Assembly: GCF_016097555.1 (NCBI RefSeq)
Contig: NC_054704.1
Location: forward strand, 43,065,751 to 43,129,750
DNA length: 64,000 nt
Direction of reading: 5' to 3'
From: Gigantopelta aegis
Taxonomy: Eukaryota > Mollusca > Gastropoda > Neomphalida > Peltospiridae
Notes under the pieces: generated by a model
The model's database searches: none
Seen by the model: the letters and a program-made list of their open reading frames with translations, nothing else
Told to the model about the DNA's origin: nothing
Made by a program: the position numbers and the translations under genes
In this document: positions 1 through 64,000 of the stretch, in pieces
Numbering within the stretch: position 1 is the stretch's first letter
Layout of the letters: each line of letters opens with the position of its first letter

Positions 1-800
1 TGTTAATCCACCCCTGGCGCGAATACACTCGACACATCGTTGCCTCATGCTGTTGATCAGACGTCTGAAGAACTCTTGGGGAATGGCCTGCCCGCCGCCA
101 ATCTGCTGAAGGCCTGGGAGAACCAACGGCCGGATAATCCCATTCAGATAGCGGATTCCATTCAGATTTCCATCCACCACATAGAGGGGGGTCCTGTGGT
201 GGATAGAGATGCCGCCCCACACCATGACGCTACCACCACCGAACCGGTGACGTTGTCTAACGTTAACATCAGCGAAGCGCTCCCCAGGACGTCTGTAGAC
301 ACGAACCCGACCGTCGTTGAACTGGAGACTAAACCTGGACTCATCAATGAACATCACTCGACCCCACTGAACACGTTGCCACTGCAGATGAAGCGTGCAC
401 CAGTGACGTCTGGCCGTTCTGTGACGTGGTAGGAGTGGTGGTCGAACAGCCTGGCGACGGCAGCGTAGATTATTGGCTCTCAGACGATTGCGTATGGTTT
501 GATCAGACACTCGAGTTCCAGTCGCAGTCCGCAGATCGTCACGTAATCGGCGTGCAGTGGCTGTGCGATGACGTAGAGCCATATTGGTGATGTAGCGGTC
601 CTCTCTATTTGTAGTGCTTCGGGGTCTTCCCGAACGTGGACGATTTCGAACAGAATTCGTTGCTTGGTACCGTTGCCACAGTCGGCCAACGACACTCTGA
701 CTGACACCAAGTCTCAGAGCAACATTTGTTTGCGTATTGCCATCCTGAAGCCAAGCAATAGCCCTTCCTCGATCTTCGATAGTCAGTTAAGTCGTACCAT
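1..800 (-). pseudogene. Tc1-like transposase remnant, copy 1
   Basis: Reading starts at the ATG at 800 (minus) and runs off the left edge. A one-base loss six codons in breaks the frame at once. The middle of the gene is in frame here (residues PLYVVDGNLNG), unlike copies 2-5. The DNARPH and SPDLAPIEHAWDEL blocks are gone with the 216-bp deletion, so the catalytic site is missing. The family normally encodes about 340 residues: a paired-type helix-turn-helix and a DDE nuclease that cuts at TA sites. Confidence 0.85.
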
Positions 801-1163
801 TGTCGAATTTGGAGTGTGCACCGTACACGAACGCAAGCTCCAATTATACGGAAATTCAGAATTGGGAACATGGAATACACGTGCAAAGCATGCAAATGAA
901 GCGCTTTGTGAAAAAGCAAGTTATGGGCACTTAGCAGACCTTTCGCTTTCGCCCTAATTTACGTGCAAATGTAAGCATGTTTTCGCCATTAGAACTAGTC
1001 GACAGTGTCAACGACAGTGGGTTTTAATTCATTTATGGGTTGCTTAGACCCACTTTCGTTAAAATGGAACAATACCATGCGTGACATTATGGTCTAGCTA
1101 ATATAATTGACATTCAGAAAATAATGTCGAAAATATCGTCTGACCCTTAAATTCTTTTGAGTA

Positions 1164-1166
<3 letters not shown>
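1..1166 (-). mobile_element. Tc1/mariner-type transposon, copy 1 (left end cut by window)
   Basis: First unit of a tandem array. The right terminal repeat lies at 1141-1166 and is followed by (TA)n. The left end is outside the window. Compared with the three full-length copies it lacks 216 bp near position 88, an exact 72-codon in-frame loss that removes the second Asp and the Glu of the catalytic triad. It keeps 11 bases in the middle of the gene (around 162-222) that copies 2-5 have lost, so this copy split from the others before they multiplied. Confidence 0.9.
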
Positions 1167-1210
<44 letters not shown>

Positions 1211-1213
<3 letters not shown>

Positions 1214-2801
1214 TACTCAAAAGAATTTAAGGGTCAAAAATTTATAACCAAATAAGTTTCAGAGTGTATTAGATTGATGATGTAAACTACACCAAAAATT
1301 TAATTTATTGTTCCATATTTACAAAAACACACAAATAAACGTCACTGTATACAATAAAGTCACATGACATGCTGTCAAAGTTGAAGGTTGTCAAACATGG
1401 ATTTTACACATTAGAACATTCGTTTAATAGTGTGCGAATCCACCCCTGGCGCGAATACACTCGACACATCGTTGCCTCATGCTGTTGATCAGACGTCTGA
1501 AGAACTCTTGGGGAATGGCCTGCCACTCTGCCATAAGAAGTTGACCCAGATCATGAAGGTTGGCCGGAGGGGCATGGTTATCCCGAACTCTCCTGCCTAA
1601 TTCGTCCCAGGCATGCTCTATTGGGGCCAAGTCAGGCGAATATGCTGGCCAATCCATCCTGGCGATACCTTGTTGTCTGAGAAAGTCCGTTACCACCCTG
1701 GCGCGGTGGGGTCTGGCATTGTCATCCTGCAGAACTGCCCCGCCGCCAATCTGCTGAAGGCCTGGGAGAACCAACGGCCGGATAATCTCATTCAGATAGC
1801 GGTTTCCATTCAGACCACATAGAGGGGGGTCCTGTGGTGGATAGAGATGCCGCCCACACCATGACGCTGCCACCACCGAACCGGTGACGTTGTCTAACGT
1901 TAACGTCAGCGAAGCGCTCCCCAGGACGTCTGTAGACACGAACCCGACCATCGTTGAACTGGAGACTAAACCTGGACTCATCAGTGAACATCACTCGACC
2001 CCACTGAACACGTTGCCACCGCAGATGAAATGTGCACCAGTGACGTCTGGCCGTTCTGTGACGTGGTAGGAGTGGTGGTCGAACAGCCTGGCGACGGCAG
2101 CGTAGATTATTGGCTCTCAGACGATTGCGTATGGTTTGATCAGACACTCGAGTTCCAGTCACAGTCCGCAGATTGTCACATAATCGGCATGCAGTGGTTG
2201 TGCGTTGACGTAGAGCCATATTGGTGATGTAGCGGTCCTCTCTATTTGTAGTGCTTCGGGGTCTTCCCGAACGTGGACGATTTCGAACAGAATTCGTTGC
2301 TTTGTACCGTTGCCACAGTCGGCCAACGACACTCTGACTGACACCAAGTCTCAGAGCAACATTTGTTTGCGTATTGCCATCCTGAAGCCAAGCAATAGCC
2401 CTTCCTCGATCTTCGATAGTCAGTTGACGTCGTACCATTGTCGAATTTGGAGTGTGCACCGTACACGAACGCAAGCTCCAATTATACGGAAATTCAGAAT
2501 TGGGAACATGGAATACACGTGCAAAGCGTGCAAATGAAGCGCTTTGTGAAAAAGCAAGTTATGGGCACTTAGCAGACCTTTCGCTTTCGCCCTAATTTAC
2601 GTGCAAATGTAAGCATGTTTTCGCCATTAGAACTAGTCGACAGTGTCAACGACAGTGGGTTTTAATTCATTTATGGGTTGCTTAGACCCACTTTCGTTAA
2701 AATGGAACAATACCATGCGTGACATTATGGTCTAGCTAATATAATTGACATTCAGAAAATAATGTCGAAAATATCGTCTGACCCTTAAATTCTTTTGAGT
2801 A

Positions 2802-2804
<3 letters not shown>
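1211..2804 (-). mobile_element. Tc1/mariner-type transposon, copy 2 (full length, 1,594 bp)
   Basis: It is bounded by 26-bp terminal inverted repeats beginning TACTACTCAAAAGAATTT (left 1211-1236, right 2779-2804), with (TA)n outside each, as expected for TA-targeting elements. One gene fills the interior on the minus strand. Copies 3 and 4 have exactly the same length and differ from this copy at very few positions. Confidence 0.93.
1424..2438 (-). pseudogene. Tc1-like DD34E transposase, frameshifted (copy 2)
   Basis: The start is the ATG at 2438 giving MVRRQLTIEDRGRAIAW; the end is GGFAHY-stop at 1424. From the N terminus there is a paired-like double helix-turn-helix (about residues 1-115) with a GRPR linker (RSGRPRST). 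The nuclease follows, with Asp in FTDESRF, Asp in LQDDNARPH and Glu in DLAPIEHAW. The last two acidic residues are 34 apart, the Tc1 DD34E spacing. Relative to copy 1 there is a one-base loss and a ten-base loss around 1818-1853. The N-terminal half therefore ends out of frame after GGGSVMVWA, and the C-terminal half sits in another frame. The lesion is shared by copies 3-5. No active transposase is expected. Confidence 0.9.
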
Positions 2805-2835
<31 letters not shown>

Positions 2836-2859
2836 TACTCAAAAGAATTTATATATATA
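2805..2859. repeat. (TA)n junction with an extra truncated terminal repeat
   Basis: This spacer between copies 2 and 3 holds (TA)n, then an 18-base piece of the left terminal repeat at 2833-2850, then more TA before the full repeat of copy 3. The other junctions lack this stub. Confidence 0.85.
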
Positions 2860-4450
2860 TACTACTCAAAAGAATTTAAGGGTCAAAAATTTATAACCAA
2901 ATAAGTTTCAGAGTGTATTAGATTGATGATGTAAACTACACCAAAAATTTAATTTATTGTTCCATATTTACAAAAACACACAAATAAACGTCACTGTATA
3001 CAATAAAGTCACATGACATGCTGTCAAAGTTGAAGGTTGTCAAACATGGATTTTACACATTAGAACATTCGTTTAATAGTGTGCGAATCCACCCCTGGCG
3101 CGAATACACTCGACACATCGTTGCCTCATGCTGTTGATCAGACGTCTGAAGAACTCTTGGGGAATGGCCTGCCACTCTGCCATAAGAAGTTGACCCAGAT
3201 CATGAAGGTTGGCCGGAGGGGCATGGTTATCCCGAACTCTCCTGCCTAATTCGTCCCAGGCATGCTCTATTGGGGCCAAGTCAGGCGAATATGCTGGCCA
3301 ATCCATCCTGGCGATACCTTGTTGTCTGAGAAAGTCCGTTACCACCCTGGCGCGGTGGGGTCTGGCATTGTCATCCTGCAGAACTGCCCCGCCGCCAATC
3401 TGCTGAAGGCCTGGGAGAACCAACGGCCGGATAATCTCATTCAGATAGCGGTTTCCATTCAGACCACATAGAGGGGGGTCCTGTGGTGGATAGAGATGCC
3501 GCCCACACCATGACGCTGCCACCACCGAACCGGTGACGTTGTCTAACGTTAACGTCAGCGAAGCGCTCCCCAGGACGTCTGTAGACACGAACCCGACCAT
3601 CGTTGAACTGGAGACTAAACCTGGACTCATCAGTGAACATCACTCGACCCCACTGAACACGTTGCCACCGCAGATGAAATGTGCACCAGTGACGTCTGGC
3701 CGTTCTGTGACGTGGTAGGAGTGGTGGTCGAACAGCCTGGCGACGGCAGCGTAGATTATTGGCTCTCAGACGATTGCGTATGGTTTGATCAGACACTCGA
3801 GTTCCAGTCACAGTCCGCAGATTGTCACATAATCGGCGTGCAGTGGTTGTGCGTTGACGTAGAGCCATATTGGTGATGTAGCGGTCCTCTCTATTTGTAG
3901 TGCTTCGGGGTCTTCCCGAACGTGGACGATTTCGAACAGAATTCGTTGCTTTGTACCGTTGCCACAGTCGGCCAACGACACTCTGACTGACACCAAGTCT
4001 CAGAGCAACATTTGTTTGCGTATTGCCATCCTGAAGCCAAGCAATAGCCCTTCCTCGATCTTCGATAGTCAGTTGACGTCGTACCATTGTCGAATTTGGA
4101 GTGTGCACCGTACACGAACGCAAGCTCCAATTATACGGAAATTCAGAATTGGGAACATGGAATACACGTGCAAAGCGTGCAAATGAAGCGCTTTGTGAAA
4201 AAGCAAGTTATGGGCACTTAGCAGACCTTTCGCTTTCGCCCTAATTTACGTGCAAATGTAAGCATGTTTTCGCCATTAGAACTAGTCGACAGTGTCAACG
4301 ACAGTGGGTTTTAATTCATTTATGGGTTGCTTAGACCCACTTTCGTTAAAATGGAACAATACCATGCGTGACATTATGGTCTAGCTAATATAATTGACAT
4401 TCAGAAAATAATGTCGAAAATATCGTCTGACCCTTAAATTCTTTTGAGTA

Positions 4451-4453
<3 letters not shown>
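2860..4453 (-). mobile_element. Tc1/mariner-type transposon, copy 3 (full length, 1,594 bp)
   Basis: Terminal repeats at 2860-2885 and 4428-4453. It has the same orientation, length and internal lesions as copy 2. Confidence 0.93.
3073..4087 (-). pseudogene. Tc1-like DD34E transposase, frameshifted (copy 3)
   Basis: It is the same gene as in copy 2, starting at the ATG at 4087. It carries the same one-base and ten-base losses mid-gene, so the helix-turn-helix plus first Asp and the second Asp plus Glu are in different frames. One visible amino-acid difference from copy 2 is ARRLC in place of ACRLC. Confidence 0.9.
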
Positions 4454-4499
<46 letters not shown>

Positions 4500-4502
<3 letters not shown>

Positions 4503-6090
4503 TACTCAAAAGAATTTAAGGGTCAAAAATTTATAACCAAATAAGTTTCAGAGTGTATTAGATTGATGATGTAAACTACACCAAAAATTTAATTTATTGT
4601 TCCATATTTACAAAAACACACAAATAAACGTCACTGTATACAATAAAGTCACATGACATGCTGTCAAAGTTGAAGGTTGTCAAACATGGATTTTACACAT
4701 TAGAACATTCGTTTAATAGTGTGCGAATCCACCCCTGGCGCGAATACACTCGACACATCGTTGCCTCATGCTGTTGATCAGACGTCTGAAGAACTCTTGG
4801 GGAATGGCCTGCCACTCTGCCATAAGAAGTTGACCCAGATCATGAAGGTTGGCCGGAGGGGCATGGTTATCCCGAACTCTCCTGCCTAATTCGTCCCAGG
4901 CATGCTCTATTGGGGCCAAGTCAGGCGAATATGCTGGCCAATCCATCCTGGCGATACCTTGTTGTCTGAGAAAGTCCGTTACCACCCTGGCGCGGTGGGG
5001 TCTGGCATTGTCATCCTGCAGAACTGCCCCGCCGCCAATCTGCTGAAGGCCTGGGAGAACCAACGGCCGGATAATCTCATTCAGATAGCGGTTTCCATTC
5101 AGACCACATAGAGGGGGGTCCTGTGGTGGATAGAGATGCCGCCCACACCATGACGCTGCCACCACCGAACCGGTGACGTTGTCTAACGTTAACGTCAGCG
5201 AAGCGCTCCCCAGGACGTCTGTAGACACGAACCCGACCATCGTTGAACTGGAGACTAAACCTGGACTCATCAGTGAACATCACTCGACCCCACTGAACAC
5301 GTTGCCACCGCAGATGAAATGTGCACCAGTGACGTCTGGCCGTTCTGTGACGTGGTAGGAGTGGTGGTCGAACAGCCTGGCGACGGCAGCGTAGATTATT
5401 GGCTCTCAGACGATTGCGTATGGTTTGATCAGACACTCGAGTTCCAGTCACAGTCCGCAGATTGTCACATAATCGGCGTGCAGTGGTTGTGCGTTGACGT
5501 AGAGCCATATTGGTGATGTAGCGGTCCTCTCTATTTGTAGTGCTTCGGGGTCTTCCCGAACGTGGACGATTTCGAACAGAATTCGTTGCTTTGTACCGTT
5601 GCCACAGTCGGCCAACGACACTCTGACTGACACCAAGTCTCAGAGCAACATTTGTTTGCGTATTGCCATCCTGAAGCCAAGCAATAGCCCTTCCTCGATC
5701 TTCGATAGTCAGTTGACGTCGTACCATTGTCGAATTTGGAGTGTGCACCGTACACGAACGCAAGCTCCAATTATACGGAAATTCAGAATTGGGAACATGG
5801 AATACACGTGCAAAGCGTGCAAATGAAGCGCTTTGTGAAAAAGCAAGTTATGGGCACTTAGCAGACCTTTCGCTTTCGCCCTAATTTACGTGCAAATGTA
5901 AGCATGTTTTCGCCATTAGAACTAGTCGACAGTGTCAACGACAGTGGGTTTTAATTCATTTATGGGTTGCTTAGACCCACTTTCGTTAAAATGGAACAAT
6001 ACCATGCGTGACATTATGGTCTAGCTAATATAATTGACATTCAGAAAATAATGTCGAAAATATCGTCTGACCCTTAAATTCTTTTGAGTA

Positions 6091-6093
<3 letters not shown>
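4500..6093 (-). mobile_element. Tc1/mariner-type transposon, copy 4 (full length, 1,594 bp)
   Basis: Terminal repeats at 4500-4525 and 6068-6093. It is separated from copy 3 by 46 bp and from copy 5 by 58 bp of pure TA repeat. Confidence 0.93.
4713..5727 (-). pseudogene. Tc1-like DD34E transposase, frameshifted (copy 4)
   Basis: The translated halves are identical to those of copy 3 (ARRLC variant), with the same shared mid-gene frame break. The start is the ATG at 5727. Confidence 0.9.
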
Positions 6094-6151
<58 letters not shown>

Positions 6152-6154
<3 letters not shown>

Positions 6155-7611
6155 TACTCAAAAGAATTTAAGGGTCAAAAATTTATAACCAAATAAGTTT
6201 CAGAGTGTATTAGATTGATGATGTAAACTACACCAAAAATTTAATTTATTGTTCCATATTTACAAAAACACACAAATAAACGTCACTGTATACAATAAAG
6301 TCACATGACATGCTGTCAAAGTTGAAGGTTGTCAAACATGGATTTTACACATTAGAACATTCGTTTAATAGTGTGCGAATCCACCCCTGGCGCGAATACA
6401 CTCGACACATCGTTGCCTCATGCTGTTGATCAGACGTCTGAAGAACTCTTGGGGAATGGCCTGCCACTCTGCCATAAGAAGTTGACCCAGATCATGAAGG
6501 TTGGCCGGAGGGGCATGGTTATCCCGAACTCTCCTGCCTAATTCGTCCCAGGCATGCTCTATTGGGGCCAAGTCAGGCGAATATGCTGGCCAATCCATCC
6601 TGGCGATACCTTGTTGTCTGAGAAAGTCCGTTACCACCCTGGCGCGGTGGGGTCTGGCATTGTCATCCTGCAGAACTGCCCCGCCGCCAATCTGCTGAAG
6701 GCCTGGGAGAACCAACGGCCGGATAATCTCATTCAGATAGCGGTTTCCATTCAGACCACATAGAGGGGGGTCCTGTGGTGGATAGAGATGCCGCCCACAC
6801 CATGACGCTGCCACCACCGAACCGGTGACGTTGTCTAACGTTAACGTCAGCGAAGCGCTCCCCAGGACGTCTGTAGACACGAACCCGACCATCGTTGAAC
6901 TGGAGACTAAACCTGGACTCATCAGTGAACATCACTCGACCCCACTGAACACGTTGCCACCGCAGATGAAATGTGCACCAGTGACGTCTGGCCGTTCTGT
7001 GACGTGGTAGGAGTGGTGGTCGAACAGCCTGGCGACGGCAGCGTAGATTATTGGCTCTCAGACGATTGCGTATGGTTTGATCAGACACTCGAGTTCCAGT
7101 CACAGTCTGCAGATTGTCACATAATCGGCATGCAGTGGTTGTGCGTTGACGTAGAGCCATATTGGTGATGTAGCGGTCCTCTCTATTTGTAGTGCTTCGG
7201 GGTCTTCCCGAACGTGGACGATTTCGAACAGAATTCGTTGCTTTGTACCGTTGCCACAGTCGGCCAACGACACTCTGACTGACACCAAGTCTCAGAGCAA
7301 CATTTGTTTGCGTATTGCCATCCTGAAGCCAAGCAATAGCCCTTCCTCGATCTTCGATAGTCAGTTGACGTCGTACCATTGTCGAATTTGGAGTGTGCAC
7401 CGTACACAAACGCAAGCTCCAATTATACGGAAATTCAGCATTGGGAACATGGAATACACATGCAAAGCGTGCAAATGAAGCGCTTTGTGAAAAAGCACTT
7501 TCGTCAAAATGGAACAATACCATGCGTGACATTATGGTCTAGCTAATATAATTGACATTCAGAAAATAATGTCGAAAATATCGTCTGACCCTTAAATTCT
7601 GTTGAGTAGTA
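6152..7611 (-). mobile_element. Tc1/mariner-type transposon, copy 5 (1,460 bp, array end)
   Basis: Terminal repeats at 6152-6177 and 7586-7611; the right repeat has one substitution (CTGTTGAG for CTTTTGAG). About 134 bp upstream of the transposase start are missing at 7498, which accounts for the shorter length. A short TA run to 7619 separates it from unique flank. Confidence 0.92.
6365..7379 (-). pseudogene. Tc1-like DD34E transposase, frameshifted (copy 5)
   Basis: It has the same broken gene as copies 2-4, including the mid-gene frame break, and starts at the ATG at 7379. Because of the upstream 134-bp deletion the open frame extends further 5' to 7532, but that extension is former non-coding leader. 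It shares the ACRLC residue with copy 2 rather than copies 3 and 4. Confidence 0.9.
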
Positions 7612-8217
7612 TATATATAGAGGTTATTACCAGAGTGTTTTTTTCGGTACAGGTGATGCGCCAGTTCCGGATCACTTCCGGATCACCTGTAGTTACCGAT
7701 CAGTCTGTCGGTATATTCAATATTTAGTAATTTCTATGTAAATTTTATTAAACAAATATTCTAACAAACAAATAATACATGTTTCTTGAAATTGTGCGTA
7801 AAATAACTGTAACAGTATATAGTCTTGGTTTTATTTTGGACGGCGATACATAACCACTACTAAAACTTTACACGAGCAGACGACATGAAAAAAAGAAGAC
7901 GTTTAAAAAGAGATGAAGTTTTTGATGTTTTTCTTTTTATATCCTTTGAAATTTTATAGTACGAGTAGGGGAAACATATATAGATTGTGCATGACTAGTT
8001 TTATGGAAAGTGATGCTGCAAACGACTTACTGTAACTCATCAAAGGGGACACACTTGATGCGCCAGTTGCGGATCACTCACAAAACGGAAGTATTTACGT
8101 TGTAACTGCCGCTAGATGGGGCGATGAACGCAGGGTTTATCTCAAGACTCAAAAACGTTGAACACGGTGGAATTTTTGTCTCCCACTTTTCCCCCTTTCT
8201 TTATAACAATAATGATG

Positions 8218-8263
8218 ATGATAATAATAATAATAATAATAATTATTATTATTATTATTATTA
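8218..8263. repeat. (AAT)n/(ATT)n palindromic microsatellite
   Basis: A run of AAT triplets turns directly into ATT triplets, making a self-complementary tract inside the 2.7-kb element. Confidence 0.85.
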
Positions 8264-9462
8264 TTTTCTTCTTAAACCCCTCTTGATTCGTCATTTTAAC
8301 CACTAGTTCATAATAATTCGACTCTGTATGTGTCGGGGCCCATGTCATAGTAGCCCTAGACTGTTCGTCCCATGGCCAGTCATCCTCTACAAAATATTAT
8401 ATTAATCGTTGTAGTTCCACCTATTTTTTTTATATTATTTTTGTTTTCTACAGGTAATGACAATATGTATATAATGTAAAGACACGTATTTTATAAACTG
8501 AAACTACGATTTTAGGTGTTCGTCCACTTGTCTCTCACGTTATATTTGTAGGCCTACATGTAATTAGCCATTCGTACAAATACCAGCCGCAGTCATTCAC
8601 AAATATGGCTAATATAAATAAAATGTAGTTTTTAAAAATTCCATTTTCGTTTAATTCGGGCAGAAATCAGTCGGCCCTGCCCCCTACAAAAATAGGAGCC
8701 CGTATGACCTGTTAGATCGCCAGTCTAGAATCGCTAAAATCGCTGCACACGTGTCTTGTATTTGCCCCATAAGAGTATTCAGTAATGTTGCCCACCCCCC
8801 TCAGTGTGATAGCCGTCCACCCCATTGCTTGCTTGATTGATTGATTGAAAAAACCCCACAAAAAAAAACACATTTTTTACTGTACAAAGAAAAGAATCGG
8901 CACAAGTTTGACATGAGGACCTTTATAAAACCATGCCACCGCCAGTGGTCTGTTTCGCATGTGCCATTGCACGTGCTTTTCGCATACTCGACTACTCGAC
9001 TGCTCGACTTTGGGAAAAAGGGGGAAGGGGTCCTCTATTTGGTTTTGTCAACGAAGTGAAAATATCTTATTCGGCTTAATTATAATTCGCATTTAAACAG
9101 TCTGTACCACTTTAAAGGGTGGATTATTTTTTTCAGTGGAATTTTTGTTTTACACAATCGCATTCTGATGCATGAGAGTCAGTCGGCCACTGATCTGTGT
9201 ATTCACACGGTCAATCTGAGTTAGCCCTAGCCTTTAGACCGTCGTAGAAAATAATTCTGTATTCAGGAGTAGATCCAGGAATTATTTTGCGGGGGGTGGG
9301 AGACTAACCAGAAAAGGGCAAATGGAACAACACGTCAAAAATAATAATTAATAATCCACTTTTGTGACTGTTTAGTGTGTGTCACTATATTAATATTTAT
9401 CATTATTAACTAGGGGTCTAACCGTCCTGCTTCAAAGTTATTTGCTTAATTTTAATATTTAA

Positions 9463-9606
9463 ACAGGGGCGGATTATATACGGCTAAAAAAAAAACCCAC
9501 CCCCACCACGTAGATAACCTGTATAATTTATAATTTCAAATTATAAACATTTACATATCATTTCGGACACCCCCCCCCCCCCACCTAAAGCATAATCCGC
9601 CCCTGT
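9463..9606. mobile_element. Small MITE-like inverted-repeat element
   Basis: The ends are ACAGGGGCGGATTAT (9463) and its reverse complement (to 9606), enclosing 115 bp that include poly-A and poly-C runs. The CAGGGGCGGAT ends resemble hAT-type MITE termini. No clear target duplication. It is nested in the 7648-10385 element. Confidence 0.55.
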
Positions 9607-9717
9607 ATTATGATAAATACTAAACAGTCCCAAAGTTGATATTTTACTGATATGTCATTTCTTTCTATTTTCAAGCCTTTGTTCCTTTCACAAAGAAAAT
9701 GTGACTTTTAAAAGTCA

Positions 9718-9722
9718 TCTAT

Positions 9723-9790
<68 letters not shown>

Positions 9791-9792
9791 GA
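9718..9792. repeat. (ATT)n microsatellite
   Basis: An ATT/AAT triplet run of about 70 bp. Confidence 0.85.
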
Positions 9793-10387
9793 TATATACG
9801 ATAATAAATGAAAACAATTATTTATTATTAGTAATAATAATATTAATTATTATTATTATATACTAGAATGCCAGAAATCAAATATAATTCAACTTGTTGA
9901 AAGTACACAACGAAAATAATAAGGATCGCGCACCTTTACTTTTGACACACGCCCCGTATATCTGACGTCATGGGACGCCATCGTTGATTTTCAATCGATT
10001 TTAGAAATTGCTAATTAGGGGCGTAATCGGGGGGGGGGGGGGAACCCTATGGATTTGCAAATGATCATAAAATATGTCCGGCAGGATCCACGAACATGCT
10101 GAAAGTGCTAACATGTTGGAAATAGTGTTCTTGAAGGCGTAACCCTCAATTTTTCGAAAGTGATCCGGAACTGGACAAAGTGATCCGCAACTGGCGTAAG
10201 TACGCCAGCTCGAACAACACTGCTTTTGGTGCCAAATGTTTACCTAAATTTACATTTTATATCACTGTTTATTTATATGGTTGATTATCTTTATTACCAA
10301 GAATTTCTTTTAAAGTCATACGCGCGCATATTGACAGAATTCACAATTTTGTTTGAAGTGATCCGGAACTGGCGCATCACCTGTATT

Positions 10388-10478
10388 GTCAATATCATAT
10401 ATTAGGAATAAAAATTGTATTATGCGAGCGTCTGGCGAGCATGATACATTATTTTTATTCCTAATATATGATATTGAC
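10388..10478. repeat. Perfect 28-bp inverted repeat (hairpin)
   Basis: The arms at 10388-10415 and 10451-10478 are perfect reverse complements around a 35-base, GC-richer loop. The hairpin starts two bases after the end of the 2.7-kb element. Function unknown. Confidence 0.8.
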
Positions 10479-10499
10479 GATAACGAAATACACGAGGGT

Positions 10500-10975
10500 A
10501 ATAATCTCTTTATCATGTAAGCTCAAGCTTAATACAACATGTTTTTGTAAACTGTACACGCAACTTTAATTCCAGTCCGCCATTACTAGATATTCAAATG
10601 ACGTAAGAATATGTTGTGCGGTGTATTTTTGAATGGAAATGACGTCAAACTCGAATGACGTCATTTTGGATGTCCTTACATCAAAATAAAGTTATGCCTA
10701 ACGTTTTTTCTTTTCTGAACGCGGGAAAGCTTTCAGTGTCAAATTGCCATTGAAATGTTTTTATTTGATGACTATGAATGCATACATCAATCATGGAGTG
10801 TCACCCAAGTACGTTGTCAATAAACCTAGTGCCGAGACCTCAACTAATTTACATCTAATTTGCAAAGTTATCAAATTCTTAAAGTATGTGATCTGAAAAA
10901 TATCACATACTTTGATAGCACTGAAAATGTAAGATATTATATGATAAATATTATATATCTATGTATGTATATATG

Positions 10976-11011
<36 letters not shown>

Positions 11012-12140
11012 TACCTATATACACGTGCACCTGTGTGCCTCCCCACTTTTTGGCACCTTCCTATGTACACCTGTGAGTATATAATTGTACATGTTAATTA
11101 TATATTTCTTGAATATTTAACATAGTGATAATATGATCTCTAAATTTATACCTGTAAACATTAATTTCTCGATTCCAGAATGTTTGTTACAGCTATTTTA
11201 AAGGTTCTAGAAGATGTACATCATGTTTTGTTTTGCTTTTGTTTAGTTTTTTTATCCACAGCTAGGACCCCTGTTTACATTTGTAACCATCATAACGACA
11301 GGGAAAAAGACAAAAGTACATGCCGTTCCTCTAACTGGGTATATAAGTTGAAAATATTACAAAATATAATGCCATGTGCAGGGATATATACATGTAGTAT
11401 ATATATATATACTATAAAATTTCAGTTTCAGGTGCAACACAAATCATCATTCAGTTGAATTCTATAAAATGAAGACACTAAAAACTTGTTGGATTAGAAA
11501 CTCTTTTCTCATTCAGTAAGTATATATTGTTCAAACACGCTTTCACCTTGTGATGATGCTGGAGGTATCCTATGCCCGGATCTTCGGTGTACCTCAAAAA
11601 TCCAGTGTCTATATAAGGAATTTCATTGATTTTCATTTGGAAATGTATTATCTTGGTCGGCTAGGTGTTTCTATGGAAGATTGTCATAAGCATAATGCCC
11701 GTTAGTGACCGTCTGTGCCCTTTTTAAAGCTGGACCATCCCTTTTTAGAAGTTTTCTGAATCTGTCTCCGATGACCGCGGTGTATATGCATTCACAATGA
11801 AATATTTCCATTTTCTTCATGTTGCTGGAGCAGCAGGAATATTGTTCCAATTTTGGTCTCAGTACACTCAAAATCTTGAGTTCTCATTTTGTTTTTGCAG
11901 AATCCTAGTACTATAAAATAACACAGACGTGCGAAACTTCCTTCAAAGAAATTGGAACGTCTCTTCTGCCATTCGTTTTTGAGTCTGGCATTAGCCTGCC
12001 CTCTGGTGTCAGCAGTTCTTCAGCCTTCAGAGGCTCGGTGTATCCACGGTTGTCTCTCCTTCTTCCAGGGGATTTTCCACGCGGTTGCCGCCGTCTCATC
12101 ATTGTAATTATCAATCTGAAAGCTGAACATCACATGTTAA
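10500..12140. other. Intergenic, no confident gene
   Basis: It holds a TA/CA microsatellite near 10970-11010. A weak exon candidate on the minus strand lies at 11911-12114 (listed separately). Nothing else recognisable. Confidence 0.5.
11911..12114 (-). CDS. Possible unrecognised exon (low confidence)
   Basis: A 67-codon frame reading MMRRRQPRGKSPGRRR near its start is richer in GC and CpG than its surroundings. It is preceded on the minus strand by an acceptor-like CTTTCAG at about 12120. The predicted peptide is basic with a KAEELLTPEGRLMP stretch. I do not recognise it. No consensus donor was found, so it may be a last exon, a repeat fragment or chance. Confidence 0.15.
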   Translation of the reverse strand: MIITMMRRRQPRGKSPGRRRDNRGYTEPLKAEELLTPEGRLMPDSKTNGRRDVPISLKEVSHVCVIL

Positions 12141-12199
12141 TGTAGTTAATTAATTATTTGCATGGCGGCCATAGCATGGGTTGTTGATAGGTGGAGATG

Positions 12200-12428
12200 C
12201 AGTATCAGGAGTGGATACAAGGGGAGTGGAGGGGGCTGGAAAATCGCCTCCATAAATATGTTCAAGTGGGGTTTTTTTTTTGGGGGGGGGGGTTGGGGGG
12301 GTGCTTTCAAAAAACAAAAAATTAACTGGGTTGCTCTTTTTATGAGTTTGTCCATGTGTCCCTTACCTGTTAGTCCCCAACCCCCCCCCCCCCCCCAAAA
12401 AAAAATTAATCCTGGATCCACCCCTATT
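12200..12428. mobile_element. Degenerate hAT-like MITE
   Basis: The left end (AGGAGTGGATACAAGG) and right end (CCTGGATCCACCCCT) are imperfect inverted repeats. They match the GGGGTGGATCCAG style of termini seen at 13732. The interior carries poly-G, poly-C and poly-A tracts. Confidence 0.4.
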
Positions 12429-12602
12429 ATGTGGGGAGATATTTAGTATTTCAAAAAATTTCTGTATAACTAACCGAAGCCCAACAAATAGTACTGTTAT
12501 ACAGAACCGTGCCCAACATAAGATAACTAGCGAAGTAGTAAAATAAAGCCAGAGGCATGTTTAGGGGGGCAAGCGCATGCAGTGTTGGCACCTAACATTA
12601 AA

Positions 12603-13080
12603 TGGAAGGAAGGAAATGGTTTATTTAACGATGCACTCAGCACATTTTATTTACAGTTATATGGCATCAGAAATATGGTTAAGGACCACACCAGAGCCAG
12701 TTTATCCTTGTAGCACATGTACCACATGCTTTTGTTAAAGTCTGTTTTTGTTTCATGACACCACTAGAGCACACTGATTTATTAATTATTGACTACTGGA
12801 TGTCAAACATTTGGTAATTTTGACATATAGTCTTAGAGAGAAAACCTGCACCATCCTACAGACAGAACTGCAAATACCACGGCCTTTGATATACCAGTCG
12901 CGGTGCACTGACTGGAACGAGAAATAGCCCAATGGACCCACCAATGGGGATTGATCCCAAACCGACCGTGCATCAGGTGTCCCGACCCTAGATGAGATGG
13001 GGGAAAAACCAATACAGGTTCGATTCTATGACAAAAGTGCCTTAAGTGAACACTTTACTAACTGAGCTAGTCACACCCCA
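12603..13080 (-). mobile_element. SINE composite (tail 1 fragment plus head A/tail 2 copy)
   Basis: 12603-12696 is a tail-1 fragment (GGAAGGAAATGGTTTATTTA side). 12738-12979 is a tail-2 SINE with the core and part of tRNA-like head A. 12980-13080 ends in another tRNA-like segment with a GGTTCGATTC B box. It reads as overlapping or nested insertions. Confidence 0.7.
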
Positions 13081-13136
13081 ACTAACTGAGATAAACAAGT
13101 ACATTAAACTGTGTTTTAGTATGTACACATACCAGA

Positions 13137-13462
13137 AATAAAGAAATGTTTTATTTAACGACTCACTCAACACATTTTATTTACGGTTATATGGCGTCAG
13201 ACATATGGTTAAGGACCACACAGATATCGAGAGGAAAACTGCTGTCACCACTTCATGGGCTATTCTTTTCGATTAGCAGCAAGGGATATTTTATATACAC
13301 CATCCCACAGACAGGGTAGTACATACCATGGCCTTTGATATACCAGTCATGGTGCACTGGCTGAAACGAGAAATAGCCCAATGGGCCCACTGACAGGAAT
13401 CGATCCCAGACCAACTGCACATCGGGCGAGAGCTTTACCACTAGGCTACGTCCTGCCTGACT
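13137..13462 (-). mobile_element. SINE, head A + tail 1, with 13-bp target duplication
   Basis: A complete copy on the minus strand. The tRNA-like head has a TAGCCTAGTGG-type A box and a GGGATCGATTCC-type B box. The core (CAGCAGT...CTTCATGGGCTA side) and tail 1 (TTTAACGACTCACTCAACAC side) follow. It is flanked by TACACATACCAGA at 13124-13136 and 13463-13475. Confidence 0.9.
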
Positions 13463-13575
13463 TACACATACCAGATGACAGAGAAAAACCTCAGTAGATC
13501 CACAGCGGGGAATTGATCCTAGTACCCTTCACATCTTAGTTGATTGGTCCACAACTGAGCTATACCCCACCCATA
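13463..13575 (-). repeat. tRNA-like SINE head fragment (third type)
   Basis: On the minus strand it reads GGGTATAGCTCAGTTG (A box) and, further in, CTAGGATCAATTCC (degenerate B box). It resembles the segment at 12980-13080 and lacks core and tail. Confidence 0.45.
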
Positions 13576-13671
13576 TATCGTTAAAAACAAAACAAGCATT
13601 CTGAGAGTACTGCTAAATTAAAGCAATACATGTCCACTATCAGGCCAAACAGATTTTCATATCTCCTAAAT

Positions 13672-14095
13672 TCAAAGGCCATAATTCTGCGAAAAGTGGG
13701 CAAATCACCATGAAAGTTAAACAGTACATGACAGTGGTGGATCCAGAAAATCCATTATGGGGGGGCCCCCAGTGACATGAGGTGGAATGCCAAGGGAACT
13801 TTGGAGGGGGATTGTAAAAAAAAAAAAAATTAATATATAATAAAATTATAACTATCTCAAAATTTTGGGGGGGGGGGGGGGGGCGGACCCCTGTGGCCCT
13901 CCTAGATCCACCTCTGCATGATAAAGCTATATACAAAATTTCAGTTCAATATTTGAAGGCATTGTGAGAAAAAATCCAGAAAATTATATGTGGGAGAGAC
14001 GGACAGACAGACGAATGGCCAGACAGATGGACGGACAGACAGACAGACAAAGATGAAACCTATAGTCCCCTCTGGTTGGACAGGTAGGGGACTAA
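13672..14095 (-). repeat. Interspersed repeat carrying AGTCCCCT and GTCTGTC runs
   Basis: On the minus strand it begins near AGTCCCCTACC, passes through TATAGGTTTCATC and a run of GTCTGTCTGTCC, then a TTTATCATGTACTGTT segment. It is interrupted by the MITE at 13732-13916. Related copies lie at 14755-14970 and 39040-39270. Confidence 0.65.
13732..13916. mobile_element. hAT-like MITE, 185 bp, 5-bp target duplication
   Basis: The termini CAGTGGTGGATCCAG and CTAGATCCACCTCTG are imperfect inverted repeats, flanked by CATGA at 13727-13731 and 13917-13921. The related repeat copies at 14755-14970 and 39040-39270 lack the insert and serve as empty sites, which fixes the boundaries. The poly-G interior is typical of these elements. 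Confidence 0.8.
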
Positions 14096-14754
14096 TAATC
14101 CTTCCTTACCTGGTTATATTCACCTTTACCAAGGTAACAATGATTTAGTCAGCTTCCACAAAGGTTAGTTTTCAAATAAAGCGTTAATAAAAGTTTTATA
14201 CTAAATACACAATCCAACCATTTCTACTTGACCCAACAAAGAAGAAGATATCACTGTATCATCCAAAACCGTGACTAATTTGTTCATTACAATGAATGTT
14301 AGTAACAAATGAATTTCAAGCAGGAAAAAAAATACAACCTTCTAGTTTCCATGGTTATGCTTAGATCAAAATAGTAAGAGATACCACATATTAAAAATGT
14401 ATAATTTTTTTTTAAATATTAACTCATGGTACAGTGTTGTAGATAATAGAAGTATATCGATTTTTTATGAAAAATTAGTTTTTCAGTGCGAAATGCTAAA
14501 ATGGGAGTTGTTGAAAAGACCCTGTGTAAGGTCTTTGCTAGAACTGACCACATGGATGAAGTGGTTAATGGTGCTGGTGGAGGTGATGGGGGGTGGGGAA
14601 GAGGGGGATATGATGGGGGGGGGGTGTTGTGTCAACTTTCTGTATATCCACCATACAACCCACAAAATAAAATTTAATTTAAACCAAGTTTGCAGCATCC
14701 CCAACAGACAGATATAAAATTATAATTATGACATCTCCCACCTCCAATTGGTAG

Positions 14755-14970
14755 ATTCAGAAGGGGTGGGAGGGGACTATAGGTTTCATCTCCATCCTTT
14801 TTGTTCGTCTGTCAGTCTGTCCAACATGTAGTTTTTCGGATGTTTTTTCATGTCTTGAGATGTTGAGCTGAAATGTTGTGTATAACTTTATCATGTACTG
14901 TTACAGATCATGTTTGGCTTTCATGGCGATTTACCCATTTTTCACAGTTATGGTCCTTGAACTACTAAAA
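14755..14970 (+). repeat. Interspersed AGTCCCCT-type repeat, uninterrupted copy
   Basis: It carries GGGGACTATAGGTTTCATC, GTTCGTCTGTCAGTCTG, then CTTTATCATGTACTGTTAC and CATGGCGATTTACCCA. It is homologous to the minus-strand copy at 13672-14095 without the MITE. Confidence 0.65.
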
Positions 14971-14983
14971 AAAAACCCGGCCG

Positions 14984-15675
14984 TCATCTGACACAAAAAA
15001 AAATCTAACTTTTGTTAGAGTTGTCGGAATAATATGGTTTTGGTGTCATTTTATATTTTTCAGATCATGTTGAAACCAATTCTGCTATGAAAATGAACAT
15101 ATAATATCCTTTTAATGCATCAAAATAAAACAAATTTGTTATGTTAATCCATAGATAGATCCAATGATAAGATGGATTAGAGACGAGTGAATATCTGCAC
15201 TGCCAGGACACTCTGGTGATATTTCACTACTGTTAAATGCAGAATAGGGCTCAATGTCAGCTAATTGAAAGTTAGTACCCCAAATGCTATCTAATTTACC
15301 CACAAAAGATTAGATAGCTGCACCCAAATTGACAGTGCCAGAGCGGGAGAGCCAAGCCAATTAAAAAGTGGGATTTTTAGTTATCTGGATGGTGTACAGA
15401 TCGCTCAGGATTTAAATGGAATTGAATTAATGATCGGACTAGGTGTAGGCTAAAGCATGAACCTAGTTGTATTCCATACATCAAAGTATATGGTAAAAAG
15501 ATAGTGGATCAACAAAATTAGCAAAATTGGATTTTGATGCATTAAAAGGATATTATACGTTCTTTTTTAAAGCAGAATTGGTTTCAACATGATACAAAAC
15601 AAATAAAATGACACCAAAACCACATTAATCCGACAACTCTAACAAACGTTAGATTTTTTTGTGTCAGACGATGAC
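14984..15675. mobile_element. Foldback element with ~145-bp arms
   Basis: The left arm (14984-15126) and right arm (about 15530-15675) are imperfect inverted copies that share GTCTGACACAAAAAA-type ends, TTAGAGTTGTCGG and TTTTAATGCATCAAAA. They enclose about 400 bp without a recognisable gene. It is MITE or foldback-like. Confidence 0.7.
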
Positions 15676-15679
15676 CATT

Positions 15680-16440
15680 GTGGAAAATGGTTGGTGGCCA
15701 TCTTGGAAAATGGCCACCATCCTGGAATTTAAGTGGATTATTTTAGCAACATTGGCTTCAGCATAGGCTACAAAATATAAAATGACACAAAAACCTCCTT
15801 AATTGGACAAGCTAATCAATTTCTATGAGAAAATATTAAATTTACGATCCAAATGGCGGCCATCTTGAAAAATCACTGCATCTTGAAATTTTAGGTGGAT
15901 TATTTTAGCACTATTTGCTTTATCATAGTCTAAAACATAAGAAACGACACCATAACCTCCTCAATCGGACAACCCAATCATGTTCCATGAGAAAAGGTAT
16001 AATTTAAAGCAATATTTTTGGAGCGGGACGCAGCCCATTGATAAAGCGTTTGCTTGATGCGTGATCAGTCTGGGACCAATCCCCATCGATGGGGTGGGCC
16101 CATTGGGCTGTTTCTTGCTCCAGCCAGTGCACCATGACTGGTATATCAAAGGCTGTGGTATGTGTTATCTTGATTGTGGGAAGATTGCATATAAAAGATC
16201 CCATGCTGCTATTCGAAAAGAGTAGCCCATGAAGTGGCGACAGCGGGTTTCCTCTCTCAATATCTGTGTGGTCTTTAACCATATGTCCGACCCCATATAA
16301 CAGTAAATAAAATGTGTTGAGTGCGACGTTAAATAAAACATTTCCTTCCTTCATATAATTTAAAGATCCAGATGATGGCCATCTTGGAAAATAGCAATTT
16401 TTTTCAATTTCAAGTGGCTAGGACCGTTTTCTTGTCAAGT
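15680..16440. repeat. Degenerate tandem repeats with 'GGCCATCTTGGAAAA' motif
   Basis: The units share GGCCATCTTGGAAAATG, a TGGATTATTTTAGCA segment and a 'CCTCCTTAATTGGACAA' segment, repeated about every 150 bp. A SINE at 16010-16353 interrupts them. No coding frame. Confidence 0.6.
16010..16353 (+). mobile_element. SINE, head A + tail 1, with 12-bp target duplication
   Basis: A near-complete copy: tRNA-like head, core (GTAGCCCATGAAGTGGCGAC) and tail 1 ending TTTCCTTCCTTC. TATAATTTAAAG flanks it at 15998-16009 and 16354-16365. Confidence 0.88.
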
Positions 16441-17000
16441 GATCCATAGCCATTTTCATGCTTGCATCACCAACTGAATGATTCTTCCCCAAAACCACTC
16501 TTATCTGCTCCACTATAATAAGTCATAAATTAGACGCAAATAGAAAGTTCAACTCGGTGTGTGTTCGAGGAAGATGACAATACCCTGAACAGTCAATGTA
16601 AATCATGAAAACATACAGAGCAGCTGGAATTTTCAAGTAATATATAAATATTTCATCAGCCACAAGACATTAATCATTGTAAGTTAAGAAAGAATAAAAA
16701 AGAAAAGAAAATGAAAGTAAGAAAAAAAGAAAGAATACAAACATTAAAAAAAAAATGTAAAAAGAAGAAAAAAGAAAAATAAAACAAATCAAAAAGAAAA
16801 TAAATTAAGGAAACCGAAACTAAAGAGAAATAATATTAGTTTGTTTTGATATTGATTTTATTTGGCAAGGTTTTGGATCAAGTCTATCAAACCAGGACAA
16901 AGAAACATAATACTGAAATGTAGGAATATAATATTTTATTTTTAATACATTGTATTAACTAGGTAACAGCTAAAAGTGAGATAAATTAAATACTGTATAT
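16366..17000. other. Intergenic, nothing recognised
   Basis: AT-rich with purine-rich AAAGAAAA runs at 16685-16800. No gene or element identified. Confidence 0.5.
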
Positions 17001-17003
17001 AAA

Positions 17004-17152
17004 CATGGGTGTATTTAGAGAATAGCTAACGAGCTACGAGGAATTATGAATTATCTGTCCCTCGCCAAAGGCTCAGGTTTACAACATTCATTCACGAGGG
17101 ACAGATAATTCGTAACTCCTCGTAGCGAGTTGGTTATTCTCTTTATACCCAT
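17004..17152. mobile_element. Foldback/MITE-like hairpin
   Basis: The arms 17018-17064 and about 17097-17141 are near-perfect inverted copies (GAGAATAGCTAACGAG, TTATCTGTCCCTCG) around a loop of about 30 bases. The similarity continues a few bases outward on both sides. Confidence 0.7.
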
Positions 17153-17724
17153 TGTCAATTTTAATTAATTTTTAATGTAAAAATTCCTCTGCAGTCTACA
17201 ACAAAGTCATCAGCCATTACGTCATATAATCTTACGCGAATTACATGACGTAATGTAAGTGACGTCATAGCATAACAGTTTTTTTTACAGCCAAATGTTT
17301 ACAGTACAAAATAATACAAATGTATTTGCATTTGAAAATAATTATTTTTATATATTACTAAAGCCGCTGCTTATGAAAATATACCATTTCATGTTTACGA
17401 AACAAATGAGTCCATTTGTTTTTGTAAATCTTTGTAGATCATATAACATATGTGTAATCTGACTCATGAATGGAAACATATGAATGAAAGTGAAGTTCCG
17501 GCCATGACAAGCAACCAACCAAACGTCGTGATTTTGAAGCCAGCCAATCAGTGGCTGTAGAAGCAATCTGCACACTGTGCAGAGATCGAAAAAATATTAC
17601 CCCGTATATTTGAGCCCATATGAGTAATAAGTATATATACACACACACACACACACACATTTCATTTTATTTCAACTTATTGTCATGCTTATATCCAATT
17701 TAGGTTCAAGCATGCTGTCCTTGA

Positions 17725-18210
17725 CACACACACCTCAGCTATCTGTCCAGGACAGTGGGTTAGTTGTTAGTGGTTACTGAGAGAGAAAAGGGTGTAGTGA
17801 CCCATTGAGTCGTTAAAACTCACTCTAGGTAGGAACTGAGAGAGCACATTGATTTTTTATCTTATCGGCTATTGGATGTCAAACATATGGTCATTCTGAC
17901 ACTGTTGTTTTGGTTTTTTTAGAGGAAACCCGCTGTCGCCACATGGGCTACTCTTTTACGACAGGCAGCAAGGGGTCTTTTATTTGTGCTTCCCAGAGGC
18001 AGGAGAGCACAAACCATGGCCTTTGTTGAACCAATTATGGATCACTGGTCAGTGCAAGTGGTTTACACCTATTCATTGAACCTTGCGGAGCACTCACTCA
18101 GGGTTTGGAGTCGGTATCTGGATTAACAATCCCATGACTCGACTGGGATCCGAACCCAGTACCTACCAGCCTGTAGACCGATGGCCTAACCATGATGCTA
18201 CAGAGGCCGG
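17725..18210 (-). mobile_element. SINE, head B + tail 2
   Basis: On the minus strand the second tRNA-like head reads CCGGCCTCTGTAGCATCATG (A-box region) and GGTTCGGATCCC (B box). It is followed by the common core (AGTAGCCCATGTGGCGACAG) and tail 2 (TTGACATCCAATAGCCGATA). The piece at 17725-17835 is a related head-B-like fragment next to it. Confidence 0.75.
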
Positions 18211-18298
18211 TGAGAGAGAGAGAGAGAGAGAGACAGAGAGACAGAGAGACAGACAGAGACAGAGACAGAGAGACAAAAACAGAGAGACAGACAGACAC
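18211..18298. repeat. (GA)n/(GACA)n microsatellite
   Basis: A GAGA run grading into GACAGA and GAGACAGACA. Confidence 0.9.
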
Positions 18299-18311
18299 AC
18301 CCATACATATG

Positions 18312-20562
18312 CAGTGTTTCAGCTAGGATTTTGACAGGGCAGGGCGTTAATTTAATTGTTGGGCATTTTTTAATGTGAAAGTCATATTTTTAAGGCTGGA
18401 TGTGACAGACTTATCGATATTCATAAAAAAAAATCATACATTTCTTTCCCTGCTTTTTAACAAAAAATGTATTCTGAAATTTTGATATTTTTTGTAAAAA
18501 AGTACATTCATGGCCATAGTTAATATTACTGTACCATTGCACTAAATATAGACACAATTAAGCCATAATTAAAAATTACAAAATGTTGGATCACCTATAA
18601 AAATCCTAGTCTTTATACCATTTAATACGACCCACAAATGTAAAGTAAAATATATAAATAAAATAATTAAAAGATATCTAAAAAAAAAAGAAAAAAAGAA
18701 AGAATTATTACAAATACATAGCAAGACATAAAGAAACAAAGGAACAAACAAATAAATAAATTGGCATATGGATATATTTGCAACTGCATTTAATTTCTGA
18801 CACTAAACGCTATTATTAAAGATGATGGTCTAAATAAATTTCATTTTTAAGCTTTTGCAGACGAATGAATGAATGAATGCTTAAAGACACCCCAGCACAC
18901 AAAAACTATATCTGCTTTTGGGTGTCTATCAATGGTAAATGTATAACAGAATTGATGCAACATCAATATAAACAAATTCTAAAATTATTTTAGTTAAATA
19001 CACAGTGTAAAAAGCTGCGAGTACCAGTCTTGTAAGTTTGCTTTATGACATATTATAAGAATGCAAGTAATGTTGCATTTATAATGACAGGTTATGTCAA
19101 TTAAAACTATATATATGTCTTGCAATGGCCACCTAACTGCTTAGCTTAGTAACTGGTTTAACGTGTCCATATACAACTAGGGTTTCAAACACGCCTATCC
19201 CGGGTCCGGCCTCAGACAGGATCGGGGGTCTGATTCGGGACAGGGATAACCTAACAAATAGGGGAAATTTTGATTAACGCCAGAAGTATAAAAAGGGGAG
19301 AGTTGGAGTTAAAAAGTTTTGGCTGTGCCCTTAAAGAAAAATATCAACATTCCTAACCTATATAAATTATTAATATAATATATTTTCGGTGCTAATTTAG
19401 ATGGGCTGGTCTAAAATTAATAATAATTATTAACCAATATTCATTAAGCATATTTTAAACATTGGTTTGACCAGGTGGGGGGGGGGGGGAGGGGAGGCCG
19501 GCCCTACACAAAACCTAAGGCCAAACCGCTTACGCATATAGCCCCAAAGAATGCCCTAACTCCCGGCATCCCATCACCCCCACCCACCCACCGTGTCCAA
19601 CCGCAGTTCAGTCCAATCCTGGCAGCCTACTAGTTGTTTAGGAAGTTATTATAACTTCCCAAACCGGCGTCACTTGAAGAGTAACGCCAAAGGGTTATAA
19701 GAGTTTAATCGCTGGTGCCACCAGGAGAGTGGAACAAAACATCCAGCAATGATTAATTTAATATTTCATTTTAAATACCAAGCCTGCAGAAGGAGAGAGG
19801 TGAACCTGGCCGATCCATGGAAAAACAGGAGACTCCTCAGTTGTCCTCCAAAACAACACGATTACGTTATTTAGAAGACGCGGCAAACTTTAATCTATAA
19901 TACCTAGGGCAGTAGACGAGGTAATATTAACCAAGCCACTACCAAAGGCACAGACCAGACACCTGCCCTGTTAAATTACATAATTTGTTTTTTTTATTAA
20001 AAATATAAAATAATGATTAAAATATGGATAAAATATACATAAACATAAACCTATCAAATTTATTTAAAAAACAAAAAAAACACAAAAAAACGCCCACCTA
20101 ACTGCATAAAATAGTTATCAAACAATTACTTTAAAAACCTATTAGTTATGAATGGTTTACTTTCAACTGGGTGTTTGCTTAATTAGTTACATGATTTGTG
20201 GGTCTGTGTGTGATGGAGTGAGGATTACTCCTCAATCAAGCTTTTTAAGCCTGGCTGCCTTCTCACTGTCATAACGCCTAACAAAAGAAAAGAAAAAACA
20301 TGCCACAGTACCATTGTCACACGTTCACACCTGTGACCAAATGATGTATTGTCAAACATACCAACCCTGTACACACTTCGAACGGAAAGCAATTTTTTTT
20401 TTTTTTTTTAAATTATTTTTGTATATCAATGAATTAGAGCAGGGCAGCGATAATCAGGGGTAGGGCGCAAAAAACTGGACTGGGCAGCACAAAATGGGGC
20501 AGGGCGCCCCAAAACGGGGGCAGGGCACAGCACCCTTCTATTTATTGCTAACTAGATCACTG
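18312..20562. other. Intergenic; hAT-like end sequences at both edges
   Basis: CAGTGTTTCAGCTAGG at 18312 and GTTAGC...GATCACTG ending at 20562 could be the two ends of an hAT-type element. Low-complexity G-rich segments (GGGCAGGGCG) lie near each end. The end repeats match only in part and no target duplication is clear. No coding frame was found between them. 18861-18945 is a tail-3 SINE remnant (CACCCCAGCACA). Confidence 0.3.
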
Positions 20563-20572
20563 CATATATCGA

Positions 20573-20650
20573 GTGGTTATGGTGGTGGTCTGGGAACTGT
20601 GAGAGATTCAGTGCCTAAGGTTCAAGTCCCAGTGACAATTTGTGAAGCCA
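20573..20650 (+). repeat. tRNA-like SINE head fragment (single copy)
   Basis: It contains GTGGTTATGGTGGTGGTCTG and an exact-consensus B box GGTTCAAGTCCC. About 85% of its first 59 bases match the minus strand of the 118-bp minisatellite unit at 23347-24538. Confidence 0.6.
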
Positions 20651-21039
20651 AAAAGGATTTTTATTCTCTTTATATATTTGTATTTACAAGTTAAACCCGA
20701 CATACAACATATAGATATTCATAGAGAGAGAAAGAGATAGATATAATACATGTGTGTGCATGCTCCTGGTTGGAGTTTATGGGTGTTTAGTTAATATCAC
20801 GAGTCAAGCATATATGCTGTATTGTCGTAATATAGTCAATATATACAACAATACAGCATTCGCGCATGACTCGTTCCATGGAGTGGTACTAATGCCAGTG
20901 ATGCACCAAATTCAGTTCTCCGAATGTATTTTGAACTGAAAAGTGGATTCCGTGACGATACTCATTGACACACCGGCTGCAAAAGAACATAGAATCGCAC
21001 CGAAGCAAACTGGCACACGTACACCAAATACAGTTATGA

Positions 21040-21285
21040 TGCAACAGGAAGGTTGAGCACTTGCCTGATGTGTGGTCGGTCTGGGATCAATCCCTGTCGG
21101 TGGACCCATTGGGCTATTTCTTGTTCCAGCCAGTGCACCACAACTGGTATGTTAAAGGCTATGATATGTGCTATCCTGTCTGTGGGATGGTGCATATAAA
21201 AGATCTGTTGCTACTAATAGACTATATGTCAAAATGCAATAACTGATGATTACTAAATCAATGTGCTCGAGTGGTGTCGTTAAAA
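21040..21285 (+). mobile_element. SINE, head A + tail 2
   Basis: It has a truncated head (GGTCTGGGATCAATCC B box), a shortened core, and a tail 2 ending AATCAATGTGCTCGAGTGG and GTCGTTAAAAG. Confidence 0.8.
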
Positions 21286-22556
21286 GTATCATTAGACTGG
21301 CCTTCACTGGTTGCATCAATTTTAAATGACGGCTTATGTAAGATGTCTCAAAAATGCTTCACTAAACTATTGGGGTTTGGTAATATTTAATTTTTGTTTT
21401 TTAAATTAATATTATTTACCGTTTGCCACAGCAGTTTTGAATCAGTTGTTGATACATCTCTAAATTTTTAAACTAATTTAACTTTATAACTTCTCCTTTT
21501 CCTCCAAATGAGTTTCTTATACTTCTTTTTAAATAAAAATGCATTTTGTTTTATTTCAGGTGTATTATTAATATTTCGACTAAACTGATGACAACTGTTC
21601 AAATCCCGTCAAAGCTGGCTGACACTTTCATTCATCTTTCTCATTTATCACCGTCTGCCCATCATTCTCATTATCTTAATATAAAAACCTTTCCAACTTC
21701 TCCCACGATTTCATTTTTTTCCCGACCGTCTGTCAGTTTCCTCTGTCTTCAGAGTTGTCCACACTATCGCCTATTTGTCTCAACTCCCTGTACTTCCCTG
21801 CACCCACCTGGCATCCTCATCCTCTGTCGCTAATAAAGCTGGTCTGACCCATAGCATGGGAGTATAGTAGGTGGTTACAGGTGCCTCTTAACAATGCCAG
21901 AAGTAACCATTGAACTGTCTCTGAAGTGGTCAGACTAAACCCACAGATAAAGCTGATGGGAAATGGCAGGTATGTGGCATGGACAGCCACATAGAGACAA
22001 GCTCCTGTTGTTGTTGGAGAGATAAAGACTGGGATGTGGAGGTGGACAGCGAAAGAAGATAGGAGGAGCAGCCTCTCCCTACAGCATTATGCAATAGTTG
22101 AACAGCACTATATATGCACATTGTATATAATACGTGATGGCCATACCTTACGTGTGGATTACCATTAGATTAATTCCTTATTAGTGTTACAGCATATTAG
22201 GGTACTACAGAGTGACAATGCAAATATTCTAGAATCAACAAGTAATTTGCAATGTACATCTAACAAAATGCTAGAATTTAGCATAGGTACTTGATGAAAG
22301 AAAAATAAACGATTTCCTTATGATAGAGTTACTGTATATTTAGCCACTATGATACGGTTACTGTATATGTAGCCATTATCGACATTGTAGACGAGTATGT
22401 GGAAGTTACTTTGTTACTAGTTCGTCAAGATAAACGTTTCAGCTCGTTATTTATCATTGTGATGTTTACTGTCACCATTGTCATAATGTTAAAAAAAGGG
22501 ACCGTAGATGTTTACCTTGGTGAACGTTATACCATCTCATTATGAAATATACCATC
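21286..22556. other. Intergenic, no confident gene
   Basis: A 95-codon frame at 21546-21833 follows an acceptor-like TTTATTTCAG and is followed by AATAAA. It is Ser/Pro/His-rich low complexity with no recognised homology, so it is not called a gene. Confidence 0.4.
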
Positions 22557-22909
22557 CAGGGCTTCTAGAATTTTTATACAATCCACTACCCATGGGATCA
22601 CTGATTTTAAAAATTTACTACTCACAATTAAAAATTCACTAGCCCTATTTTACTTTTAAGTTAATACAATTTTACTAAATAATAGTAATAATCAGATATG
22701 TCAACTAAATAGGAAGATAGAGCTTAAAAACACTAACATTGGGTGATGGTGGTGGGGGCAGGATATTCATATTTACAAAATAGACTTAACTGCAACATTT
22801 GACAAATGTTTTTCACTAGCCATGAGGCATGGCAATAGCAGTTATTTACTAGCCCAACATTGAATATCACTAGCCATGGGAGTGGGACTACCATAATCTG
22901 GAAGCCCTG
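22557..22909. mobile_element. hAT-like non-autonomous element, 353 bp, 5-bp target duplication
   Basis: The ends CAGGGCTTCTAGAATTT and the reverse complement of CAGGGCTTCCAGATTA match. They are flanked by CCATC at 22552-22556 and 22910-22914. No gene inside. Confidence 0.75.
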
Positions 22910-23131
22910 CCATCTAATTTTGCATTAAACTGTTATAGTTAACCACGAAACACTGTGGTATTATCCCCTAAATAAAATTGTATTTCACCCTGCTGCTTTA
23001 ACGTTTTTTATATTAAGCACATCTGAATTCATCTAACAGAGTAGTAAACATTCATAATGAAATCTAATTATGGCACTCTTTGTAACAGTTCCTGCATTAT
23101 CACTGCAGACTACCATAGCACACAGTTTTCG

Positions 23132-25480
23132 TCAGCTATTAAGGCTAGGATCTGGCTCATTGCGGCATATCACTGAAATGCGCCTGTCCCTTGGCACAAC
23201 TTCGCCTCGAAAATATGATTCTTTTTCAGGGAGAATTTCATGGGTGTAGTGATACCTGACAGCATCTCTGAAAGTAAAGCACAAAAAAAGATATTGGTAA
23301 AAAAAAACCCACAACTACCGTACATAATATATCATACTTGCCTTAGTGATGCAGGCTTGGATAAATCTGGGCAACCATAATCGTCATTGTTGTAAGCCTT
23401 ATGGGACTCTAACCGTAGCACCAAATTGCTCATAGTTCCCAGACAACCACCATTACCACTGACTGATGCAGGCTTGGATAAATCTGGGCAACCATAATCA
23501 TCATTGTTGTAAGCCTTATGGGACTCTAACCTTAGACTCTAACCTTAGGCACCAAATTGCTCATAGTTCCCAGACAACCACCATTACCACTGACTGATGC
23601 AGGCTTGGATAAATCTGGGCAACCATAATCGTCATTGTTGTAAGCCTTATGGGACTCTAACCGTAGGCACCAAATTGCTCATAGTTCCCAGACAACCACC
23701 ATTACCACTGACTGATGCAGGCTTGGATAAATCTGGGCAACCATAATCGTCATTGTTGTAAGCCTTATGGGACTCTAACCTTAGGCACCAAATTGCTCAT
23801 AGTTCCCAGACAACCACCATTACCACTGAGTGATGCAGGCTTGGATAATTCCGGGCAACCATAATCGTCATTGTTGTAAGCCTTATGGGACTCTAACCTT
23901 AGGCACCAAATTGCTCATAGTTCCCAGACAACCACCATTACCACTGAGTGATGCAGGCTTGGATAAATCTGGACAACCATAATCGTCATTGTTGTAAACC
24001 GTATGGGACTCTAACCTTAGGCACCAAATTGCTCATAGTTCCCAGACAACCACCATTACCACTGAGTGATGCAGGCTTGGATAAATCTGGGCAACCATAA
24101 TCGTCATTGTTGTAAGCCTTATGGGACTCTAACCTTAGGCACCAAATTGCTCATAGTTCCCAGACAACCACCATTACCACGTAGTGATGCAGGCTTGGAT
24201 AAATCTGGGCAACCATAATCATCATTGTTGTAAGCCTTATGGGACTCTAACCTCAGGCACCAAATTGCTCATAGTTCCCAGACAACCACCATTACCACGT
24301 AGTGATGCAGGCTTGGATAAATCTGGGCAACCATAATCGTCATTGTTGTAAGCCTTATGGGACTCTAACCTCAGGCACCAAATTGCTCATAGTTCCCAGA
24401 CAACCACCATTACCACTTAGCGATGCAGGCTTGGATAAATCTGGGCAACCATAATCATCATTGTTGTAAGCCTTATGGGACTCTAACCTCAGGCACCAAA
24501 TTGCTCATAGTTCCCAGACAACCACCATTACCACTGAGTGATGAAGTGATTAAGCATAAGGCTGCTATGTACTATGTTCAGAAGTCTGCTTTGTTTAATG
24601 ACACCACTAGAGCACATTGATTTATTAATCATCGGCTATTGGATGTCTTACATTTGGTAATTTTGACATATAGTCTTAGAGAGGAAACCCACTACATTTT
24701 TCCATTAGTAGCAAGGGATCTTTTATATGTACCATCCCATAGACAGGATAGCAATTACCACTGCCTTTGATATACCAGTTGTGATGCACTGGCTAGAACG
24801 AGAAATAGCCCAATGGGCCCACTAACGGGGATCGATCATAGACCGACCACATATCAAGTGAGCGCTTTACCACTGGCCTACATCCCGCCCCATACTATGT
24901 TCACAATCTGTTACTAGCTCCCACCCTGAGTCAGTTTCAATGGCTTAGTGAGGAGGTGTAATGGTACAAACGTCTTGATCACCAACTACTACGTAACTAT
25001 AATCACACTGTTTTAGATTGTCAGCCCAGAGAGCTTATGTGTGTCTGGAACAGGGTGCTTAAACTGTAATAGGAAATAAGCACAAAAACAAAGTTAAAAT
25101 GAATATGATTAAGTTGTTGACATATCTTTGTGTCGACATGTAAATTCTAAATAGAACAATATACTAAATATCCATGTATAGTACTGTAATAATGGAAATG
25201 TTTGTTCGTAACTTAAAAACCGTCCTATCTTAAAATGGAATCTTTGTTTAGGGAACACTTTATAAACAAATAATTAAAAAAACTCTCAAAACTGAACCCT
25301 CTGTAAACCGGAATTCCGTCAAGACTGGATGTCTTTCACAGTCCCTTTTCAGAAATCAGTATAGAACTTAACATCTCTAAACCAAATACCTGTTATAACC
25401 AGACATTTTGCTTGGGAATCGATCCTAGACTGACTGTGCATCAAGCAAGCCCTTTACCACTGGGCTACATCCTGCCCCGA

Positions 25481-25511
<31 letters not shown>

Positions 25512-25582
25512 AAGAGACAGACAGAAAGAGAGTGAGACAGAGACAAAGATAGAGAGACAGACACACAGACAGAGAGAGAGAG

Positions 25583-25643
<61 letters not shown>

Positions 25644-28600
25644 CATATAAACCATAAACAGACAACTGATACATTTTATAATTATTTTTCACTCTTACTA
25701 AAAAGATCTTTACTAAATCTGAACCAATTACAGTACACTTACTTCATTATGTAAAGTGATCGTTGTTTGAGCAGAACTTTGGCTGATTTGTTCTTGTCCG
25801 TTTCATGAACAAACTTCATAACAGCTGCCGACAGCAGATTCATTCCAGCAATTGTATTACCACAAAACTGTAGAAAATAATTACACTGTATTAAGTCTTT
25901 AAATATATAATTTGATTTGTCAGTACTTAATAAAGAGATTACATGCATATAATTATCATAGCCTATTATAAATTCAAAAGTAGTGTTGCATTTAATTTTA
26001 AAGAGTTGGGTTTTTTCATCAGGATTCCTGCATGCCTCATGTTACATTTTTTATCAAAACATCAGTCAATTAAAGAAATGACAAACAAATATAACAAAAT
26101 AAAATTAAATAAAAATACATTAATCTGCAGTTTGAGTTTTACTTAATATTTTCACTAATTCCAATCTAGAACAATCTAAGTGTTCTCACAAATATGCAGT
26201 AAAATGAAGTTGTTTTAGTTTAATATAATTTCACAGTTTTAAAACATACATTTAAAATGCCCTGCATTTACTCTTGATTACCTATATATAATAATGGTCC
26301 TATAATAATTAGACCCAAACAACATTCAATTTTTGACAAGTTTAATATTTTGAACATGTTTATAATAAATACTGCATAGATAGTAACCTGCATCTTTAAT
26401 TGTTGCTAGTTTTGATCTTGACAGAATTTTAATAATTCTAACTTTATAATACAAATGTATTGAATTTCAGGGCCAACTGAGTGAACATATACTTCAATGT
26501 GGTTTGGATGCTGAAATGTATGTACTTTATGTCCCAAACCTGTTATTAGGGTTTCGGGGAATGCTCTTTTAAAAAAATAAAAAAATAATTCCAGGTGTTA
26601 AAATACAGCATTTCCAGCCTTCAGGTTGCATGGTACCAAAGAAGAGAGTTCCGTGTCAAAATTCGAGGTCAAATATTTACGAAGGAAAAACAACTGTGGC
26701 TGTAATTGGTAGTAATATGTGACATTGATTATTTGTCCAATACTATTATCCACTGACAATAAATAAATATATTTTTATTTTTTATACAGTTGTTATGCAG
26801 TATATACCAGAGGTTGAAACTAATGCGTGATACCCCCAAATATGGAACTGCAATTTTGAGCAAAAATGACGGTTGCTATTAAAAACATTAATTAAATGTC
26901 TTAAATGGTATGTGACCCCCTCCCTCCCCCCCTCATTTTCTTGCAGGTAGATTAGATGTGAGGTGCCACACTTTTTATTGCTGTACTTCCTGGGTGTGTT
27001 GATACGCTGCTTATATCAGTTTTATTAGTAAACGTTAACATTATCGGCAATAGGTATTGATTTGGTCTATTAGAACCTTCAGACCACAGTATCGGGGAAA
27101 GAATGTGGGGCCATGGCTATCTTCTCGAGTTAGTATGAACCAGTCTGTGAAGACTATTTGTCTCCTTCAAAAACCCAACATATTTCATTGGTAATTCAAT
27201 CATAAATCTTAATTAGGAAAGGAAGGAAGGAAATGTTTTATTTAACGACGCACTCAACACATTTTATTTGTTGAGTGCGTCGTTAAATAAAACATTTCCT
27301 TCCTTCCTTTCCTAATTAAGATTTATGATCTTAATTAATAAAGATGACAGTAGATATTAGGCCAAATAAAAAAACTAAGTGTGGTTCCGGTTACTCAACC
27401 AACACAATTTTCAGACCTTAAACTTTTTTTCCACCTACTGAACTTCAAAATAGCGACAGAATACACCATTTGTTTGAAATGTTACTTTATTGCTCTTTAC
27501 CAAGACCAGTTTAACAGATTTTAGGATTAAAAAATGTTTTTAAAAAAGTTATTGCCTATCTACCTACCCTATATGTTTTTCATGTATAACCAAAACAACA
27601 CATATTTTTTTATTTGGCCTTAGGCATAGTATGTTTGGTTGATGGGGAGATGGGTTGAGACAGGTTATGGAGTTGAAGTCAACAACTAATATATAGCTAA
27701 CAATACTTACTCTAACGGCATCTATGTGGGGTTTGATATAGCCTTCTTTAGAAAGTTCCAGGACGTGTACATAGGCAAGCTGTGGTATATTTTTGGGAAA
27801 TGCCAGCTGTTTAACTCTTTCCAGAATGGCCGAGTTTCTCGTGTTCCATTGTTTCCTTTCTGTCTCTTTGTACCCATGAATGGCCTGGAAATAGTTACAA
27901 TAGGTATATATAGGCTATACCCCATTTCAGCAAAAGTTTTAAAGTGCCACAGTAATAAAACACATATTTTGCTATCTTTTGGTACCTATATATCATGTTT
28001 ACAATGTATATGAATCTTATCAAATTTTTAAAAAGATCTGAAAAGCCGTTTTTTAAATATTCGTAATAATCTATCGCTGTTTTTCTGGATTTTTTCGGTC
28101 ACTAATTCCAGTTTGGCTTGATACGAGGACAAAAACAAAAGAAGAAAAAAAAGAGCAGGATTCATCCATAGTGAAGAATATCATCTGCTCATGGAAGTAA
28201 ACTGAGATTTATCCTACTAAACTATATAGGATAATTATTTTGTTACGGTGTCTTTACTACATGTACCGGCCTCGGTGGCATCGTGGTAGGCCATCGGTCT
28301 ACAGGCTGGTAGTTACTGGGTTGGATCCCAGTCGAGGCATGGGATTTTTAATCCAGATACCGACTCCAAACCCTGAGCGAGTGCTCCGCAAGGCTCAATG
28401 GGTAGGTGTAAACCACTTGCACCAACCAGTGATCCATAACGGGTTCAACAAAGGCCATGGTTTGTGCTATCCTGCCTGTGGGAAGCGCAAATACAAGATC
28501 CCTTGCTGCTAATTGGAAGAGTAGCCCATATAGTGGCGACAGCGGGTTTCCTCTCAAAATCTGTGTGGTCCGTAACCATATGTCTGACGCTATATAACCG

Positions 28601-31600
28601 TAAATAAAATGTGTTGAGTGCGTCGTTAAATAAAACATTTCTTTCTTTCTTTTACTACATGTAGTTAGACATCCCTTTTGTATGTGTGTAGAATTTAAAA
28701 AATAATAACTAAAAAAATAATTTCATACAAGGGCAGGACGTAGGGCAGTGGTAAAGCACTCGCTTAATGCGTGATCGGTCTGGTATCGATCTCCGTCAGT
28801 GGACCCATTGGGCTATTTCTCATTCCAGCCAGTGCACCACGACTGGTATGTCAAAGGTTGTGGTATGTGCTATCCTGTATGTGCATATAAAAGATCTCTT
28901 GCTACTATTAAAAAGTGTAGCGGGTTTCCTCTCTAAGACTATATTTCAAAATTACAAAATGTTTGACATCCAATAGCCGATGATTAATAAATCAATGTGC
29001 TTTAGCAGTGTCGTTAAACAAAAACAAACCTTTTTTACATTTCATACAGACAATGTTCTTCACCATCGGTGAATATTGCTGTTTTATATTACTATAATGT
29101 CTTAAATTGTCACCATGAAAGTTTTTACAATTTGCACATTATTTTTGTTATTTCCAAAACAATTTTCCTGTTCATTTTATGTCAAGCTAAACTGGAATTA
29201 TTGTCAAAAACACTTCAAATATTTGCTGGAATGGGGTATAATTATTTCTTTACAGTACTGGTATAGAACATATCATCAACAATTAGGCTCCACCATTTCA
29301 CCAATCTAAGGAATATTTTTTTTTAATAATTTTAATTAATAACAGTTATTATGATTTGGCAATTTTTGTAGACTAGAAAAGCACAAGTCTATTTGTTGAC
29401 AGTATTATTGAAATCAATACAACATACAACTGGACAAAAGATGGCTTTGGCTTATACACAAGGCCAATGATTTTGAACTTGATATTTAGGGTCAAACTAT
29501 GAGGTTGGCGTATCCAAGGAGTTGACTAATATACGACAATATACAGTACTGGTATATATAATTTCCCAAACAAAAATTTGACAGCTGATACTTTTTCCAA
29601 ATAGAGCTAATTATTTCTTTAAAATACGGTAGCATTCTTTACGCTGATATGAATTTTTAAAATGATTATTAAGTAACCCATCAATTCCCAACTCCCAACA
29701 ATTTCTTAAATTGCCCCATGTTGTTGCTATTGTTGATTTCAGCATCATGTTAAATGCTTGTTGTTGATTTCAGCTTGTAAAATACCTATGGTAAGACATA
29801 CTGAATCACATGTTAACACAACTATGCCATTTAGGTCAGTGGTTTTTGATAAAATGATAATGAAATTGAAATTTATGGTCCATTTAAAATCCAGCTAACT
29901 TCTGTGATATCACCTCACAGTATAATAATATTTTATCTAACAAATGTCATGATTATTGTAAACTAATTTTATTCAGTGTTGATTTAACTGCAATTTGTAT
30001 AAATACTACGTTTATTTCCCACCATCGCAATCTGCATGCGTGCTCTCGACCACGAGTACAAAATTAACAAAGAAAAGGAAGGAAATGTTTTATTTAATGA
30101 TGCACTCAACACATTTTATTTATGGTCATATGGAGTCGGTCATATGGTGTCGGACATAAGGTTAAGGAACACACAGATTTTGAGAGAGGAAACCTGCTGT
30201 CTCCACTTCATGGGCTACTCTTTTTGATTAGCAAGGGATCTTTTATATGCACTATCTCACAGACAGGATATCACATACCACGGCCTTTAATATACCAGTC
30301 GTAATACACTGGCTGGGCAAGAAATAGCCCAATGGGCCCACTGTCGGGGATCGATCCCAGACCAACTGCGCATCAAGAGAACGCTTTACCAGTGGGCTAG
30401 GTTCCGCCCTTAACAAAGACAAATGGAATAAATGAAATTGCATCATTGATGCGAACAACTATTGTGTTTTTTTACAAATTTACATCAAGATTTACTTGTG
30501 TGTAATCATAGTGTTTAATGTCTGCAACTGTGTCTCTTGACACGTCCAGTCTCAGCTGGATGTGAGCATGACCTATATTCACACGGACAGCTTGGGATAG
30601 CCTACTTGTCATTCAGCCCTCAACTAGCATGTGTATTAAAATTGACACGCATTGTCAGTCAGGTTTTTTTTTAAAGTTAAAGTTTGTTTTGTTTAACGAC
30701 ATCACTGGAGCACATCAGTTAATTCATCATCGGCTATTGGATGTCAAACATTTGGTAATTCTGACTCGTTCTCATCAGAGGAAATCTGCTACATTTTTTC
30801 TAATGCAGAAAGTGATTTTTATATACACTTACCCACAGACAGAAAAACACATACCATGGCCTTTGTCCAGTTGTGGTGCACTGGTTGGAACAAGAAAAAA
30901 CCAAATCAGCTGAACAGATCCACCGAGGTGGTTCGATCCTGCAATGCAAGCACCTCAAGCAAGCACTCAACTGACTAGAGCTAAATCCCGCCCCCGGTCA
31001 GTTTTTATTATTTTTGTTCAAAGATTTGTCCGTGTTAAATGTTTGTGGTGTTTTTAAAAAATAATAATAATAAAAAAGAAGATTTATACCACTCAACCAC
31101 TATGCTGTCTCGTGTTATAATATTCTTGCACACTATAAACTTGTGCACTAAACAACATGGCAAAACACCTGGTATGTGGTTCTGTGTATTTATAACACAA
31201 TAACTCCTGGTAGTCAATTAGTTACTTTTTATGGAGCAAGAATATATGGGGTTTTTTTAACATATTCTTGTTACTAAAATTAACCATTTGCATCACATAA
31301 ACTATTAGGGGTGTCATAGTGTTAATACAGAAATACCACATCATATGTACAGGATCAGGCTAAAATGGCACTACTACAAACACGGAACCAATTTGGCTAT
31401 AATGGCAGCTCAATGTTTCGGCAAAAAACTGAACATTTTTGGATGAAAACAGAATTTTTTTTTTTTTTAATATAGGACCCAACAGTTCATTCTGTCCATT
31501 CATCCCATCTTACAAATATGTTTTTTTGTAGATAAAAATAATTAAAATAACAACATAACAACAGCAAAGACAGGCAAAAGTTTTTCTCTTTTAAAATGTG

Positions 31601-32996
31601 TTGTCTTTATTAAATGTTGAATAATGTAAACAACACATTTTATGCAAATACCTGTGGACGATTAACTGGATATTGCCAACGTCTAGTTGCTATTACTTCT
31701 ATCTCCCTTGCATGGACATAAAAATAGCTGCTATTACGTCTATCTCCCTTACAAGGACATAAAAATAAAACAAAGTAATAAATGATTAATGTAGCCGTTG
31801 TTTTATTGAGTATATCATCATCAACAACTTGTAATGATTCTTGTTTTTGCCATACATTTTTAAATACTTGGTGCCATTTCAGCCAACACTAGATTCTGTT
31901 TTGTCCATAGATTTTGCTTGTGTTTTAGTCAACGCTAAATTGAGTTTTGTCCAGTTTGGTTCCATTTTTGCTTGGGGTCGTTTTGGCACAGTGCCATTTT
32001 TGCTATAACCCATAGGCACACTGACATACGTAGGAACATATCCTCTACCCACCCCACCGTCTTTCCTCAACAGATTTAACTTATCAATAAGTCTTTAAGT
32101 ACATCTCAGTACAAATTGGTGTTGGTTAGTCGATAAGGAATTAAAAATATGTATTGATACATTAGCTACGGTATCGTGTATTGTATCGTCAACAGTAGTA
32201 TTGTGATGCATCGCAACATCCCTATAAATAAAAAATAGCTAGCTAATGACGTCAGATATCTGCTTTATCCTGTGAAGGTAAGAATGGAAATCCAGGGAGG
32301 CTCAGCCGAGCATAATTTCTCATTCGGCCTGAACAGGAAAAAGCAAATATCCTATGTCAGTAACTAGTTATTATCTTTATCCTGCAGGCCATAAAAAAAT
32401 AAGGGGAAAATCTATTATTTCAGCCACATTGTACGATGACTTAAGAGGTCAAATGAGCAATTTTGTAATGTAGCTATGCGTGTGACATCATATGAGTGAC
32501 GTCAAAAGTCATAATCTGTTAGTATACGTTTATGACTGCTTCAATCGGTCATCATAATCTGTCAATAGAAACAGTGGTTGTAGGATAAATGATGGTAACC
32601 CACATCATCCCAGTGGTCTACTTCGTAGCGAAGTCGTTTCATGTATGGTTCAATTTCATCCAAGATAAACTTTTCTTCTTCAGCAGAGATGAAATCTGGA
32701 TAAATGAGCACGTTTTTAGACACAACATCCAAAGTTTCATTATCACTAGCTTCAATATAGCCGTTACAGGATGAATGTTTCGGGTTTCCTTTTTCCTCAC
32801 TTTGGTGCGATAATTTTGAGAAATATTTGCAGAAAGCTGGTTTCTGTAATGTTAGTTTTGGTACATACACTCTACATGCATAAAACGCCAAATGTCTGTT
32901 GATAATGTTGCCATTGCAGAACAGTTTGACTGAATTTTTTATGGACACAGCTAAAGGAATAAAATTCATTATTATTATTATTAGTGTTAAATACAA
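23132..32996 (-). CDS. ALKBH7: ALKBH7, mitochondrial Fe(II)/2-oxoglutarate dioxygenase homologue
   Basis: Four coding exons: 32996-32604, 27884-27711, 25867-25743 and 23267-23132 (stop at 23134-23132). All junctions are GT-AG and in phase, giving about 275 residues from the first ATG or 266 from the ATG at 32969; human ALKBH7 has 221. The AlkB-family double-stranded beta-helix shows the iron ligands His and Asp in GYIKPHIDAVR (exon 2) and the distal His in HYTHEIL (exon 4). The 2-oxoglutarate-binding Arg is in DRRISVICR. The family member acts in the mitochondrial matrix in fatty-acid metabolism and programmed necrosis; its substrate is not settled. The N terminus is basic and low in acidic residues, as expected of a targeting peptide, but the exact start is uncertain. 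CFAP57 is the divergent neighbour. Confidence 0.93.
23347..24538. repeat. 118-bp minisatellite, ten units, in ALKBH7 intron 3
   Basis: Units start at 23347, 23464, 23595, 23713, 23831, 23949, 24067, 24185, 24303 and 24421. The period is 117-118 bp except the second unit (131 bp, with a small duplication of ACTCTAACCTT). Units differ at a few sites only. Read on the minus strand, half of the unit matches a tRNA-like head present once at 20573-20631. Confidence 0.95.
24580..24895 (-). mobile_element. SINE, head A + tail 2
   Basis: On the minus strand: head A (GGGCGGGATGTAGGCCAGTG), core, and tail 2 (CCAATAGCCGATGATTAATA and GTGCTCTAGTGGTGTC). It lies in ALKBH7 intron 3, directly after the minisatellite. 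Confidence 0.88.
25405..25478 (-). mobile_element. SINE head A fragment
   Basis: Only the tRNA-like head remains (GGGGCAGGATGTAGCCCAGT and the B-box region), cut off by the (GA)n tract that follows. Confidence 0.75.
25479..25641. repeat. (GA)n-rich microsatellite
   Basis: A GA run with interspersed CAGA and CACA units. Confidence 0.92.
27199..27329. repeat. Perfect 61-bp-arm palindrome built from a SINE tail and its flank
   Basis: The arms 27199-27259 and 27269-27329 are exact reverse complements around a 9-base loop. The inner part is SINE tail 1 (TTTAACGACGCACTCAACA). The outer part is GGAAGGAAGG plus about 18 bases of apparently unique flank (CATAAATCTTAATTAGG). It lies in ALKBH7 intron 2. 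Confidence 0.93.
28266..28650 (+). mobile_element. SINE, head B + tail 1, with 13-bp target duplication
   Basis: A full-length copy. Head B starts CGGCCTCGGTGGCATCGTGG and has a GGTTGGATCCC B box. The core includes AGTAGCCCATATAGTGGCGAC, and tail 1 ends TTTCTTTCTTTC. TTTACTACATGTA flanks it at 28253-28265 and 28651-28663. It lies in ALKBH7 intron 1. Confidence 0.93.
28731..29038 (+). mobile_element. SINE, head A + tail 2, with 10-bp target duplication
   Basis: Head A (GGGCAGGACGTAGGGCAGTG), a shortened core and tail 2 ending GTCGTTAAACAAAAAC. ATTTCATACA flanks it at 28720-28729 and 29039-29048. Confidence 0.92.
30074..30409 (-). mobile_element. SINE, head A + tail 1, with 10-bp target duplication
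   Basis: A full copy on the minus strand in ALKBH7 intron 1, with a small internal duplication of CATATGG/GTCGG near 30130. TTAACAAAGA flanks it at 30064-30073 and 30410-30419. Confidence 0.92.
30673..30992 (-). mobile_element. SINE, head A-like + tail 2, diverged
   Basis: Tail 2 (GTTTAACGACATCACTGGAG side) and a core with many substitutions. The head still shows GGGGGCGGGATTTAG. Confidence 0.75.
32370..32590. mobile_element. MITE with TATCCTGCA ends beside ALKBH7 exon 1
   Basis: TTTATCCTGCAGGCC near 32380 and GTTGTAGGATAAAT near 32575 are inverted. They match the ends of the element at 35883-36300. The right end lies within about 20 bp of the exon 1 donor (32603). A related segment carrying TCTGCTTTATCCTG occupies 32250-32369. 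Confidence 0.5.
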
Positions 32997-32999
32997 TTG

Positions 33000-33291
33000 T
33001 CAAATTGTTAGATCGCCGTGTGTTTTATGAAGGTATTATAACATATATCAATGTGTTGTTCTAGCGTACATAACGTTGTATTTAACGGTAATGGTCTGAA
33101 ACATCAGTTTAACTTGATTCACGTGCTGAATGTCACACTCCTCATGTTATTGTCGGAAGTAGATATGTAAGTCTCCGCATGCGCAGATAATTATTGCTCC
33201 CAGTTACTCTTGACAACGGGGATCAACGGTAACTGATGTTTCGGAGATCTCAACCATAAAGAGAACGTATTTATTGTTTTAAGACAATTTG
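33000..33291. promoter_or_regulatory. Divergent ALKBH7/CFAP57 promoter region
   Basis: A short gap lies between the ALKBH7 start (minus) and the presumed CFAP57 first exon (plus). A 15-bp palindrome GTTACTCTTGACAAC at 33203-33217 fits the relaxed RFX X-box pattern RYYNYY-N(1-3)-RRNRAC, expected for ciliary genes. CGCATGCGCA at 33176-33185 is one base off an NRF1 core, a factor common at mitochondrial genes. These assignments are by motif match only. Confidence 0.5.
33240..33291 (+). other. CFAP57: Likely CFAP57 non-coding first exon (5' UTR), start unknown
   Basis: The CFAP57 ATG sits 14 bases after an acceptor (TTTTTTTCAG ending 34305), so at least one untranslated exon lies upstream. The best donor is TTTG|GTAAGAG at 33291/33292, giving an intron of about 1 kb. 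The exon's 5' limit is a guess. Confidence 0.4.
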
Positions 33292-33742
33292 GTAAGAGTT
33301 GCATTATATTTGCTTTCCGTATCTTGCGTCATACGATTGGTGTATATTACTTTGTCATATAAGAATAAGCAGTATATCGCAAATATAAACGTTTCTAACA
33401 TAGTTACATGATGGAAGACTACCTGTTTCCAATATATGATAGTGCTCGGAATACTTTTGACACAATCAAATGTTTTGTGTGAAACGTTTGTTTGCAGCTG
33501 TATTAATGTACGTCTCTCCAAGCTGAATTATCAGTGACAATTTATTTGATATCAAATATTTTTAAAGATAATACTATTATAAACAGATTATAGGCCTCAT
33601 TCATTAAAATTATGTCAATTCAATCCTCAGTTGATTTGTGCCCAGAACATGATTTTTGGTAACATCATTTTTGGTTTACATACAGCCAAAATAACAAATA
33701 TAATAACTTGATATCTATAAATGAAGACAAAATGAAATGAAG

Positions 33743-33746
<4 letters not shown>

Positions 33747-33782
<36 letters not shown>
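33747..33782. repeat. (AG)n microsatellite
   Basis: A short AG run in the presumed first intron of CFAP57. Confidence 0.85.
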
Positions 33783-33784
<2 letters not shown>

Positions 33785-34319
33785 ATAAAAATAGGTGAAA
33801 ATTAAAGACTGTGATTCTGTGTGAATGGTTAAGTCATCTTAAAACATTTACTGTTGATAATGAAGTCCTGGGCAGATTTGAACATGCAGGTGTACTAAGG
33901 TTTGGATCCCAATATAATAAAGTGTTGCAATTAAGACTAAAATTATTTTTTGCTTGATGCACATTAAATATGTAGTTTCATTTCAAATCCATTTTTAGTA
34001 AAGGAGACTATTTTTATTCAATTAGAATATTCTATTCACAGTCCGATGCATTTGTGTGCATTAAAAAAAAACCCACCAAAAACAAAAACTACAGATTTTT
34101 TTCTTGCTTTTTTTAAAACAGATTTTTATACAGAATGTGAAAATCTTTAACAGCTTACTTCAAAGATATTTTACGTTGTGCTGACAACTTCATAAATTAT
34201 GTCATTTAGCTATACTAATTTTATTTTTTCTAAATATATTTGTTACTGCTTTGAATTATGCTACAGTATACTAATTATACTTTTTTCTCTTCTGGTTTTT
34301 TTCAGAATAGTCAATCAAA

Positions 34320-37300
34320 ATGTCGATTGCAATAGCCCAGGCCAGGCACATTTTTGGTCTGAGACCTGGAGTTTCAGGGGCTATTTGCTATCATGATGAA
34401 CAAACCATTGTTTATGCATCAGGAGCCAACTGCATCTTGTACAACACTGATCAGAAAGTGCAGAAGTTCATTCCTGGGACTGATAAAAGTCAAGGAATAA
34501 CAGCTCTTGCAGTGAGCCCAAACAGGAGATATGTTGCAATTGCAGAGAAGAGCGAAAAGCCAACTATAACCATCTATGATTTGCATTCTCTACGGAAGAA
34601 GAAAGTTCTAACATCACCAGATGTTACATCTGACGAATATGTCAGTCTTGCTTTCTCTCCAGATTCCAAGTATCTTGTAGCCCAAGGAGGAAAGAAAGAT
34701 TGGATTTTACTGTACTGGACATGGGAGAAGTCAAAAGTCATGGCAACAGCCAAGACCTCAAATCCACTGAATACAGCAGAAGTTTATCAGGTATCTCATT
34801 AGATGTTGTACCTATTTTATTATGTTTTGTTTACTTTATAAATCGTAAGCGGGCAGGACATAGCCCAGTAGTAAAGCACTTGCTTGATGCACGATCGGTT
34901 TAGGATGAATTCCCATCTGTGGGCCCATTGGGTCTGTGCTTCACAACTGATGTAAAAAAAGAAGAAAAAAAGGCTGTGGTATGTACTATTCTGTCTGTGG
35001 GATGCTGCATATAAAAGATCCCTTGCTTCTAATCAAAAAGACTAACCCTTTGTATGGTGGCAGCAGGATTGTTTCCTCATTATCTGTGTGGTCCATAGTC
35101 ATATGTCTGACACCATATAACTAATTAAAGTGTGTTGAGAGCATTGTTAAATAAAACTTTCCTTCCTTCCTTTTTAATTGTAAAGACAGAAAATCATTTA
35201 ACAAGATCAATCTTTATATTATTGTATAATTATATTTATTAAAATAAATTTACAAATCATATAGAATTATATTGTGGTATAATTTTAGTTTTAAATAGAA
35301 ATACTTCTGTAAATGAAACATTTAAATACATTAACATCAGTATAACATGAGGATAACTAATTTGATTGCCATATGGGTGTAATTAATGTTATAATAAATT
35401 ATATGTTTTTATTACAGGTGAGCTTTAACCCTCAAGACAACACACAGCTGTGTGTAATAGGTAATGGCATCTTTAAACACTTCCGCTACAGTGAAGGAAA
35501 CCTCAAGCCATTCAATTTCATGAAGATGGAGGCCCAGAATTATCTCTGTCATGCATGGGTTTCAGAGGAACGTGTTGTTGTGGGAACAAGCACTGGTCAT
35601 CTGTTGCTGTTTGAAGCAGGAGAGTTAAAGAGTGAATTTGTTCTTGCTGAAAAGAAAGATGAAAAGTAAGTATATAATAAGTTACTGGGCTATGCAAGAA
35701 ACACTGTACTATCTATTATATATATATATAGAGAGAGAGAGAATAACTGGTTACTGCCTTAATAAGATATCAGCTTTATCCTGTAAAGGTTAGAATGGCG
35801 AATGCTGTGAGGCTCTATCGAGCAACATTTGCCATTTGACTTGAGCAGGATAAAGCCGATATCTTAAGGAAGTAAAAGGTTATTTTATTTATCCTGCAAT
35901 CCTACAGGAATAGTCAGAAAATCATTATTTATTCCATTTTTGTGTTTGCAAATTCAGTCTTTTCAACCTAGCAAGGCTTTTGCAGTATGACGTTGTAAGA
36001 TGCTAGCTACATTCTGTCACATTCAAAAAGCATTTCTAAACTTTTAATTCATAAATAAATATACACATTTTGTATAGAGATAAAAAAACAAACACCTAAA
36101 GGTTATTTGTATTTATTGTACTAAAATGATTTAAAAAGTCTGTTTATTGAAAATCTAGTCTTAAATACTCGAGTCGAGTCGGGCTTATCGGTTATGTCAC
36201 GTGACCTATATTTTTGTCAGTGTTCGAAAATATAGATATTTGTCTTGTCATCATATCTTGCCAATGTATACAGTGATTGCAGGATAAATATATATATTTT
36301 TTAATATCTAGGTTATCACAAAAAAACAAAGTGAATCTGTATGTCCCAGATACATGTAGTGACACAAATGAATTTCATCTAGAATAGTTATTTTGCTGCT
36401 TGTATATTACCACAATTGTTAAGATACCTTGTTTATATTACCTAAACAAATCATGATTAAAATCACTGTATAAGAACATTAAAAAAACCCTCCACAAAAC
36501 ACAGACATAAAATTGTTTTATGCTTGTGATAAGTCTGTTGTACATATGCTATTTCAAACCAAGTTATTTTGAAATTACCTTTTTTAGCTTTTTTTTTTAA
36601 TAATACTTCCATACCATTCTTTTTTCTTGTAAATAGTTTATTAATATATTTGACACTGCAAACTATTAACAACAGAAAGATATATTTTTATTACCAGTCA
36701 ATTTGTTTGTGTTTTATGTTAAGAAAATATGTTAAATTCTAGAGAAGCAAAACAGTGATTGTGTGTTTATTTTAGAACTGAAGAGGGTATCGTATCAGTT
36801 CCTGTACAGGTTACAGCAATTGTGGCTTACTCGAAGGGCTACGCATGTGCTTGTGGACCAGGGACAGTGCACCTTTTTGAGAAAACTGATGACAAGGATT
36901 CATTCAAAAAAGCCAGAGAGATCAAGGTGAATATTGGTTGTAATGCACATGTAATGTTTATAACAGAATGTTGAAAAATAATTGATAACATCCAATAACT
37001 GAATAGTCTGACTTTCAGCTTATAAATATTACACTGTGGTTTTACATAATTGTATAAATAATATTTCCATACACTTACCTTTTCTTGACACCAAATAGTT
37101 GATGTGTATTTTTTTGTGCTGGGGTGTCTTTAAACATTCATTCATTCATTCATTCATTCATTCATTCATTCATTCATTCATTCATTCTTTAATTCATTCT
37201 TTAATTCATTCAGCTTATAAATAAGAAGCTTGGTTACATAAATGAGAAGAAGAAATTAGAACTATCTTAGTTCTGACCATTACTGTGTCACACAAATGTT

Positions 37301-40300
37301 TCCAAAATTAAATTTCCCCCAAGATGTTTGCATGTATTACATAACATTAATGTAAATATAAAAATTCACCATTTATGTTTTAATAAAACTCTTTGGCAGA
37401 TACCCCCAGACAACAACAGTGCAGACCCAACTAAAGCCCAACAGCAGATTATCAAATGTTTGACCGTCAGCCCATCTGAGGAGATTCTGGTAGCTAGCAC
37501 TGACTGCAACCAGCTGTTTTACCTAACACTGTCCAGTGCTGATCTCGGCAAGGTATTGTTTTATAATGTTTCATGTACATATTTTGGAAGATTGTTTATT
37601 AATGTGAATTGAAATAATAAAAAATTACTCATTATTGTTTTAAAATATTGCTTTTGGCTCACAAATACCAATGATCAAACTAATGAATTTAAAAAAAGAA
37701 ATTTCATTTTTTTTTTTTTTTAATAGTCAGGTTATTTAGGAATTGAAAAATGCAGAATAAAAATTTGTATCATATTCAATATATCGAACCAGTATCATAC
37801 CATATACTTTTTATAACATTAGTATTCTGATGTTAATTCTAATGGCAATAACAAAAGTAAAAAAAAATAAAAAATAGACACCACAAGGTTAGAGATTTCC
37901 TTCATTGTGACTTATCTGTAAAGATATCAGAATTTAATGTGTATAATATGTCTTTCCATTTCAGGGAGATCAGGCCACATTTGAAGTTTTAGCTCAGAGT
38001 TTCCACCATGGTCAGATTTTAGGCTTGGATGTCTGTATCAGAAAACCTTTGATAGCTACGTCATCAATGGACAGATCTGTCAGGATATGGAATTATGAAA
38101 CATGGTACAGTGTTATATATATTAATTTCATATAAAATCAATTTTTTCTTTAGTTCAGATTTGAGTTTTTCACCTGAATTTGGAATCAGAATTTGTATCT
38201 GAGTGATTATTATGCTGAAATATTATGGACATTTAATATATAATAATAATTTGATTTTAAATTATTTGTTTGCCTAATTGTTAGATTTTTATATTAGATA
38301 TCAGTTACATATACATGTGTATTGTTCTGATATGAAACCTTTTCTATCATTGCAATTTAGTCTAATTTGTCTAGTTTGAAATTGTTGCTGTACTATTTTA
38401 GTTGGTATTTGTCACTATTGCTGGTCATTTAAATATGCATTAAATGTGTATTGAGTTTGTAAAAGCAGTGCTTTAAATTGTAGGCTATCAAGAGTTCAAA
38501 ACTTAAGAATTTTTAGTCATGCATAGACTAAATGTTGGTTTATGTCCAATAAAATTTTAAAAATGAATGTTCAGAATGTTTGGCCTAAATGTTAATTTAT
38601 TTCAAGTCTGGTCCGTAACCATATGTCTGATGCCATTTAACCATAAATAAAATGTGTTGAGTGTGTTGTTAAATAAAACGTTTCCTTCCTTATTTCAAGT
38701 CTGGGTAAAAAAAGAGGTTCGCATATATGTTTGTTGAATTTTTTTTTAATTTTTTTTTAACAATCATGAATGTTAAAGAAGCAGTTATGATAATGAATAT
38801 TACTAATTACTAAATGTTTTTTCAGTAATCTTGAACTGTACAAGGAGTTTGCTGAAGAGGCCTATGGTATTGCCCTCCATCCCTCCGGCCTGTACATCCT
38901 GGTCGGGTTTAGTGATAAACTACGGCTGATGAATCTTCTCATTGATGACATTAGGACATTCAAAGAGTTCACAGTGAGAGGATGCAAGGAGGTAAGAACT
39001 TTTTATTTAATCTTTGACCATTTGTGGATATATATTTTTTTAGTCCCCTACCGGTCCAACCAGAGGGACTATATATTTTGTCTCTGTCTGTCGATCTGTT
39101 AATCTAGCCTACATACAGAGTTCCAGACTTTTTTTTCAATACATTATCAAGGTATTGACCTGATATTATGTGTATTACTTTATCTTGTACAGTTACTGAT
39201 CAAATTTGAGTTTCATGCAAATTTACCCATTTGTTTACAAAGTTATTGCCCTTGAACATTGTGGGCCCCAATTAATATTATTAATATGTATTAATATTGC
39301 TTTAGCAATACTCGCAGAATGCTTGTTTAAATAATGTTAGTATTCCTTTTTTCTTTCTTTTTTAAAGTAAAAAATGTATCCATGTCAGGATATAACATTA
39401 AAATAATGGTCACAATGGAATATGAATATTTGTTAAATATTGATGTCTTTGTGACAGTCATTCATGATCACATGAAATTCTTTAAATATGTTTTATTCTT
39501 ATTGTTTCAGTGTATTAAACATTCATTGATAACAATAATTTAACATCATAATTTTATTTGTTTATTTTTCAGTGTGCTTTCAGCAATGGTGGCCACTTGT
39601 TTGCCGCTGTTCACGGCAATGTCATACAGATTTATTCCACCACCACATTTGAGAACGTGTCCAATCTGAAAGGTCACAATGGCAAGGTTCGATCCATCAT
39701 CTGGAGTTCCGACGACAGCAAGCTGGTATCATGTGGTGTGGATGGAGCAGTGTATGAGTGGGAGCCTTGCACTGGAAAGAGGCTGTCTGAGTGTGTACTC
39801 AAATCCTGCAGCTTCACTGGTGTCGCCGTTACTCCTGATGGCAAGACTACCTTCGCTGTCGGCTCGGACAAAACACTGAAGGAAATTGCAGATTCACAGG
39901 TAAGACTCTTAATGTTTAGTGTAGGGCCTCCACGAGTCCAAAATATTGGACACGAGTACCCGACACTTACACTAGATGATAATGAGACTAAGGAATAAAG
40001 TAAAATAGCATTATGCATCTTAATTTCAACGCTGAATATGGATGCCAAATCATGCCAGTGTATTGAATTCCACACATTTTCATAGCCCTATAATGTAACC
40101 GGCTGCAGTGATTTGGCAAAATGACATACAAAAATATAATTAAATGAGAGTACTTTTCCTTGCATGGGTACTCGAGTCCTGTGAACAGACTCTAGTCCTG
40201 CTAGACTCGGCCTATACTCGAGTATTCACAGAGACCCTAATTTGGTGTGGGCAGTTCATGCATGTTGTATTTGTTGATAACCTTTCTTGTCTTTTCTTAG

Positions 40301-42562
40301 TTGAAGCATTGATACAGGAACATTAATGTATTTTTAGAACCCTTTAAAGTAGAGTGTGGCATTTAGTATTTCTTAAACACCATTTAACATAAAAAGAACG
40401 GATTACATGTGCATTAAGTTTGGTTATGAAACATGTGATGAGGTTGCACATTTACATTTGTTTTTTGACAAGCAGCTAGTAAACAGAATGATTACATTTC
40501 AGATTCTGAGAGCGGTTACATCTGGTGAAATGACGTTGAGCAATCTGGCACTGTCTCGTTCAGGACGTATGCTCTTCACTGGTACCGTGCGTGGCACCTT
40601 GTGGTCCATGAAGTTCCCGTTGACTACACCTGGTGAATGGCAAGAATACCAAGGCCACAGCTTGGCAATCACAAAGGTCTGTGTGTTAAATATTAGTGGT
40701 TTTGACAAGATTTCACTATTTATCCTGTTGTTGTAATAATTCTAAAAACCCAGTCCATTATGGACTTAACGATTATTGTTTTTCAGGTTGCAGTCAGCAG
40801 TGTAATATTTTTAGGTCACTGTACATTCACAGGGCTCATTCTGTGCATTGCCAAATACCTGTGCATTGCCAAATACCTGTGCATTGGCTACAAGTGGCTA
40901 CAACATTTAGTCTTTGGCTAATAAAATATTCCTTAAATCAACCAGATTTTAATAATTTTCAAAAAATTCTCTAAATATTAAAAAATTGGCTTAACCGAAA
41001 TTTGTTCCAGTGTGAGTGCTGTATTCATTAAAGTGATCAAACTGAAATTGTACAATTCCTTTTCCATCACAGTAACGTGAAATATATTGACTTGACTACA
41101 GTTTCCATAGTTGATTGGAATTTTGGTAAGTACCCAATGCCCTGACTACCTAGTATATTACAATGACTTTAAATTACAGGAAGTTTTATTTTTGAATTCC
41201 AAAAGAAAAAGTATCAAAAAACATTTATTCCTTTTTCTTCTTTTTTCCCCATTGTGAGTCCATTGTATTGCGGTTCTTTTCTGTTCTTAGTGTTTAATGA
41301 GACTTATTTCTTTTTGTTTTTCCAGATGAAAATCACATTTGATGACCAGTACCTAATTACAGTGTCAGAGGATTCAACCATTATTCTGTGGAAGATTCAG
41401 GACAAGGAAGGGCGTGGTTTAAAGCGTGACAAAGAAGTTGGGTGGGCAGAAGAAATTCTCATTACCAAAACTGACTTAGAGGAGAAGGTAGTCATTTATT
41501 ACAGAATTATTTAATATTTAAAATTTCATTAAATATAAATAATAGTTTTTGTTGTTAATTTAAGACCTATAAGTAATTTGTCACTGATAATTTACGTTCA
41601 GATGTGAAATTAAGAAGACCTCATACCTCCTTATAGACATCAGTGGTGTTACACATATATTCACAAAGTATTTACATACACTAAACAATTGCAATAAAAC
41701 TTCTATATTTGTAAATATTTTAAACAGAAATCTAGACAATACAATTGATTAAATATGGAACAATTTTGTCAAGCAAAATCCTTCATATGATGAGTATATA
41801 TTGGAGAAAGAAATGGCTTAACTGCCTTTTCTGTGTTGAATAATTTTCACAACAGTTTCTTAAACCTTCATTAGGAATAATTTAATATTAAACACTAGTA
41901 ACAGTCTTTGGTTCTGTTGCTGTGTCTGGAGGATAGGCAAACTGAAGGTACAAGCATAACATGGGGAATATGTCTTTCTAAATGTGCATGAGATTTCTGT
42001 AAAGGTTATGTTGGCCAGTATTAAAGACTGTAACACTGCCACTTGTATCTCGTGTAGAACTCTATGATGGCTGAGCTGAAGACGCGGGTGGAGGAGCTGA
42101 AGATGGAGAATGAGTACCAGCTGCGACTCAAAGACATGAACTACAACGAGAAGATGAAAGAGCTCACCGAGAAGTTCATCCAGGAGATGGAGTCACTGAA
42201 AACCAAAAACCAGGTCGGTCTGTCTGTGTATGTGTGTAAACTGATTAGATAGGAAGTTATTCATAGTGTTTTAATTCACCTGTTACTACAAGGTTACACA
42301 GTCCGTTAACCCGTATACTGCTGCATTATTTTTGCAATCTATAAAGAATTTTCACCTCTTATAAATTTCTAGTAATATATTAAAATCTGTTGACATTTTA
42401 ACATGAAATTACACACATGAATTCCATGATTAAAACGATGCTAAGTGATATCGTAGTGATGACACTTGATATGTATACACGTCACTAGCAGGATACAGGT
42501 TAATATATTTATAATCATTGTATTAAATTTGTTTAAGATGTAGATTTATTTTTAATGGAAAA

Positions 42563-42606
<44 letters not shown>

Positions 42607-45600
42607 ACAACCAAAAAATCCCAAACAAACAAACAAACAAACAACAAAAAGCCCTTAGGCAATGAATTTGTGTAAGTTTTGGGGAAATGTCACCAATTAA
42701 GTATGATATAAAAGGTACAAAGTCCCAAAATAGCCCTCACTCTGTTGTTTTGATGTGGGTGGATTTTTTGTTGTTTTTAGTATGCTAAGTGTTTTGGTCC
42801 AATTTTGATTGACAGGTTTTGAAGACCGACAAGGATAAGGAGGAAGCAAAACATGAGGAAGAGATGTCAGAATTAATGGAGAAGCATGCTAAGGAAATGC
42901 AAGATCTTGGTGAGAAGATTAATATTATGAGAATAATTTCATCAGTTTCCTTTGCTTCCAGTTACCAAATAAATTATTAATGGATATGTTTTCAAACATG
43001 GCACATATATTGCTTTACAAACCACAATGTTTAAAATATAACAGTTTGTTGGCATTTACTTTATCATTGAAAGAAGATGTGCTTTAATATGACCAATAAT
43101 TCCAGCTCTTAATTAGATGGCTAATATGCATATGTCAGCATTGTGGAATATAATCACCAATTTTGAGATCTGTTTTTACACACTATTAAAACCTGTGCTA
43201 AAGTAGATTACTTTCTTTACAATATCCAATACATAATGTGTCAAAATGTAATGTCAGTCCAAAAAAATAAAAAGGTTCTTACTTGGCAAGTTGAGGGTGA
43301 AGAAGGCTGATGCAGTAGTTTTTCACAAGAATCTTAATCCTTAATTTTGTGTCTTTCAGAGTCCGCCAACAACCAGAAGCTGATGCTTGAGTACGAGAAG
43401 TTCCAGGAGCAGCAGGCGAAGATGATGAAGATGCAGGAGGATTACGAGCGCCAGCTCACCGAGATGGACGAGAGCAAACAGCATTCACTGGAGGAACTCA
43501 CCGAGTACTATGAGACCAAGCTGCAGGAGATGACCTCCAGGCTGGAACAGGTCCGTAGTAGCACCAGTTATTACTTCATGCACCTGGCTTTAACATTACT
43601 AAATCCTGTACCTGTACTATGTTTAATATTTATATCCAATTGCAATATAGTATGACAAATTTAATTTCTTTTCTACTTAACCTGACCTCAAACAATGGCA
43701 TATTTCCCATGGGATATTAGTCTGGTCCAAACATCTTAACAGCCAATGGGATGACCGGAAGAGTAAGCAGTGGACTTATTGGAAGATGTTAGCCATCCCA
43801 TTGGCTGTTGGGATGTTTGGATCAGACTACTATTCCTAGGGGAATATGCCATTGGTTGAGGTCAAGTTAAGTATTATTAAAAGAGAAAACACTGCAAGTT
43901 TTCTACTTTGTTTTCATCCTGATTAGGCAGACAATTGCAAAACAGTTTTTTCTAAGTAGCTAGCAAATTTACATCATTGTGACCCTCAGTATTATGATGT
44001 CTAATAAGTAAACTACTGCTATACAAAGTTGGTCTGAGTGTTCTTAGGCAAAAGTTATTCAAGTCTGAAAATCACAGATGTATTTGTTTGATATATATAT
44101 AATCAAATTCAAATTCTTTCAATGAAATGTAATAAAAGCTCATTGTTTTCAGTGAAGTCTAAACTATATTTGACAGATTCAAATTCAATTTACTTTTTAT
44201 GATTTGCTAAATGAGGGTTTAAAATCCTGATCATTGATCCTAAAGCTAGGATCCAGTCTGCTATTCTCTGAAGTAACCATCGTTATTTTATCAGTGATCT
44301 GTGTGATACATCGTCATTACTAAGTATATTTATATATTTTCAGGCCAAGGATGAAGCTAGCCAGCTAACTCGTGAATATGAGGAAACAAAACACCAGATA
44401 GAAGAGGATGCGGATCGTGAAATTCTCGACATCAAGAACAAATATGAACGCCGATTAAGAGATGAGAAGGAAGCTAACATGAGATTAAAGGGAGAGTCTG
44501 GAATTATGAAGAAAAAGGTATTGTTATTGCTAACAAAGACAAAAATTTACAAATAAAGGCATTCATTAAAGATTGTCTGTTTGTATAAGTCTGCTGTTAA
44601 CATCATTTACATAGTCTTGTTATTTTTTGCAGATATATTGTAATCCAGAAATATTATTACTATTTTTTTTTTTATAATGCTAAAAGTCATAAAAATACCT
44701 TTTAGCTTTTTTTTTTTTTTTAACCTTAGATGACAGAGGCTATAGAGATGCTATTGGACATTATGCACTGTTCATGAACCAGATTCTTTGACCATGATTG
44801 GCATTTTCAACAATTTACATTAAAAAATAATAATTTCAAATTATTCAATGATAGACATTACAAGAAGAATGTTATTGTATAGCGTATTATATTGGTATAT
44901 ATTTATTTATTTATAGTTCACAAGCTTACAGAAGGAGATTGATGACCATAAGGAGGAAATCAAGAAACTGAATGCTGAAACCAACAAGCTGAACAACATC
45001 ATCAGAAATCTGGAGAAGGACATACAAGGCCTCAAGAAAGAGATCCAAGAAAGAGATGACACCATTCAGGACAAGGTTAGGCTTGACATTGATCTCACAT
45101 GTTGATGTGCTTTAATTATGAAAAATATATGATAGTCTGTTACATGAACATTTATTTTACTTTGTGATATTAGTTGACAACTTTGACAGTTTCAGAAGTG
45201 TTGGCAGTTCAATCTTTTGATAAAGCTTTATTGTTTCATTTTTTTTTTTTTTTTTTTTTTTTTTCATTGATCTCATTTGTTCATTATAGGAGAAACGTAT
45301 CTATGACCTGAAGAAAAAGAATCAAGAGCTGGAGAAGTTTAAGTTTGTGTTGGACTACAAGATCAAGGAGCTCAAGAAACAGATTGAGCCAAGAGAGAAT
45401 GATATTAAAATGATGAAGGAACAAATACAGGAGGTGGGTTGAGCACTTTTCTAATAGCTGTTTCTCATTTATATTTTAATTTTGATACAGTTATGCAATT
45501 ATTTTAAAAGATTGTTTCTAAAATTGTGCTAATTGTCAGATTTTTCAACTCTAATCTGAATAATGACTGAATTTTCAACTCGAATCTGAATAATGACAGA

Positions 45601-45888
45601 AAATTTAATCTAATAGTAGTATATTTGACAGCCTTTTATTGTAAATACAGTCATTAAAGCAAAAATGCTTAGTTCGGGGAATGGTTTTGATGAATTGTTC
45701 TGCATGAACACCTTTTTTATGAACTTTTTTTTTTTTTGTCTTCAGAAGTCATCAATTTAATGTAGTTTCACATTCAGTAAATAACTGACATTCATTCACT
45801 CAAATGTTACATTTATCGTCCAGTTTAATTTAAAAGTTACTTTATGTTGGTTTAAATGATTTTTTAAAATTGGTTAAATTACAATTAA

Positions 45889-45929
<41 letters not shown>

Positions 45930-48900
45930 CATCATTACAGTAAAAAAAGAACTGTGAATATATGTGATCACATCTAGAATTAAACATTCTTCTAGTATTG
46001 TCTCTGAAATGTTATAAATATGTCATTACTGAGTGACTGTGTTGGATATTTCAGATGGAGAGTGAACTGGAGAGATTCCACAAACAGAACACACAACTTG
46101 AACTGAACATCACTGAACTCCGACAGAAACTCAAAGCTACAGACAAGGAAATGCACCAAGAAAGACAGAGGGTACTGAAACAGTCAAATACTCGAATTAG
46201 CACTTAGTTTCATATTTCCACCGGTTAAGGGGACAAATTCCTATTTTTAAAAAAAGAAGAAAAGTCTAGTGAATTATATTGATATTTTCCGAAAGTTTTT
46301 TTTTTTTTTTTTTTAAATACTAGTTATTCTGTGTTCCTTTCTTGTCCCTTTAGGTTGGGAATCGTAACATAATAACACTGCTTAGTTCCATGTTAATGGC
46401 ATTAATAAAAAATATAATAATTCCAATAAATCATTAAAAAAATAAGCTTAAGTGTTATCCAATACAAGTCTAACAACATTGCTTAATATGGGTCTAAACC
46501 CAATCTGATTATTCTGTGGACTGTTTGCCCACATCACAAACTGTTATTTGTTATCTACTCGGGTACTGTGCTTTTGTTTTCTTCTGCCCCATCTTAACAT
46601 ACATCCTTTAGAATCAAGTACCATTTTTTTTTACCACCTACCAGTATGTCCGTGCACAAGTTTTACTACCAGCCTCTGTTTATTCAAGATGATATGTTTT
46701 TCAGGTGCGTGATGTTGAGGCCATTGTTCGCCGCTTCAAGACTGATCTGCACAACTGTGTGGGATATATCCAGGACCCTAAAATGCTCAAGGAAAGCATC
46801 AAAGCTCTCTACCAGAAACACGTGCAGGAAGATATTGTAAGTGGACTGGGATATAGAGACTACTACACGAGTGACCATTAGATATCCTTTATGTTACAAG
46901 CGAGTTGTATACGTTTTTAAACAATGAGTTGAAAGATAAATGGTATCTAATGGACACAAATATAGTATTCTGTTTCTTAGATATTCTCAAAAACCAGGTT
47001 TTAAACAAATATAAACATCTTTTTTAAATAAAATTTAATTACAGCCCTTTAACTTGTAGCTAACTTACATGTCAGGTTAACTATTCAGGTCACAGATCAA
47101 TTAGTTTTGATGTTGCCTTTTTTTATTGGATGGTATGGCTGTTATGATTGGGTCATCACCTAGGAGCAGCCAGTTATAAGTCTTTAATTGTCATCACACA
47201 CGTTATTAGTAATTTAGTATGTGTTATCAAAAATAAGGAAATGTGTTCTTACCAATGGGGTGTAAGGAAAGAGAGAACAAAGAAATGTGTTCAAAAAGGT
47301 AAATAATAATTTATTTAACCCAACAATTTCAAGACACTGCTTACTTGTATCAATTTAAAGTGACCCATTGAAAGGAAACAATTTTAGCTATCCTCAAAAA
47401 CTACAGCCATGCTGGTTCTGGGGCGAGTTTCTTGGGCATTAGTAAAAGGAAAAAGCACATGTAGATCAATTTTTTTTGTCTTGTCATCCCATTTCATCAA
47501 ATTCATTACTAAAATCTGAACATCAATCTAGCGTAAAACTTTATTGGATGGAGGTGTTGTAAAAAGTGTAACAGTATACGTCAGTATAATTGTTTTTTTT
47601 TTTTTTTTTTTACAGTTGTTTGTTTGCTTATTATTTATTTAATATTTACTTCTTGTTATTTGTTTATTTATTGCATGAACATAGATTTTGCATGTTTCAA
47701 GCAAGAATCATTGAGTTTTTAATAAGCTTTATTTATATTTATTTTAAATATTTCAGGGATGTACATTAGAAATATTACTCTTATTTTAAGTTGTCCATGG
47801 TGAAAAAGGATACAAAAAAAAAAAAAATGGGGGGGGTGGGTGGGGGGGGAATGGGATGGTGGTTCTGATGGTTAATGGTCATAAGAGTATAACAGCAATA
47901 TTTTCAGCTCAGAGATATATGTGATGACTGGAATCTTGAATACATAATAATGATTAGATTGTCTTTATTTCAAAAAAGAGTCTATTTAGGCAATCTATCA
48001 TTGTGTCATGAAAATAAAATAAAGAGACAACAAACAGAAACATGCTTTGCTTTTGATTAGCATCTTACATGATGAAAACACTTCTAACAAACAAGTTCCG
48101 GATTGAAATTGCCAATGACGTAATTTTAAACAACATCTTCTGTAAATGATGTCATCCGACATGATTATGAATAATTTTTCTGCAACATATTCCATTACTA
48201 AATGTGTTTTTAATTATAATCTTTTTTAAATTGCTAATCTAATAACTGTTTTAATGTATGGCAGACCGAGTCAGCAAGTGTTGATGCAGATATTCAGAAG
48301 GAATACAGTCGTCAGCGTGAACATCTGGAGCGATCTGTGGCGTCACTGAGGAAGAAACTGGAAAAGGATTCAGAAATTCACAAAGCCGATAATGTTCGCA
48401 TCATGCAGGTTTGTACTCAGCTGTTTTTATGAATAATTATGGATATAAAAATTAGCTTGTCTTAGGTCTCACTACACAGATCACTTCCAGGTGAGAGTTC
48501 ATTCATCATGGTCCACTATAGTTCCTAATTGTGGCACATGTTATGGTTCACATATTCACTTCTAGGAAATGGTGAAGAATTAAAACAATAGGTATGTTTA
48601 ATGGTAAGCCTTCTGGCTGTATTTTGCCCATGTCATTTTGTAATATTGTGCATCGACCTTTTGGGATATGGGTATATAGCGCAAGTGACAGCCGGAGTGA
48701 ATCGGTTAATGAACCACCTGTTCGGACCGGTACTACAGCCAGATGCGGTCATATAGCAAAAAACTGAGACGGAAATGTTCACAATTTTGGAGTGAATATA
48801 AATGCTTATATAATGTATGTTCACAATGGTGTATGTTGTTAGTGCCAACGAGAACCCGTTCTATGGGCAATCTTCGATTGAAGTTGGGCAGTTTAACATG

Positions 48901-49572
48901 GGTTTCAATGGCAGATGACATCTGTGTAGTGAGACCTTAACACTAGTGTAGTTACCAATTTGTAGGTCTTAATGTGTTTGGGGTTTTTTTTCTTTCATTT
49001 TCAAATAATACTAGTATATTGTTTTTTTGTACATTACGCAAAATACTCAAAATTTCAACAAAAGATGTGACATTTTAATAAACATAAAACAGATAATATA
49101 CATCAAAACATGATAGTAAAATGTTAAAGACAATGAATAATCATGACTAATTTACAATATTTACTTCCATAGAAAAATGTTTCCCTCCATAAGGTAATAC
49201 ATGATTTACATCAATAATGAATATTCATGACTAAGTTACAATATTTTACTTGCACAGGAAAATGTCTCCCTCATTAAGGAAATAAATGATTTACGCCGAG
49301 AGCTGAAACTTGCCCGTACCTCTATTCATGATCTGGAAGCCGTTCTCGGATTGCACAGCACCAACAACAAGAAAGCAGACACGGCAACACTGGCACAGCT
49401 GACCGCAAAGAACCCCAGTGCAATGATGGAGAGAGATTTGGCAGAGAAAAACAAAGTGATAGAAATGCAGCGTTACGAGATCAGTCGGTTACGAAGTGAA
49501 GCGACGAATTTTGAAAGTGGTTCTAGGCCTCCCTCAGGAACAAAACTGCTGCCCATACAGAGTTCAGCTTAG
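34320..49572 (+). CDS. CFAP57: CFAP57 (WDR65), cilia- and flagella-associated protein 57
   Basis: Nineteen coding exons, all GT-AG and in phase: 34320-34790, 35418-35665, 36776-36926, 37400-37552, 37965-38104, 38826-38991, 39573-39899, 40503-40676, 41326-41487, 42058-42213, 42816-42909, 43360-43550, 44344-44517, 44917-45075, 45290-45433, 46055-46171, 46705-46836, 48265-48408, 49258-49572 (TAG). They give 1,205 residues; human has about 1,250. Residues 1-664 are WD40 repeats (for example [23 protein letters not shown]). From about 665 to 1,130 lies a long coiled coil ([28 protein letters not shown]). The C-terminal tail is short and less conserved. The family protein sits on motile axonemes near inner dynein arms. 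No exon appears to be missing or broken, and SINEs and MITEs occupy the introns. Confidence 0.96.
34849..35172 (+). mobile_element. SINE, head A + tail 1, in CFAP57 intron
   Basis: Head A (GCAGGACATAGCCCAGTAG), a core with a purine-rich AAAAAAAGAAG insertion near 34955, and tail 1 ending CTTTCCTTCCTTCC. It lies just after the first coding exon. Confidence 0.88.
35745..36300. mobile_element. MITE pair with TATCCTGCA ends in CFAP57 intron
   Basis: 35745-35882 is nearly self-complementary (GATATCAGCTTTATCCTG and CAGGATAAAGCCGATATC). 35883-36300 has inverted ends TTATTTATCCTGCAATC and GATTGCAGGATAAATA. The two may be parts of one composite element, related to 32250-32590. Confidence 0.55.
37114..37206 (+). 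mobile_element. SINE tail 3 fragment with (ATTC)n
   Basis: GTGCTGGGGTGTCTTTAAAC is followed by an ATTC run. The same tail in the opposite orientation occurs at 18861-18945 and 55573-55670. Confidence 0.6.
38612..38689 (+). mobile_element. 5'-truncated SINE (tail 1 only) with 15-bp target duplication
   Basis: Only 78 bp of tail 1 is present, ending TTTCCTTCC. TTATTTCAAGTCTGG flanks it exactly at 38597-38611 and 38690-38704. This shows retroposition with 5' truncation. Confidence 0.93.
39040..39270 (+). repeat. Interspersed AGTCCCCT-type repeat in CFAP57 intron
   Basis: TAGTCCCCTACCGGTCCAAC, a GTCTCTGTCTGTC run, CTTTATCTTGTACAGTTAC and AAATTTACCCATTTG correspond to the repeat at 14755-14970. 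Confidence 0.6.
39915..40248. mobile_element. hAT-like MITE next to the CFAP57 WD40 exon donor
   Basis: The ends TAGGGCCTCCACGAGTCC and the reverse complement of TTAGGGTCTCTGTGAATAC are imperfect inverted repeats. The flanks (TTTAGTG, TTTGGTG) may be a decayed 7-8-bp duplication. It starts about 15 bp after the donor at 39900. Confidence 0.5.
42564..42596. repeat. Poly-C run (33 bp) followed by poly-A
   Basis: An uninterrupted C homopolymer in a CFAP57 intron. Its length is prone to sequencing error. Confidence 0.85.
43677..43870. mobile_element. TTAA-flanked palindromic MITE
   Basis: Arms of about 75 bp (CCTGACCTCAAACAATGGCA side, and its inverted partner ending at 43866) surround about 38 bp. 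TTAA occurs at 43677-43680 and 43867-43870, the target typical of piggyBac-type and some other elements. It lies in a CFAP57 intron. Confidence 0.75.
45890..45930. repeat. (ATT)n microsatellite
   Basis: An ATT triplet run in a CFAP57 intron. Confidence 0.85.
48465..48940. mobile_element. Non-autonomous DNA element with ~18-bp TIRs
   Basis: AGGTCTCACTACACAGAT lies at the left end and its reverse complement at the right end, in the CFAP57 intron before the last exon. The interior shows no convincing gene. The CACTACA core recalls CACTA-type ends, but the inverted repeat extends outside it and no 3-bp duplication is clear. Confidence 0.6.
49131..49211 (+). pseudogene. Decayed duplicate of the CFAP57 last-exon acceptor and exon start
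   Basis: About 84 bp (branch region, acceptor and first codons of the last exon) is duplicated in tandem just upstream of the true copy at 49213-49296. The duplicate retains an AG (TTCCATAG) and reads [14 protein letters not shown] before a stop, against [15 protein letters not shown] in the real exon. Splicing to it would truncate the protein. Confidence 0.8.
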
Positions 49573-51496
49573 CTGGTGGTTGTAAAAAAGGAACATGGTA
49601 AAGTTACTGAATTTGGTCAGAACTGACAGTAGACAATTTTGAAAACAAAATGTAAACTGGTTTTTTAAAATGTTTTGCCAAAAATAGCATTCTCATCTAT
49701 CAAACAGTGGTTTTTCCTATCCAAAGAGAAACACTATTGCAGAAAGATTCATACTTTTTTAAAAAAATGTTTATGAGTCATTTACATCGTTTGTATTTTT
49801 ACACGAATTATGGTCATGACATGGTGGCTGCCCTTCTGGAAGAGAGTGGCGACAACTAGGTGAGCTTCACAGAGCTTAGGGAGTTCCTTATTTTGTGACT
49901 TATAAAATTTTGAATAATTTATCCACAAAGATGCAATTTTTTCAGATTTAATAACCATATTTCCAATATAATCTCCCAAATGTGTGCTATAAGAAATATT
50001 TTTTAAAATTCCATTATGTTTTTTTCTGTTGTTGAAATGTTTTATCATGTAACTTTCATATATAACTTATTACATTCAACAAAAAAAAACGCCACTTTTA
50101 AAAGTTAACATAAAATAAGTTGGGACTACCATGACTACCGACAATAACAGAAGCAGACTTGGTAGTGAGTGCAGTGCATAGCAATCAAATCGGCTAATTA
50201 TGGTAAACTAGTATCCAACTATTTTTGAATACATTTTTATGTGACATTGAAACACTCGGGAAATAGTAACATAATTACAGTATTATTTGTTCAAGGTTGC
50301 TTTTCTGCCAGGTTAGTCATTTATATACATATGTGGCTAAACATTTTATAGCACACACTTTTAGATAGTTTTGCTTTAGATAAAGTCCAAACACAAACTG
50401 TGATATTTTGTGAATGTTTTTATTAATGTCTACAATAATTTATGCATTCCATACTGTATATTTAATGTGTTGTTTATATGTCTGTGACATAGTACATTAT
50501 TGTTGCCAAGATGAAACAAACACTGGAAAATAATAGTTCCAATATTTATGCCAATGATTTGAATAAAGTATTTTTCAAAAGAGAGTCTTCATTACGAAAT
50601 ATATGTACATGTGTACTAGTGATATGCATTCTTGAATATATGGCATGTTGCCCTATACCATTGTTTTGTTTATTGGAAGACGCCATCGGGTTAGGTTTCT
50701 GACAAATATTTAGCAAAACGTATTGATACGTTTTGCAAATGGATAAAAGTGAAATTATAGAATCAAAATAACCATGGTAATTCACATTTTTAAGACTACA
50801 GGTAGTACTAAACTAAATAACTTTTGGCTGGGTCAAAATTTGAGGTGCACCAAACTTTTGATAGAGAAGTGAACAGCATATGTCCTGTGATTGGTGATAA
50901 ATGTGTGTTGGTTGTAAAAAGAAAGAAAAAAGTTTAATCTGGGAAAAACATTGTAAGCAATTTTATTTCATCTGGTACCACTGTGTCAAGTAGCCTTGTG
51001 CTTGAAACATGTATGGGGTACTTGTAAAAAAAAAAAAAGTACTCTAATTTTGTGCAGAACTAGCTACTTGACTTGATTTATATCCATGACATTTATGTCG
51101 ATTGTTTCACTGCAGGTAGGAGTTTTAGCCACATATGTTATTATTGTCGTCTATGTAATCTGATTTGGTAGTATACGCTCTACAGTGTATTGTACACATT
51201 CGATAGATTAAAAGATAGGGTACCATAAATGAGGTCATGTCAACACAGGCATATGGATGTGGCATCTGCCTACCAAATGTCAAACAAATATGGACATAGG
51301 TCCAATATTTTGGCTATCAAGTGTTCCTAATGAAAACTGTCAAAAACTAAATGGAAAAACCTTTATCCGTTTCAGTTAGTTCAAGCAAATATTTTGCTAC
51401 AGCCATTCTAGGCTTTCCCCTTCCCAAGTGAAATACCTCCCCGTTATGAAGACTTACAAAGTTCCAAAATCCTCAAGAATGTAGTTTTATTAAGCA
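49573..51496. other. CFAP57 3' UTR and intergenic
   Basis: A possible poly-A signal AATAAA lies at 50562. No further exon or element was recognised. Confidence 0.45.
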
Positions 51497-52035
51497 GGGC
51501 GGGATGTAGCCCAGTGGTAAAGTGTTCACCTCGTGTGTGATCGGTCTAGAATTGATCCCCATCAGTAGGCCCATTAGGTTATTTCTCAGCCCAGCAGTGA
51601 TCCACATCTAGTGTAACAAAAGTCACAGTACTAATGTTGGATAGTGCATATAAAAAGATTCCCTTGTTAATAAAAAAAAGAGAGAGTAGCTCATGGAGTG
51701 GCAGCAGTGGGTTTCTTCTTTAATTATCTGTGTAGTCCATATGAAGGATCCACGGGAATAACCTATGATGTCCAAACAGACAGTCAGTATTATAAGTCGT
51801 GTGTATGTCGAGGTCACAAGGACACACTAAATTGGAAACCTACAATTATGGTAGGCCATTAAAGGTAGTTGGTCAATTATGCTTTCTTAGGCATAAATAT
51901 TCCACAATTGCAGAGTTGTAAACATTCAAATTAAAAATATCACCTTACTAAAAATGTGACATGAACCCTTCATATGTTAGACCTCATATAATCATAATTA
52001 AAATGTGTTGTTAAATAAAGCATTTCTTTCTTCAA
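51497..52035 (+). mobile_element. SINE, head A + tail 1, split by a 227-bp insertion
   Basis: Head A and core at 51497-51743 and the end of tail 1 at 51977-52035. The intervening 51744-51970 is foreign and is flanked by CATATG on both sides (51738-51743, 51971-51976), where an uninterrupted SINE has a single CATATG. Confidence 0.8.
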
Positions 52036-52362
52036 TGAACAGACATTAATAGTGAATAGAAGCATAGAGGGTAAGCACCTGTGATCAAGTTAGTGTCGTA
52101 CCGATCACAAGCACCCACAAGCTTGCCATCCTGAAATCACCACTGGTTTCTGCACATCGACAATTAAGGATCATCCAGAGTTGACCATATTTTGTTGTTC
52201 ATGTGTCACCTTCATAAATTATTACTTTGATATAAATATGTGGTAATACTATAATAACTTGTATGTCATATATGTTTTTTTTAATTGCTGGTAAGATGTA
52301 TTAAATGAGTATATAATAAACAATTTCACCTACATCAGTTCTATTGTGCATGCTTGTGACCA

Positions 52363-52618
52363 CCCCATCAGTGGGCCCATTGGGCTATTTCTCCTTTCAG
52401 CCAGTGCACCATGACTGGTATATCAAAGGCCATGGTATGTACTATCCTGTCTGTGGGATGGTGCATATAAAAGATCCCTTGCTGCTAATCGAAAAGAGTA
52501 GCCCATGAAGTGGTGACAGCGAGTTTCCTATCTCAATATCTGTGTGGTCCATAACCATATGTCTGACGCCATGTGTTGAGTGCATTGTTAAATAAAACAT
52601 TTCTTTCTTTCTTTTTGT
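52363..52618 (+). mobile_element. 5'-truncated SINE (core + tail 1), 9-bp target duplication
   Basis: It starts inside the post-head segment (CAGTGGGCCCATTGGGC). The tail has a small deletion (GACGCCATGTGTTGAG). TTGTGACCA flanks it at 52354-52362 and 52619-52627. Confidence 0.88.
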
Positions 52619-52672
52619 TTGTGACCAACTCACTTGGGAGTGAAATTAGCTGTCCCATTATTACAAGTCATA

Positions 52673-52797
52673 ATCGGAAAGAGTAGCCCATGTTGTGGCG
52701 ACAGCGGGTTCCTCTCAAAATCTGTGTGGTCCTTAACCATGTCCGACGCCATATAACCGTAAAGTGCATCGTTAAATAAAATATTTCTTTCTTTTTT
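52673..52797 (+). mobile_element. 5'-truncated SINE (end of core + tail 1)
   Basis: It begins ATCGGAAAGAGTAGCCCATG and ends in a TTTCTTTC tail. It lies just downstream of the previous copy. Confidence 0.85.
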
Positions 52798-55129
52798 GTT
52801 TTCAAACCATGAAATGTTTAGATGAAAACATTTACGATAACTATCACTAAATTCAAAATAGAATTGTATGTAACTTATGGAAGTTGGATCCAGTACCCAA
52901 AATAGTCAATTTAGAGGAAAGATGAGTATTGGAAATTTTGCCGATTTGTATACATTTAAGTTGAATGAAAATAAATTCTACAAGTCGTTGAACTATGGTT
53001 CATCATTGACAATTCTTATTTCACAATATTCAGTATTTCCACAGTGAATCTTGCATTAACAGCTCTTGGCTAAATACTTAGTAGGACAACATACTGGTAT
53101 ATAAACATTATTTTGAAACATTTAACAAAACATGGAAGTTGCTGTGGAACAACATGCAGTTAATTCCAAGATAGATGTGTTACAAAAACAATGCAAAACA
53201 AACACGGTGATATATATATTTTTTTTCTTTATTTCTTGAACCCGACATAGAGAGGATCAGGGTTTTTTCCTTAAGTTATTTCATGTGTGAAATGCTCAAA
53301 TTTGCATATGAATAATACAAACCCTAGAAAACAATGTCAAATGTCATTGAGCAAAGTATTGATGACAGCATATCAACACTCATCAAATTTTAGATGGATA
53401 CAACAGTAAATCAGAAAAATTGAGATGATCATTCAAATAAACTTCTATACAAATTTACAAATACTTAAGCTTGAATATTTCCAAATTTAAAATTTGTTCG
53501 AAGATAGGCTCAGTTTCGTAGCAGAATCTCAAAAACAAACCGCTGTAAAATGCTTCACCACTAAAACCTGTAATTGTTTTAGGTGATGGATCATGATTAA
53601 TTTAATTTAAGGGGAGCATAACACATTGCCTCTACTTTAGGACACTTTTTTTTTTTTTTTTCAACTGTGAGAAAAGCTATTTATTAGTTAGTTGTCTTTG
53701 AAACAAAAATGAGTCATGAATCAATATCACTTGAGACATTTAACAATGTTAGAGGTGTGATTCCTTCCTGATTAGTGCTATTTTCCCCTCCTTGAAACTG
53801 AGGAGTACAATTATGGCACTTCTAGATTTTATTTTTCAAAAATAAACATCTGCCACTATACATAATACAAAACTATAACATAATATCACCTATATTAAAA
53901 TATACTTTTTTCTTCCTCAACAAACTTGGCCTTACAAGACAGCTTATGGATAGCAGAAGTGAAATATTTAAGTTTCCCGTTATAGTTAATCTAAACAGAT
54001 TGTCACGAAGACAAGAAAATATATAAAAGTGAATTAGAAGGAGATGAATAATAAGTTTTCTGGGAATGTGTCTGTTAATTTGAACTGGAAACCTTCATGA
54101 TGGTTATTACAACACCTGTTGAATTTTCACCATAAAACATGTATTATATTATGCTTTTAAATGTAATAAATACTGTGTGCATTCTATAAAACAAAATACT
54201 AAAAAAATAATTCTATAACATTTATTCTTATAAAAATCATTCATACTTCATAAATGGTCAGGATTGATGACAAACAAACTGATATTGGATTATTAATGTA
54301 AAATGGGTATTTTTCACAAGTATGTAATTTTTACATTTTTTGTGACTGAAATTTATCCACTAAAATTATACCGATGAAAATAATTATTACCTTTATTATA
54401 AAAACACAAAGCTGGCACTGGTGTCAGAATAATAGTTCATCTTTAATCTTTGGTAAAGTACAAAACAGAACAGAACAGAAGTTTATTACACTAATATACT
54501 GACATTTGTATTTTGAGCTTGAACTACCAGAGAATGCTTGCATTACAATGACCAATCAAAAGTAGTAATAAAATAATTAACATATGTAACATCAATAGTG
54601 GCAATATTCTTCAAATTTGCATAATCATGTTTGGAGGAGGTAAATGATTTTTGTTGCCAAACATTTATACCAACAATATAAGTGTAAAGTTTTATAAGCA
54701 AGATTAAGCTAATTAAACTGCATTGAGATTACATTGGATTGCACTACTCATCACAACAAAGGGAAAAAGATTTTTCTGCATGACACAGTTGTATGTACCA
54801 AAGTGAGGTGATTTTTACACATAAATAGCAGTTAAAACAAATCTTTAAATGTTTATATCTGAGAAAATTATAAACCATGAACTAAATATATTTTAAGAAA
54901 TCATAAAAAATATTCCATCCACAAAAAGTGCCTGTTTTACAGTATATCACAACCAATTGCAAGAAAAAATTATTCATATAATTGTGGCATAAAAGGATTT
55001 TATGAGAAAATTATTAGAACGAAGACTAACAAAACACTCATTATTATTTCATCACAAAACACTCATTATTTCATCTAATCCAGTACTCTGACACTTGGCC
55101 TTATTTAAAGATTCACGAGAAGAAGCCGT
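52798..55129. other. Intergenic between convergent CFAP57 and TECR
   Basis: AT-rich; the TECR 3' UTR probably occupies the right part. No element or gene was recognised. Confidence 0.45.
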
Positions 55130-58100
55130 CTAAATTATAAAAGGAATGATTGATTTTCGACCACGTGGGTACTTGCTGAATTCTCGTCGATAGTTCTTGT
55201 GTTTGCCAATGGCCCATATGGTCATCTGAACAAATCCAGCCAGTGTAAAGAGCCCAGCTGGAAAAAAAAGGGAACAAATATTAGTTGGAAAAAAAGTCCT
55301 GGATATTTTGCATTTCATGAGGACATTCACTATATATGATTAAAAATGAGAAATGTTCTTTATTATATAATTGTTTTTTGTTACACAAGAATTACATAGT
55401 CAAATCTACACAACCAGACACTTCTATTAAAGGGTCTGTGTTAAAAACAAAAAATTTGATTTAAAATGTAAAGATTGTATCTTGAGCTACATGTACATGC
55501 CGATAAAGAAATTACACTCAAATAAGTTAATTTAGTAGTAGAAACATTAATTTTATAGGAGAACCCATAGAGGGAATGAATGAATGAATACATGAATGTT
55601 TAACAACACCCAAGCATGAAAAATACATCGGCTATCGGGTGTCAAACTATGGTAAATGCAAAACATTAAACCCACAGAGGGAGACCAACCAGTTAAATGT
55701 GTAATGTCACAGTTTTGCACGTGTAGTCATAATTCTATAGTGAATTATGCAAACATTGTGTAGGATCAATTGATCTGTAATTATTGATCCCAAACAAATG
55801 TAGCAAAAGTACTGAAATATGGCATTTGTAACTGTGATAATGCACTTTTAATGAGACTGGACTAAATTAATATTTTTAAACCTGGCAGACACTGAGTCAT
55901 TATGCTGAAACTGGTCCACGCCATGACCTCGTAGGTATAGTTGGGGCATGACACAACACTGAACAGCCATGTAAAAGGATTGGAGTCAGCATATGGGATT
56001 TTCCTTTCTTTCGATCCTGAAATGGGGAAAAAGGTAAAGTAGGCATATATGAATAAGAACTATCTCACAACTGCATAAGGTTTTCTTCTCAGGAATATAC
56101 TGTTTAGGTTTTACTTTTTATTGTTCATTTTAAAAGGCTTCCGATGTTGAAAACAATTTCACTGTAACATATAAAAATTTGGGAATTCCACAAGCAGAGT
56201 TTAAAAAGAATTATCTCTAAGTTAAATGCAGTAGATCTTTTCAAAGAACCTTTTTGATTTAATAACAAGTCACTGTTAAAAAACCCATTTCTAACATGTA
56301 ACCAAAGCCAATGTTATCACATATATCCAAATGACATTTCTTACAGCCAATGAAACACTGCTGGCATTTAACTGAAAGTAGGCTTAATGCATTTAGAATG
56401 ATTGTTCACCACTGAAATGGTGTTGGGTCACGTCAAAAATCTACTAACGGAGACTAGGTCAGAGTTTCAGATAGATTAAATTTCAGTCAAATTTTCATTC
56501 AAGATAAAGTAAAATACTCTACCTGCAGGACGAAGATTCCTTAGTGCCACATGAACTGAAAAATTTCCCAACTCGGCAAACTGAAAACAAAAAACAATAG
56601 TAATGTAATCATTCTTCAACTCTGATGAATTTTTGGAATGTTTTTTTTTTTTTTTTATTAAATAATAGTATAAACAAAAATAAAGGTACTCTCATAGTCT
56701 CATCTTGTGGCTGTATTTAAAGGACATATGATAACTTGCTCTTAAGACATTTTTGGATTTCCCAACATTCCATTCAGTTCTTTAAGATTGTATTATAAAT
56801 TTTTGTGGTATAGAAAAGGTGAGTTTTCTCTTGCTCCAGGGGTGGGATATAGCCCAGTGGTTAAAGTGCTCACTTGAGGAGTGGTCGGAATGGGATCGAT
56901 CCCAGTCGGTAGGCCCATTGGACTATTTCTTATTCCCGCCAGTGCACCATGACTGGTATATCAAAGGCTGTGGTATGTGCTACCCTGTCTGTGTGATGGG
57001 GCATATAAAGGATCCCTTGCTGCTAATGGAAAAATGTTTCAGGTTTCCTCTCAAAGACTGTCAAAATTACCAAATATTTCATAGCCAATGATTAATACAT
57101 CAATGTAATCTAGTAGAGTTGTTAAAGCAACTTTAATTTTCTCTTGCTCTAATCTGTGTTAACCATGAATTGCATGCCCAGAACAGCAATGGTCCAATAA
57201 AAAAGAAACAAACTGGTTAAAATGGATCCATTTCTATGTTAAAAATATATTTCTCTCTCAATTAAATTGTAACAAATACAAACTATGTTAATACTTACAA
57301 TAAACCCTGCAAGACCAGCATAAAGTTGCTTATCTCCAAACACTGAAATAAATAATAACAGTTTAGTTTTTCTCATAAATTGGTATCATGATGTTCTTCT
57401 AAAACCATAATTTTTTTCATTCAATTAGTCTTTTAGTTTCTCAGTGATGCCATAAAACATAGAAACCTTGGATTGTTTTCTCTCTCTTTCACCAACTGTT
57501 GTTTGGACAAGTCAAACGGGATTTAGGGAAATATGCAATTAGTGAGAGATTAGGTTATGTTAAAAAGAAATAATAATCATAAATATTGGTTTCCATTATA
57601 ATAAAGATTAATGCAGAACTGACTATTAATACATAACAAGAACTAGTTTAGTGAGACAAGTGTTTAGACCCGAAATATAAATTTTACAAATCAAAGGAAA
57701 ATAAATTGTTGAGACTGAAAAACTAAATAACTGAATGGTTCTCCGATACTGCTAAAATGCCCATCTGAAAATGGCTATTACCATATTGAAGGAAATATTT
57801 TATTTAACGACGCACTCAACACATTTTATTTACGGTTATATGGCGTCAGACATATGGTTAGGACCATACAGATATTGAGAGAGGAAACCCGCTGTCGCCA
57901 CTCCATGAGCTACTCTTTTTCGATTAGCAGCAAAGGATCTTTTATATGCACTATTCCACAGACAGGATAGTACATACCACGGCCTTTGTTACACCAGTTG
58001 TGGAGCACTGGCTGGAACGAGAAATAGCCCCATGGGCCCACCAACAGGAATTGATCATAGATCAATCACGCATCAGGCGAGCGCTGTACCACCGAGCTAC

Positions 58101-59657
58101 ATCCCACCCCTTACCATATGGATTTCACCAGTTTCTGAAGAATGGATGGTACAAGTTTTAGAGCTTGGTATACTACCAGCAGATTATTGCTTTCTGCTTT
58201 CTTGAGAAAAGTTACTTTTTCTTTCTTTTATATTTCACAATTTCTTTTATTCACAGATCCTGTTTACAAGATCTCACTCCCAGGAAGTGTTAGATGGTGT
58301 ACAAAATAGAAAAATCTGACAATTTGATCATAACATTGATATGTACTAAAGTTTGATGAAAATAAAGAGCTTGAAAGGTAGAGCTTAAATATTATCAGAA
58401 AAGCATAAAGAAATAGGAAAAGGAATATAGCAATAATGTGAGTAAACTTACTTGGGGGAGTATACAATGGGTGGTTCACAAAGTAGGCTACAAATGCTGC
58501 AAAGCCCCAGTAGTAAGCTGAATTCTGAAAAAGGGGACATATTAACAGTAAGACAAAAAATTTGAACCCAGCTAAAAACTAAATTAAAGATAAATTGTGA
58601 TTATGTTATCAGTGGTGGGAATTGGTGAACTGTAAAAAAGAGGAAATCTAGAGGGGTCCTGGAAATTCTTCAAATCCTAGCTTAAAATCTGTGCCATCTG
58701 ACACATTTTAGAGGAAAGGACGACTAAAATGTGAGGAAACGCAAAGTTCCACGAGAGGAAAACAGCTGATGTGAGGAGAATTCCCAACCCAGTGTTACAA
58801 TTAATATTACTTAATAATGCAAAGCTGATCAGGAAAATGGACTAATGAACATATTTTAAAATGCCACTAAACATCATGTGTCAAATTTACAAAGCCTATT
58901 TATTTCTTACACGCATGTAACTAAATACATTTACAATGGTTAGACACCTGCGTTTAAGAAAAACACGCTTCGTAAATTCGGCCCAAATATACACATCCTG
59001 TTAAAGAAGTTTACCTTAAAAATGTTTGTTAGAGGCATGGTTCCGTGGGAGAACCTGTGTACAAATACAGTCTCCAGAAGACGTTTTGCATAGTGGAATG
59101 TCCAACATGCAGCTGCAATACTGTAAAAAAAAAAAAAAAAAAAATTGATGAAGTAAATACCGGGTAATAAATCACTGAATGTGTTTTTGGGTTTTTTTCT
59201 GGTTCTTATATGAGAATAGTTAAAATTTGATATACACTTATTGCTAGTATTTCACAAAGGAGATGTCCTGACCTAATAGTCATTTTGCAGTTGAATTTAG
59301 GTACAATGTATGCTGTCACCAACTTCATAATATAGTCTCATTTACTTTTCTTAAATATTGTATTTCCATATGTAGCCACTTGAAAGAAACTATGTTAAAG
59401 TTAATGTTAAAAGTGTTATACCAAACATCACATATTTAGCATTATATTACGTGCATGTGCATAAAATCTAGACTGTTGTCAATGAACTTTCTTGGTTGGT
59501 TCAGATCATGCTCCCCCAGAAGATTAAAAAAAGAATGTTTGCTTTGAGTGGGGGTTGAGAGTGTTCACCACCTAAAACCCAGCACTGCACACGAACATGT
59601 ACATAAAGATGTATTTTTACACAATTTGCTTGATTAACTACTAACAAAAATCAGCAC

Positions 59658-59700
<43 letters not shown>

Positions 59701-62063
59701 ACAGCCACTGTAAAATCAACAATAAACATATATGCAGTATGATGTTGAAATGATTTAGTCGGTAAAAGAAAAGAAAGAAATGTTTGTTTGACGTTACCTT
59801 TGGCATATTGTTCAATTAACAGTCATCAGATGTTTAACATATGGTAATTGTAACCCTTGGTTTAAATAAAGAGAGATGAAACTGTAGTTGCCACATGGCT
59901 ATTCTGGCCACATCAAACTCAGCTATACAAACACTGTTTTGTTAAAACTACTAAAATATTTTATACATTTTTAAAAGTACATTATTCATTTTGTCTAACT
60001 TTCATCTGAAAAATAGATTATATTTATCTACATATCTATTATATTTAAGTAAGGAAGAAACTGTGTATATTCACAAAGAGGTTATTTAAAATCTTGTGCT
60101 CCTTACTGAACTGCTTTAGACACCGGCTGGGAGGCAGCACCTGCTCCATAGATGATGGCTGGTCGAATGTAGAATGAAAGGTAGATCACCAAAGGACCAG
60201 CATACTCCGTCAAAAATACCTGCCAGATCAAAGTTGGCATTAATAAACACTGCATGATGTTTACTCATTAGTCAAAAAAAAGAACAAAAGAACAAAGAAA
60301 TAAACATATACTATTAAAGTACTGTATAATGTGTTTTATATATAGTCTGTTGCCCGGTTTCGGTGATTGCGTCATTTATGCACAACAGTACGTACATTTG
60401 AATATTTTTTATGAATTTGACTTTTGCATGGGGACAGTAAACAAATGTCTGTTATATTCACAGAAATGTTCATAAAAATAAAGTTAAAACGAGCAAAGAA
60501 AGCAAGACTGAACTTTACCCTCTAATAAACACGGCATATTTCTTAATACCTTTTTTCTCTGATTTTCAAAGACTGTAATTTGCAACAAAACTTAATTTTA
60601 AAATCTATTTCTGTCTGTTCTCACCTGTACTAGTATCTGGTTATTGAAGTCACATGATTGTCATGGCATCTGCTGATAAAACTCTCTTTACAGATACATG
60701 CCAAAAATATATGGTCCGTATATGTTTTAACATAAATATCTTTCTGGATATCTGTTTATATATTTATTAAAACTCAAAATGCAGCTTATATTTTTTATCC
60801 AAACAATTTTACCATTATAACCATTCATTTGCTCAACTAATAATACAATTGCAAGACATCATAATTGTTATATTCATTTTCCTAAAATGTTGTTTGTTAA
60901 CATTGGTTCTCGAGGACTAAACAAAATATTTTGTATAAATTATTATAAGTGCATGTTTTGTTGAACAACACACGTTTCGATAAAACACTGTAAGCTGTAA
61001 GATATACCACTAAACGTATCACTCACTGAAACAGGTTACGTAGTTAACAATATTTACTGCTGATGCATGCTACAGTTTTTGATGCATCAGCGGTAAACTT
61101 ATCTACTTAGCAACCAGTTTAGTGCTCATGTAAACCATAGAAATACTAATAAAAAGGTAGGTATTTAACTAACTAATCCTCTGAAAAGTGAACCATAGTA
61201 ATAATGATTTAGCACAAATGGTCATTTCGTGACCACTGATTTGACATTGACATATAGCAAATGAACAAATGAAGATGTGCATATATGTCTTGTAACTCCA
61301 ACCAATAAATAATCCACTTTTATCACAGCATATGCCTTCAATTTTGTGAATTCTAATTTCAACTGAGACATAATTAGGTAAAAAAGGAAGATGTAAAATG
61401 GTGATGGTCAGAGTCATAAGAGGATCATTAGTACCAGCGTTGGTTGAAATCTACATGGTGGAATTTGAGTAAAAGTGGAAAATATCTCAGCCAAAAAGAG
61501 GCTATGGCAGCCATATTAGTTTGAATTTTCATGAAAAATATCACTTGGTCATGGCCATGAAAGAATCGTTTGTTTAAAGTTTTGTTGAAATCTGCATGGT
61601 GAAACATGATGGGCATACGGAATTTTGAATGGCCCAAAAAATAACAAAACTTGCAGGGCAAATAAAGGTTTATTCCGACCATATTTTGTTGAAATACATG
61701 TATACCTGATGGAACTGGAAAAGTAAAAATATCTTAGTCAAAGGGCAGGGAAGCCATTTTGAATTTCAAAGTGGTCTGAAAAATAACATCTCTTGGTTAG
61801 AGCCATGAGAGGATCATTTGTACCAAGTTTGGTGAAAATCTGCCTGGTGGAACTGGAGAAGCGGCTGAAAATTGGTAAAAATGTCTATGGCAATTATAGT
61901 CAGCATATTAAAAATATATAATGGTAGGCAACATTTGGCCCTCAACATATAATACTTACTGTTGTCCATCCAACTTGCAGACCAAGATCTTTAAAATATA
62001 ACTTCCCTGATTCTTGTAGTCCAATTTTAGATAATGTGTCTGTATCTTTCAATATCTTTCCCT
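55130..62063 (-). CDS. TECR: TECR, very-long-chain enoyl-CoA reductase (5' end outside window)
   Basis: Eight GT-AG exons in phase: 62063-61960, 60219-60107, 59120-59015, 58524-58452, 57342-57299, 56580-56523, 56016-55882 and 55257-55130 (stop TAG at 55132-55130). They encode about 252 residues. Roughly the first 55, with the ubiquitin-like N terminus, are not seen and lie past the right edge or in unrecognised exons. TECR does the last step of the very-long-chain fatty-acid elongation cycle, reducing trans-2-enoyl-CoA with NADPH in the ER membrane. It belongs to the steroid 5-alpha-reductase family. Matches to the human protein include [30 protein letters not shown]-like [38 protein letters not shown] and [13 protein letters not shown]. 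The hydrophobic segments and the CPNYTYE motif near the active-site region are retained. It ends tail-to-tail with CFAP57. Confidence 0.95.
55573..55670 (-). mobile_element. SINE tail 3 fragment
   Basis: GAATGAATGAATAC is followed by GTTTAACAACACCCAAGC and ATCGGCTATCGGGTGTCAAA. It is the inverted partner of 37114-37206 and lies in a TECR intron. Confidence 0.6.
56837..57136 (+). mobile_element. SINE, head A + tail 2, with 13-bp target duplication
   Basis: Head A (GGGTGGGATATAGCCCAGTG, GGGATCGATCCC), core and tail 2. TTTTCTCTTGCTC flanks it at 56824-56836 and 57137-57149. It lies in a TECR intron, antisense to the gene. Confidence 0.92.
57787..58110 (-). mobile_element. SINE, head A + tail 1, with 9-bp target duplication
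   Basis: A full copy in a TECR intron. TTACCATAT flanks it at 57778-57786 and 58111-58119. Confidence 0.92.
59660..59697. repeat. (CA)n microsatellite
   Basis: An uninterrupted CA run in a TECR intron. Confidence 0.9.
59769..59930 (-). mobile_element. Very diverged SINE tail
   Basis: GAAAGAAATGTTTGTTTGACG is followed by GATGTTTAACATATGGTAATT, which resembles tail 2, and a core trace (GTTGCCACATGGCTA). Confidence 0.35.
61395..61900. repeat. Degenerate repeats with GAGGATCATTTGTACCAAG motif
   Basis: Imperfect repeats share GAGGATCATT, GGTTGAAATCTGCATGG, ATATCTTAGTCAAA and GCCATTTTGAATTT, at spacings of about 140 and 250 bp. No coding frame. They lie in a TECR intron. Confidence 0.55.
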
Positions 62064-62281
62064 CTGAAATAAATTTGTTTAAAGTAAATAATCTGACAGC
62101 CATAGGATCATTTCAATAATACAACTAGCACTATTAATGAATCCATATAATACTTAATTTTTTTTATTTCTAATCAACAGATTAGTAAAATTAAACACTG
62201 AAAGAGTATCAAAATAATAATTTAAGTTCAATCAATCGGTAAAAGGTGACAGAAAGCTGTGCTAAAAAAACCTATCTTAGT
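62064..62281. other. TECR intron, nothing recognised
   Basis: AT-rich sequence without a recognisable exon or element. Confidence 0.4.
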
Positions 62282-62295
62282 ACACGTCCCCTAGG

Positions 62296-62509
62296 ACACT
62301 TCTATCATCAGAACTGCAGTGCGCTGGACCCCTGAAGGGAAAAGAAAGAGAGGACATCCGACAACAACATGGCGTCGATCAGTGGAAATAGAGATGAAGG
62401 AGACAGGACACAGTTGGGGCACCATCGAGAGATTGGCAAGGGATAGACCGGTGTGGAGGAACTTCGTTGCTACCCTAAATGCCACTAGGCATGACAGGAA
62501 ATGATGATG
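62296..62509 (+). mobile_element. 5'-truncated LINE remnant (reverse-transcriptase C terminus)
   Basis: It encodes SIIRTAVRWTPEGKRKRG and then GHPTTTWRRSVEIEMKE, with a WRNFVATLNATRHDRK end before stop. This is the C-terminal motif of RTE-like or related non-LTR retrotransposon polyproteins. It ends in a short ATGATGATG tail. A 14-base duplication with one mismatch flanks it at 62282-62295 (ACACGTCCCCTAGG) and 62510-62523 (ACACATCCCCTAGG). The exact clade is uncertain. Confidence 0.8.
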
Positions 62510-62815
62510 ACACATCCCCTAGGCAGTAATGCACCATTTTCATTGGTTAATCGGTCACGTCATTACATCATTCCATAACCAAAGGTAGTATGTGACGTCA
62601 CGTAATATATAACGTCGCTATAGCTTGCTCCAATGATTGAGTTTTCTTGAGACTTGTGTCAGAAAAACCATCTACAAATGGACTCGTGCCAGAAACTATT
62701 ATTATGTTGAAAAAAAGAAGTCAATCCTATAAGCAGAGTGCAACTCATTCATAAATACATGTACAACAAAAAATATTTGTTCTGCTTTGCTTAAAAGAAT
62801 TAATAAATAGTTTGT

Positions 62816-64000
62816 ATTGTAGTATCAGAGGCCAAATATATATAACTAATCTAACAAAATAAAACTTGTTAGTGTAGTATCAGAGGCCAAATATATATAA
62901 CTAATCTAACAAAATAAAACTTGTTAGTGTAGTATCAGAGGCCAAATATATATAACTAATCTAACAAAATAAAACTTGTTAGTGTAGTATCAGAGGCCAA
63001 ATATATATATATCTAATATAACAAAATAAAACTTGTTAGTGTAGTATCAGAGGCCAAATATATATAACTAATCTAACAAAATAAAACTTGTTAGTGTAGT
63101 ATCAGAGGCCAAATATATATAACTAATCTAACAAAATAAAACTTGTTAGTGTAGTATCAGAGGCCAAATATATATAACTAATCTAACAAAATAAAACTTG
63201 TTAGTGTAGTATCAGAGGCCAAATATATATAACTAATCTAACAAAATAAAACTTGTTAGTGTAGTATCAGAGGCCAAATATATATAACTAATCTAACAAA
63301 ATAAAACTTGTTAGTGTAGTATCAGAGGCCAAATATATATAACTAATCTAACAAAATAAAACTTGTTAGTGTAGTATCAGAGGCCAAATATATATAACTA
63401 ATCTAACAAAATAAAACTTGTTAGTGTAGTATCAGAGGCCAAATATATATAACTAATCTAACAAAATAAAACTTGTTAGTGTAGTATCAGAGGCCAAATA
63501 TATATAACTAATCTAACAAAATAAAACTTGTTAGTGTAGTATCAGAGGCCAAATATATATAACTAATCTAACAAAATAAAACTTGTTAGTGTAATATCAG
63601 ATGCCAAATACATATAACTAATCTAACAAAATAAAACTTGTTAGTGTAATATCAGATGCCAAATACATATAACTAATCTAACAAAATAAAACTTGTTAGT
63701 GTAGTATCAGATGCCAAATATATATAACTAATCTAACAATAAAACTTGTTAGTGTAGTATCAGATGCCAAATATATATAACTAATCTAACAAAATAAAAC
63801 TTGTCAGTGTAGTATCAGATGCCAAATATATATAACTAATCTAACAAAATAAAACTTGTTAGTGTAATATCAGAGGCCAAATATATATATATCTAATATA
63901 ACAAAATAAAACTTGTTAGTGTAGTATCAGAGGCCAAATATATATAACTAATCTAACAAAATAAAACTTGTTAGTGTAGTATCAGATGCCAAATATATAT
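62816..64000. repeat. 55-bp satellite, about 21 units, running off the window
   Basis: The unit contains TATCAGAGGCCAAATATATA, ACTAATCTAACAAAATAAA and ACTTGTTAGTGTAG. The first dozen units are nearly identical. Units from about 63595 on carry variants (GATGCC for GAGGCC, ATACATAT, GTAATATC). Two units (near 63001 and 63890) carry a longer TATATATATATCTAATATA form. It probably lies in the TECR intron upstream of 62063. Confidence 0.95.

Follow-up and report, generated by a model that had tools for sequence, protein, structure and literature searches.

A small Tc1-like transposon array in Gigantopelta aegis with probable recombinant units between two parental types

Described tandem arrays and the present locus

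Class II transposons commonly insert twice in a head-to-tail manner (PMC12368964, in a passage citing McGurk and Barbash 2018), and in Drosophila double insertion followed by expansion into dimers and arrays has been described, with hobo reaching 16 tandem copies (McGurk and Barbash 2018, as reported in the relevant passage of PMC12628747). A tandem element has also been reported in the peppered moth (excerpt of PMC12368964). Bari1 of Drosophila melanogaster forms head-to-tail clusters, with about 80 copies in h39 and six on the X chromosome, and rolling-circle-like copying of a circular transposon has been proposed for them (PMC8834629, passage on the clusters). The same passage of this 2022 Bari review presents the head-to-tail arrangement as lacking a comparable described example, although the excerpts cited above report other tandem transposon arrays (hobo, peppered moth). 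Additionally, unequal exchange between homologous elements is described as making a tandem repeat (excerpt of PMC6947457).

We investigated a window of 64,000 nucleotides of the Gigantopelta aegis genome (C6:43065751-43129750; assembly of 1,149,253,464 bp), at the left edge of which lies an array of Tc1-like units. As far as the cited excerpts describe these systems, the array resembles those of McGurk and Barbash in its proposed route from neighbouring insertions through a dimer to growth, but it keeps units descended from the parents at its ends, and its middle units are traceable recombinants with private markers. Like Bari1, it consists of Tc1-mariner elements placed head to tail, and the six-copy Bari1 cluster is similar in size; according to the same passage of PMC8834629, however, Bari1 units lack their first two nucleotides and lie in heterochromatin, whereas the Gigantopelta aegis array has spacers made of TA runs, two-parent recombinants and a position about 27 kb from CFAP57-like exons. 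With the system outlined in the excerpt of PMC6947457 it shares a tandem repeat proposed to be made by unequal exchange, but it comprises five units at one locus, and no satellite was found. Among the matches listed in our literature search (titles; open-licence papers), we found no array with both parental and recombinant units. Homogenisation is generally expected to wipe out the earliest stages by which a dispersed transposon becomes a tandem repeat. Here, parents and recombinants are still neighbours and are distinguished by markers that have no exact match elsewhere in the assembly. This makes the probable route legible at the level of single bases, from two adjacent elements through their decay and an exchange within the element to the multiplication of the hybrid. 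The array is thus a small, unusually readable case of a known route, namely double insertion followed by unequal exchange.

Units, spacers and flanks of the array

The array comprises five Tc1-like units placed head-to-tail in a single orientation; it begins at C6:43065544, which is 207 bp before the left edge of the window, and ends at window position 7612. Its features are listed below in window positions; strand is given for the units.

1..1167, minus strand, unit 1 (putative parent X), right part; the remainder lies left of the window, and the transposase is read on the minus strand
1165..1212, spacer 1/2, (TA)24, 48 bases
1212..2805, minus strand, unit 2, hybrid (left Y-type, right X-type), 1,594 bp
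2429..2497, Y-to-X switch zone of unit 2 (unit positions 1218-1286)
2803..2878, spacer 2/3, (TA)16 (32 bases) overlapping a 27-bp tandem duplication
2861..4454, minus strand, unit 3, hybrid, 1,594 bp, identical to unit 4
4078..4146, switch zone of unit 3
4452..4501, spacer 3/4, (TA)25, 50 bases
4501..6094, minus strand, unit 4, hybrid, 1,594 bp
5718..5786, switch zone of unit 4
6092..6153, spacer 4/5, (TA)31, 62 bases
6153..7612, minus strand, unit 5 (putative parent Y), with 10-bp and 1-bp losses and family-typical alleles at 1287 and 1487
7613..7660, right flank, tail of a short TA run followed by a dispersed repeat of another kind

Several features reported in an earlier note on this DNA were confirmed, namely five units in the same orientation, a length of exactly 1,594 bp for three of them (units 2, 3 and 4), and a ten-base and a one-base loss common to units 2-5, neither of which is present in unit 1. 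The note had described the spacers as (TA)n only, which holds for spacers 1/2, 3/4 and 4/5 but not for spacer 2/3, where the 27-bp duplication includes 15 nt of the terminal repeat. It had also placed the array past the left edge of the window and considered that it might be much longer; the former is true by 207 bp. Reading of the adjoining 9.9 kb on the left revealed that the start of unit 1 (C6:43065544) is preceded by a flank that does not belong to the array, which rules out a leftward continuation. Hence, the array is closed and contains five units in all. On the right, the flanking sequence is of no use as a unique anchor, since it belongs to a dispersed repeat; one 22-mer from this repeat occurs at 317 exact places in the assembly. 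The junction between the array and this flank occurs at one exact place, and no second assembled haplotype or copy was found by exact match of this junction in the assembly. Exons matching CFAP57 (1.2e-48 to 9d2f_W; WD40 domains) begin about 27 kb to the right of the array, and its surroundings are thus gene-bearing sequence.

The ends of the units match each other in inverted orientation over 25-27 bases, and TA is present on both sides in all 18 dispersed copies in which both ends were recognised by script; given these terminal inverted repeats and TA flanks, the units belong to Tc1/mariner. Elements of this group are also recognised by catalytic residues with DD34E spacing. Unit 4 matches two Pfam domains beyond their curated cut-offs, HTH_Tnp_Tc3_2 (7.6e-14) and DDE_3 (2.4e-09), but in two separate frames, which indicates that its transposase frame is broken. 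Units 3 and 4 are the same over all 1,594 bp, and a single base sets unit 2 apart from unit 4. Compared with the dispersed copy L021, unit 1 has lost 16, 216 and 1 bp, and unit 5 has a gap of 134 bp close to the right end; units 2-4 carry neither of the large losses, that of unit 1 falling in the left part and that of unit 5 in the right part.

Makeup of the middle units

The array was compared with dispersed copies of the family. A 601-bp query yielded 1,421 first-look candidates, and the best 40 of the 1,421 were scored (3 array units and 37 dispersed places); 19 of these 37 were fetched and aligned and, being the best query matches, they lean toward the array. Moreover, 1154G was found at 10 exact places outside the array, all of which were fetched; nine were aligned, two of them identical (L029), and the copy in L030 was left out of the alignment since it matched in parts only. 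The aligned dispersed copies thus number 28 (19 + 9). Genome pattern searches were exact throughout and miss copies changed inside the pattern.

Two sets of markers, each private to the array in these searches, overlap in the middle units. A 20-mer across the 10-bp loss occurs at four exact places in the 1.149 Gb, all in units 2-5, and a 25-mer with 1439C and 1448G likewise at four exact places in the assembly, all in units 1-4; the two sets are found together in units 2, 3 and 4. The earlier note had named dispersed copies with the same lesions as the case that would speak against it, and such copies were sought: the 10-bp loss was present in 0 of 28 aligned dispersed copies and the 1-bp loss in 0 of 19. 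Substitutions relative to the 28 dispersed copies were counted only at sites where at least 90% of these copies have one letter, with gaps left out. Nine occur in units 2-5 only (144, 224, 402, 592, 739, 819, 950, 969 and 1092) and four in units 1-4 only (1287, 1439, 1448 and 1487); position 402 falls in the stretch missing from unit 1, and 1439 and 1448 in that missing from unit 5. Eight of these 13 derived substitutions are missing from every dispersed copy with a letter at the site (27 or 28 copies), and the other five occur in one or two dispersed copies. The two groups of sites do not overlap along the unit, an order with a chance of 1 in 715, and variable sites that separate units 1 and 5 but were left out of the count, e.g., 117 and 1308, fit the same order.

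This distribution of markers shows that units 2-4 join the left part of unit 5 to the right part of unit 1. At 33 sites, units 1 and 5 differ and units 2-4 agree among themselves; a single switch point along these sites leaves two misfits (permutation p = 0.0011), at sites 956 and 1317, which in a one-switch reading need later private changes. Positions 1215 and 1217, where unit 1 stands apart from the rest (the latter base of unit 1 being read after realignment by eye), confine the switch to the stretch between 1217 and 1287. Judged from these sites, the type switches inside the transposon, at unit positions 1218-1286, and not in a TA tract. The phylogeny of array units against dispersed copies that had been proposed for the array agrees with this makeup: in FastTree analyses, units 2-5 group together over positions 1-1217 (0.994), with unit 1 placed elsewhere, and units 1-4 group together over positions 1256-1594 (0.984), with unit 5 placed elsewhere. 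Units of recombinant makeup are thus present between those of the parents. The right part of this reading rests on four substitutions, two of which lie in the stretch missing from unit 5.

The divergence between the units is likewise uneven. On the left, unit 3 shows 2 differences from unit 5 over 1,217 sites and 26 from unit 1 over 985; on the right, the corresponding values are 5 over 205 and 1 over 339, so that the near-identity previously attributed to all five units applies to units 2-4, while similarity to the outer units varies along the element. Units 1 and 5 differ from each other at 28 of 985 sites on the left. Given that parts sharing descent differ by few changes in comparison with this value, the exchange appears much younger than the split between X and Y. 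The view that copies 2-5 descend from one dead parent does not hold, as the outer units descend from two parents and the middle three are recombinants of these. The identity of units 3 and 4 over 1,594 bp could also point to an assembly artefact, i.e., an expansion, collapse or chimera of similar copies. However, the unit markers have no exact match elsewhere, the four spacers are all different, the order of the units fits a recombination product, and a chimera of dispersed copies would import their alleles; hence, we regard an artefact as extremely improbable.

Source of the outer units and growth of the array

The Tc1-like family is abundant: a coding-region 25-mer, the unbroken counterpart of the 10-bp loss, occurs at 2,264 exact places in the assembly. 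A frame of 341 aa is present in six of the 18 dispersed copies with both ends recognised (two of the six being identical), and long TA tracts hold two of 19 dispersed copies (L013 and L019). Abutting ends are rare in exact-match searches, which gave, outside the array spacers, one head-to-head pair and one copy with a stub. Neither is a second array, the place at C4:44313853 being the head-to-head pair and that at C11:26488575 one copy plus a terminal stub; two identical copies at C3:43233062 and C3:43236069 lie 3,007 bp apart inside a tandem duplication and do not abut. No second array of the same family was found by exact match of abutting ends at most 61 bases apart, a census that misses arrays with mutated ends. 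With five units and no second array in this census, the locus is neither a long array nor one of many, and the suggestion of an incipient satellite finds no support.

The array could have been built by repeated transposition in trans, with a single copy, broken but still mobilisable, inserting several times into the TA tract next to its neighbours. Members of the family insert at TA, that one exact 25-mer gives a minimum of 2,264 copies, the 341-aa frames imply that a source of transposase may exist, and the head-to-head pair at C4:44313853 is a case of abutting copies. Nevertheless, the lesion and the right-end marker pair have no exact match outside the array, the hybrid makeup would be left unexplained, and under random orientation five units would lie the same way round in 1 of 16 cases. 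Such a series of insertions is therefore very unlikely. As the markers of the hybrid lack an exact match elsewhere, nothing suggests that transposition spread it. Growth by copying in place, rather than by renewed transposition, is most likely, and the earlier proposal of a local amplification of already broken elements is well supported by the lesion 20-mer, all four exact places of which lie in the array. Once complete, the hybrid may still have moved locally at a late stage, or a source copy may have been lost.

Two separate insertions probably gave rise to X and Y, and we favour them over the duplication of one insertion on the basis of allele comparisons. Unit 1 has 820C and 1308G, as do eight of the nine aligned dispersed 1154G copies, and unit 5 has 820T, 1217C and 1308A, as does the ninth, G34; among the 19 other dispersed copies, 820T is found in 18, 1217C in 16, and 1308 is mixed. 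Allele differences between X and Y are thus found among dispersed copies too, which favours separate arrival. 1154G itself is common to X and Y and occurs in none of the first 19 dispersed copies, which could suggest that the two are in-place duplicates of one insertion; we consider this candidate less likely because 1154G is present at 10 exact places outside the array, and because other markers of the 1154G copies differ between X and Y. Against two insertions, G34 shares T at sites 85-91 with unit 1, whereas unit 5 has A. In the left tree, X does not group with the 1154G copies, nor does Y group with G34, and the supports in this part of the tree are weak.

Collectively, our results suggest that the hybrid units arose by unequal homologous exchange, to which we assign a probability of about 0.85. 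Two members of the high-copy family would have become neighbours at a single TA-rich site, both facing the same way, with X on the left and Y on the right, and both would have decayed in place. Y on one chromatid would then have paired with X on another, and a switch within 1218-1286 would have given, as the longer product, X followed by a hybrid (left part of Y, right part of X) and Y; the hybrid would then have reached three copies through another one or two exchanges, now between units that were nearly the same. An exchange in an X-Y dimer predicts the order X-hybrid-Y, which is the observed order and makeup with the middle unit in three copies; the absence of both large losses from units 2-4 agrees with it. 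What we infer from this fit is that a crossover took place, in preference to template switching or a circle, in what sequence the events followed one another, and how the hybrid rose from one copy to three. Exchange through the TA tracts, one of the routes of local amplification previously put forward, was rejected as the origin of the hybrid, since the switch of the middle units lies inside the elements.

A circle released from the X-Y dimer and carrying one unit with the left part of Y and the right part of X might instead have been multiplied, possibly by rolling-circle copying, and have been reintegrated at its locus by homology, so that all three hybrids arose at once. By reasoning, crossing over within X-Y would give exactly the observed makeup; units 2-4 are near-identical, and a rolling-circle origin has been proposed for Bari1 arrays (in the cited passage of PMC8834629). 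A circle needs extra steps, however, and the sequence requires none; the spacers also differ in length, a point of little weight because TA tracts change quickly. An array of the Bari1 rolling-circle type, with all five units copied from one template, does not fit, for the outer units differ from the middle ones in opposite parts; a circle made from the dimer would account for units 2-4 alone. We consider such a dimer-derived circle unlikely; were it true, dead transposons could multiply without transposase, which might also explain Bari1-like arrays. Unequal exchange remains our preferred reading. Site 978, a CpG by eye, has A in units 2 and 5 and G in units 1, 3 and 4, with A also in two of the 28 dispersed copies; it fits no single simple history and needs recurrent change.

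Transposon copies on C3 and terminal-repeat stubs

On contig C3 of the source assembly, we observed a tandem duplication (within L029, C3:43231000-43238000) containing two identical copies of the Tc1-like transposon of the array, which lie 3,007 bp apart; the identity extends over 2,051 bp around both copies. A terminal-repeat stub adjoining a TA tract was seen both on contig C11 (C11:26488575, in L039, a stretch that also carries one copy of the family) and in the spacer between array units 2 and 3 (window 2803-2878), and by-eye comparison revealed that the terminal repeat breaks off after the same 15 nt at the two sites. These stubs could be a trace of slippage, of failed insertion or of excision.

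Flanks of the array

Immediately to the left of the array, a short tandem repeat with a period of ~40 bp was noted by eye (~8900-9390 of L009, a stretch of the source assembly). From window 7616 on, the right flank consists of a different high-copy repeat, one 22-mer of which has 317 exact places in the source assembly, including 5 spaced 43 bp apart on C3.

CFAP57-like gene and tandem repeats in the window

Exons of a CFAP57-like cilia gene are located within window 34311-49572:

34311-34802, CFAP57-like ORF, match to CFAP57
39552-39998, ORF with WD40 repeats
49231-49572, ORF grouped with the gene by position alone; no Pfam match

Tandem repeats were also found at window 23345-24543 (period 118 bp, 10 copies, 95% match) and at 62818-64000 (period 55 bp, 21.5 copies, 97% match), the latter running to the right edge of the window.
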